Part shown: positions 1-43,905 of the stretch, piece by piece
Layout: the number at the start of each line of letters is the position of its first letter
Position numbering within the stretch: the stretch's first letter is position 1
Assembly: GCA_944324435.1 (NCBI GenBank)
Contig: CALUWH010000016.1
Span: forward strand, 1 to 43,905
DNA length: 43,905 nt
Source of the DNA: Candidatus Gastranaerophilales bacterium
GTDB taxonomy: Bacteria > Cyanobacteriota > Vampirovibrionia > Gastranaerophilales > Gastranaerophilaceae
Direction: 5' to 3'
Notes under the pieces: generated by a model
Seen by the model: the letters and a program-made list of their open reading frames with translations, nothing else
What the model was told of the DNA's origin: nothing
Databases searched by the model: none
Translations under genes and position numbers: made by a program

Positions 1-318
1 CGAGCCTCGTCTCCCGCTAATTAAAAGACCGTAGAACTTTAGTTCTAACGGTCTTTTAATTTATTGAGATAGTGGCTTGAAGAAGCTTTTTTGCGAGTTG
101 CGCGAGGGAGCTGAGGCTGGAGCGTTTTGCGATTGTGATAAAATCGCATTAGCAAAACGCGTAATGCCGTTAAACGCGACCGAGCAAGACACGAGCCTCG
201 TCTCCCCATAGCGACTCTTTTTTTATTAGCTTGTGAGCTATTTGTAGTCAGGCATTGCCTGACCTACTTTTTATTAGCCCGGATGATAGTAAAACGAGAA
301 GTCCAAGCCCCACTAAAC
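1..318. repeat. Gene-free edge region with hairpins and palindromic repeats
   Basis: No coding region is supported here. The string CGAGCCTCGTCTCCC occurs at 1-15 and again at about 192-206, so 1-15 looks like the right end of another copy of the same element. In the second copy it pairs imperfectly with GGGAGCTGAGGCT at about 104-117. Inside this lies a stem GCGTTTTGC (122-130) / GCAAAACGC (152-160). At about 244-267 is a palindrome around TCAGGCATTGCCTGA, which recurs as GGTCAGGCAATGCCTGACC at 43422-43446. These are typical of small structured interspersed repeats. Confidence 0.55.
19..61. terminator. Bidirectional-type hairpin with T/A-rich flanks
   Basis: The arms (19-38 and 41-61) pair almost perfectly around the core AAAAGACCGT / ACGGTCTTTT, with one bulged base. 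A short A-run precedes the stem and a T-rich run follows it, the usual shape of a rho-independent terminator that could work in either direction. The genes it would serve lie left of the window. Confidence 0.6.
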
Positions 319-1260
319 TTATTGCATCAAATCCGGAATATTATCAAGCAAGTCCGGCTTCTTAACCTCGCTTAGTTTGGGGAGGGGCATATTATTTTTT
401 ACAGCCTTCAAGGCTTCACGTTCCCATTTCATATTCCACATATAAAGCAATGCCGCAAATATTTGCTGTAAAAATAAATATAAACTTGTAGCTATTCCGA
501 TATAAAGAATAACAAGCATCCAGGTTGTATCAGAAAAAACGATTCCTACCTCATCTGCAAGATAAAACATTATTCCTGCCGGAAGAAAAATAAATACAGC
601 AATAGCTTCTATTGATAAAAATCCGATGATAAACTCTGAAACATTATTCTTAATACTTTTGAATCCCTTTTTTACCGCCCTCATCGTGGATAAATCTTCC
701 CAGGCAATTGCAGGATATATAAAAAACACGATTAACCGAACTCCTGATTTTATTAAATCAAAAGTTAGCCCTGCTATTGAAAAACTTTCATATCCTGACA
801 ATGTTTTTGCCATATTCTCATAAGAATTTTCTCTTGTACTATTTTTATCTTTTCTTAAAATCATTTCTAAAACTTCTAATATGAACCAAATTATGGCCCA
901 AACCAGCATTATTGGAAAAGCTTTTAACAGGTCTTTTCGGAGAACCTCATCCAGCGCCTTAAAAAAGCTTAATTTGGAACCGGTTTCTATTTGCTGTATT
1001 ATTTCAAGTACAACTAAAGCACTAAAAGAAAAAATAAAACAACAAACAAATATAATCAAAAAGAATATCCACAATCCTGCAGATAATGATTGGACGCTTT
1101 CCCAATTAAAATAGTAGTAAAAATATATAACCAATGAGGCATAGATTATCCAGCTTATAAACATTGGTACAAGTAGTGTTGGGTACTTTATTAGAATACT
1201 TATAGTATCACCTAAAATTTTAAAAGTGTTATCTATAGAAGATAAAAAATCTTGGCCCAT
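319..1260 (-). CDS. Multi-pass membrane protein of unknown function
   Basis: The protein has about 313 residues and six or so hydrophobic segments, for example IIFVCCFIFSFSALVVLEII and MLVILYIGIATSLYLFLQQI. The overall look is that of DUF6159-like bacterial membrane proteins, but the family assignment is by eye only. The frame is open to 1323, but AGAGG lies 7 nt before the ATG at 1258-1260, so I prefer the start giving MGQDFLSS. An ATG two codons upstream is the alternative. No catalytic motif is visible. Nothing in the neighbourhood suggests a pathway; the gene stands alone, followed by the repeat-rich edge. Confidence 0.7.
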   Translation of the reverse strand: MGQDFLSSIDNTFKILGDTISILIKYPTLLVPMFISWIIYASLVIYFYYYFNWESVQSLSAGLWIFFLIIFVCCFIFSFSALVVLEIIQQIETGSKLSFFKALDEVLRKDLLKAFPIMLVWAIIWFILEVLEMILRKDKNSTRENSYENMAKTLSGYESFSIAGLTFDLIKSGVRLIVFFIYPAIAWEDLSTMRAVKKGFKSIKNNVSEFIIGFLSIEAIAVFIFLPAGIMFYLADEVGIVFSDTTWMLVILYIGIATSLYLFLQQIFAALLYMWNMKWEREALKAVKNNMPLPKLSEVKKPDLLDNIPDLMQ

Positions 1261-1303
1261 GTCCATACCTCTTCTTATATTACCAATAATATTGTACCAT
1301 ACT

Positions 1304-1498
1304 TTAGACAAGATTAATAACAATAATATTGTGAGTCAATGGGTTTTTATTATCTGTTTCTATGAGCAAATAACGTACAGCAGGATCATATTTTGAATCT
1401 TCAACAATTTCCCATTTATCTTCGTTTGCGTAAATTTTATTAAAATAATTAGCAACCCCATTGGCTACAGAATTATTATTTTCTTCTTTTATAGCCAT
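1304..1498 (-). CDS. Small hypothetical protein (uncertain)
   Basis: A 64-codon open frame encodes a charged N-terminus (MAIKEENNN), a central KIYANEDKWEIVEDSKYDP and a hydrophobic tail. Composition is protein-like, but there is no ribosome binding site ahead of the ATG. The sequence upstream in another frame (reading about 1497-1560, INENGPFLNEYEFGLRL) also looks coding, so this may be the remnant of a frameshifted older gene. I do not recognise a family. Treat as possible only. Confidence 0.3.
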   Translation of the reverse strand: MAIKEENNNSVANGVANYFNKIYANEDKWEIVEDSKYDPAVRYLLIETDNKNPLTHNIIVINLV

Positions 1499-1666
1499 TG
1501 CAAGCGCAAACCGAACTCATATTCATTCAAAAATGGGCCGTTTTCATTAATAAGTTTTTAATAGAGTATTTGTAATATAATTCACGATTCACCTTCCTTT
1601 ATTTTTTGTTGTACCCTCCGGAAATGCCAAAAATAAAGTAATTCCTACAATTAGAGAAAATTTCCA

Positions 1667-1936
1667 TTATTTATCTATCATAGAAAAATCTGGAGGAAGT
1701 TTTGCTGCTATTTCTGGAACGAATTTATCTGCCGACATAGAATAAGCTTCTGCCATTTTGAATATAGTCGTTAATTGGGGGTCTTTTTTACCGCGTTCAG
1801 CCTCGCTTATAACTGAAAGAGGGGTATCATTTTCACTACTAAATTTAAATAAGCTTTGTTGCCCACGGAGTTCTTGCATGGTTTTTGCTAAAGCTTCCTT
1901 TATCAAATTTTTCTTATCTGTAGTGTTTCCCTTCAT
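1667..1936 (-). CDS. XRE/Cro-type helix-turn-helix regulator
   Basis: An 89-aa protein, essentially one Cro/C1 HTH domain. Residues about 15-70 carry the family pattern: a first helix (LAKTMQELRGQQSL), a recognition helix region (TPLSVISEAERGKKDPQL) with the typical S-x-x-E-R-G-K-x-x-P signature, and the closing TTIFKMAEAYSMSADKFV helices. No sensory or dimerisation domain follows, so it probably acts as a small DNA-binding dimer. A TTGGA motif about 8 nt ahead of the ATG serves as RBS. Its target is unknown; it lies about 20 nt downstream of rnhA on the same strand and could be co-transcribed. Confidence 0.85.
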   Translation of the reverse strand: MKGNTTDKKNLIKEALAKTMQELRGQQSLFKFSSENDTPLSVISEAERGKKDPQLTTIFKMAEAYSMSADKFVPEIAAKLPPDFSMIDK

Positions 1937-1959
1937 ATTAGAATTCCAAGATTAATGAT

Positions 1960-2439
1960 TTAATCCAGACTTTCTTTTAGATTCTCACCTTTGTAAGCAG
2001 CGACTGCAAGATTGTCGCATCTTTCGTTATACTCGTGCCCTGCATGACCTTTCACCCATACAAACTTGACCTCATGCTGTTCCTTTGCTTTTAAAAGACG
2101 TTTCCAGAGCTCGACATTTTTAACAGGAGCTTTGCTCGCCGTTTTCCAGCCCTTTTTTATCCAGCCGTCAATCCAGTTGTTATTAAACGCATCTACAACG
2201 TATTTACTGTCAGAGTATAAGGTGACTTCACAAGGCTTCTTCAAAGATTCAAGCCCGACAATAACGGCCATTAACTCCATCTGATTGTTGGTTACACACT
2301 TGTAGCCCTCGGAAAGTTCTTTTTCGTGCTTAAAACCGTCTTTATCGACATGCACAAGAATTGTTCCATATCCACCGGGGCCGGGATTGCCACTGCAAGC
2401 ACCGTCTGTATATATATCTACAATAACTTTATCGGACAC
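1960..2439 (-). CDS. rnhA: Ribonuclease HI
   Basis: RNase HI degrades the RNA strand of RNA-DNA hybrids (R-loops, primers). The 159-aa length is normal for bacterial single-domain enzymes. All catalytic residues are visible: D12 in [14 protein letters not shown]55 in QMELMAV, D77 in YSDSKYV, H132 in [14 protein letters not shown], and D142 in the same motif. The start is GTG at 2437-2439, only 2 nt after the stop of the HEAT-like gene and with no clear RBS of its own, so translation is probably coupled to that gene. Confidence 0.95.
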
Positions 2440-2441
2440 AA

Positions 2442-2723
2442 CTAAGCTGCAACACCTTTAATTTCTGAAATCAAGTATTTTGCAACCCATTCAAAATCTT
2501 TATTATTGCTTGCAGCTTTTTTAAGATATTCAACAGAAGCTTCGCCTATTCTGATAAGAGTCATTGCTACAACACCGCGCTTAACCCCTCTTACAACCTG
2601 AAGCTGGTTAACAAGTTCAGGAACAACAGCTTTGCCTTGGTCAACAAGTATATTTTCTATTTTGTTTTTAGTTGTATTATCTGCTGTTTCTAATTTGCCC
2701 AGAATTTCTTCTACTGATTGCAT
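2442..2723 (-). CDS. Small HEAT-repeat-like protein
   Basis: A 93-aa all-helical protein. The pattern [25 protein letters not shown] followed by [13 protein letters not shown] resembles two HEAT/PBS-lyase-type repeats, which usually serve as protein-binding scaffolds. An in-frame ATG at 2738 exists, but GGAG lies 7 nt before the ATG at 2721-2723 (protein MQSVEEIL), so the shorter form is preferred. It is immediately upstream of rnhA (2 nt gap) and probably in the same operon. No specific function can be assigned. Confidence 0.75.
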
Positions 2724-2847
2724 ATCTTTCTCCTTCATAATTCTTTCGTTCTTTGCATTTTTATTATAGACGAAATTTTTACGAAATTAAGATTTCCTTA
2801 CATAATCTTAATATCATTGTAAAGATTAATTAAAATTTGAAGAACAT

Positions 2848-3879
2848 TTACAAAATGTTTTCTATATAATTTTCGCACGCTCTTATTTGTGTATAGTTAA
2901 TAATTGTTTTATACGTATTATCTAAAACGAAATTTTGCATATCCGAGTTAATAATTTCTCCGACGATTCCGGCTCGCCAAAAATAACCGTTTTCGTTATC
3001 TTTGATTATTCCTGCGATGCCGTCATTTTCGGAACATACGGTTATGCATCCTGAGGCCATTGCTTCTAAGTACACTATTCCGAAGGTTTCGTTGCGGCTC
3101 GGAAGGAGAAAAATATCGGATTTTCTCATTTCTTCAATGACCTTGTCATGGTTTAGGCGTCCGAGAAACTGAGGTTTTACCGATAATCTTTCTAGTTTTT
3201 GCCTTTCTTTGCCGTCACCTATTATTGTCAGCTCGACATTATCATACTTTTCACATTCAAGAATTACTTTATCAATATTTTTTCGCGCAATCAAATTTGC
3301 GCAAGCTAAAACTCTGTATTTATTTTTCTTCTGCCATTCTTTTTTTATAATAAGTCTCTCATCAATTCCTGAATACGCAACAAAGGTTTTGAGTGCGTAC
3401 TCAGGGAAAATTGCAAGAAATTTTTTTCTGAGAACTTCCGAGCGGCAGGCGATTTTTTTTGCATTTTTATAAGCAAGCTCAAGCTCATGTTTAAAGTAAA
3501 CAGAATAAATCGGATTGGTTAAAACTTCCAAATCAGAGACGTGAACCCCTGCAACAAACTGCCTTTTGAGTTTGTTTGCAAAAATTAATCCGCTTGGCAT
3601 GTGCGCTATCGTAATATCAGGCTCAAAATCCGTTCTGATTTTTGATTTGATATTTCCTAAAAACGGCAGGAAATAATTTATATTCTCAACATCACCATAG
3701 ATTCCGCTTTTATAAAACGGCTTTTTTCTTATAAATGAATTAAAAAGAAAATTTGGTTTTATAACTCTGATTTCGTGCCCCTGATTTTTCCATCCTCTGA
3801 CAAAGTCATATATTGTTCTCGGTGTGGATTTTTCTTCCTCCTTTATCGGATACAAATCTGTAATAACAAGGATTTTCAT
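2848..3879 (-). CDS. Glycosyltransferase family 4 (GT-B fold)
   Basis: A 343-aa GT4-like enzyme that would transfer a sugar from a nucleotide donor to a glycan or lipid acceptor at the cytoplasmic face of the membrane. The N-terminal Rossmann half begins MKILVITDLYPI with an HEIRVIKP strand. The C-terminal half has VELTIIGDGKERQKLERL and the diagnostic SDIFLLPSRNETFGIVYLEAMASG, including the E-x7-E-type donor-binding motif. Length is slightly short for GT4. Its ATG overlaps the permease stop by one base (TAATG), so the two are translated together, an unusual partnership. Acceptor unknown. Confidence 0.85.
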   Translation of the reverse strand: MKILVITDLYPIKEEEKSTPRTIYDFVRGWKNQGHEIRVIKPNFLFNSFIRKKPFYKSGIYGDVENINYFLPFLGNIKSKIRTDFEPDITIAHMPSGLIFANKLKRQFVAGVHVSDLEVLTNPIYSVYFKHELELAYKNAKKIACRSEVLRKKFLAIFPEYALKTFVAYSGIDERLIIKKEWQKKNKYRVLACANLIARKNIDKVILECEKYDNVELTIIGDGKERQKLERLSVKPQFLGRLNHDKVIEEMRKSDIFLLPSRNETFGIVYLEAMASGCITVCSENDGIAGIIKDNENGYFWRAGIVGEIINSDMQNFVLDNTYKTIINYTQIRACENYIENIL

Positions 3880-4751
3880 TAAATATCTCCGTATTTGTTT
3901 TTTTCAAAACAAAAAATATTTATAAGTGAGAACGCCATTACAATAACAAGCAGAACAACAGCGAGCGCGGATGCGTAACCCAAATCCAAATTTTCAAATG
4001 CTCTTTCGTAAATATAATACACAATGGTTTTTGTGGAATTTAAAGGCCCACCTTTTGTCATAACATAGATTTCCGCAAAAACTTTCATAGCGGAGATTGT
4101 ACTTATTGTAGACACAAGCGCAATTGTCGGCATAATATGCGGAATCGTAACCGTGAGGTGCTTTTTAAAGAACCCTGCTCCGTCAATGTCACAGGCTTCA
4201 TAGAGTTCCTGAGGAACACTCATTAGAGAGGCGAGGTAAATCATCATATAATATCCGATACCTTTCCAGATCGTGACCACTGCAACTGAAAAAAGCGCCC
4301 ATTTTGTATCCACAAGCCAACCGACAGAATCAATATGAAATAGCGAGAGCAGGTAGTTCAGAATCCCTTGCTGGGCGTAAAGCCACTTAAAGGCAATTGC
4401 TGCAACAACAATCGATACAATTACAGGGAGGTATAAAAGAATTTTATAAAGCGTTATTCCCCGAATTTTTTGGTTAATCAAGATTGCAATAAAGAGAGGA
4501 AACGTTACAAGAAACGGAACCGCAATTACGAGATACATAAAAGTATTAAACATAACTTTGTAAAATATCGGCTCCTTAAAAAGTTTTACGTAATTATCCG
4601 CGCCGCAAAAAGACGGATGATACAAGCTTGATGAATAGTCAAAAAAACTTAAGCCGAACGTTTGGAAAAACGGAATAAAAAAGAACACAATTAATACTGC
4701 ACACGCCGGCAGTAAGAATAGGTATGGCGTAAATTTTCTGTAATAATTCAT
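3879..4751 (-). CDS. ABC transporter permease, MalF/UgpA-like
   Basis: A 290-aa inner-membrane permease of the carbohydrate-uptake type (CUT1). About six membrane helices are visible, starting with FLLPACAVLIVFFFIPFF. The EAA loop that docks the ATPase is at YEACDIDGAGFFKKHLTVTIP. Normally such a gene sits with a second permease (MalG type), a binding protein and sometimes an ATPase. Here none is adjacent, and the downstream partner is a glycosyltransferase. The only binding-protein candidate in the window is the lipoprotein at 22687, about 18 kb away on the other strand. Substrate cannot be told from sequence. Confidence 0.88.
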   Translation of the reverse strand: MNYYRKFTPYLFLLPACAVLIVFFFIPFFQTFGLSFFDYSSSLYHPSFCGADNYVKLFKEPIFYKVMFNTFMYLVIAVPFLVTFPLFIAILINQKIRGITLYKILLYLPVIVSIVVAAIAFKWLYAQQGILNYLLSLFHIDSVGWLVDTKWALFSVAVVTIWKGIGYYMMIYLASLMSVPQELYEACDIDGAGFFKKHLTVTIPHIMPTIALVSTISTISAMKVFAEIYVMTKGGPLNSTKTIVYYIYERAFENLDLGYASALAVVLLVIVMAFSLINIFCFEKNKYGDI

Positions 4752-4819
4752 AGATTAATTATCTCACCCCGATTAATTGAGGTCAAGTTTATATCCAGAC
4801 ACAAAAATACAGAGATAAA

Positions 4820-5434
4820 TCAGTCAAGTGATTTTATATTGGCTATTATTTTCCCAATTAAAATCAGCTCCGAAGCCGCTCCCTCGGATATTGTACGGAT
4901 TCTGTACTCCGGATTATCGGATTTGATAATTATTTCATCAAGATTTTTAGAGAGACGTTTTACGAAAAATTCGTTATTATAACAAAAAACATAAATCTTA
5001 TTATCCTGAATCTGTTCTCCCTGCCAATGCTCAACTATAAGCTTATCGCCGTTATCAATTGTAGGTGACATACTGTTTCCGGAGGCGTTAATCATCGAAT
5101 ACAACTTGTTTTTAGAATATCCTTTTATCATTGAAACAGATATGGGAAGTTTTGTTTTATCACTGGAAAATACGATATTACCGTTACCGCAGCTTGCAAA
5201 TACATCCGAATAATAATCTATATATGTAATTTCAGGCGAATAATCCGCCCCGAAAAGAGAAATATTAAAAAATTCTTCTACTCGTCTTATTTCACTGACC
5301 GTAACCTCGCTGTCGTTTTTAATCCTGTTGCTCACGGTCTGCCGGGTTATTCCCAGACTTTCCGCAAGCAGAGATTGATTAACAGCTGAGCCTGTTTTTT
5401 CTGAGATTATTGCGATTAGTTCATCCAATTTCAT
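4820..5434 (-). CDS. C1/LexA-like repressor with S24 peptidase domain
   Basis: A 204-aa phage-repressor-style protein. Residues 1-60 form an HTH (SLLAESLGITRQTVSNRI). Residues about 105-200 are a LexA/UmuD-type S24 self-cleavage domain with the serine nucleophile S121 in ASGNSMSPTIDNGD and the general base K159 in FFVKRLSK. Such repressors autocleave when RecA is activated and release their promoter. It faces the plus-strand cassette at 5595-6076 across a 160-bp region with face-to-face promoters and several inverted repeats. Not LexA itself: the HTH is of the Cro/C1 kind and the linker differs. Confidence 0.85.
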   Translation of the reverse strand: MKLDELIAIISEKTGSAVNQSLLAESLGITRQTVSNRIKNDSEVTVSEIRRVEEFFNISLFGADYSPEITYIDYYSDVFASCGNGNIVFSSDKTKLPISVSMIKGYSKNKLYSMINASGNSMSPTIDNGDKLIVEHWQGEQIQDNKIYVFCYNNEFFVKRLSKNLDEIIIKSDNPEYRIRTISEGAASELILIGKIIANIKSLD

Positions 5435-5443
5435 AGTTTCACC

Positions 5444-5543
5444 GATACGAAAATGATGCTTGACATTTGTATCATATTGTCTTACAATAACATACAGAAT
5501 GTAAGTTTATAGTTGATATTAAATCATGTATTTTGCATTCTGT
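5444..5543. promoter_or_regulatory. Candidate operator cluster of inverted repeats
   Basis: Three dyads are visible: GATAC(G)A / TTGTATC (5444-5450 and 5467-5473) spanning the plus-strand -35; CTTACA / TGTAAG (5481-5486 and 5500-5505) spanning its -10 and start; and ACAGAATG / CATTCTGT (5494-5501 and 5536-5543) reaching the minus-strand -35. Their placement fits sites for the adjacent C1-like repressor, but the binding assignment is an inference. Confidence 0.45.
5460..5488 (+). promoter_or_regulatory. Sigma70-type promoter for the two-gene cassette
   Basis: TTGACA (5460-5465) and TACAAT (5483-5488) are separated by 17 bp, close to consensus. The start site would be near 5495, in front of the small gene at 5595. 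The promoter lies between the repressor gene and its own promoter, so the two promoters fire toward each other. Confidence 0.65.
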
Positions 5544-5546
5544 CAA
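5518..5546 (-). promoter_or_regulatory. Sigma70-type promoter for the C1-like repressor
   Basis: On the minus strand there is TTGACA (5541-5546) and TTTAAT (5518-5523) with exactly 17 bp between. Transcription would start near 5511 and run left over the opposing promoter. The -35 box overlaps one arm (CATTCTGT, 5536-5543) of an inverted repeat. Confidence 0.6.
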
Positions 5547-5594
5547 CATTTATCAATCACAAATTTTTAGGTATAAGAAGAGGTTGGGGCTAAA

Positions 5595-5813
5595 ATGAGT
5601 TACCGATACAATGTATCATGCAGTAATACAGTTTCAAAGAATTGGACACCTACGGCAATCGATTGCTACAGGCTGGGATGTGTGTGCTCAAAGTGTAATT
5701 TATACAAGATATATTTTGCACAAAGTAATTATAAGTGCAGAATGAAAGAGACCGTAATTGAACTTGTGCGCAGATGCGGAATACCAAAGGAGGAAATATG
5801 TGCGGAACAGTAA
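5595..5813 (+). CDS. Small Cys-rich protein of unknown function
   Basis: A 72-aa protein with six cysteines, four of them in CYRLGCVCSKCNLYK, which suggests a small metal site or Fe-S binding, followed by a C-terminal helix MKETVIELVRRCGIPKEE. GGGG lies about 8 nt ahead of the ATG. It is the first gene after the plus-strand promoter and overlaps the next gene by 16 nt, so the two form one unit under control of the C1-like repressor. I do not recognise a named family. Confidence 0.7.
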   Translation: MSYRYNVSCSNTVSKNWTPTAIDCYRLGCVCSKCNLYKIYFAQSNYKCRMKETVIELVRRCGIPKEEICAEQ

Positions 5814-6076
5814 GTGCTGAAAACGGGAAAAAAGGCGGTAGACCAAAATATTATACAAAAACTGTAATACCCGGAATAAGTCTTGTTATTCTTACTCCAA
5901 ACCAGTACAATTCACTGCTGGAAAAGTACGGCTATGATTTACTGAAAAAAGCCCTGATAATTTTTGAAAATTGGCTTAAATCAAGTCCTAAAGGAGAAAA
6001 ATATGTAGGCAGAAATAATTACGGACATTTTCGTTCCGACGGGTGGGTTATAAATACCGCAAAGTCTATAGATTGA
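5798..6076 (+). CDS. Small DNA-binding-like protein of a mobile-element type
   Basis: About 92 residues, starting MCGTVSAENGKKGGRPK; the GKKGGRPK segment resembles an AT-hook-like basic stretch. The rest (LTPNQYNSLLEKYG, then GEKYVGRNNYGHFRSDGWV) resembles small proteins carried near replication modules of phages and integrative elements, from memory only. The start is the ATG at 5798 with AAGGAGG just upstream; an ATG at 5774 in the same frame lacks an RBS. It overlaps the Cys-rich gene by 16 nt and ends convergently, overlapping the PLC-like gene by 11 nt. No function can be stated. Confidence 0.7.
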   Translation: MCGTVSAENGKKGGRPKYYTKTVIPGISLVILTPNQYNSLLEKYGYDLLKKALIIFENWLKSSPKGEKYVGRNNYGHFRSDGWVINTAKSID

Positions 6077-6722
6077 CTTTTTTGCTTATTGACTGAAAAA
6101 ACGCCCTTGTTGCGTCAACTCCTCGGTTAAAGCACAAATGCTGAATTTTTATCCAATCTTTTTTATTAAACCTGCTTACTTTAAACCTGCTAGAAAACCT
6201 CGCGGTATCCAGAAATATTTTTCTGACATCTTCCGTATTAAGGCTTTCCGGCTCATACTCAGCGATAAGCTCTTTAATATTTTGAGCGGTGCCGTATTTT
6301 TCCCCTCTCTCAAAATTTTTGTGCAAATAATAATCTCTCATCTTTTGAAGAATCCCTCCGGATTCTGTATGCATAGGCATGGACACGTCTTGAAGAAAAT
6401 GAATTGCATACCCTGCATTACGCAAAAAGTCCTCCCTGTCAAGAGGATTAAGCGAATCTATTACGTGTTTATTAAATTGTCTGTAAGCGTTTTCAGAGGA
6501 CTTGAAGCCATAGCTCTGTTTTTTGGAATCCGGAAAATAAAAATGAGTATTATGGCAAAATCCTAATTCGTTCTTTATCAAATCCGGCATTTGAGAAAAT
6601 CTTGCCAGTTGTCTTTTTTCAACAGACGGCAGCGCAAAATCTTGAAGCGCAAGCATCGTCATTTCTAAGTGCGTTGCTTTATTCCATCCAAATGAAGTTT
6701 TATTTACTGTATCAATTTTCAT
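6066..6722 (-). CDS. Zinc-dependent phospholipase C / P1 nuclease-like protein
   Basis: A 218-aa all-helical protein with the trinuclear-zinc ligand pattern of the PLC/P1-nuclease superfamily: W13, H18, D47, H60, H108 and D112 (AIHFLQDVSMPMH), H118, H134 and E138 (YLHKNFE). The H-x3-D-x5-H spacing matches, W-x4-H resembles P1 nuclease, and the last ligand Glu resembles the phospholipases. Substrate (phosphodiester in lipid or nucleic acid) is therefore open. Known members are secreted and use the free N-terminus of the Trp as a ligand. Here a 12-residue segment precedes the Trp and is not a signal peptide. It starts 2 nt after ychF and is probably co-transcribed. Confidence 0.78.
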   Translation of the reverse strand: MKIDTVNKTSFGWNKATHLEMTMLALQDFALPSVEKRQLARFSQMPDLIKNELGFCHNTHFYFPDSKKQSYGFKSSENAYRQFNKHVIDSLNPLDREDFLRNAGYAIHFLQDVSMPMHTESGGILQKMRDYYLHKNFERGEKYGTAQNIKELIAEYEPESLNTEDVRKIFLDTARFSSRFKVSRFNKKDWIKIQHLCFNRGVDATRAFFQSISKKVNL

Positions 6723-6724
6723 TT

Positions 6725-7822
6725 TTATACCGCAAATCGGAAGTGAACAATATCACCGTCCTGCATTACGTAATCCTTTCCCTCAAGCCTTGTGACACCC
6801 TTGTCTTTGCAGGCCGCGTAAGATTTGTTTTCCGCAAAATCTTTATATGCCGTAACCTCCGCCCTTATAAAGCCTTTCTCAAAGTCCGTATGGATAACAC
6901 CAGCCGCCTGAGGTGCTTTTGTACCACGGGTTATTGTCCAGGCATGAACTTCTTTTTCTCCTGCTGTTATGAATGTAATTAAGTTTAAAAGTTCGTATAC
7001 GGATTTAATCATTTTATCAATTCCGCTGTCTTTAACACCGAGCTCTTCCAGATACTCTTTTGCGCCCTCTTCACCCAACTCAACAAGCTCCTCTTCTATT
7101 CTTGCACAAATTATAACAGTTTGAGCACCTTGTTTCTTTGCGTATTCCTCAACACGTTTTGTATAATCATTGCCCTCTTTCAAATCAAATTCAGATACGT
7201 TTGCGCAGTAAATTACGGGTTTTACCGACATTAAATTAAGCGGCTTCACCGCCTCAATTTCATCTTCATTAAAATGTTCTTTAAGGTTGATAAATTTACC
7301 CTCCTGCAAAAGTTCGTTCAGTTTCTTCAAGGCACCTGCCTCTATTAAAGCGTCCTTATCTCCGGACTTAACCTGTTTAGAGATTCTTGCCTCTCGCCGC
7401 TCTACGGAAGCCAAATCTGCAAGGGCAAGTTCAGTATTAATGATTTCAATATCCGAAATCGGGTCAACTTTTCCGGATACATGTATTGTATTTTCATCAT
7501 CAAAGCAGCGTACAACCTGAATAATAGCGTCGACCTCTCTGATATTATGCAAAAATTGGTTGCCGAGTCCTTCCCCCTGACTTGCACCTTTTACAAGTCC
7601 TGCAATATCAACAAATTCTATAACTGTCGGAATTATCTCTTTTGACTTGCATAAATCCGCGAGAACCTTGAGCCTGTCATCAGGGACTGTCACAATACCA
7701 ACATTAGGCTCTATCGTGCAAAACGGATAATTTGCACTCTGTGCGTTCTTCGCTGCAGTAAGCGCATTAAACAACGTTGATTTCCCGACATTCGGAAGTC
7801 CTACAATTCCGGCTCTTAGCAT
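6725..7822 (-). CDS. ychF: Redox-responsive ATPase YchF (Obg-like family)
   Basis: A 365-aa YchF/OLA1 P-loop protein that binds the ribosome and hydrolyses ATP. Visible are the P-loop GLPNVGKST near the N-terminus, the DIAGLVKGAS switch II, and NVSE in place of the GTPase NKxD, which is the hallmark of its ATP preference. The C-terminus carries the TGS-like domain ending GDIVHFRF. Of two ATGs I choose the second (7820-7822), 8 nt after AAAGGA. It is followed 2 nt later by the PLC-like gene. Confidence 0.96.
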   Translation of the reverse strand: MLRAGIVGLPNVGKSTLFNALTAAKNAQSANYPFCTIEPNVGIVTVPDDRLKVLADLCKSKEIIPTVIEFVDIAGLVKGASQGEGLGNQFLHNIREVDAIIQVVRCFDDENTIHVSGKVDPISDIEIINTELALADLASVERREARISKQVKSGDKDALIEAGALKKLNELLQEGKFINLKEHFNEDEIEAVKPLNLMSVKPVIYCANVSEFDLKEGNDYTKRVEEYAKKQGAQTVIICARIEEELVELGEEGAKEYLEELGVKDSGIDKMIKSVYELLNLITFITAGEKEVHAWTITRGTKAPQAAGVIHTDFEKGFIRAEVTAYKDFAENKSYAACKDKGVTRLEGKDYVMQDGDIVHFRFAV

Positions 7823-7892
7823 TTTCATATCCTTTCAATCATAAATTCTGTGATTTGATTATATCATGAAACTATTTTTAATAAAAACTACT

Positions 7893-8303
7893 CTATTTTA
7901 CATAAAAATCATTAAGAGCAAGCGGATGCTGAAAATCCTCGTGTGAAAAGACTTGCATAACATAGCGGCCCTTTTCGTACAGCGTAAAATAATTTGTATG
8001 ATAATATCTTTCATCAAGCATTAGGCGGTAATCTTTTGTCCGCACAACCTCATTGCCGCCCCAGGGCGCGTCTTCTGTCATTTTGAATACCTGAACACGT
8101 ATAAATTCATTTTTCATTTTTTTAGGCGCTATAAAGAGATAGTACACACGCTGTCCCTCTGTAAATGTTTTTTGGGGATGAAGTGCTGTTTCTTGCGTAA
8201 TCGGCTGTGTATTAAACAGGATTAAGCCCCTATCATAAGTGCATGCGCAAAAAATCAGACCCGAAAAGAGTATAGTTACCAATAATTTTACTAATTTAAT
8301 CAT
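7893..8303 (-). CDS. Putative lipoprotein
   Basis: A 136-aa protein with a basic N-terminus and hydrophobic stretch (KLVKLLVTILFSGLIFCAC). C20 preceded by Cys-Ala is a possible but non-ideal lipobox; simple Sec export is the alternative. The mature part is beta-rich with no recognised domain. The start overlaps the stop of the TPR gene by 4 nt (ATGA), so the two are one translational unit and may act together at the envelope. Confidence 0.7.
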   Translation of the reverse strand: MIKLVKLLVTILFSGLIFCACTYDRGLILFNTQPITQETALHPQKTFTEGQRVYYLFIAPKKMKNEFIRVQVFKMTEDAPWGGNEVVRTKDYRLMLDERYYHTNYFTLYEKGRYVMQVFSHEDFQHPLALNDFYVK

Positions 8304-10330
8304 TTTTCCAGCTGTTTAATTTTCTGATTAACTAAGTTTAGCATCCTTTCGTCTTTTTCAATTCCTGCGTACAGGTAATAATATTCAAGCGCTTTATCTA
8401 TATCTTGTTTCTGCTCGTATGCCATGCCTAATGAATAATAGGCATAAGGATAATCAGGAGATATTGTTAAAACTTTTTCAAAACACTTGATGCACTCGTC
8501 GTAATTCTTTTGTGCTGCAAGAATTAAACCTTTATTAAAATATGCATCCACATTATTTGCATCAATTACAAGCAGTTTGTCATAGAAACTCAGAGCCTTT
8601 GCATTATTCCCGAGAAGCTTGTAAAGGTTTGCTATTTTGAGCATTGTAACCTTATCTTGCGGCTTAAAAATAACAGCTTTGGTGTAATAATCTATCGCTT
8701 CGCTATACTTTTGCTGTTTATACGCCTCATCGCCTTTTTTGATTAATTCTTCGTAGGTCAAAGGCTGTTGCTCTAAAACCTCCGGAGGATTTTTTTCTAT
8801 TGGAGTTAAAACCTCTTCAGATTGAGCAGGTTGTTTTGGCTGCGCTGTCAAATCTTTATGTGCAGTGCGGAATTCTTTAAGAGTATTATTATATTCAATA
8901 TTTGAAGGTGCTAAGGATACTGCCTTTTCATAGTTAGCAAGAGCAATTTCCGTGCAGCCCATTTTGTCGTTAGCAAGTGCAAAACCGTAGTATGCGGAGG
9001 CTTCCTTGTCATTAAGCTCAATTGCATCTTCAAAATATAATATCGCCTGTCCATAGTCCTGTTTATCATAAAGACTGTAACCATAAGCTATAGAAGCCGC
9101 TGCAAGATTCTTTGATAATCTCTCATTCGGTTGTTTGGCAAGAAGCTCTTTATAAATTTCTATGGCCGCAACATAATTATCCATTGCGTGAAGTGTTAAA
9201 GCCTTATTGGCAAGCAGTTCCGTATTCTCAGGCTCGGATTTTAACGCAAGATCATAATATTTTAGCGCATTCACGTAATCCTCTTTCTTGTGGTAGCAAA
9301 GTGCTAGTTCTTTTTTGGTCTCAACATTAGAAGAATCTTTTGAGTAGGATTTTTCAAAGTTAAATAATGCAAGCTCATTGTTATCAAGCTTCTTATACAC
9401 TAACCCCAAATTTCTGTAAGCGTTTGCGTCGTCAGGAAATGCAGCAAGATATTCTTTATATTGTTCAATAGCTTCCTCATTTTTTCCCATGTTTCCAAGC
9501 AGATTTGCATAATCAAACTTGAGGGCAACAAGTTTTGGGTTAAGCTCAAAAACCTTTTGGAATGCTGCAAGTGCTTTGTCATTCTCTTCAATATTCTGGT
9601 ATGAAAGAGCAAGCCTTGCGGCAACAGCTTCATCCTGCGGATTTGCGTCAAACGCCTTTTCCAAAAACTCTGCGGCAGCCTGATACTGCTTTGTATCATA
9701 AAGTGCCATCCCATAATTCGCGTAATCTTTGAAAGCTCCCGGATATTTCTTATAAACGCTTGAATACAAATCGCAAGCCTTTTCCGGTTGGTTAGCCGCG
9801 TAGTATACGTTTGCTAAATTTTCGCTTGCTTCCTGATGTTCAGGGTAAGCTCCGAGGAAGGTTGTGTAATACTCTATTGCGCTCTGATAATTCTTTCTGA
9901 AATATTCTACATTAGCCAGATTCAAGTAATTGTATTTGTACTCCGGATAAATCTGCTGCGCCTGCATAAATGAATTATAAGCATTTTCATAATCACCCAT
10001 TGTCTGTAGAATATTACCCATGCTGATATAAATAAAAGCGTCATTAGGGCGAAGTTTTACAGCCTTTTTATACGCGCCCAGTGCGTCTTCATAACGTCCT
10101 ATGTCTGAATATAAACCTGCTATTTTTGTGTAAAGCATTGCATCATCCCCGTTTATTGCAATTGCCTTTTGAATAATGCTTATAGCAGTATTGTAATCGC
10201 TTCTGTACTCATAATTACACGCCTGTTGGTACAATGCGTGCGCCTCTTTTGTCATTTTCGCTTCTGCTTGTATAGATGATAAAGACACTAATACTGCTAA
10301 CAACGATATATAAATTTTTTTTGTATTCAT
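8300..10330 (-). CDS. Exported TPR-repeat protein
   Basis: A 676-aa protein with a clear signal peptide (MNTKKIYISLLAVLVSLS, cleavage after SIQAEA) followed by roughly 15 tetratricopeptide repeats in two arrays. The arrays are separated by a Gln/Pro-rich linker near residue 500 (TAQPKQPAQSEE). Typical repeat signatures are YEDALGAYKKAVKLRPND and YSEAIDYYTKAVIFKPQD. TPR arrays bind other proteins; an exported one may scaffold an envelope or secretion assembly. The frame extends upstream to 10396, but the ATG at 10328-10330 has GAGGG 8 nt ahead and yields the signal peptide. A TAAAAT box about 30 nt upstream may be its promoter. Confidence 0.88.
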   Translation of the reverse strand: MNTKKIYISLLAVLVSLSSIQAEAKMTKEAHALYQQACNYEYRSDYNTAISIIQKAIAINGDDAMLYTKIAGLYSDIGRYEDALGAYKKAVKLRPNDAFIYISMGNILQTMGDYENAYNSFMQAQQIYPEYKYNYLNLANVEYFRKNYQSAIEYYTTFLGAYPEHQEASENLANVYYAANQPEKACDLYSSVYKKYPGAFKDYANYGMALYDTKQYQAAAEFLEKAFDANPQDEAVAARLALSYQNIEENDKALAAFQKVFELNPKLVALKFDYANLLGNMGKNEEAIEQYKEYLAAFPDDANAYRNLGLVYKKLDNNELALFNFEKSYSKDSSNVETKKELALCYHKKEDYVNALKYYDLALKSEPENTELLANKALTLHAMDNYVAAIEIYKELLAKQPNERLSKNLAAASIAYGYSLYDKQDYGQAILYFEDAIELNDKEASAYYGFALANDKMGCTEIALANYEKAVSLAPSNIEYNNTLKEFRTAHKDLTAQPKQPAQSEEVLTPIEKNPPEVLEQQPLTYEELIKKGDEAYKQQKYSEAIDYYTKAVIFKPQDKVTMLKIANLYKLLGNNAKALSFYDKLLVIDANNVDAYFNKGLILAAQKNYDECIKCFEKVLTISPDYPYAYYSLGMAYEQKQDIDKALEYYYLYAGIEKDERMLNLVNQKIKQLEK

Positions 10331-10370
10331 AACATAAGCCCTCAAGTATATTTTAGCAGAAAAATAAAAA

Positions 10371-10398
10371 AAATGGTGACGAATTCTCATCACCATTT
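10371..10398 (-). terminator. Rho-independent terminator after rplR
   Basis: On the minus strand a perfect 9-bp stem (AAATGGTGA / TCACCATTT, 10-nt loop) is followed directly by a run of T with few interruptions. It sits 43 nt after the rplR stop, so the ribosomal transcript most likely ends here instead of continuing into rpsE, rplO and secY. Confidence 0.8.
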
Positions 10399-10441
10399 CT
10401 AATTTACCAATGTTTAAGATAAATATTATTCATATTTATCC

Positions 10442-10810
10442 CTAGAACATCAAGCCGGCTTCTCTTGCAGCGTCTGCAAGTGCTGCAATTCTGCCGTGAT
10501 ATAAGAAGCCGCCTCTGTCGAATACAACACATTCAATGCCGGCTTTTTTAGCTTTCTTAGCAATAGCTTCACCGACAACCTTTGCAGCTTCGATGTTACC
10601 GCCGTGTGCTAATTTTTCTTTTAAGTCTTTGTCAACAGATGATGCTGAGCATATAGTTACATGTTTTTCATCATCAATTAACTGAGCATAGATGTGTTTT
10701 GTGCTTCTATAAACAGCCAATCTAGGGAATTCAGAAGTTCCTGAAATTTTAACCCTGATAGCTTGGTGTCTTTTTTGTACTTTTGGTTTTCTAATTTCTT
10801 GTTTAATCAT
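10442..10810 (-). CDS. rplR: 50S ribosomal protein L18
   Basis: L18 binds 5S rRNA in the large subunit. The 122-aa length and motifs are normal: RPK-type basic N-terminus, [32 protein letters not shown] and the C-terminal [26 protein letters not shown]. An AAAGGA motif precedes the ATG. In most bacteria rpsE follows within a few bases; here a terminator and an unrelated TPR gene follow. The 344-nt spacer from rplF is filled with repeats. Confidence 0.97.
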
Positions 10811-11154
10811 ATTGGTTTTTCCTTTCTATCGCTCAAACCTTCTTGACAACCTAATCAAGGGTTTATGTGAGCTTGTTGTTATTGTTGGGCAGGTATGCCC
10901 AACCTACATTCTTCACATCGGGAACTGGTAGTTATACATCTGAGGTTGACCTGGATTTCTAAATCCTGTTTGTAGTTTTACCGCTGTCAACCGACCAAAT
11001 ATCTACGTGCGTAGCACCTATTCCGCCTGTGCAATCAAAGATTGCTTCACTCCATTCCGCTAACGCTTCATTTCGTAACGGCGGAATCGTAGTGTTTCGT
11101 CCTCAGTTTGCCGGCTCATCGCCGCCAAATTCGGACTCCACACCGGCCTAGCGC
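10811..11154. repeat. Repeat-filled spacer between rplF and rplR
   Basis: The 344-nt gap holds no supported gene. It contains GTTGGGC / GCCCAAC (10884-10903), then an ~85-bp unit (about 10926-11014) whose ends pair through GGTTGAC / GTCAACC and which ends in the palindromic CTACGTGCGTAG. A 163-bp segment (10984-11146) is almost identical to 11951-12113 in the next spacer. The 163-bp copy stops 8 bp short of the rplF stop codon. Confidence 0.75.
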
Positions 11155-11694
11155 TTACTTCTTACCAGCTTTACCGGCTTTACGTCTGATGTGTTCGCCT
11201 TCATACTTAACGCCTTTTCCTTTGTATACTTCAGGTGGACGTTTGCTTCTGATGAATGCTGCTACATCACCTACGGTTTGTTTGTTAGAACCCTTAACAC
11301 TGATTTTTGTGTTAGCTTCTACAGAAAGCGTGATTCCTGCAGGAGGTTCAATGATAACAGGGTGAGAGTAGCCTAATGCCATATTGAGTTTTGTTCCTTC
11401 CATATTAGCACGGTAACCAACACCAACGATTTCAAGTTTCTTTTCAAAACCTTGAGAAACACCGTGAACAGCGTTTGCTATCAAAGTTCTGAATAAACCG
11501 TGAAGAGCGTTTGTCTTTCTGTCATCAGAGTTTGGTTCTACAATAATGTGATTATCTGCAACAGATACTTTTACTTCATCTCTAAAAGTAACTGATTCAG
11601 TACCTTTTGGTCCTTTTGCAGTTATAACATTTCCATCTATTTTAATTTCTACGCCTGATGGAATTTCGATAGGCTTTTTACCGATTCTTGACAT
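11155..11694 (-). CDS. rplF: 50S ribosomal protein L6
   Basis: L6 sits near the factor-binding region of the large subunit. From the ATG at 11692-11694, preceded by AAGGAG, it has 179 aa, the usual length, and begins MSRIGKKPIEIP like other L6 proteins. The C-terminal SKRPPEVYKGKGVKYEGEHI is diagnostic. The frame runs upstream to 11742, but that extension is not L6-like. Both neighbours are ribosomal genes in standard spc order, though the flanking spacers are far longer than usual. Confidence 0.97.
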   Translation of the reverse strand: MSRIGKKPIEIPSGVEIKIDGNVITAKGPKGTESVTFRDEVKVSVADNHIIVEPNSDDRKTNALHGLFRTLIANAVHGVSQGFEKKLEIVGVGYRANMEGTKLNMALGYSHPVIIEPPAGITLSVEANTKISVKGSNKQTVGDVAAFIRSKRPPEVYKGKGVKYEGEHIRRKAGKAGKK

Positions 11695-12209
11695 ATTATT
11701 TTCTCCTTTTCGTTTATGGGCTTTTCTGTCAATTGAACCCATTGTGTGTTTTAATTTTGTTGAGCTGTAGGCCCAACCTACTACTTGTAGTTTCGCATCT
11801 GAGGTTGCCCCTGGATTCTAAATCCTGTTTGTAGTTTCACCGCAGTCAACCGACTAAATGTCTACGTGCGTAACTCCTGCTTGTCATACTACTTGTAGTT
11901 CTACTTTTGAGGTTGACTTGGAGTTTAAAAACCGTCTTGTCATATTTACCCCTGTCAACCGACCAAATGTCTACGTGCGTAGCACCTAACCGCCTGTGCA
12001 ATCAAAGATTGCTTCACTCCATTCCGCTTACGCTTCATTTCGTAACGGCGGACTCGTAGTGTTCCGTCCTCAGTTTGCCGGCTCACCGCCGCCAAATTCG
12101 GACTTCACACCGGCGACTGGTAGTTCCACATTTGAGGTTGACTAGTAGTTTTAAAACCGTCTTGTTATATTTACCCCTGTCAACCGACCAAATGTCTACG
12201 TGCGTAGCA
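11695..12209. repeat. Repeat-filled spacer between rpsH and rplF
   Basis: The 515-nt gap has no supported gene. It carries three tandem-like copies of the ~85-bp unit (about 11782-11876, 11888-11982 and 12116-12208), each with GGTTGA and GTCAACC near its ends and CTACGTGCGTA at one border. It also carries the second copy of the 163-bp segment (11951-12113). The last unit abuts the rpsH stop codon. Small plus-strand frames here are translations of the repeat. Confidence 0.75.
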
Positions 12210-12605
12210 CTACCATACGTAGCAGAGGATTTCGCCGCCGAGGTTTTCTTTTCTGGCTTTGCGGTCAGTTAATAACCCTTTGCTTGTTGAAACGATTGCA
12301 ATACCAAGTCCGCCAAGCACCTGCGGCAAGTTCTTAGCTTTGCAGTAGTTTCTCAAACCGGGTTTAGAAACTCTTTTAAGGTTAGAAATAACCGGCTTGT
12401 GTGATTCGTCATACTTCAATTCAATTGTAAGATACTTGAAGTGACCGTCTACTCTTTCAGAGTAATCAGTGATAAAACCTTCAGATTTCAATAATTTTGC
12501 CAAAGCTACTTTTAGCTTAGAAGAAGGCATTTCTACTGACGGATGTGAAACAGCATTAGCGTTTCTGATTCTTGTTAGCATATCTGCTATCGGATCTGTG
12601 TTCAT
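12210..12605 (-). CDS. rpsH: 30S ribosomal protein S8
   Basis: S8 binds the central domain of 16S rRNA and in many bacteria autoregulates the spc operon. From the second ATG (12603-12605, AGGA 7-8 nt ahead) it has 131 aa and starts [17 protein letters not shown], the family signature. The C-terminal half has [19 protein letters not shown] and ends GGEILCYVW, complete and normal. Upstream, where rpsN and rplE would be expected, there is only a leader and a promoter. Confidence 0.97.
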
Positions 12606-12611
12606 TTTCAT

Positions 12612-12780
12612 TTCCTTTTCTTTTGCGAGGCGTTTAGGAGAATTGGAGTTAAGCTGCCGCCCTTGTCTTCATCTAACAAACCGGGCATCTAAGCTTATTC
12701 CGAGATCCCTTTTGGGCCCCTTGTACTCGCTGCTTGCCGAATTAATTGTCGCTCATTAAAAAGCGTACTTCGGTAGTCCA
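12612..12780 (-). promoter_or_regulatory. Structured 5' leader of rpsH mRNA (candidate)
   Basis: About 170 nt lie between the promoter and rpsH on the minus strand. No rpsN or rplE frame is present in any of the three minus-strand frames. The stretch is more GC-rich than other intergenic DNA and can form a stem CCC..TTGT / ACAA..GGG plus several shorter ones. By analogy with ribosomal leaders it could be an autoregulatory site; this is an inference. Confidence 0.4.
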
Positions 12781-12788
12781 GCATTTAT

Positions 12789-12817
12789 ACTCTAGCATGA
12801 AGTATTTAACTTTGCAA
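12789..12817 (-). promoter_or_regulatory. Promoter of the rpsH-rplF-rplR cluster
   Basis: On the minus strand TTGCAA (12812-12817) and TAGAGT (12789-12794) are spaced by 17 bp, with TATAAAT just downstream. This would make the ribosomal cluster a transcription unit of its own. Confidence 0.5.
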
Positions 12818-12889
12818 CAGGATGTAATAAAATTCTTAACATATTGGCTTCTGTTGATAAATTGCCCTGCCGCACTTTTTAAAAACTTG

Positions 12890-12898
12890 TGGTATAAT
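12890..12898 (+). promoter_or_regulatory. Extended -10 promoter of coaD
   Basis: TGG-TATAAT is a consensus extended -10 element 24 nt before the coaD ATG. No convincing -35 box lies 17 bp upstream, which is tolerated with an extended -10. Confidence 0.5.
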
Positions 12899-12921
12899 AA
12901 CTAAGGAAAAAGGTGAAATTT

Positions 12922-13404
12922 ATGACTATTGCAATTTATCCGGGCAGTTTTGATCCGATTACATGCGGACATATTGATATACTAAAAAGCGGTGCTGAAA
13001 TCTTTGATAAAGTTATTATTGCTGTTTCATACAATATCAATAAAGAGGGATTTCTGCCCATCGACATACGCGTTAAGCTTATTGAGGAGGCTGTTAAAGA
13101 TATTCCTAACGTAGAGGTTGACAAGTTTGAAGGACTGACTGTAGAGTACGCAAAAAAACGCGGAGCTTCTGTACTTTTGCGCGGTCTGAGAACATCTTTT
13201 GACTTTGAATACGAACTCCAGCTTTCTCAGACAAATCACTCTCTGTATAACGATATAAAAACAGTTTTTTTAATCACCAAGCCTGAATTTAACTTTATAT
13301 CATCTTCCTGCGTGCGTGAGATTCTTCTCAACAGGGGGGATATTTCTAAATTCGTGCCCGAATCTGTTTGTAAATACTTAAATGCTACACATGGTATTTC
13401 GTAA
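12922..13404 (+). CDS. coaD: Pantetheine-phosphate adenylyltransferase
   Basis: CoaD transfers AMP from ATP to 4'-phosphopantetheine, the penultimate step of coenzyme A synthesis. The 160-aa length is standard. Motifs are YPGSFDPITCGHIDI (with the T/HxGH nucleotide-binding motif), VLLRGLRTSFDFEYELQL and the C-terminal ISSSCVREIL. The frame also opens with GTG at 12913, but AAGG spacing and family alignment favour the ATG at 12922. Its 3' end overlaps the 3' end of the convergent CheA gene by 20 nt. Confidence 0.97.
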   Translation: MTIAIYPGSFDPITCGHIDILKSGAEIFDKVIIAVSYNINKEGFLPIDIRVKLIEEAVKDIPNVEVDKFEGLTVEYAKKRGASVLLRGLRTSFDFEYELQLSQTNHSLYNDIKTVFLITKPEFNFISSSCVREILLNRGDISKFVPESVCKYLNATHGIS

Positions 13405-16333
13405 GCACTTTTTCTATTTGTTTAGAAAATTCAACCTGATTAAAGTTATCTTTTGAGATGTAATATTCTATATCAAAGCGGCGAAGCTTTTTCAGTGCAG
13501 TTTTTTCGGGTAAAGAACTTATAACAATAATCGGTATATCTGCATACATTTCGTCATTTTTGAGAAGTTCAATAAATTCGTACCCGTCAATCTTAGGCAT
13601 TGTTAAATCTGTCAGAATCAAATCATAGTGGGTTAGTTTCAGTTTAACGAGAGCCTCCTGAGCATCAAGCACAGTATCTACCATATATCCGATGTTGAGC
13701 AGAATGTTTTTTATCATGGTTCTGGTTGTGACAGAATCATCTACAATAAGTATACGCTTGTACGAAAGAACATCTGTCGGCAGAAGTTTTGTGTTAGAAG
13801 CCGAAGCAACAGCCTTATTAAAGTCGTAATGCATAATATCCTGCATGTTCAAAATCAGACATAGTTCTCCAGAAGCAAGATTTGTAATCCCTGAAATATT
13901 TTTAACCTTATATAAAGGCGGTGATAATTTTTTCTGCAAGATATCCTGATCGCCAAGGAGTTTGTCAACAACAAGTCCAATGGTCTTTTCGTCTGCCTCA
14001 AGAATAAGAATGGTTTCTTTATCCCCCCTCGGCATAGGTTCAAGTTTAAGTATGTCCGAAAGATAGTATAGCGGTATAATATTTCCGTTATAGATGATAG
14101 AGCGCGCCCCGTTACTGGTTTTAATCTCACTCTGATGCTTAATAATAAAAGTTGTAATAACCTGAATCGGTATCGCGAAGATTTGCTCTGATATCTTGAC
14201 CAGGAATACCCTTAATGTCGTGAGAGTAACCGGAATCTCAATATGCACACAGCTTCCTTTGCCAAACTCTGAAATTACTTTTACTTTACCGTTAAGCTGT
14301 GAAATTTTGGTTTTTACGACATCGAGCCCGATGCCTCGTCCTGAAATACTCGTAATAGAATCTCCGGTCGTAAATCCGGGCCAGAAAATAATATTCATAA
14401 TCGCTTCATCGGTCATCGTCTCAATATCTTCCTGAGTAAGAAAACCTCTTGAAACAGCGCGGTCTTTTATTTTTTCAAGATTAAACCCGTGACCGTCATC
14501 AACCACGTCTATTATTACTTTATTGTCATCCTGTTTTGCGGACAATAAAATTTTTCCTATAGGATTCTTGCCGCTAGCAATCCTCTCTTCTTTGGATTCA
14601 ATACCGTGATCTATTGCGTTTCTTAAAATGTGGATAAGAGGAGTTTTAATTTCTTCAATAATCTTTTTATCTGCACAGGTATCTTTACCTTCAATCTCAA
14701 AATCTATATCTTTGCCCTTTTCATTAGCAATATCTCTTACCATTCTTGAAAAAGAGTTAAATACCGTCGATATTGGAAGTACACGGATATTCTTAACCAT
14801 TGATTCCATTTCATCAATGATTAAGCGCATTTTCATATCATCTTCTTTAGAAGCCCGGTAAAGCGAATTTAAGTCATAGATAGTTCTTGATACATTCTGC
14901 GTAATATCAGATAAAAGCGAGAATACCTGTTTTACAAAAACTCCAGTGTACTGTTCAGTGCTCCCTGATTGTAAATATTTTCTATTATAGTATCTTAAAT
15001 AATTTGAAGTTTTCAGCAAATCTTTCTGGCAAATTTCATTAAGGCTCTTAATCGCGTCAATCTTTTCAAGACTTTTTTCCGTCTTAATTTTTGTAATAAT
15101 AAGTTCACCGAGTTGGTTAACAAGCAAATCAAGCTTCTGTGCGTTAACGTGAAGGGTTTTGATTTCTGTTGAAGAAGATGATTTGCTGCCGCTTGAAGTT
15201 TGTGTAGAAATATTTTTTATTTCGCTTACATCGGATTCCTTTTTATAATTAAGCTCAAGAAGCTGTTTCATAATCTCAAGCTGTTGTATTATCAGGTCGC
15301 TGTCAATACTTTCGCTGGGCGCTGCGCAATATTCTATTCCACTTTTAAGCGTCAGCGTCATCTGCTCTTCCAACTGAACCGAATTTTCAAGAATAAAATC
15401 AAGAATATCCAGTACAATATTTAAAATTTCAAGAATATTGCTGTCCTCAACATTTTCTTTAAGCAACAGAATATCTTCTTTAATTTCTTTAGTGTAAACG
15501 CAGCTTCCCTGCAGCATTGTTATTTTTTCTGCAACATCAAAAAATGTTATCCCGGTTTCTTCTGTCTCAATGCAGGAAGTAGTAAACTTAGCAGCCGCAG
15601 AGCTCAACTCGTTTCTAAGTTCCAAAATTTCGCTTATTGTAAAAGTGTTCGTTGCATTCATTACAACATCAAGCTTGGTTAGAATATTTTCCAGAGAAGT
15701 CTTTACCTCGTATAAATTTGAATCTTTGAGGATATCGTAAATATTCTGTACTTCTTCTCGCAGAATAACAATTTCTTGTGATTCTTCTTCCGGAACAATA
15801 CTGTCTATTATTTCAAAGCAGTTGTTAAAAGAGTGATTAACTTCTTCCTGTTTTTCTGCAATTCCGGGTGCCGCCTCCTGAGCAACAATTGAAGCTATAC
15901 TCTCCGTATGGTTTGCGGCTTCTTGTATTTCTACCTCTAAAATATACTCGAGATTGGAAATCGTAGCTGAAAATTCTTCTCCAATGATTTCCCGTCCATT
16001 TTTTATTGATTCCTGCAAGTATTTTGAAACTATTTCAAGAGATTTGGACATCAGGGTTAAAACATCTTGAGCCAGCACAAACTGTTCGTTGTTAACAGCA
16101 TCAAAAATATCCTCCATTTTATGAATAATATTTTGAATGTTGTTGAATCCAACCATCCTGACAGCCCCTTTGAGACTGTGCAGATCTCTATATACGTTTC
16201 CTACCAATTCCTTATCAGAAGAATTGTTTTCAAGTGCAAAAAGATTATTGAATATTCTCTCAATAATCTCTTCGGATTCGACTTGAAAAATTGCCATTAC
16301 TTCCTGATTGTTGTTATCACCCGTTAAATCCAA
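13385..16333 (-). CDS. cheA: CheA-type hybrid histidine kinase with C-terminal receiver
   Basis: A 982-aa chemosensory kinase. An Hpt domain covers residues about 13-110 (phospho-acceptor H52 in LHSLKGAVRM). A long Glu-rich helical linker (about 110-390) has no recognisable P2 domain. The dimerisation region starts near TLHVNAQKLDLLVNQLGELI, followed by the ATPase (IHILRNAIDHGIE, DDGHGFN, GRGIGLDVV), a CheW-like domain, and a receiver ending the protein (D909 in YDLILTDLTMPKIDGYE). The start is TTG at 16331-16333 with AGGGG 8 nt ahead; the ATG at codon 13 is an alternative. CheA-receiver fusions are typical of cyanobacterial and Pil-type systems. It follows the MCP gene by 25 nt. Confidence 0.93.
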   Translation of the reverse strand: MDLTGDNNNQEVMAIFQVESEEIIERIFNNLFALENNSSDKELVGNVYRDLHSLKGAVRMVGFNNIQNIIHKMEDIFDAVNNEQFVLAQDVLTLMSKSLEIVSKYLQESIKNGREIIGEEFSATISNLEYILEVEIQEAANHTESIASIVAQEAAPGIAEKQEEVNHSFNNCFEIIDSIVPEEESQEIVILREEVQNIYDILKDSNLYEVKTSLENILTKLDVVMNATNTFTISEILELRNELSSAAAKFTTSCIETEETGITFFDVAEKITMLQGSCVYTKEIKEDILLLKENVEDSNILEILNIVLDILDFILENSVQLEEQMTLTLKSGIEYCAAPSESIDSDLIIQQLEIMKQLLELNYKKESDVSEIKNISTQTSSGSKSSSSTEIKTLHVNAQKLDLLVNQLGELIITKIKTEKSLEKIDAIKSLNEICQKDLLKTSNYLRYYNRKYLQSGSTEQYTGVFVKQVFSLLSDITQNVSRTIYDLNSLYRASKEDDMKMRLIIDEMESMVKNIRVLPISTVFNSFSRMVRDIANEKGKDIDFEIEGKDTCADKKIIEEIKTPLIHILRNAIDHGIESKEERIASGKNPIGKILLSAKQDDNKVIIDVVDDGHGFNLEKIKDRAVSRGFLTQEDIETMTDEAIMNIIFWPGFTTGDSITSISGRGIGLDVVKTKISQLNGKVKVISEFGKGSCVHIEIPVTLTTLRVFLVKISEQIFAIPIQVITTFIIKHQSEIKTSNGARSIIYNGNIIPLYYLSDILKLEPMPRGDKETILILEADEKTIGLVVDKLLGDQDILQKKLSPPLYKVKNISGITNLASGELCLILNMQDIMHYDFNKAVASASNTKLLPTDVLSYKRILIVDDSVTTRTMIKNILLNIGYMVDTVLDAQEALVKLKLTHYDLILTDLTMPKIDGYEFIELLKNDEMYADIPIIVISSLPEKTALKKLRRFDIEYYISKDNFNQVEFSKQIEKVLTKYHV

Positions 16334-16358
16334 GAGTCTGCCCCTTTTGTCGTATTAA

Positions 16359-17405
16359 TTAGCTTTCCACTGCCGAATTTTTTATCTCAATGGACAATTC
16401 ATTCAATTTTGAGATTTTTTCTGCGTTTGCCCCTATTGTCTGTACCAAATTTTCCGTTATATGCGAATTTTCTTCGTCAATACTGTTAAGACGTTCTATA
16501 ATTTCGTTTTGCTTTTTAGCATTCTGATTCAGTACATCAAGAGATTCCAGAATTTCTTTAATCAAATTCAAAAGGATTTCAGAGTTAGAAGAAACATTAT
16601 TAATATCCTTTACAACCGATTCAATTTCTTTTGAGCCTTCTTCCGTTGCCATGACGGTAGAATTTGTTGTGTACTGGATATTGCTTGTTAAAGATGTTAT
16701 TTTTGTAATCGCCTGTTTTGACTCATCAGCAAGTTTTCTGATTTCACCGGCAACAACCGCAAAACCTTTGCCGTGTTCGCCGGCACGAGCCGCTTCTACA
16801 GCAGCGTTAAGCGCGAGCATGTTTGTCTGTTCCGCAATGTCATCTACTACGTTAATTGTATTGCCGATTTGTTGAGAATGCTCTGAAAGTTCAAGGATCA
16901 ATTCCGCAATCATTTGAATCTTTTGTCTTAAAACAAGCATTTTCCCCGCATTAGAAGATATTGATTCATGCTCTTTCTCGGAGAAATTGATAGATTGAGT
17001 AACCTGTTTTTCTGTGTTTTTTGAAGTAACAACAGCCTCTTCGGAGAGTCCTTTCAGTTTTTCTATAAGAGCGGAAATGCTTCTTGTATTAGCAGCCAGA
17101 TGTTCAAAAGTACGCTTCTGCAGTTCTATTGAACCCATGATTTCCTCGCTGGTTTCCGCAAGTGAATCGGACTGAGTTGTCATGGATCTCTTAATAGTTC
17201 TTAATATCCATTGTTTTGTAACCAGATGCGCCGTAACATTAAGAACAACGATTATTGTCAAAAATACAAACACGTCATAAGGCAAAATCTCCTTCATTCT
17301 TGCAAAAAACATAAACAAGATGCATGTTATAACCAGCATTATTATATCTATTGAACATTTTAAATTAAATTTCTGTTTCAATCCTAAATTCCAATCGTTA
17401 AGCAC
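16359..17405 (-). CDS. Methyl-accepting chemotaxis protein without a large sensor domain
   Basis: A 348-aa receptor. Two membrane helices near residues 20-36 and 43-63 are separated by only a few residues, so there is no periplasmic sensor domain; sensing must be in the membrane, via a partner or cytoplasmic. The rest is the coiled-coil signalling domain with the conserved hairpin tip [20 protein letters not shown] and [18 protein letters not shown]. The start is GTG at 17403-17405 with AGGAG 7 nt upstream. It is the first gene of the unit with cheA and is divergent from the REC-GGDEF gene. Confidence 0.93.
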
Positions 17406-17488
17406 TTCTTCTCTCCTATAGTTTTTTTTGAGTATTTATTATATAATCATTTTATAATAAAATTGACAAAATTGGAATATATAAATAT

Positions 17489-18946
17489 ATGGCAGCAAAG
17501 ATTTTATTGGTAGAAGACAGTGATACTCAATTAAAGTTTCTAAAAGAAGGGCTTGTTCAGAAGGGGTTTGAAGTAGAGACAGCAACAAACGGCGCGGAAG
17601 GATATAAAAAAGTATTTGAATTTCTTCCCGATTTGGTGGTGTCGGATATTCTCATGCCGGTAATTGACGGATATCAGCTTTGCCGCATGATAAAAAATGT
17701 GGATGAAACAAAAAAAATCCCGGTCATACTTTTGACCGTGCTTGATAAAAAAATTGACAGTTTTTGGGGGAAGAAGGCCGGAGCACAGCTGTTCTTATCT
17801 AAATCCATTGATTTAAATGAACTGGCAAAGAATATAAATGCTACTGTCAGAAGATATCCGGTAAGCGAAGAGTATAAGGCTGCGATGCTTCAAAAAAACA
17901 ACAATGATAACTCTGCACAGACCAGATTAAATACTATTCTTAATGATTTGCTGCTCAAGTCGGTTTTTGCAAATGAATTCAGGAATTTGAGCGACTTTTT
18001 GAACTATGAAAGAATTTTGGTTGAAAAATTATTTTCACTTTTAAGTTCGTTTGTAGAGTATCACGTTGCAGGAATTTTCTTTGCCTCTCCAGATGACTTT
18101 GCAGAAAATATCGTGTATTTGGATACGCTTGGCAGAAACCTGCCTAAAAGCGTTCTTTCCGATATCCAGTATGATTTTTTCCGTAAAATGGAAGAATACA
18201 GGCCTCTTAAAAATTCTAAATTTGAAGTCGTCAGAATGCTTTTGGGCAACGAACTTGACTACAAGTTTACGGATTTAACATCAAAAATCATAATACCTTT
18301 AATTTTTGACAAAAAATTGATTGGCGGTATCTGTTTCTACACACGTCAGGATATGGACTACGCTTCGTTCAGATATTTCGATATTATGATAAGCGAACTG
18401 CTTGCAATCTTCAAGATGAAATATCAATATACTGAAAAGGAATTTATGTCGGTTTTGGACGGCCTTACAGGACTTTATAACAGACGCCAGTTTGAAATCA
18501 GCTTAGAGCAGGAACATAACCGTACAAAAAGACATCCTTCGGACTTCAGTCTTGCGATACTTGATATTGATTTCTTTAAAAAGGTTAATGACACACACGG
18601 ACACCAGTACGGCGATTATGTACTAAGGACTGTTGCAGACTTGATGAAAACAGCCTTTAGAAAAACCGACTTGTTGTACAGGTACGGAGGCGAAGAGCTG
18701 GTTATGATTATGCCGGAGACAAATATTGAGGGAGCTGTTATTCCCGTCCAGAGGCTGAGAAGGATGGTTGAAGAATACGATTTTAATTATAACGGTGTAA
18801 AAACAAAAGTAACCGTCAGTATCGGGCTTACTATGAACTACCCGGAATTTAATACCCCGGCAGATATTCTTAAATCAGCGGACGATGCTTTATATAAAGC
18901 TAAAGAGAGCGGAAGGAACAGGGTAGTATTATATGAACAGCAATAG
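17489..18946 (+). CDS. Response regulator with diguanylate cyclase output (REC-GAF-like-GGDEF)
   Basis: A 485-aa PleD-like regulator that would make cyclic-di-GMP. The receiver (1-125) has the acidic pocket VEDSD and phospho-acceptor D53 in VSDILMPVIDGY. A GAF-like alpha/beta region spans about 160-300. The GGDEF domain spans about 315-480, starting LDGLTGLYNRRQF, with active site YGGEEL near residue 399 and an inhibitory I-site RKTD five residues before it, so both catalysis and product inhibition look intact. CheA at 13385 is the obvious phosphodonor. No clear RBS precedes the ATG, but TATAAT lies about 30 nt upstream. It overlaps the CheW gene by 14 nt. Confidence 0.94.
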   Translation: MAAKILLVEDSDTQLKFLKEGLVQKGFEVETATNGAEGYKKVFEFLPDLVVSDILMPVIDGYQLCRMIKNVDETKKIPVILLTVLDKKIDSFWGKKAGAQLFLSKSIDLNELAKNINATVRRYPVSEEYKAAMLQKNNNDNSAQTRLNTILNDLLLKSVFANEFRNLSDFLNYERILVEKLFSLLSSFVEYHVAGIFFASPDDFAENIVYLDTLGRNLPKSVLSDIQYDFFRKMEEYRPLKNSKFEVVRMLLGNELDYKFTDLTSKIIIPLIFDKKLIGGICFYTRQDMDYASFRYFDIMISELLAIFKMKYQYTEKEFMSVLDGLTGLYNRRQFEISLEQEHNRTKRHPSDFSLAILDIDFFKKVNDTHGHQYGDYVLRTVADLMKTAFRKTDLLYRYGGEELVMIMPETNIEGAVIPVQRLRRMVEEYDFNYNGVKTKVTVSIGLTMNYPEFNTPADILKSADDALYKAKESGRNRVVLYEQQ

Positions 18947-19934
18947 TTATATAGAACAGAAGAAAAATACTCATCTGTATTTCAAGCTCGGTGACAATAA
19001 ATATGCAATCAATTCCGACAACGTGCTCGAAATTATGAAGCTTCCGGCACTGGAATATCCTCAAAAACTCCCCAATAATGTGCTGGGGCTTTTAAAGTAC
19101 AATAATTTCGTTATTAACGTTGTAGATATCAGATTTTATCTTAATATGGAAGTCACTCCGTACAATATTAACAATGAACTTTTGATTGTAAAAACGGATG
19201 AAATTATTCTCGGGTTAATAACGGATAAGATAATCGGAATACAGTCGTTTAATTCTGCCCTTACAGATGCACTTCCTTTTGTTGATAACAAAACGGTTGT
19301 TGATTCCATCTATAAGTACAAAGACGATACTATATATATTATTAACATCTATGCCTTGGAAAATATCCTGAAACAGCATGATGTTTATTCTGACATAAAT
19401 ATTCCGTCTTTATTTCCAAAAGATGCAAACTCTCTTGCAATAATGAACGAGAGAACAACGGCAATCCTTGATAAAGCCGGTTTAAAACTTGCCTCTGCGG
19501 AACTGTATGTAAAAAATAAATATATTTCATTGAATTTGAATGACGATTACTATTGTATTGCGTTAGATTATGTAAGAGAGGTATTGAAAGATTCTGTGAT
19601 TACGAAAATACCGGGACTGCCCGATTTTATTGCCGGGGTTATGCACCTGAGAGGGGATTATATCACAGTTATAGACCTAAAGCGATTTTTAAACCTTCCG
19701 GCGTCAAAACAAACCCCTGATAAAAATCCGGTAATCATTATAAAATGTAATGAACTCAAACTTGCTCTTTTAATAGACAAGATTAATGAATTGTTTGAGT
19801 TTCAGGAGAACAACGCTGCAGAAAACGGCGAGGGATATTATTTGAGTGAATTTATGTACAATAATATTTTGTACACCGCTTTGAATATTGAAAAGATATC
19901 ATCTGACAAAAAGATAATTATAACCGATATGTAA
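18933..19934 (+). CDS. Double CheW adaptor protein
   Basis: A 333-aa protein made of two CheW domains in tandem. The first (about 10-150) begins HLYFKLGDNKYAINSDNVLEIMKLP with LGLLKYNNFVINVVDI. The second (about 175-330) has YYCIALDYVREVLKDS and IAGVMHLRGDYITVIDLKRFL, the best-conserved copy. CheW couples receptors to CheA; a duplicated CheW could bridge two partners or link arrays. It overlaps the REC-GGDEF gene by 14 nt and so is translationally coupled to it. Confidence 0.9.
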   Translation: MNSNSYIEQKKNTHLYFKLGDNKYAINSDNVLEIMKLPALEYPQKLPNNVLGLLKYNNFVINVVDIRFYLNMEVTPYNINNELLIVKTDEIILGLITDKIIGIQSFNSALTDALPFVDNKTVVDSIYKYKDDTIYIINIYALENILKQHDVYSDINIPSLFPKDANSLAIMNERTTAILDKAGLKLASAELYVKNKYISLNLNDDYYCIALDYVREVLKDSVITKIPGLPDFIAGVMHLRGDYITVIDLKRFLNLPASKQTPDKNPVIIIKCNELKLALLIDKINELFEFQENNAAENGEGYYLSEFMYNNILYTALNIEKISSDKKIIITDM

Positions 19935-19999
19935 TTTAAATTGATGATTTTTTGCCTTAGGTATATGCTCTTTTCGTACATTATGATAGAATAGTTTAT

Positions 20000-22693
20000 A
20001 TGAAGCAGTTTAAAAAGAAGACGATAGCGTTAGTATTGGCTTCGGTCGTAACGGTAGTCGGAGCTTTTGGCGCAGAAAATTATAAGAATAGCTTAATGTC
20101 GCTCAAGTTTGATAGAACAGCACGCGATACTGCTAGTGTGACTGTTCTGACTAAAAAGGATTATACTGAAAATATTAATCCGATAAAAAGGGACGCTAAC
20201 ACCTATATTATAATGCTGCCCGATACCAATAACGAAATAACAGAAAAAATCCAACTGGGAGCCGGGATTCAGAGTTATAACGTCACGACTATGCCTTATA
20301 CTTCAAGCAGCAACGGATATACAAAAATTACAATAAAAACAACCCCGAATTTATCTTTAAAGGCAGCAAAGGCCTTATATGTCCCCCAGAAGACAGAAAC
20401 TCCGGAAGCAATAGAGACAGAAGTTCCACCCACAGAGACACCAGCGGCGCCTAATCCGCAGACCTTGTCTGAAATTCCTCCCAAACCTGCAGACACAAAA
20501 ATATTACGGGAAGAACAGCCTGGAAGAATACGCTCTCAAAGCGGAGTTGCGCAGACAGGCGGTGTTGATATAAATGAAAGCGTCAGACAGTTTGAACCTG
20601 ATGCTCGCCGCAGACCTGTTACTGCTCCGATACGTAATAAACGCCCGACTGCGGTTAGAAATACGGACAAAAATACTGCCTCTAATGATATTTCTGCGGA
20701 AAATCTTCCTGTACAAGAAACCTCAGGAGGTGATTTTTTGCTTTTTATTCTGGGTTTCTTGCTGGTTTCCTGTATTATCGTTTATCTGATTATACGGGCC
20801 GGCAACAAAATGAAAGAGCTGCTCGGTGATCAGCCGACTTTGGATTTAGATGACGAAGACATTAAGCCTAAGAAGAAAAAACAGAAAACGAATAAAGCAA
20901 AATCGCAAGTAAATATAACGAAGATTCAAAAAACCGTAAAAACACTGGACAGGATGTATGCCAAACCGGAAAAAATACCTGTTAATAATATTATTGAGCC
21001 TCCTCAAGCTCCGCCCCCGGTAGAAGAAGAACCTAATATTGTAGATTTAGATGAATTATTTCAGGAAAAGAATAAAGCCGCTTCTCAAGTTTCTGCTGAG
21101 GAGGAGAATGATGAAGAGAATCTTGCGCTGGAAGATTTTTTATCAGCATATAGTTTTGATGATGAAGAACCCGAAAAGGCTGAAGAAAAAGAGGCCGGTT
21201 TTGATGAAAAACTTTATGAGAAGTACATAAATGACGGCGATTTAAAATTTTCAGAGGATGATGTTAACAAAATTAATCAGCTTTTAAATTCCGAAATAAA
21301 TGATGAAACTTTAAGAAATATCCAAAATTATGCTCCATCCGAGCCGAAACCGGAAGTAAAACGTTCACAAGAAGAAGTTCTTGCGGATTTGGTTACGACT
21401 TATGCAATAAATCAGAATATATCTTTCACCAAAGAAGACGTAGAGGCTTTAAATAAACTTATTTCAGTAGAATTGGACGAAGAATTTATAACAGACCTAA
21501 AAACTGATCCGGGCAGACTTAGAGAAAAGGCTCAAGAATATACGTCAGAGAGTGAAAAAACGCATAAAACCTCCGAGCTGCTTACATTAAATGTTAAAGA
21601 CATGCTTCCTGATTTGTCAGAAGCTTTGAAAAAACAGGGCGGCAGAAGGATTGAATCAGAGGTTAAGCCTACTGTAGTATACTATAGCGAGGGATATGAT
21701 GTAAGTATATTGTCGCTTAAAGATAAACTGCCTGACTTATCACTAGAACTTCATAACAAAGACGCATATAAATCAAGGCCTTCTGATGAGATACAGTATG
21801 TAGAATCAGGATACGACGTTGCAAAAATGCATATATCCAATGAACTTCCGGATTTGCGCGACGCCTTAAAGAATCCGGAAAAATATGAGAATAAGCCCGA
21901 AAAACCTGTTGTTGCAGATGAAGCTAGTTTGTTAGAAAGAATAACAAATGTATCTTTTAAACCCTTCTATGACGGCTCAGAGAGTTTTGAAGTTGTTAAC
22001 GAATATGATAACTCAAATGCTCCGAGCGTTTCGGACATGCAAAAAGAGTTTAATCAGTTTGGAGATATAGAAATCGTTCGTGATGATGACTTTGATGTCC
22101 CGACTTCCGTTGAAAAAGAGTATGATGATTTTGTGTCATTATATGATAATAAATATCTTGATTTTGATAAACCGTCATTCTTGAATGATGATAAAAAACA
22201 GGAAGAGCCAAAACAGGATATTGCATCCCCCACGAATACGGAGCCTCTTTCAAAGGAAGAGACGAATTCACGGCCGAGACGTGATAATGACACAGAGAAG
22301 CTTATTAAATCAATACAGGAAAAGCAGTCTCAAAAGGCAAAAGAGGAGAGTCTTGAGCCTGCACGGACTGTTGCAGAGACACCTTCGCCGGTAATTGAAA
22401 AAAGCTGTTTAATAGATGGAATAAAATACGATGTGGTTGATGAGTGTAATTTCAAAGACAATATCGGATGTTATCTTGCCAAAAATTCTTCCGGATACAC
22501 TGTTATAGGTTATGTGGGAGACAGAACTTTTGAGCTGAAACAATACAGCAGTTTAGGTTCTGAAAGCATCAAAGCACGAGTAAGCGAAAATTTTGACGAC
22601 GGTTCCACAAGGTATATTGTAAGAGCTGATAGTCATAAATTCATTGTCAATGTTTCAAACGATAATCTAGAATTTGTGATGGATTTATGCTAA
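20000..22693 (+). CDS. Large membrane-anchored protein, AMIN-like N-terminus, acidic cytoplasmic C-terminus
   Basis: An 897-aa protein I cannot assign to a named family. Residues 8-24 form a signal peptide or signal anchor. About 30-125 is a beta-rich region reminiscent of AMIN domains (SLKFDRTARDTASVTVL). A Pro/Thr-rich linker leads to a membrane helix at about 244-266 (LLFILGFLLVSCIIVYLII), then a basic stretch (KPKKKKQKTNKAK) that marks the cytoplasmic side. The ~620-residue acidic tail has two related segments around FSEDDVNKINQLL and FTKEDVEALNKLI, three around a Leu-Pro-Asp-Leu motif (MLPDLSEAL, KLPDLSLEL, ELPDLRDAL), and a compact final domain of about 95 residues. Its start is 66 nt after the CheW gene and its end overlaps the next gene. 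It could be the envelope-spanning partner of the chemosensory system. Confidence 0.75.
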   Translation: MKQFKKKTIALVLASVVTVVGAFGAENYKNSLMSLKFDRTARDTASVTVLTKKDYTENINPIKRDANTYIIMLPDTNNEITEKIQLGAGIQSYNVTTMPYTSSSNGYTKITIKTTPNLSLKAAKALYVPQKTETPEAIETEVPPTETPAAPNPQTLSEIPPKPADTKILREEQPGRIRSQSGVAQTGGVDINESVRQFEPDARRRPVTAPIRNKRPTAVRNTDKNTASNDISAENLPVQETSGGDFLLFILGFLLVSCIIVYLIIRAGNKMKELLGDQPTLDLDDEDIKPKKKKQKTNKAKSQVNITKIQKTVKTLDRMYAKPEKIPVNNIIEPPQAPPPVEEEPNIVDLDELFQEKNKAASQVSAEEENDEENLALEDFLSAYSFDDEEPEKAEEKEAGFDEKLYEKYINDGDLKFSEDDVNKINQLLNSEINDETLRNIQNYAPSEPKPEVKRSQEEVLADLVTTYAINQNISFTKEDVEALNKLISVELDEEFITDLKTDPGRLREKAQEYTSESEKTHKTSELLTLNVKDMLPDLSEALKKQGGRRIESEVKPTVVYYSEGYDVSILSLKDKLPDLSLELHNKDAYKSRPSDEIQYVESGYDVAKMHISNELPDLRDALKNPEKYENKPEKPVVADEASLLERITNVSFKPFYDGSESFEVVNEYDNSNAPSVSDMQKEFNQFGDIEIVRDDDFDVPTSVEKEYDDFVSLYDNKYLDFDKPSFLNDDKKQEEPKQDIASPTNTEPLSKEETNSRPRRDNDTEKLIKSIQEKQSQKAKEESLEPARTVAETPSPVIEKSCLIDGIKYDVVDECNFKDNIGCYLAKNSSGYTVIGYVGDRTFELKQYSSLGSESIKARVSENFDDGSTRYIVRADSHKFIVNVSNDNLEFVMDLC

Positions 22694-23682
22694 AAAGATT
22701 TATTATCTTGTTATCGCTGCCCATTTTTTTGTGTTCGTGTTCGTACAGCAATCGTTCTGAGATAACATTCGCTTCTTGGGGCTCTATTACGGAAGTTCAG
22801 GTATTAAATCGAGTAATCTCGGAGTTTGAGAAAGAGAATCCTGAGATAAAAATAAATTTCATCCACATCCCCCAGAATTATTTTCAGAAACTTCATCTTT
22901 TATTTGCGTCATCACAGGCTCCGGACGTACTTTTTATAAACAATTTGTATTTGCCGTTATACGCCTCGGAGCTGGAGAGTTTAACTGTAGAGCCGGGCAT
23001 TTTTTACCCTCAGGCGCTGGAGTCTCTAAGCGTTGACGGACGTCTGTATGCAATTCCCAGAGATATTTCTACCCTTGTTTTTTATTACAATAAAAATTTA
23101 GTTGAACCGCCGGAGAATTGGAGGGATTTTCTGTCAGCGCTTCAGAAATCGAGGGGAGAGTTTGCAGTCAGCTACGAGCGCGATATTTATTGGGCAATGC
23201 CTTATATTCTGACTCTTGGGGAAGATGAGGGGATAAAATTTTATAAAAACCTTGAGGGGAAATATGCTCCGCATCCGTCTCAGGTAGGCAGTTCTACTCT
23301 CGGTCAGATGTTTTTGGACGGAAAAATAGGTTTGTATCTTTCAGGTCGCTGGATGTATCCGAAAATTTCACAAACTGCCTCATTTCCGTTCGGGATTGTC
23401 AAATTTCCCGGGTCAGTTCCGGCAGATGCATCAGGCTGGGCTATTTCCAAGAAATCAAAACACAAAGCGGAGTCGCTGAGATTTGTTAAATTTTTATCTT
23501 CAAAAGAAGGTATAGATTATTTTACGCAAACGGGTTTAATTGTTCCGGCACGCAAAGACTGCGCCGGGAGCCTCAAAGAGGGGGAGGCTTTTTTTGAAGC
23601 AATAGCATCTTCAAAAGTCGTACCTGTTGGGAGAGATTACAAAAGGATTACAGACAGAAAGAATAAAGAATTGTTTAATTAG
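22687..23682 (+). CDS. Solute-binding lipoprotein of ABC-uptake type (extracellular family 1)
   Basis: A 331-aa protein with lipobox LCSC (C18) after a hydrophobic signal, then the start of a family-1 sugar-binding fold: EITFASWGSITEVQVLNRVI and FEKENPEIKINFIHI, with SSQAPDVLFINNLY. The later ASGWAISKKSKHKAESLRFVKFL is typical of MalE-like proteins. It is shorter than the usual ~420 aa. Its ATG overlaps the stop of the 897-aa gene by 7 nt, so it is translated with that gene and may deliver a ligand signal to the chemosensory proteins instead of, or as well as, serving transport. A permease of the matching class is at 3879-4751. No ATPase gene is in the window. Confidence 0.85.
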   Translation: MLKRFIILLSLPIFLCSCSYSNRSEITFASWGSITEVQVLNRVISEFEKENPEIKINFIHIPQNYFQKLHLLFASSQAPDVLFINNLYLPLYASELESLTVEPGIFYPQALESLSVDGRLYAIPRDISTLVFYYNKNLVEPPENWRDFLSALQKSRGEFAVSYERDIYWAMPYILTLGEDEGIKFYKNLEGKYAPHPSQVGSSTLGQMFLDGKIGLYLSGRWMYPKISQTASFPFGIVKFPGSVPADASGWAISKKSKHKAESLRFVKFLSSKEGIDYFTQTGLIVPARKDCAGSLKEGEAFFEAIASSKVVPVGRDYKRITDRKNKELFN

Positions 23683-23720
23683 AGTATTTATGTTATTCTT
23701 GAACGAGTTAGGAGTGTGAT

Positions 23721-24449
23721 ATGGAGAGAAATGTAATTTGCATAAAATGGGGCAACAAGTTTGGTCCCGAATACGTCAATAAACTTTATGGGATGGTAGA
23801 AAAAAATCTCACATTGCCCCATCGTTTTGTTTGTTTTACGGATAATTCCGATGGGATAGTTGAGGGAGTTGAGATTAGGCCGCTGCCGGAACTTAATGAT
23901 GAGGGGATTCCTGACAGAATGTGGAAGAAGCTGGGTCTTTTTGCTAATCCGTTATCTGATTTAAAAGGAACGGCCTTATTTTTGGATTTGGATATTATAA
24001 TAAGAAGCTCTCTAGATCCCTTCTTTGAAGTAGAAGGCAGCTTTCTGATATGCAAAGACTATGATTTTCCTCACGATATAATCGGCAATTCTTCTGTGTA
24101 CAGGTTTGAGATAGGGAAACATGCTGACATAATCGAGCATTTTTATGAGGAAGGCAAGACCATACGAGAGCGCTACAAGAATGAGCAGGCATTTTTGTCT
24201 TATGAGATGGACAGGAAGGGGTTGTTAAAATATTGGCCGAAGGACTGGGTAGTAAGCTTTAAGCGTCAGTGTTTGCATAAGTTTCCGATATGCTGGTTTA
24301 AGGTACCCAGAGATCCTGAGGAGGCAAAAATATTAATTTTTCACGGGAAACCGACTCCTGAGCAAGCTTATAAGGGTTATTTCGGGAAATTAGGATTCCG
24401 GTACATAAAACCGACGAAATGGCTGGACAGATATTGGAATGTAGAATAG
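23721..24449 (+). CDS. Putative glycosyltransferase (GT-A, DxD type)
   Basis: A 242-aa protein with a GT-A appearance: N-terminal strand NVICIKWGNKFGPEYVNKLY, then HRFVCFTDN and the metal-binding LFLDLDIII (DxD) in the middle. It continues to FLSYEMDR and the C-terminal ILIFHGKPTPEQA, as in GT8-like and related uncharacterised transferases. Substrates cannot be inferred. A GGAG motif precedes the ATG. It stands between the chemosensory locus and the repeats before the giant gene; surface glycan or protein glycosylation is possible. Confidence 0.75.
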   Translation: MERNVICIKWGNKFGPEYVNKLYGMVEKNLTLPHRFVCFTDNSDGIVEGVEIRPLPELNDEGIPDRMWKKLGLFANPLSDLKGTALFLDLDIIIRSSLDPFFEVEGSFLICKDYDFPHDIIGNSSVYRFEIGKHADIIEHFYEEGKTIRERYKNEQAFLSYEMDRKGLLKYWPKDWVVSFKRQCLHKFPICWFKVPRDPEEAKILIFHGKPTPEQAYKGYFGKLGFRYIKPTKWLDRYWNVE

Positions 24450-24624
24450 CTATAGGGTTGAAAGGCTGGTTAGGAGTTTATAGGTTTATAGGTTTATAAG
24501 TTTAGGGGAAATTATAGATGTTGAAGAGTGGAAAAGTTGAATAGTGGAAGAGTAGTATAATTTTATTGGTGGAGCTTTTGCGCCCACTATTGCGCCACAC
24601 GCTCACAAGAAGTAAAAAATAAAA

Positions 24625-24756
24625 TTGAGCCTTTACGGAATGAGCCAATAATATTTGCGAGAGAACAACGGAGGCAAGCATTGTCTGAGCGTAAGCGAGT
24701 TTGCTTGCCTCGGCTCGAGCAATTTATATTATTGAGCGAATGAAGTTCAGGCTCAG
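24625..24756. repeat. Long imperfect inverted repeat
   Basis: Arms of about 55 nt pair imperfectly, best at the outer TTGAGCCT / AGGCTCAG, the middle CAATAATAT / ATATTATTG and the inner GAGGCAAGCA / TGCTTGCCTC, around a ~20-nt loop. The RNA or single-stranded DNA would form one large cruciform-like hairpin. Confidence 0.6.
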
Positions 24757-24768
24757 GAGTTTCTTTGC

Positions 24769-24800
24769 GCCGCGTTTCTTTGCGGTCAAAGAAATGCGGC
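24769..24800. repeat. Strong hairpin
   Basis: GCCGCGTTTCTTTG (24769-24782) and CAAAGAAATGCGGC (24787-24800) pair with one wobble mismatch around the 4-nt loop CGGT. No T-run follows on the plus strand, so it is not an obvious terminator. Confidence 0.6.
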
Positions 24801-24900
24801 TATAGGGTTGAAAGGCTGTTTAGGAGTTTATAAGTTTAGGGGAAATTATAGATGTTGAAGAGTGGAAAGGTTGAAAGGTAGTTTTTTTAAATTTTCGGTA

Positions 24901-24928
24901 TTGAAATTTCACCAACTTATGCTATACT
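24901..24928 (+). promoter_or_regulatory. Candidate promoter of the fliD-like gene
   Basis: TTGAAA (24901-24906), a 16-bp spacer and TATACT (24923-24928) preceded by TG form a good sigma70-type promoter. No sigma28-type flagellar promoter was seen. The leader to the GTG start would be about 160 nt. Confidence 0.5.
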
Positions 24929-25097
24929 ATATATATAAATAGTAGTAACATATAGAATGGAAGAAATATCAGGTTTAATCAAGGAAGCGCCAAAACACTT
25001 ATAAACTCATATACATACACCCCTTTAGACACCTAATATTTACCCCCCTCACAAGCTATGTTATTACGTGGTAAGGTACAGAAAACAGGAAACAATT

Positions 25098-28000
25098 GTG
25101 AGCATCTCATTCAGCGGATTGGCATCCGGCTTAGACACATCATCTTGGGTTGAATCCCTTGTATCTCTTAAACAGGCGAAGATAGATTCGTATGAGGAAG
25201 AGAAGGATGTTGTTGCGCAGATGCAGGACACATTGGCGAGTATCAAGTCATTTTTCACGTCATTCAGGGGTGTAATAGAGAAGGTAACGGACGCTAAGTT
25301 CGGTATAGCGTCGATGGACATATTTGCTCAGAACTTAGCTACATCGAGCAATTTGGATGTGCTGACTGCTTCGGTAACCAGTGAGGCAGAGGAGGCGACT
25401 TACAATGTTGGTGTTGATCAGTTAGCGACGGCAACGGACGCAGTGAGCCAATACACATATACTACTACTATAGTTCAGACATCAATAGCTTCGCTTGATT
25501 CCAAGCTTATCAACCTGGGTCTTAACATCAATGACACAGGCAGCCAGATAGGAGTGACCGTAAACGGAGTGGAGCATGGTATTATTCTTTACGAGAACGA
25601 CACGATACAGGATCTTATCGACAAGCTGCAGAACATTGGAGTTGATGCTTCGTACAATGAGGATACGGGTGTATTTTCAATGAACATCAGCGACAGTGAC
25701 ATCAACGACATAGACAACACAAACATCGTTGATGCCTTGCATTTGGAGGGGGTAAACGAGGGATACACGAGTAACAATTTGCAGATAGAGCATGTTGAAA
25801 CCATTTATTCTGACGCGACTGAATCGACGTTGTTATCGGAGCTTGGCGTAAATGCCGGCTTATTAACGATAGACGCGAACGATCAGAGTTACACGGTTAC
25901 TATTAAGAACAACACGACTATAGGTTCATTCGTTGCTGACTTAGAGAGCAAGCATATTGACGTAGATTTCACGGACGGTGTTTTAACGTTGGACAATGCT
26001 GTCATTTCTAACCAGGGAACTACTAACTTCCTCGACGCTCTTAACATGCAACAAGACGTCGCATCCCAAACCCAAACTTCTAACAACCTAAACTTCCAAA
26101 CCATTACAACTGACACCTCCGTCGCTACCGAAGATACGCTGCTCAAAGACCTCGGTGAAGGCATTAACTTCACTAACGGACAAACCATCATCTTCAAAAA
26201 CTCTAACAATGTCTACGATACCATTACCGTTAACCAAACCACCACACTCGGCGACATCATCGCCGAACTCAACAACAACGGACTAAACGCACAACTTTCT
26301 CAAGACGGTATTCTCTCCATTCAAGGAGGCGAAATCACCGGAGGCACCTTCGACGCCATTAATCTACTCAACCTTAACGAAACCCCCATGACCGCCATGG
26401 CATCAGGGAACTCTCTTTCCCACACAATAGAATTCAACTCCGTTATTACAGCAAATACCAAAATCGTCGATGAATTCGGCGCTAAACAAGGCTACTTCCT
26501 CGTTACCGACGCCAACGGTAATGAACACTATACCAAAATATACTCCGGACAAACCTTCCAAAACCTAATAGATACTCTTAACTCATACGGTATTAGCGCA
26601 TCCCTTTCACAAGAAGGTATTCTGTCCGTGCAAGGAGGTACACTACAATCCCTCACTGACTCACAAGTTCAACAACTCGTTCACAACAAAACCATAAACG
26701 AAACAAACGCCAAGCTCATTAAAGGCTCTGATTTCGTTGATATTGTTTTCAAAAATACCGACTTCAACGCCAGCGAAGCTACTTCTGACCCACTTACATA
26801 CACCCTCACACAAACGCTTAACGCCTCCCTTACTACTACTCTCGCTCAACTCGGTATTACCAAAAACGGTAACATTAACGTCGATGGAAAAAATATTAGA
26901 ATTACTACATCCATGTCAATCCAAAATCTCATCGATACTCTCGCCGCTAACAACATTCAAGCAAACTGGGACGCTCAAAACGCTACACTCACCATTAACG
27001 CTAAAGTCCAAGACCCCAACAACACCAACTTCGTCAACGCTCTCAACCTCCAAGAAACCGTTACAGAATACTACGCCTCCTCCGACAGAATATTCCAAGC
27101 TGTTACTAATACTCAACAAGCAACCGAAAGCACCAAACTCGACCAATTCGGTATCACTAACTCCCTCTCTAACGCACAAAGAACCGTTAAATTCTACAAC
27201 GCTAACGGTGATTTACTTTCCCAAATCACAGTAACTCAATCCTCAACACTTAGCACCCTCATCTCCGCAGCTAATAAGGCAGGGCTAAACGCCTCACTAA
27301 ACAACGGCATCCTTACAATCGAAGACGGATACATCTCAAACGACATTCTTCAAGACTCGCTCGGACTAGAATACAACCCGGGCTCGAGTTTCGCCCTCGG
27401 TAATATTATAACCACAACTGAACTCCAAGCCGCTACTCTCGATTCCTCACTCAATGACATCATAGCCGCCCTCGGAAACCAAAGCCTCGTTGCGTCCGGT
27501 TACACCCTCTCCTTCAACGGGACTGCCCTTAATGTCTCCCAAAACTCCACAATTAACGATATTATTAACCTAATTCAACTCAATGGAGGCTCCGCATCTA
27601 TCGACTCTTCCGGTAGACTCTCTATCTCAGGAGGCACACTTTCAGGCTCCGTTGCTAACGCCCTCGAAATCACACAAACCATCACCACTACTAAAGTCAA
27701 CGCCACCGGTGATAAAACTCTCATGACCAAACAAGAAGTCTTTGCCGACAGATCCACTACATTAAAACAGCTCGGTATTAACACCTCCACAATGGTCATT
27801 AACAAAAACGGCGCCGCTATTAAAACTATTACAGTACAAGCAACAAATTCCCTCGGTGACCTCTTCGACACCCTCGCAGCTAACGGTATTGAAGCTTCTA
27901 TTGCCGATGGTGTTATAACTCTGTCATCCCTGCAAAACCTCTACGTCTCAGGTAACCTTGCTAACTCCCTCGGTATTAATACATTCTCTAACACCCAAAC

Positions 28001-31000
28001 ACTCAACACCTCAGCCTCTTCAACCATTGCCGTCAGCTACACAGATACCATTATTGCTGATATAACCTCGAAACTCGGTGACGTAGGAGCCATAAAAAAT
28101 ACCTCAGACAACCTCCTTATCTTTGACTCAGATAACAATTGTATCGCTACAATATCCTCACTCACAACCCAATCCTCAATAGGTGATATGTTCGCGCTGC
28201 TCAATAACTACGGGTTCTCTACTAATATCTACAACGGTACCATATCAATCTACTCCGACCAGGGACTATACATCAAAGGGAATATCGCGACCAATCTCGG
28301 CATCAACGCTACTTCCACAGGTACCGTCTACACTACTCTCGGTAACGCCATCACCTCCTCCATTCAAATCTCTTACTCTCAAAACGATAACATCTCACTT
28401 GAAGACAAGCTCTCCAAAGTTATTTCCATCACAGGTAATAACGTCATTCAAGTTACAAACCAAAACGGTAACCACATCGCATACATTACCGTAAACCAAA
28501 ATACCACTTTCGCACAACTCTTCAACTCCCTCAATAACTACGGTATTAACGCCTCCCTCTCCGATAACTACATCGACCTTCAATCCAACGATAACAATGT
28601 TATAAAAGACTCCTCCGGTAATGTTCTCTCTCAACTCGGTATCTCACTCTCATCGACCACAGTCACTACTACTATTGGTATGACATCCTCCTCTTCCTCA
28701 CAAATTAAATACTCCCAAAACGTCTCAAACCCGGCAGATGGTTCAACCACTATGGCCCAGCTCGGACTCACAGGTAAAACCCTCACCATTAACCAAACCT
28801 CCGGAGGGACTGTCAACATGACCTTCGCTGCCAACGCAACACTAGACTCCCTCTTTAACACCCTCGCTGCCTACGGTATCAACGCTTCTATCTCCAACGG
28901 TGTCATCTCCATCGCTTCTACTAACGGGAACTATATCTCGGGTACACTACCGACTGCACTGGGAATATCCGTTATAAACGGATCCACATCAGGTACCATT
29001 GGGCAATCGACCTCTTCTTCTGGGGCGCTTACAGCCCACGAAGGAGAATCTCCGGCAAACACCTCTAACACTCTTGCAGAAATCGGTATCACAGGAAACC
29101 AAACGCTGGTTATTAACCAGACCAACGGAAGCTCGAATGTTACAATTACCGTCACCGACTCGACGACCCTTAACTCCATTTTCAACACACTTTCTACATA
29201 CGGCATAAACGCCTCTATGTCTAACGGGATTATTACTCTCGACTCTGAATCCGGCGCGTACATTTCAGGCTCGCTTGCGACTGCTCTCGGTTTCGACGTG
29301 CTCTCATTCGTCGCAAACAAAACAACCGGCACATCCATGACCTCCAACGCGCCAATTACATACACTTCAACAGGTAACGTCATTGCAACTGCTGACACTA
29401 CCCTCGGGGAACTAGGGATGAAGTCCTCAGGCTCCGGCTCTTCCGACAGCATACCTTTCCTTAAATCCATCACCAGAAAAACCAGAGAAGAGGCAGAAGC
29501 TGCAGGGTACATCTGGGTTACATCAGCTGCGCAGCTCAACTCCCTCATGCACAACAGTGAAAGCCCGACAACACTCATTATGCTCGGTACCGATATCGAC
29601 CTCTCAGGGATTGAATGGAATCCGGCGAGTTTCAGTGGAACCTTTGACGGTAACGGGTATACCATATCTAATCTTACGATTACTGAAGAGATAAAGAGCG
29701 GTAGTAACCCAAACTATATTGGGTTTATAAATGGAGGCAATATCAAAAATGTCAGGTTTGAAAACGCAAGTATTTCTGTTACTGCTGACTACTATGGGGC
29801 AACCCCTGAAATAGGAATCATATCAGGAAGAGGAAGCGACATCGACAACTGTATTGCCTCAGGAAGCATTAATGTACAAGTTACTAATGTTGTCTGGGGA
29901 TATATAGGTGGGATTGCTGGAAGTAGTGTTAGTTATGATATATCTAACAGCATAGCGGATGTTGATATTAATGTTAATAATAATACCAGCATAAATTCAG
30001 TCTATGTTGGCGGAATTACAGGAGAGATGTGGTTTGGTACTATATCAGACTCGCACACCTACAGCGATATTGTTGTTACCGGAAACACATCCCGGAGATT
30101 TATCGGTGGGGTAGCAGGACGTGTTATGGCAGCTGACAGTCTTACTATCTCTAATGTTGTTGTCGGTGGATCTTATACAAGAGTCAATGACACCTCTAGC
30201 GGCGGCTCAGGGATTATTGCAGGAGTATTAGAAGGATATGCTGGTGGGCCTTACGAAACTCTGAAGGTACAAGGAACATACTACGATTCCTCCCTAGCTG
30301 ATGATGACTGGGTCGGATATGAGTCTACAGATACCGACGACACTGTCACCGCTGATCCTACCCTTGCACTCTCAGGTGCAAGCATTGGCAGCTACAACGT
30401 CGGAAACATCCATACCGAGGCAGGCTCAGGTACCGGAAACGGGATACTCGATATCTACTCAAGCACGGGAACGCTTGTCACCTCTCTGAACATCGAACCC
30501 GATGACACACTTCAAGACGTATTTAACCAGCTTGCAGCCTACGGTATAAACGCCTCTATCAACAACGGGATTATATCCCTCACTTCCACTAACGGCAACT
30601 ACATTTCAGGCTCCGTGCCCAAACTCCTCGGCATCGAAACCAAACAAATCACAGTTAACACCTCTCACGCTGCAACAAGTACATCCACTGCGCCAATCAC
30701 CGCGACCTCAACTAACGTCGTTACCAAAGACGCTACACTCGAACAAATCGGAATCTCCGACGAAATCTCCGACGGTTTTATTAACCCGATTAACAGAATG
30801 ACACAGCAAGAAGCTGTAGCCGCAATGTATACCTGGGTTACGTCCGCAAGCCAGCTGCAAAGCATCCTAAGCTCACCCTCCGGAAGCTATGCTAGAATCA
30901 TGCTGGGAGCTGATATTGATCTGTCCGGGATAAGCTGGAACTCTTCTGGCCTTTTCCAAGGCACCTTCGACGGCAACGGGTACACTATATCAAACCTCTC

Positions 31001-34000
31001 AGGTTCTGCTTTCATAGCTCGAACCAACGGCGCAACTATCAGGAATGTTAAATTCGAAAATGCAAATATTACACGAGATTTTAATAGCTATTATGGTATA
31101 GTTACAGTAGCCGATCAAGGCAACTCAACCTTTGAAAACATCGTCATTGACAGCTCATCAAGGATTTCTGCCTCCTACACAGGTGGAATATCTGTTGCCG
31201 GAAGTACTGTAGGCTCACTTGCTGCAAGCAGCACCATTGCTGATTCTGTCTCGTTTGCTAGTATTAATTATAGTTCTATCTTCTCAACAGACTTTGTAGC
31301 TGTTGGCGGCCTCGCAGGAAACGCGCAAGGTACAATCACTAACTCCGTTTTCGGGGGGAAACTTAACATTTCAGCAAGAAACGCTAAAGTCGGAGGTATT
31401 GCAGGTTGGGCCAACGGGACACTCAGAAACAACAAATCCTACGGACAAATAAGTGGAAGCGGCAATAATACAATCACAGGCGCCATTGCCGGTTCTGTCT
31501 ACTCCTCCGCAATTCTCGCAAGCAACGCCTACTACTCTACCGGCGGTCTTGACCCGTTCGGAAACAAAACCGCAACCTCTACTGAAGCCTTCGTCAACCC
31601 CTCTATCCTCGGTATGGGACTCGGATTCGGCGTGTTCACGAAAGACGGCGACCTCTTGGGCGAAGTCACCGTCTCCTCAAGCACTACACTCGATAACATT
31701 ATTACACAGCTCTCTAACTACGGCATCAACGCAACCCTTAAAAACGGAGTCCTTTCCCTCTCCTCCTCTAGCGGAGCAGTCGTAGCAGGCAATATTCCGG
31801 AAGCCCTCGGTATCCAACTTAACTACAACTCCGCCGCCGCAGGCGGAGGAGGCACTTCCTCAGGCCCTACCACTACCACTACAGCAGTATCACAAACTTC
31901 GTATACGGATATTGTGACGTATGGTGGCAGTGAGCTCAACCTAGAGACCGAAATATTGTGGCTAAGTGATGATTTATATGATGAGAGTACGAAGAACTAT
32001 ACCTTAACAGTATCAAACTCCGGAACTACAACGACTATAACGGTTGATTCCGATAGAACCCTCGGCGACCTCCAGTCAGAATTCTACAGAGCCGGTATGT
32101 CTCTCACCCTCGACGGGAAAAAAGTCACACTCTCCAGCCTCCCAACCGCCAACGCGTACCTCGTCAGCGGCCCCTCCGTACTCCTCGACGCACTCAAAAT
32201 CGGAGCCGGTGAAGGTATCTCCTACACCGTCACAACCTCCGGAGGCGGAGGAGAAACCCCCGATGCAGGACCGCTCTGGTCAAATACCGACTCAAACACC
32301 CTCGTCGGACGAGACCTCGTTACTACAAGCTCATCACTCAGCGACATTGGCGTTAATTCCACACAATACATTACAGTCGTTCAAGGCGGTACCCAAGACG
32401 TCATTACCCTCGACTCCTCAGCAAGCCTCGGTGATATCATCGACAGGCTCTCTGAATACGGTATCACTGCCTCACTTAATAACCAGCAGTTCACCATCAC
32501 AGGAAATTCCACAGGCTCTTTTGTCAAAGGTATGTCCACATCCCTCAGAAACGCACTGAAACTCAATGTCGGACAAGGTTATACATACAACGTATCCTCC
32601 TCCACTCAAACAGGTAACGAAACCTCAGGAAGCATTACAACTACAGGTACCGGTGAAGTTAACGCAAAAGGCTCAACCCAACTCAGCGAACTCGGAATTA
32701 ACTCCAGCCAATATATTACCATTAAACAAAACGGCACTACCCAAGTAGTTACGCTGGGATCCTCAGACTCCATTAACGACCTCATAAGCAAACTCTCCAA
32801 CTACGGAATATCAGCCTCTCTCTCCAACGGAAGAATTGCGATAGAAGGCAGCGAAATAAGCTTCGTGACCGGTATGTCCGCAGGACTCGCTAATGCCCTT
32901 AATGTCACCGCAGGAAAAGGTCACTCCTACACCATCTCCACTGAAACCGTTACATCTAACTCTACAACCTCGCTCCAATTCTACACCCAAGGAGCCTCCA
33001 AAGCAGTCTCTACCTCCACAACCCTCGGAGAGCTGGGCATCTCAGGCACGTCGTCCATGACGATAAACCAGGGAGCCCTCGGCGCCGCAACCGTACAGTT
33101 CACGGAATCCGACACAATAGGCGACATCATCGAACAAATTAACCTGCTCGGCGGAGGACACCTCACCGCAAGCCTGAGCAGCAATAAGTTTAACATAACG
33201 GCAGATGGTACAGATTACTACGTCTCATTCCTCTCCTCCAAACTCTCTGACGCACTCAAACTCGGCGCTACTTACAAAACCTCCACGGTCTCAAAACCAA
33301 CTAACTCAACTACATCAAACTACCTCTCCGTAACCAAAAATGAAACCATAACAGCAACCGCAGCTACCTCCCTCTCCTCCATCGGTGTCACCTCTAATCA
33401 GTATATTACAGTCAGACAAGACGGTACCCTCAGAACTATTACCGTAGGCGCCTCAGATACCATCGGCAGCCTTATCTCTAAACTCGCTAAATACGGTATT
33501 AACGCCTCTATAAGCGACGGCTTCCTGACCGTACAAGGCTCAGAAAACAGCTCTATTACCGGTATATCCTCCACCCTCGCCAACGCAATTAAACTCTCCG
33601 CGTCAGGCTCCGGTAACTCCTACACTGTTATAACTGAAACTACCTACAAAAACTCCGACTCCAAAAACCTCGGCTCAATAGCATCCACTAAAACTCTCAA
33701 CTCCGATACAACCATGAGCCAACTCGGGTTTAACTCCTCAGGAAATATTACTGTCGTTCAAAACGGTACTCAATACCAGGTCGCCGTCGATGGAAGCAAA
33801 ACCCTCGGCGATATCCTCACCGCACTCTCCGCATACGGTATCGCAGGCAGTATACAAAACGGAAAACTTACCCTCTCCCCAAGCTCTAACGCCTTCATCC
33901 TCGGAATGACCTCCGGAGTCGCTACAGCCCTCGCACTCAAAACAGGCAAAGGTAACTCATACTCAACTTCCTCTAAACAAACATATACTAACTCAACTTC

Positions 34001-37000
34001 CAAAAACCTCAATAAAAACGGTACTAACCTCATCCTCAACGAAGATACCGTTCTTAACAAAATTAACGGATTCACCTCCGGCGGTAAGCTCGTTATTCAC
34101 CAGGATAACGGCTCTAACGTCACTATCTCCATCGCAGCTACCCAAACACTTAAAGACTTCTTTAACCAAATAGCCGCCTACGGATTAACTGGTAACGTCG
34201 ACTCCACAGGCAGAGTTACCATCTCCGCTTCAGGTAATACATACCTGCAAGCCGTATCAGGCGGTACTAACCTGCTCTCAGCTCTTAAACTCTCTAATCC
34301 AACCCGCTCCACAGTCTCCGAGTACGATAACTCAGACTCCTCCCAACTCTCTTACACCCAAACCATCGCTGCGCAAAACTCCACTACTCTCCAAAATCTC
34401 ATAGATAGCAGTAATAATAAACCAACTTTCAACGGAAATAATATTACACTCGTCGTACAAACTACCGCTAACGGTACGACTGCTAATAATACACTCGTTT
34501 TCTCCAAAACACAAACCCTCCAAGATGTATTCAATACACTCCAAAACTACGGCATACAAGCACAAATAGACGCCAGCGGTAAAATCTCTCTCTCCTCCGA
34601 CTCTCTGTCTAATTTTAACCTCTCAGGTAACCTATCATCCTTCCTCCTCGGCTCATACTCAAAACAATACACTACCCAAGTTACTAATAACCAATCCGCT
34701 ATACTAACAAATACCGTTATCTCCGCCATGACCGACGATAATACCCTCGCAGAACTCGGCATTACTAACGGTACTGTTAACATCTTTAAAAACGGACAAA
34801 ACGCAGGCTCGTTTAATCTCAACACCATAAAAACAATCGGTGACTTTAGAAATATCCTCGAACAATACGGTTTCACTACATCCCTCGATAACCAGGGAAG
34901 ACTCTCCGTTTCCAGCGCCGACGGTAACTACCTCACCGCATCTTCTTCCAATATCCTCACCAAACTCGGACTCAATGACTTTACCATACTCGACGCTAAT
35001 CAACAATCCTCCAACCTCACCCAAACTACCGTATCTAACCCGACTATATCACTTAACGCAACACTAAAAGACCTCACTAACTCCGCAGGCACCAACCTCG
35101 GTATTACCAACGGGAATGTCTACGTATACAACAACGGAGTTAGAAATACCGTATACATCGATAACAACATGACACTCCAGGAACTCTCCGATAAACTCGA
35201 ACAATTCAACATTAACCTCAGCCTCGCTGACGGTAAAATCTACCTCGAAGGTATCGGTAACTCATATATCACTACAGACGGACTCTCCTCCGCCTCAAAC
35301 ATCCTCGATAAAATCGGACTCGATAACTGGGAGTACGAAGCAACTTCTACTTCTAAACCTCTCTCCTTCGTCCAATCCTCAGACCAAATTATTACCGAAA
35401 ATATTAAAATTACCGACCTCCAAGATAAAAGCGGTAACAACCTCAATATCTCGCAAGGTACTTTTAATATCTATCAAAATGGAGTTAAACACACAGAAAC
35501 TATCGATAGTGAAACTACCGTTAATGACCTCTTTAACATGCTCGAAAAATACGGTATTAATGCCAGTATCGCATCTAACGGAGCCATCTCTCTCTCCGCA
35601 ACTGGTAACGCTTACATCGAAAACGGCTCCTCAAACATAGCTTCTAAACTCTTCGATGACTGGAAGTTCTCAAATACCTACACCAGCAATACCCTCTCCA
35701 TCACCCAAACCGATACCGTATTCATCGACCAAAATACTAAACTCGCCGATATTAACGAAGGTACGTTTACTCCAGGTGTGTTTACCCTCGTTAACAACGG
35801 CGTACAAACGAACATAACTGTTAACGCTAACGATACTATAGGTACATTCATTGACCAACTCCAAATGCACGGGTTCGATACCGTTATCAACGAAAACGGT
35901 CAACTCATCGTTCAAGCTCAAGGTGACTCTTACCTCAAAAACTACAACGGAACGAACGCATCTAATATCCTAGATATCCTCGGACTTAACCAAAGCGACT
36001 GGATTAATACCAGCACTTACGACAGCAATACTCTCAACGTTATTAAAACTAATACCTTCGATACTGCCGCTACTCTCGATACTAAACTATCACTCCTCGG
36101 AGTTACTACAGGTGAATACTACATATACAACAACGGTGTTAAATACACCGCACTCATCTCCTCCGACGAAACCATTCAATCCCTCATCGATACCCTCCAC
36201 CAGTTCGGTATAGAAACAAGCCTCACAGGAGACTCTTCTAGCTCCATCCTCACTATCCTCGGACAAGGCGACTCATACATTCAAACTTCCAACAGCGCCA
36301 CCAACGCCTCTAACGTCGTGGACGTACTCTTTAACAACTCCACTGATACTAAATACCAATACTCATCAGATAAACAAACCTCTGAAATCGTTACTACATA
36401 CTCTAACGCAACAGAAGATACTCTCCTAAGCTATTTCGATACACCTTGGGGAGGATCTACCCTCAAAGCTGAAGGTCAACTCTCCGTTACTGTCAACGGA
36501 GTTGACAGCGTTATTAATATTACTAAAGATGAAACCATCGGCTCTCTGCTTAATAAATTCAAAGCCCTCGGACTCGAAGCTACTCTATCCGACGGACAAA
36601 TCATGATCCAAAGCGGATATGATACTTTTACTATCAATTCCGCAGGTACTACTTCAAGCATCATTAACCCTAACGCTAACTTCAATCTTAAATTCAACGA
36701 TGACCTCGGAGGTTACCTCGCTAGCGTCGATACCGTTATGGCTACTACTACCACCGTCGAAGTGAGAACCCTCTCCGTTGCTAACTACGCTGATAACAAC
36801 ACTAAACTCGGAGACCTCAATATCTCATCAGGTACCCTCAGTATATATAGAAACGGACAAAAAGCAACTATTCAAGTCGATGAAAATGATACCTTTAACC
36901 AGTTCAGAGCTAAACTCGCCTCTGCTTTCTCCGATGTCGATATTAAATTCGAAGACGGATTCCTCCAAATCTACTCCAAAGACGGAAATAAAATAGAAGC

Positions 37001-38159
37001 AGGTGCTACTACCGACTCCTCTAACTTCTCTGCTGTTACAGGAATTACAAACCAGGAAGACGGCTCCGTTAAAAGCGCCAGAGCGCTCTTCAAAGTTAAC
37101 AACGAATCCGTTATCACTAACTCAGGACTCTTCAGAAACGGCAACGTTACTCAAGGTACATTCACCATCGGTAACGCTACTTTTACCATCGATAACTCCA
37201 CTACTCTAAACGATATTATCTCCCAAATTAACAACAACGACGACGCTAATGCTACAGCATACTGGGATAATATCGACGGTAAACTCGTTATTCAATCCAG
37301 AACCACAGGGGCTGCATATATTAACATAGAAGCCGGGACCAGCAACTTTACCGATATTATGGGATTCACTTCCTCTGAATGGAACGCAGATGGCTCTATT
37401 AAACTTACAAGACTCCTCGCCGACGCTCAAGACATCGGGCAGAACGCCAGATTCTCAATTAACGGTACTAACTACACATCTACTTCAAACACCATTACAA
37501 GCGATGTCTCAAGAATTAACGGACTTACCATTAACCTCAAAGGACTCTCTGAAGGCGAAACCGTTACTCTTACCATAGAAAAAGACAAAGAAACCGTCGC
37601 AAGCGCTCTACAAGATGTCGTTGATTCTTACAACGAACTTATGAAAAACGTCGATGAAGCCATCGCTGCTAACGGAGACCTACATAGCGAAACTACTCTC
37701 AAACTCATCAGAAACCAGCTCCGTAACATGATGACAAGCTCCGATATCGGCACCACCGTATTCAGAAACCTCGATGCTATTGGTATCTGTGTCGACGCTG
37801 CAAGCGCAAACAACATCGATACTAACAATATTATTAACCTATCCTTCGATAAAGATAAATTCCTCGAAGCTTACGAAGCCGACGACGAAGCCGTTAAAGC
37901 TCTCCTTGTAGGCAGCGAAAACAACACCGGTATATTTAATAAAGTTGAACAACTCCTCGAATCCGCACTTACTTCAGTGTCAGGATATTTCGACTCCGCT
38001 GACAGATCCTTCGACAGAGAAATCGAAAGGCTCGACAACAAAATCGTTAACGCTACTAAAGACATGCAAAGGTACAGAGAAAGACTCGAAAACAAATTCT
38101 CCGCTATGGACATGCTTATCGCTAACATGCAACAACAATACGCCTCGTTCCTCGTCTAG
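25098..38159 (+). CDS. fliD: Giant modular FliD-like protein with ~30 hook-IN-type modules and two GLUG inserts
   Basis: One open frame of about 4353 codons. Residues 1-105 match FliD N-termini (ISFSGLASGLDTSSWVE, then TYNVGVDQLA). The last ~350 match the FliD C-terminus: NARFSINGTNYTSTSN, a helical bundle with ETVASALQDVVDSYNELMKNV, and a final coiled coil SFDREIERLDNKI to MQQQYASFLV. Ordinary FliD caps are about 400-700 aa. Between are about 30 diverged modules of 100-130 aa with the pattern LxxLGI, a TIxV strand, TLxDLFNxLxxYGINASL, xxGxITL and YISG..ALGI, as in the flagellin hook IN motif. Two GLUG-type beta-helix domains (residues about 1448-1775 and 1892-2181) interrupt two adjacent modules. 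The start is GTG at 25098 with AGGAA 7 nt ahead; a frame from 25068 lacks an RBS. No other flagellar gene is in the window, so it may cap a filament or be a repurposed adhesin. Confidence 0.88.
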   Translation: MSISFSGLASGLDTSSWVESLVSLKQAKIDSYEEEKDVVAQMQDTLASIKSFFTSFRGVIEKVTDAKFGIASMDIFAQNLATSSNLDVLTASVTSEAEEATYNVGVDQLATATDAVSQYTYTTTIVQTSIASLDSKLINLGLNINDTGSQIGVTVNGVEHGIILYENDTIQDLIDKLQNIGVDASYNEDTGVFSMNISDSDINDIDNTNIVDALHLEGVNEGYTSNNLQIEHVETIYSDATESTLLSELGVNAGLLTIDANDQSYTVTIKNNTTIGSFVADLESKHIDVDFTDGVLTLDNAVISNQGTTNFLDALNMQQDVASQTQTSNNLNFQTITTDTSVATEDTLLKDLGEGINFTNGQTIIFKNSNNVYDTITVNQTTTLGDIIAELNNNGLNAQLSQDGILSIQGGEITGGTFDAINLLNLNETPMTAMASGNSLSHTIEFNSVITANTKIVDEFGAKQGYFLVTDANGNEHYTKIYSGQTFQNLIDTLNSYGISASLSQEGILSVQGGTLQSLTDSQVQQLVHNKTINETNAKLIKGSDFVDIVFKNTDFNASEATSDPLTYTLTQTLNASLTTTLAQLGITKNGNINVDGKNIRITTSMSIQNLIDTLAANNIQANWDAQNATLTINAKVQDPNNTNFVNALNLQETVTEYYASSDRIFQAVTNTQQATESTKLDQFGITNSLSNAQRTVKFYNANGDLLSQITVTQSSTLSTLISAANKAGLNASLNNGILTIEDGYISNDILQDSLGLEYNPGSSFALGNIITTTELQAATLDSSLNDIIAALGNQSLVASGYTLSFNGTALNVSQNSTINDIINLIQLNGGSASIDSSGRLSISGGTLSGSVANALEITQTITTTKVNATGDKTLMTKQEVFADRSTTLKQLGINTSTMVINKNGAAIKTITVQATNSLGDLFDTLAANGIEASIADGVITLSSLQNLYVSGNLANSLGINTFSNTQTLNTSASSTIAVSYTDTIIADITSKLGDVGAIKNTSDNLLIFDSDNNCIATISSLTTQSSIGDMFALLNNYGFSTNIYNGTISIYSDQGLYIKGNIATNLGINATSTGTVYTTLGNAITSSIQISYSQNDNISLEDKLSKVISITGNNVIQVTNQNGNHIAYITVNQNTTFAQLFNSLNNYGINASLSDNYIDLQSNDNNVIKDSSGNVLSQLGISLSSTTVTTTIGMTSSSSSQIKYSQNVSNPADGSTTMAQLGLTGKTLTINQTSGGTVNMTFAANATLDSLFNTLAAYGINASISNGVISIASTNGNYISGTLPTALGISVINGSTSGTIGQSTSSSGALTAHEGESPANTSNTLAEIGITGNQTLVINQTNGSSNVTITVTDSTTLNSIFNTLSTYGINASMSNGIITLDSESGAYISGSLATALGFDVLSFVANKTTGTSMTSNAPITYTSTGNVIATADTTLGELGMKSSGSGSSDSIPFLKSITRKTREEAEAAGYIWVTSAAQLNSLMHNSESPTTLIMLGTDIDLSGIEWNPASFSGTFDGNGYTISNLTITEEIKSGSNPNYIGFINGGNIKNVRFENASISVTADYYGATPEIGIISGRGSDIDNCIASGSINVQVTNVVWGYIGGIAGSSVSYDISNSIADVDINVNNNTSINSVYVGGITGEMWFGTISDSHTYSDIVVTGNTSRRFIGGVAGRVMAADSLTISNVVVGGSYTRVNDTSSGGSGIIAGVLEGYAGGPYETLKVQGTYYDSSLADDDWVGYESTDTDDTVTADPTLALSGASIGSYNVGNIHTEAGSGTGNGILDIYSSTGTLVTSLNIEPDDTLQDVFNQLAAYGINASINNGIISLTSTNGNYISGSVPKLLGIETKQITVNTSHAATSTSTAPITATSTNVVTKDATLEQIGISDEISDGFINPINRMTQQEAVAAMYTWVTSASQLQSILSSPSGSYARIMLGADIDLSGISWNSSGLFQGTFDGNGYTISNLSGSAFIARTNGATIRNVKFENANITRDFNSYYGIVTVADQGNSTFENIVIDSSSRISASYTGGISVAGSTVGSLAASSTIADSVSFASINYSSIFSTDFVAVGGLAGNAQGTITNSVFGGKLNISARNAKVGGIAGWANGTLRNNKSYGQISGSGNNTITGAIAGSVYSSAILASNAYYSTGGLDPFGNKTATSTEAFVNPSILGMGLGFGVFTKDGDLLGEVTVSSSTTLDNIITQLSNYGINATLKNGVLSLSSSSGAVVAGNIPEALGIQLNYNSAAAGGGGTSSGPTTTTTAVSQTSYTDIVTYGGSELNLETEILWLSDDLYDESTKNYTLTVSNSGTTTTITVDSDRTLGDLQSEFYRAGMSLTLDGKKVTLSSLPTANAYLVSGPSVLLDALKIGAGEGISYTVTTSGGGGETPDAGPLWSNTDSNTLVGRDLVTTSSSLSDIGVNSTQYITVVQGGTQDVITLDSSASLGDIIDRLSEYGITASLNNQQFTITGNSTGSFVKGMSTSLRNALKLNVGQGYTYNVSSSTQTGNETSGSITTTGTGEVNAKGSTQLSELGINSSQYITIKQNGTTQVVTLGSSDSINDLISKLSNYGISASLSNGRIAIEGSEISFVTGMSAGLANALNVTAGKGHSYTISTETVTSNSTTSLQFYTQGASKAVSTSTTLGELGISGTSSMTINQGALGAATVQFTESDTIGDIIEQINLLGGGHLTASLSSNKFNITADGTDYYVSFLSSKLSDALKLGATYKTSTVSKPTNSTTSNYLSVTKNETITATAATSLSSIGVTSNQYITVRQDGTLRTITVGASDTIGSLISKLAKYGINASISDGFLTVQGSENSSITGISSTLANAIKLSASGSGNSYTVITETTYKNSDSKNLGSIASTKTLNSDTTMSQLGFNSSGNITVVQNGTQYQVAVDGSKTLGDILTALSAYGIAGSIQNGKLTLSPSSNAFILGMTSGVATALALKTGKGNSYSTSSKQTYTNSTSKNLNKNGTNLILNEDTVLNKINGFTSGGKLVIHQDNGSNVTISIAATQTLKDFFNQIAAYGLTGNVDSTGRVTISASGNTYLQAVSGGTNLLSALKLSNPTRSTVSEYDNSDSSQLSYTQTIAAQNSTTLQNLIDSSNNKPTFNGNNITLVVQTTANGTTANNTLVFSKTQTLQDVFNTLQNYGIQAQIDASGKISLSSDSLSNFNLSGNLSSFLLGSYSKQYTTQVTNNQSAILTNTVISAMTDDNTLAELGITNGTVNIFKNGQNAGSFNLNTIKTIGDFRNILEQYGFTTSLDNQGRLSVSSADGNYLTASSSNILTKLGLNDFTILDANQQSSNLTQTTVSNPTISLNATLKDLTNSAGTNLGITNGNVYVYNNGVRNTVYIDNNMTLQELSDKLEQFNINLSLADGKIYLEGIGNSYITTDGLSSASNILDKIGLDNWEYEATSTSKPLSFVQSSDQIITENIKITDLQDKSGNNLNISQGTFNIYQNGVKHTETIDSETTVNDLFNMLEKYGINASIASNGAISLSATGNAYIENGSSNIASKLFDDWKFSNTYTSNTLSITQTDTVFIDQNTKLADINEGTFTPGVFTLVNNGVQTNITVNANDTIGTFIDQLQMHGFDTVINENGQLIVQAQGDSYLKNYNGTNASNILDILGLNQSDWINTSTYDSNTLNVIKTNTFDTAATLDTKLSLLGVTTGEYYIYNNGVKYTALISSDETIQSLIDTLHQFGIETSLTGDSSSSILTILGQGDSYIQTSNSATNASNVVDVLFNNSTDTKYQYSSDKQTSEIVTTYSNATEDTLLSYFDTPWGGSTLKAEGQLSVTVNGVDSVINITKDETIGSLLNKFKALGLEATLSDGQIMIQSGYDTFTINSAGTTSSIINPNANFNLKFNDDLGGYLASVDTVMATTTTVEVRTLSVANYADNNTKLGDLNISSGTLSIYRNGQKATIQVDENDTFNQFRAKLASAFSDVDIKFEDGFLQIYSKDGNKIEAGATTDSSNFSAVTGITNQEDGSVKSARALFKVNNESVITNSGLFRNGNVTQGTFTIGNATFTIDNSTTLNDIISQINNNDDANATAYWDNIDGKLVIQSRTTGAAYINIEAGTSNFTDIMGFTSSEWNADGSIKLTRLLADAQDIGQNARFSINGTNYTSTSNTITSDVSRINGLTINLKGLSEGETVTLTIEKDKETVASALQDVVDSYNELMKNVDEAIAANGDLHSETTLKLIRNQLRNMMTSSDIGTTVFRNLDAIGICVDAASANNIDTNNIINLSFDKDKFLEAYEADDEAVKALLVGSENNTGIFNKVEQLLESALTSVSGYFDSADRSFDREIERLDNKIVNATKDMQRYRERLENKFSAMDMLIANMQQQYASFLV
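29436..30424 (+). other. GLUG-type beta-helix domain 1 nested in the fliD-like gene
   Basis: This part encodes a segment starting after LGELGM with FLKSITRKTREEAEAAG and WVTSAAQLNSLM, then DIDLSGIEWNP and GTFDGNGYTISNL. GLUG-like rungs follow (IGGIAGSS, VGGITGEM, IGGVAGRV). The same layout occurs in surface adhesins and IgA-protease-like proteins. The middle is more G-rich than the flanking modules. The interrupted module resumes at GNGILDIYSSTG. Confidence 0.75.
30770..31640 (+). other. GLUG-type beta-helix domain 2 nested in the fliD-like gene
   Basis: The second insert starts after LEQIGISDEIS with INRMTQQEAVAAMYTWVTSASQL, parallel to the first, then DIDLSGISWN and GTFDGNGYTISNL and rungs VGGLAGNA, VGGIAGWA and AIAGSV. 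It enters its module at the same place as the first insert; the module resumes at GFGVFTKDG. Confidence 0.75.
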
Positions 38160-38504
38160 GCGTGAAAGGGGGAAGAGTAGTTTTTGGGGTTGATAAGTTG
38201 AACAGTTGAAGGGTTGAATAGTAGTTTTAGGGTTTAGAGGTTGAGTAGTTTATAAGTTTAGGAGAAGTTATAAAGGGTTGATAAGTTGAAATCTCCATCA
38301 GATGCGCCTTTTAATGCCGGTAAATTTGTTAAAGATTGAGCAGCTAGCTGCGTTGTCGCCCTACCGAAAATCCGCTCGCCCCTTAGGGGTCACTTCTCTA
38401 AGGGGAGGGGAACAACCGGGCTTAGCATGTAGTGATTTATCGCACCAAATAAGTTTCGGTAATCAGAAATTACCAAAATCTACGGACTAAGCCCTAAACA
38501 AAAC
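38160..38504. repeat. Repeat-rich spacer after the fliD-like gene
   Basis: No gene is supported. About 38165-38290 is built of the same C-depleted GTTGAA/GTTTAGG words as upstream of the gene. Next come a stem CCCCTTAG / CTAAGGGG (38379-38386, 38398-38405) and the palindrome GGTAAT / ATTACC (38458-38474), whose surroundings recur at 42038-42060. No clear terminator for either flanking gene was found. Confidence 0.65.
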
Positions 38505-39650
38505 TTATACAAGCCCAGTAATATTATCTCGCGTAATCACAGCATCATAGTTTTTGTACCCGAGTATATTTTCAATATTGTTTGAATGAGCTCCAACAAT
38601 CTTTCTGCACTCTTCAGAACTGTAGTTCACCATACCGCGTGCAAATTCAACGTTATTTTCATCACAGATAGAAACAACTTCACCCTGTCGGAAATCATTA
38701 ATAACATTTATAATTCCTATCGGCAAAAGGCTCGAACATTGTTCTAATACGGCCTTTTTAGCGCCTTGATTAACTATCAGCTGGCCTCGAATATTTGTTG
38801 CATACCCGATCCATCTTTTCTTATCAGGAAGATTTTCCTGTGTCGGAAGGAATATAGTCCCGATTTCTTCCTTATCAAATATTTTGCTTATTACATAAGG
38901 AATTTTCCCATTTGCGATAAGAACTCTGCCACCGAATCTGGTAACTAATTTTGCAGCCTCCAGTTTTGTTCTCATTCCGCCCCTGCCGCCTTCTGACGCG
39001 TCTGTTCCGAGCGCCATAATCTCATCTGTTACGTTTTCTACAACAGGAATCAATTTTGCGTCCGGGTTTTCTTTTGGATTTGCAGTATAAAGCCCCTCTA
39101 TGTCAGAAAGAAGTATAAGCAAATCCGCATCAAGTTCGCTTGAGACAAGCGCTGACAGTTTATCATTATCAGAAAAACAAACTTTCATGCCGGACAACAT
39201 TGCGTTCATCTTAATCGTTGATACGGTATCGTTCTGGTTAATAATCGGAACAACACCAAATTCAAGAATCTTATTCAAAGTTGTTCTAAGGCTTAAATAT
39301 CTGTATCTTAGAGAAAAATCATCTTCTGTTAAAAGAATTTGGGCTATCGGAATATCGTAGATTCCGAATCCGTTTTCATAAAATGACATTAAGCGGCTTT
39401 GTCCGACGGCTGCGCAAGCCTGTTTTACGCCATCTTCAGCAGTCGATTCAAGATTAAGCTTCTTTTTACCTAACCCGACAGCGCCTGAGGTTACGAGAAT
39501 GACCTCTTTTCCCTGCTTAACGAGTTTTGCCATATCTTCAATAAAAGAATAGATTCTCGAGATTGCAACCTCGCCGTCTTCGTTTCTTAATACATTTGTT
39601 CCGAGTTTTATTACAATTCTTTTAACGTTTACAAAATCATCTCTTAGCAT
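38505..39650 (-). CDS. proB: Glutamate 5-kinase
   Basis: ProB phosphorylates glutamate, the first step of proline synthesis. The 381-aa protein has the amino-acid-kinase domain (VIKLGTNVLRN, VILVTSGAVGLGKKKL, PIINQNDTVST, FSDNDKLSALVSSELDADLLILLSD, GGRGGMRTKLEAAK) and a C-terminal PUA domain (about 285-370; GEVVSICDENNVEFARGMVNY), as in full-length bacterial enzymes. The ATG follows the thrC stop by 5 nt with only a weak RBS, so it is co-translated with thrC. No proA is in the window. Confidence 0.96.
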   Translation of the reverse strand: MLRDDFVNVKRIVIKLGTNVLRNEDGEVAISRIYSFIEDMAKLVKQGKEVILVTSGAVGLGKKKLNLESTAEDGVKQACAAVGQSRLMSFYENGFGIYDIPIAQILLTEDDFSLRYRYLSLRTTLNKILEFGVVPIINQNDTVSTIKMNAMLSGMKVCFSDNDKLSALVSSELDADLLILLSDIEGLYTANPKENPDAKLIPVVENVTDEIMALGTDASEGGRGGMRTKLEAAKLVTRFGGRVLIANGKIPYVISKIFDKEEIGTIFLPTQENLPDKKRWIGYATNIRGQLIVNQGAKKAVLEQCSSLLPIGIINVINDFRQGEVVSICDENNVEFARGMVNYSSEECRKIVGAHSNNIENILGYKNYDAVITRDNITGLV

Positions 39651-39655
39651 TTTTT

Positions 39656-40714
39656 CTACATTCCCATAGCTTTCAAAACGTCTTTAATTTCTGATGAGGT
39701 TTTCTTCACATCGGAATTAGAATATTTAATAGCATTATCAGGATCTTTCAAGCCATTTCCGGTCAGAATACATACAATATCAGAGCCTTCTTTTACAAGT
39801 CCATGAGAATTTGCCTGAATCAAACCTGCAACAGAGGCCGCACTTGCAGGCTCGCAGAGTATTCCCTCTGTAGATGCGAGCATTTTATAAGCTTCAACAA
39901 TCTTTTCATCAGAAACACATCCGATTTTGCCGTTGCTTTCGTCTCTTGCAGCTTCTGCCTGTTTCCAGCTTGCAGGATTTCCGATTCTGATTGCCGTTGC
40001 AAGGGTTTCAGGTTTCAGGATTCTTTCGCCTCTTACGATTGCTGCAGAACCTTCTGCCTCAAAGCCCATCATCTTAGGTAAATTAGTAATAACACCGGCT
40101 TTATTATACTCTTTATACCCTTTCCAGTATGCCGTAATATTTCCGGCGTTGCCTACAGGTATAAAGTGATAGTCCGGAGCTTTTCCAAGAGCGTCACAGA
40201 TTTCAAATGCCCCGGTTTTTTGACCTTCGATTCTGTATGGGTTAACCGAGTTTACAAGTGTAATCGGATGGGTCGCGGAAATCTCTCTTACACAATCGAG
40301 TGCCTGATCAAAGTTGCCTTGAATAGCAATAATCTCCGCTCCGTACATCATCGCTTGAGAAAGCTTGCCCAGAGCAATATAACCGTCAGGTATCAAAACA
40401 AAAGTTTTAATCCCCGCTTTGGCGCCGTAAGCTGCTGCAGAAGCCGATGTATTCCCGGTTGAAGCACAAATTATTGCATTTGCTCCCTCTTCTTTAGCTT
40501 TAGTTACAGCCATTGTCATACCGCGGTCTTTAAAGCTTCCGGTCGGGTTGCAGCCTTCAAATTTCAAATACAAATTAGCTTCTATACCTATTTTCTTTGC
40601 TAAATTATCAGCCTTAATCAAAGGTGTATTACCTTCATTAAGTGTTACAACCGGAGTTGAATCCGTTACCGGCAAATATTTTCTGTATTTATTTATAAGA
40701 CCTTGATAGTACAT
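39656..40714 (-). CDS. thrC: Threonine synthase
   Basis: ThrC is a pyridoxal-phosphate enzyme converting O-phosphohomoserine to threonine. The 352-aa length fits the short bacterial class. K62 in [11 protein letters not shown] is the PLP lysine. [18 protein letters not shown] forms the phosphate cradle, and [14 protein letters not shown] and [12 protein letters not shown] follow as expected. AGAGGG precedes the ATG. The gene sits between hom and proB; thrB, needed between Hom and ThrC, is not in the window. Confidence 0.97.
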
Positions 40715-40729
40715 TTTTCCCTCTTTTCT

Positions 40730-41986
40730 CTAGCTTGCAACTCTTATAAGACTGTTAACAGTACAATCTTTTAGTTCTTCCACAACTTCTCTTATAAGCT
40801 TTTCCTGACAAGTTTCGGTAATTACCGTAATATCTGCGGTGTTATCTTCTGAGACACCTTTTTGAAGAATACTTGAAAGGCTTATGTTTTTATTGGCACA
40901 TATTGTTCCGATTTTTGCAATCACGCCGATAGCGTTAGGCGCGGTAATTGAGATATAGTATTTGTTATAAGTATCCTCAATTTTTACCGGATTTGCCTTT
41001 TGTGTGTGGTTGCATCTCATCATCGGAAGCATATAGTCAGTTTTTCCAAACTCTGCTGCTATTGCAAGAATATCACCAACGACAGAGCTTGCAGTCGGGA
41101 ATTCTCCTGCGCCCGGGCCGGAAAGAACGATACTTCCGATAGGGTGACCGCTTATAAGCACGGCATTGGTTACGTAATCAATATGAGCAAGCATGTTGTC
41201 TTTGGAAACCAGCATCGGATGGACTCTGACATCTGCGTTACCATTATCATCAATTTCTGCGCTTGCAATAAGCTTAATTTTAAAACCAAGCTCATTTGCT
41301 TTTGCCATATCTTCTTTGCGAATCTTTGTTATGCCTTCTCTGTAGACATTTTCAATCTTAACACGTTTTTTGAACGCAATAGTTGCAAGGGTTGTAATCT
41401 TATAGGCGGCATCGAAACCTTCTACATCCCCGGTCGGGTCTGTTTCTGCATAGCCTAAAGATTGAGCCTCTTTTAGAACATCTTCATACGAAGCGCCTTC
41501 TGTATCCATTTTAGTCAGGATATAGTTTGTTGTTCCGTTTAAGATAGCGTGAATCTTATTAATCTTATTTCCTGCAAGAATTGTTTTTATCGGCATAATA
41601 ATAGGAATGCCGCCTGCAATTGCAGCTTCGTATAAAACAACTTTGTTATATTCTTCTGCAAGATTAAAAAGTTCTTCCCCTCGTTTTGCAAGGAGTTCTT
41701 TATTTGCAGTAACAATATGTTTTCCGTTTTTTATCGCTGTCTCGAGGTATTCATAAGCCGGATTTACGCCGCCTATCAATTCTACAACGACATCTATTGA
41801 AGGGTTTTTGATAACCTCATCGGGATTATCGGTTATAATATCGGCAGGAACATTTACAGAGCGCGGTTTGTTCAAGTTTTTTACCGCAATTTTAACAATT
41901 TCAACACTGTCATTTCCCTGCAGAGTTTTATAAACACCGCTTCCTACAGTTCCAAGTCCTATTATACCGATTCTCAATTTGCCCAT
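40730..41986 (-). CDS. hom: Homoserine dehydrogenase with ACT domain
   Basis: Hom reduces aspartate semialdehyde to homoserine with NAD(P)H. The 418-aa protein has the nucleotide-binding GIIGLGTVGSGVY at the N-terminus, the catalytic region TANKELLAKRGEEL and GTTNYILTKM with ETDPTGDVEGFDAAYK, and a C-terminal ACT domain (ISITAPNAIGVIAKIGTIC) that normally binds threonine for feedback control. The ATG at 41984-41986 has GGAG 8 nt ahead; a TTG at 42001 is rejected. It heads the hom-thrC-proB unit. Confidence 0.97.
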   Translation of the reverse strand: MGKLRIGIIGLGTVGSGVYKTLQGNDSVEIVKIAVKNLNKPRSVNVPADIITDNPDEVIKNPSIDVVVELIGGVNPAYEYLETAIKNGKHIVTANKELLAKRGEELFNLAEEYNKVVLYEAAIAGGIPIIMPIKTILAGNKINKIHAILNGTTNYILTKMDTEGASYEDVLKEAQSLGYAETDPTGDVEGFDAAYKITTLATIAFKKRVKIENVYREGITKIRKEDMAKANELGFKIKLIASAEIDDNGNADVRVHPMLVSKDNMLAHIDYVTNAVLISGHPIGSIVLSGPGAGEFPTASSVVGDILAIAAEFGKTDYMLPMMRCNHTQKANPVKIEDTYNKYYISITAPNAIGVIAKIGTICANKNISLSSILQKGVSEDNTADITVITETCQEKLIREVVEELKDCTVNSLIRVAS

Positions 41987-42009
41987 ATATATCTCCTTCA
42001 ATGAATTTA

Positions 42010-42018
42010 ATTATACCA
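42010..42018 (-). promoter_or_regulatory. Extended -10 promoter of the hom operon
   Basis: On the minus strand TGG-TATAAT lies 24 nt before the hom start. A TTGAAA stands upstream with 15 bp spacing, shorter than ideal. Confidence 0.5.
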
Positions 42019-42075
42019 TAGAGAAATTGTTTTCAAAAGTTTCGGTAATCGGAGATTACTAAACCTGCTTCCTAA

Positions 42076-42368
42076 TTATGCCCCATCCTCCCTCTCATAT
42101 AGTTCAGTTGTCGGTAAAAAATCAAGATAATATGGGCAACTGTCATGCTGAATAGCCGGTAAGGTGTAAAAATAATGGTGTATGTGCTTATAAATAGAGG
42201 CATAGTATTCGGTAATGGTTTCTTTTAGGTTGAGTGCATTGACAAAGTTGGTGTTGTTTGGGTTTGAGAAGCGACGTCTTGTTGAATGTTAAGCGCGTCG
42301 AGGAAATTAGTAGTTCCCTGGTTAGAGATGACAGCATTGTCCAACGTTAAAACACCGTTGAAATATTT
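42076..42368 (-). pseudogene. Chimeric fliD-module remnant
   Basis: Read on the minus strand, about 42256-42368 matches the fliD-like gene at about 25965-26077 (module 2, NAVISNQGTTNFLDALN) at roughly 95% identity by eye. It runs directly into about 42198-42262, which matches 27016-27078 (module 5, NTNFVNALNLKET). The two parts are in different frames, so the piece is not translatable as one protein. The second frame continues without further fliD similarity through HHYFYTLPAIQHD to a stop at 42076. There is no start codon or RBS. It is a broken inverted copy made by joining two modules. Confidence 0.75.
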
Positions 42369-42425
42369 GAAACTTTGTTATATCTTAATACATAATATAG
42401 ACTTACAGCTGTGAGAGAAGATTCT

Positions 42426-42632
42426 ATGGAATGTAAGAAAGACGAAAATTTATCAGAATGCACCTGCTCCGCTACAACCTGTAAAAACAGGGGAGTGTGT
42501 TGCGAGTGTGTAAGACATCACCGCGAATTAGGGCAAATTCCGGGCTGCTTTTTCCCTAAAAGTGCGGAGTTAAAACACAATAGATCCATTGAATACTTTG
42601 TAGAGGTTTATTATAAAATTTTTAATAAGTAA
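42426..42632 (+). CDS. Small Cys-rich DUF6485-like protein
   Basis: A 68-aa protein with seven cysteines (MECKKDE, CTCSATTC, GVCCECVRHH, PGCFFP) followed by a helical tail ending YFVEVYYKIF. The pattern agrees with DUF6485 proteins of anaerobes, which look like small metal-binding proteins; the function is unknown. The frame could start at GTG 42411, but the ATG at 42426 behind an AGAG stretch fits the family start MECK. It overlaps the 3' end of the convergent winged-helix gene by 11 nt. Confidence 0.75.
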   Translation: MECKKDENLSECTCSATTCKNRGVCCECVRHHRELGQIPGCFFPKSAELKHNRSIEYFVEVYYKIFNK

Positions 42633-42954
42633 AATATCGGTCAAAATCAACATCTTCAAAGTTGCATAAAAGATGAAAAATGTCATCATCGTCATCAAGA
42701 CGCTGAAAGTTGTATTCATCAAACAACCAATATTTAGGATTAATGCCTTTTACACGAACAATGTTTTTATCTTTGAGAATCTGAAGTTTTTTCTTAACTT
42801 CTTCGACCGGTAAATCAACAAGTTTCGCAAGCTCAACAGCAGTGATTCCATTGGAATTACTGTACTTTTCTGGGGTAAGGAACATGAGTTCCAGCCCGAC
42901 CATTTTAAGATTTCTATCTTCCGCTTCTGAACTCATGTCATAATTATAACGCAT
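42622..42954 (-). CDS. Small winged-helix-like DNA-binding protein
   Basis: A 110-aa protein. Residues about 35-75 (GITAVELAKLVDLPVEEVKKKLQILKD, then NIVRVKG) form a helix-turn-helix and wing as in MarR/ArsR-like or replication-initiator wings, followed by a very acidic tail (RLDDDDDIF). Two ATGs are possible (42954 and 42936). A TATAAT sequence lies inside the first seven codons, so the second start, or a nearly leaderless transcript, is plausible. Target unknown. Confidence 0.65.
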   Translation of the reverse strand: MRYNYDMSSEAEDRNLKMVGLELMFLTPEKYSNSNGITAVELAKLVDLPVEEVKKKLQILKDKNIVRVKGINPKYWLFDEYNFQRLDDDDDIFHLLCNFEDVDFDRYFTY

Positions 42955-43640
42955 AAAGCAAATTAAGGGAAGTGGGGGGGGGTATGGGTTTATGGGTTTA
43001 TGGGTTTAGGAGTTGAGGAGTTTAGAAGTTTAGGAGAAGTTATGGGAGTTGAAAGGTTGAATAGTTGAAGAGTTGAATAGTAGTTTTTGGTTTAGGAGTT
43101 GAGGAGTTTATAAGTTTAGAAGAAGTTATAAAGGGTTGATAAGTGGAATAGTTGAAGGGTTGAATAGTAGTTTTTGGTTTTGGAGTTGAGGAGTTTATAA
43201 GTTTAGAAGAAGTTATAAAGGGTTGATAAGTTGAGTAGTTGAGAAGTTGAGGCGAAGTTAAAAATCTATTAACTAAACACTTGTTCACTTAGTCACCTGA
43301 TCACTTGACCACTTGATCACCTTTCGCTATTCACCATTCACTAAAAACCTTGGTCACTTGTTCACCTGGTCACTTGTTCACTTAAAAAACGCTCCCTTCA
43401 CCCCTCACTGAACAAAGAATAGTAGGTCAGGCAATGCCTGACCTACTGTTCTACGCACGTAGACATTGGGCCGGCTTCTAGGTGAGACTACAAGTGGGGT
43501 TCAAAATTCCACGTCCGCCTAAAAATTTCTGCTACAGGCTTGTACGCGTTGGTTGGGCTGGAAGGCAAATACTACAAGAGTTTTAGGAAGTGAAATTTTT
43601 GCAAAATTTGGGCAAAAATGAGGATTTTTGGCCTCGCACA
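42955..43640. repeat. Long repeat-only spacer
   Basis: No gene is supported. About 42985-43262 consists of C-depleted words in rough 8-bp periodicity (GTTGAAAGGTTGAATA and relatives) plus two ~85-bp direct copies containing AGTTTATAAGTTTAGAAG. About 43275-43390 has degenerate TCACTTG / TCACCTG units. A palindrome of GGTCAGGCA / TGCCTGACC (43422-43446) follows, with a fragment of the ribosomal-spacer repeat (CTACGCACGTAGACATT, 43451-43467). A stem ATTTTTGC / GCAAAAAT lies at about 43590-43614. Confidence 0.7.
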
Positions 43641-43641
43641 A

Positions 43642-43706
43642 CATAAGAGCGCCCCTTCACAAATCCAATAATATATGCTATCATGGATGGCAGAGGCGCT
43701 CTTATG
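43642..43706. promoter_or_regulatory. Pilin-gene promoter bracketed by an inverted repeat
   Basis: TTCACA (43656-43661) and TATCAT (43679-43684, preceded by TG) are spaced by 17 bp. The promoter lies exactly between the arms CATAAGAGCGCC (43642-43653) and GGCGCTCTTATG (43695-43706), a perfect 12-bp inverted repeat. The arrangement suggests two operator half-sites or a looping pair. Confidence 0.6.
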
Positions 43707-43737
43707 TAACACAATATGTATTGTGTTACATGAGAGC
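43698..43737. promoter_or_regulatory. 19-bp-arm palindrome in the pilin leader
   Basis: GCTCTTATGTAACACAATA and its inverted partner pair with one wobble around a 2-nt centre, so the transcript starting near 43691 would begin with a strong hairpin about 35 nt before the start codon. It may act as an operator, an mRNA stabiliser or an attenuator; no T-run follows. Confidence 0.6.
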
Positions 43738-43771
43738 AAAATAGAAGAGATGAAAAGCGAGGAATAATTTA

Positions 43772-43905
43772 ATGAAAAAGCACGGATTTACTTTAGCGGA
43801 ACTGTTAATAGTTCTCGGAATAGCAGGGGTTGTTGCCGCTGTAATACTCCCTGCAATAAACGGATTAATGCCTGACAAAACTAAAATTAATTATCTAAAA
43901 GTATA
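43772..43905 (+). CDS. Type IV pilin-like protein, N-terminal part
   Basis: The window ends inside this gene. The first 44 codons give MKKHGFTLAELLIVLGIAG and continue as the hydrophobic N-terminal helix of type IV pilins and type II secretion pseudopilins. Prepilin peptidase would cut after Gly5 and methylate Phe6; Glu10, five residues into the mature protein, is the conserved assembly residue. GAGGA lies about 8 nt before the ATG. Whether it is a pilin or pseudopilin depends on the missing C-terminal part. Confidence 0.85.
   Translation, partial: MKKHGFTLAELLIVLGIAGVVAAVILPAINGLMPDKTKINYLKV

Follow-up and report, generated by a model that had tools for sequence, protein, structure and literature searches.

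A protein of 4,353 amino acids with well-supported ancestry in the flagellar cap protein FliD is encoded in the window, by which we mean the whole 43,905-nucleotide stretch of DNA that was analysed. The protein retains both ends of FliD around a hugely enlarged head, coexists with an ordinary FliD in the same genome, and is a member of a family-wide class of giant FliD proteins rather than a single oddity. We lean towards the view that it is an alternative flagellar cap carrying a long, looped and variable arm, probably adhesive.

The giant frame and its locus

The host assembly (1.95 Mb in 50 contigs, 98.9% complete) includes the window as its contig 16. The frame begins with GTG and runs without an N or an internal stop; given the base composition of the window, the probability of meeting no stop across 4,353 codons is about 10^-92. 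The giants of relatives start at the same place, with either GTG or ATG. The promoter candidate listed in Table 1 lies ~170 nt upstream of the gene, and TG precedes its second hexamer. Inside the gene, the largest unit of any DNA repeat family is 64 nt and the copies are at most 79% identical; repeats that are so short and so diverged make an assembly collapse impossible. The single frame of about 4350 residues that was claimed in the preliminary description was thus borne out, and its architecture is shared with many relatives.

Table 1. Features of the giant FliD gene and its upstream region, in window coordinates
Feature	Position	Strand	Basis
Sigma-70-like promoter candidate, TTGAAA-16-TATACT	24901..24928	+	10/12 matches, consensus match only
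AGGA, possible ribosome-binding site	25087..25090	+	7 nt before GTG, read from sequence
Giant FliD paralogue, 4,353 aa	25098..38159	+	Open frame, FliD_N and FliD_C at ends
FliD_N, N-terminal half of D0/D1 leg and first D2 strands	25125..25433	+	Pfam, E 4e-14, own-genome search
Array of 30 detectable hook-IN/FliD-head-type modules	25488..37340	+	Self-profile, predicted fold
Insert 1, adhesin-like repeat region (residues 1450-1775)	29445..30422	+	Homologous to insert 2
Insert 2 (residues 1893-2175)	30774..31622	+	Same kind and same within-module position as insert 1
Part collinear with ordinary FliD, from its module 1 to the C-terminus (residues 3893-4352)	36774..38153	+	47% identity
FliD_C, C-terminal half of D2/D1 and D0 leg	37437..38135	+	Pfam, E 2e-35

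The giant gene is located outside any flagellar cluster, and the neighbours that it has in the window are not retained beside the giants of relatives; proB was the sole recurring neighbour, adjoining the giants of one relative (L043/L106). A cluster encoding a CheA hybrid kinase, a receptor, a GGDEF response regulator and CheW lies upstream, at window positions 13385-19934, and is not part of any recognised flagellar operon.

FliD ends and a single point of expansion

Both termini had been read as those of FliD in the preliminary description, and the profile search agreed: FliD_N (PF02465) matched residues 10-112 with 53 bits against a cut-off of 24.8, and FliD_C (PF07195) matched residues 4114-4346 with 123 bits against a cut-off of 25.4. 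The NCBIfam equivalog models of FliD did not recognise the giant above their cut-offs (the best, PRK07737, gave 70.6 bits against 444), and the ordinary FliD of the same genome failed them as well (best 130 against 469); these models therefore miss the lineage as a whole.

The ordinary FliD, a protein of 585 amino acids encoded on contig 3, aligns to the giant by BLASTP in two blocks. Its residues 8-125 correspond to residues 1-125 of the giant, and its residues 126-584 to residues 3893-4352, the latter over 466 alignment columns. As the two blocks are collinear, the giant is a FliD that has gained ~3,770 residues at a single site in its head, directly before the first head module of the ordinary protein. 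The expansion had been put earlier at roughly 3500 residues, and known FliD proteins were said to be several-fold smaller. The giant is about seven times as long as its own genome's FliD, and the matching NCBIfam models span 440-673 amino acids; the size comparison covered the phylum sample and the literature.

The module array and its inserts

A profile built from the giant's own repeats, with a threshold of E<1e-3, detected 30 modules between residues 131 and 4081 at a median spacing of ~112-113 residues, each consisting of a core of ~80 amino acids and a linker of ~30. The best identity of any module to another in the same protein ranges from 27 to 48%. The same profile matches both modules of the ordinary FliD; counted in this way, the ordinary FliDs of the genus have exactly two modules, and complete giants of the window's type have 8-31. 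No single module of the window reaches the Pfam family Flagellin_IN (PF07196), which is matched by 14/110 three-module stretches from the window and its relatives (best E 5e-8) and by the second module of the canonical FliD (E 0.005). Of the roughly 30 hook-IN-type modules that had been described, the number and their non-identity stood; the hook-IN label is indirect for the window's own modules, coming from the three-module stretches and the canonical FliD's second module. No recognised ligand-binding site was found in the modules. Pfam matches to RL10P_insert, CBS, OTU1_UBXL and ubiquitin inside the array were set aside as summed sub-threshold repeats or common beta-grasp-like shapes rather than homology.

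For structure prediction, window residues 2735-3075, which comprise three modules, were aligned with 109 three-module stretches of relatives. The modules were mostly predicted with pLDDT >90 and the linkers with <50 (pTM 0.40), a model in which the array would resemble beads on a flexible string. In a Foldseek search with this model, Helicobacter pylori FliD was the top match and the sole one below 0.001. When the chains were re-aligned, the top rows were FlgK (Z 7.3), the FliD heads of E. coli, Salmonella, Serratia and Campylobacter (Z 6-7) and then flagellins, such that the nearest solved structures to a module are FlgK, the D2 domain of FliD and the outer domains of flagellin, at Z about 5-7. 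Nearly all of the top rows were flagellar proteins. The Z values are moderate, but homology of the modules does not depend on them because the direct alignment to ordinary FliD establishes it. A canonical FliD of the family was predicted as a complete FliD (Z 21 against the Salmonella cap). The check by fold prediction that had been proposed, run on the three-module stretch, thus matched FliD head domains; a phmmer search against the sequences of solved structures gave no match.

Two extra module starts, near residues 1430 and 1878, are each interrupted by an insert of ~300 amino acids, after which the remainder of the module follows. Insert 1 interrupts its module past the first helix and has a weak match to GLUG below the cut-off; insert 2 has weak matches, all below cut-off, to Peptidase_M26_N (1.5e-4), a pectate-lyase-like adhesive domain (0.03) and GLUG (0.07). 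For these families, the best score was 21.5 bits against the curated cut-off of 27.7 (Peptidase_M26_N), and the inserts are, with a weak resemblance, adhesin-like in kind and are not assigned to the GLUG, M26 or pectate-lyase-like families. Insert matches were found in 9 of 24 complete giants, where all of them (37/37) fell at relative positions 0.20-0.65, mostly just past a module's first helix. The giant FliD of one relative (G015) also contains an acyl-carrier-protein domain (PF00550, E 2.7e-13, with a DSL serine motif; L034:7062-7364, minus strand) flanked by segments of insert; such a carrier domain is surprising in a flagellar protein.

Distribution and phylogeny

One or two giants are carried by 24 of the 34 sampled genomes of the genus, most of which also carry an ordinary FliD; some of the giant frames in these genomes are cut by contig ends. 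In the remaining ten, the giant is either dispensable or was missed in incomplete assemblies. Among 386 genomes of the phylum, FliD_C frames of more than 1,000 amino acids were found solely in the window's family, where at least five genera have them, and the named relatives of the gene come from assemblies of Candidatus Gastranaerophilales or Melainabacteria. The homologue search for long proteins with FliD_N and FliD_C that had been suggested for the window returned giants of ~1,300-6,600 amino acids in the genus and its sister genera, together with one more divergent frame of 11,061 amino acids. In three cases (L042, L043 and L062), giant FliD genes lie in tandem, a very long one beside one of ~1,300-1,400 amino acids, and in two others (L088 and L092) the gene is split into two overlapping frames, which may reflect sequencing error, a natural frameshift or decay.

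In a tree of the joined ends, the giants group as a single clade (100/99), next to that of the genus's ordinary FliDs (100/100). The ordinary FliD of a sister genus (L024) adjoins both clades at a fork whose order the tree does not settle, and the giants of another genus, g31, are nested in the giant clade. By these two placements, the duplication predates the genus.

The divergent relatives reach 11,061 amino acids in genus g39, a sister genus in which this protein is one of several ultra-giants. Its gene (G383:C5:16004-49186, minus strand) was read as a single frame over two adjoining sequence stretches (L053+L054), and it contains recognisable modules and many adhesin-like inserts. Its FliD_C match is weak but significant (E 5e-10), and the profile search of this protein detected no FliD_N; for a relative of 6,511 amino acids, from another genus, a weak match to FliD_N was obtained (E 4e-7). 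As far as these profile matches go, the FliD label of the ultra-giants would rest mainly on the C-terminus.

Conserved ends and a variable middle

Identity between giants is distributed in a U-shape. Over 69 pairs of complete giants whose ends share at least 60% identity, the mean identities by tenths of length were 0.66, 0.46, 0.35, 0.30, 0.29, 0.31, 0.38, 0.52, 0.61 and 0.68; the pairs are not independent, and the global alignments from which these averages derive can blur the middle. Matching modules without regard to order gave 0.73 at one end, 0.43 in the middle and 0.76 at the other end, and since the shape is the same, it is not an alignment artefact. Both ends are conserved and collinear, and order is kept among relatives.

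The closest pair of giants, L097 and L099, has a DNA identity of 92-96% at the ends and of 91% in the ordinary FliD. The value of dS is 0.11-0.29 in the outermost tenths and at least 1.6 or saturated across the middle half, a step best explained, from the sequences compared, by replacement of the middle through recombination. For the tail of the window's giant against its closest relative, dN/dS is ~0.04-0.26 with dS near saturation. The low dN/dS, which shows purifying selection, and the recombination step in the middle together argue for a functional protein.

Other flagellar genes

Genes for flagella have been described in some members of this order (PMC4040986), and the host genome encodes seven flagellins and one FliG, plus FlhA and FliP. 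There are two FlhA-type export gates and a third, C-terminal-only FlhA-like protein (C12:664-2655, C11:2-403 with C18:2-1681, and C5:48672-49709), as well as two FliP genes to the one FliG. Almost every genome sampled from the order has at least two FlhA-type genes. A second export system dedicated to the giants was considered and rejected because the extra FlhA is order-wide and also present in genomes without giants. Giant flagellins are found in the same genus, as proteins with Flagellin_N of ~1,340-1,800 amino acids (G008:C15:17977, G015:C24:221 and G003:C74:16077).

Possible function

The gene encodes a duplicated FliD in which a single-point insertion expanded the head from 2 to ~30 tandem modules. 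The giant chain would pass through the flagellar export channel and take up its fold once outside. In or on the cap, the two ends would come together to form the D0/D1 leg typical of FliD, and from this leg the module array would run out and back as one long, flexible loop of beads. Since both chain ends return to the leg, the middle of the loop should lie farthest from the filament, and this predicted farthest part coincides with the region of divergence, inserts and exchange. Being the most divergent part, with adhesin-like inserts and recombinational exchangeability, the middle is most likely a variable binding surface, which would face mucus, plant fibre or other cells from the flagellar tip. 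Routine filament growth would be left to the ordinary FliD; with that protein and seven flagellins also encoded by the genome, the giant may be reserved for some of the filaments or may take over from the ordinary cap at a late stage. The export of the giant, its location at the flagellar tip, the geometry of the loop, adhesion and its target are inferred.

The native cap is a pentamer whose outer plane is formed by D2-D3 (PMC12221982). The D2 and D3 domains of FliD are dispensable for filament assembly and interchangeable between species, compatibility residing in D1 (PMC8533109), and so a giant with an intact D0/D1 and an enlarged head could still cap. A role as a mucin adhesin has been reported for FliD, though with the caveat that binding was not demonstrated directly, and a syntrophic fermenter's FliD, in recombinant form, binds methanogens (PMC4009794). 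An adhesive, variable arm at the tip is thus the most likely function. The suggestion in the preliminary description of a very long filament tip or adhesin stalk remains the best reading, and the conserved ends and variable middle add to its support. Several observations count against a cap-borne arm: an unfolded chain of 4,353 amino acids is estimated at more than 1 micrometre and would be a heavy load on the export channel, the gene lies outside the flagellar clusters, the modules are without a recognised ligand site, the resemblance of the inserts to adhesins is weak, and no giant was seen in ten of the 34 sampled genomes of the genus. A stronger proposal, which we hold tentatively, is that of a new class of surface organelle, a flagellar tip with megadalton looped arms made of the FliD head domain, the farthest part of which is a recombining cassette. 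If true, binding specificity would vary by way of the cap in gut-dwelling, non-photosynthetic relatives of cyanobacteria.

The FliD ends may instead be an export and anchoring tag, the giant then being an adhesin that is either shed or retained at the cell surface instead of being built into the cap. We regard this as unlikely. The ordinary FliD is retained, so that capping does not need the giant, the gene is outside the flagellar clusters, and the ultra-giants of the sister genus keep a weak FliD_C and a weak or unrecognised FliD_N, as if capping had been relaxed; however, in giants of the window's type both halves of D0/D1 have their full length and rank with the best-conserved parts, the C-terminal helix included. 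A divergent, recombining middle is also a signature of antigenic or phage escape, and instead of a binding arm the giant cap could be a bulky, variable brush that shields the flagellum from phages or host antibodies, but a handful of copies per tip would leave the filament uncovered and the adhesin-like inserts suggest binding, making this explanation quite improbable.

A role as a filament junction, spacer or decoration, like that of FlgK/FlgL or the giant flagellins, is in our judgement very improbable. The modules are as similar to the outer domains of FlgK and flagellin as to FliD, and relatives do possess giant flagellins, whereas the ends match FliD and not FlgK, FlgL or flagellin, and the giants are a clade within FliD. 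Misassembly, fusion or a decaying pseudogene might be suspected, the source being a metagenome assembly and the giants of the relatives L088 and L092 being broken into overlapping frames. Against this, the gene lacks long or near-identical repeats, dozens of independent relatives exist, order is conserved, and dN/dS is well below 1; with the minute chance of so long a frame, we consider an artefact or collapse ruled out for practical purposes.

Relation to known proteins and significance

The protein that the giant most resembles is FliD (HAP2) itself, with which it shares FliD_N and FliD_C, the D0/D1 legs, and head modules alike in fold and ancestry; it differs in its length, in having ~30 rather than two head modules, in coexisting with an ordinary FliD, and in a middle that is variable, recombining and insert-bearing. 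Giant flagellins (PMC6248924) are likewise flagellar axial proteins with a strongly enlarged, surface-exposed middle, but those are flagellins of more than 1,000 amino acids that build thick filaments, whereas the protein here is a paralogue of the cap, exceeds them several-fold in size and contains a tandem array. The giant adhesins, namely the ice-binding adhesin 5irb, SiiE 2yn3 and the Giant proteins of A. kunkeei (PMC12863079), are also very long tandem-domain chains with distal binding regions, and 5irb and 2yn3 appear as weak Foldseek matches to the module model. They have no flagellar cap ends; in the giant FliD, both ends anchor and the middle is the presumed tip. The Flagellin hook IN motif (PF07196) is a comparable module family of flagellar proteins, with single window modules falling below its threshold. 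FliD of Campylobacter jejuni, with an extra domain D4 (PMC7316729), is a precedent for a domain inserted into FliD, but there a single globular domain is placed in D1, whereas the giant has ~28 additional modules at one position of the head. Enlarged flagellins (PMC6248924) and single extra FliD domains (PMC7316729) are thus already known. The literature searched held no cap paralogue with ~30 head modules and no FliD of such size; the class is absent from papers on FliD with 'giant' or 'flagellar cap', from a survey of huge proteins, and from the paper on Gastranaerophilales flagella.

FliD caps are usually regarded as small, conserved assembly factors. Across this family, a duplicated cap appears to serve as the base for very large arms that vary rapidly, with a divergent relative attaining 11,061 amino acids, and the giant FliD would be a natural test of the load limits of the flagellar cap and export channel. 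The combination of conserved ends and an exchanged middle makes the idea of display at the tip directly testable. In a common, little-cultured group of gut bacteria, the giant FliD is a candidate colonisation or partner-binding factor.
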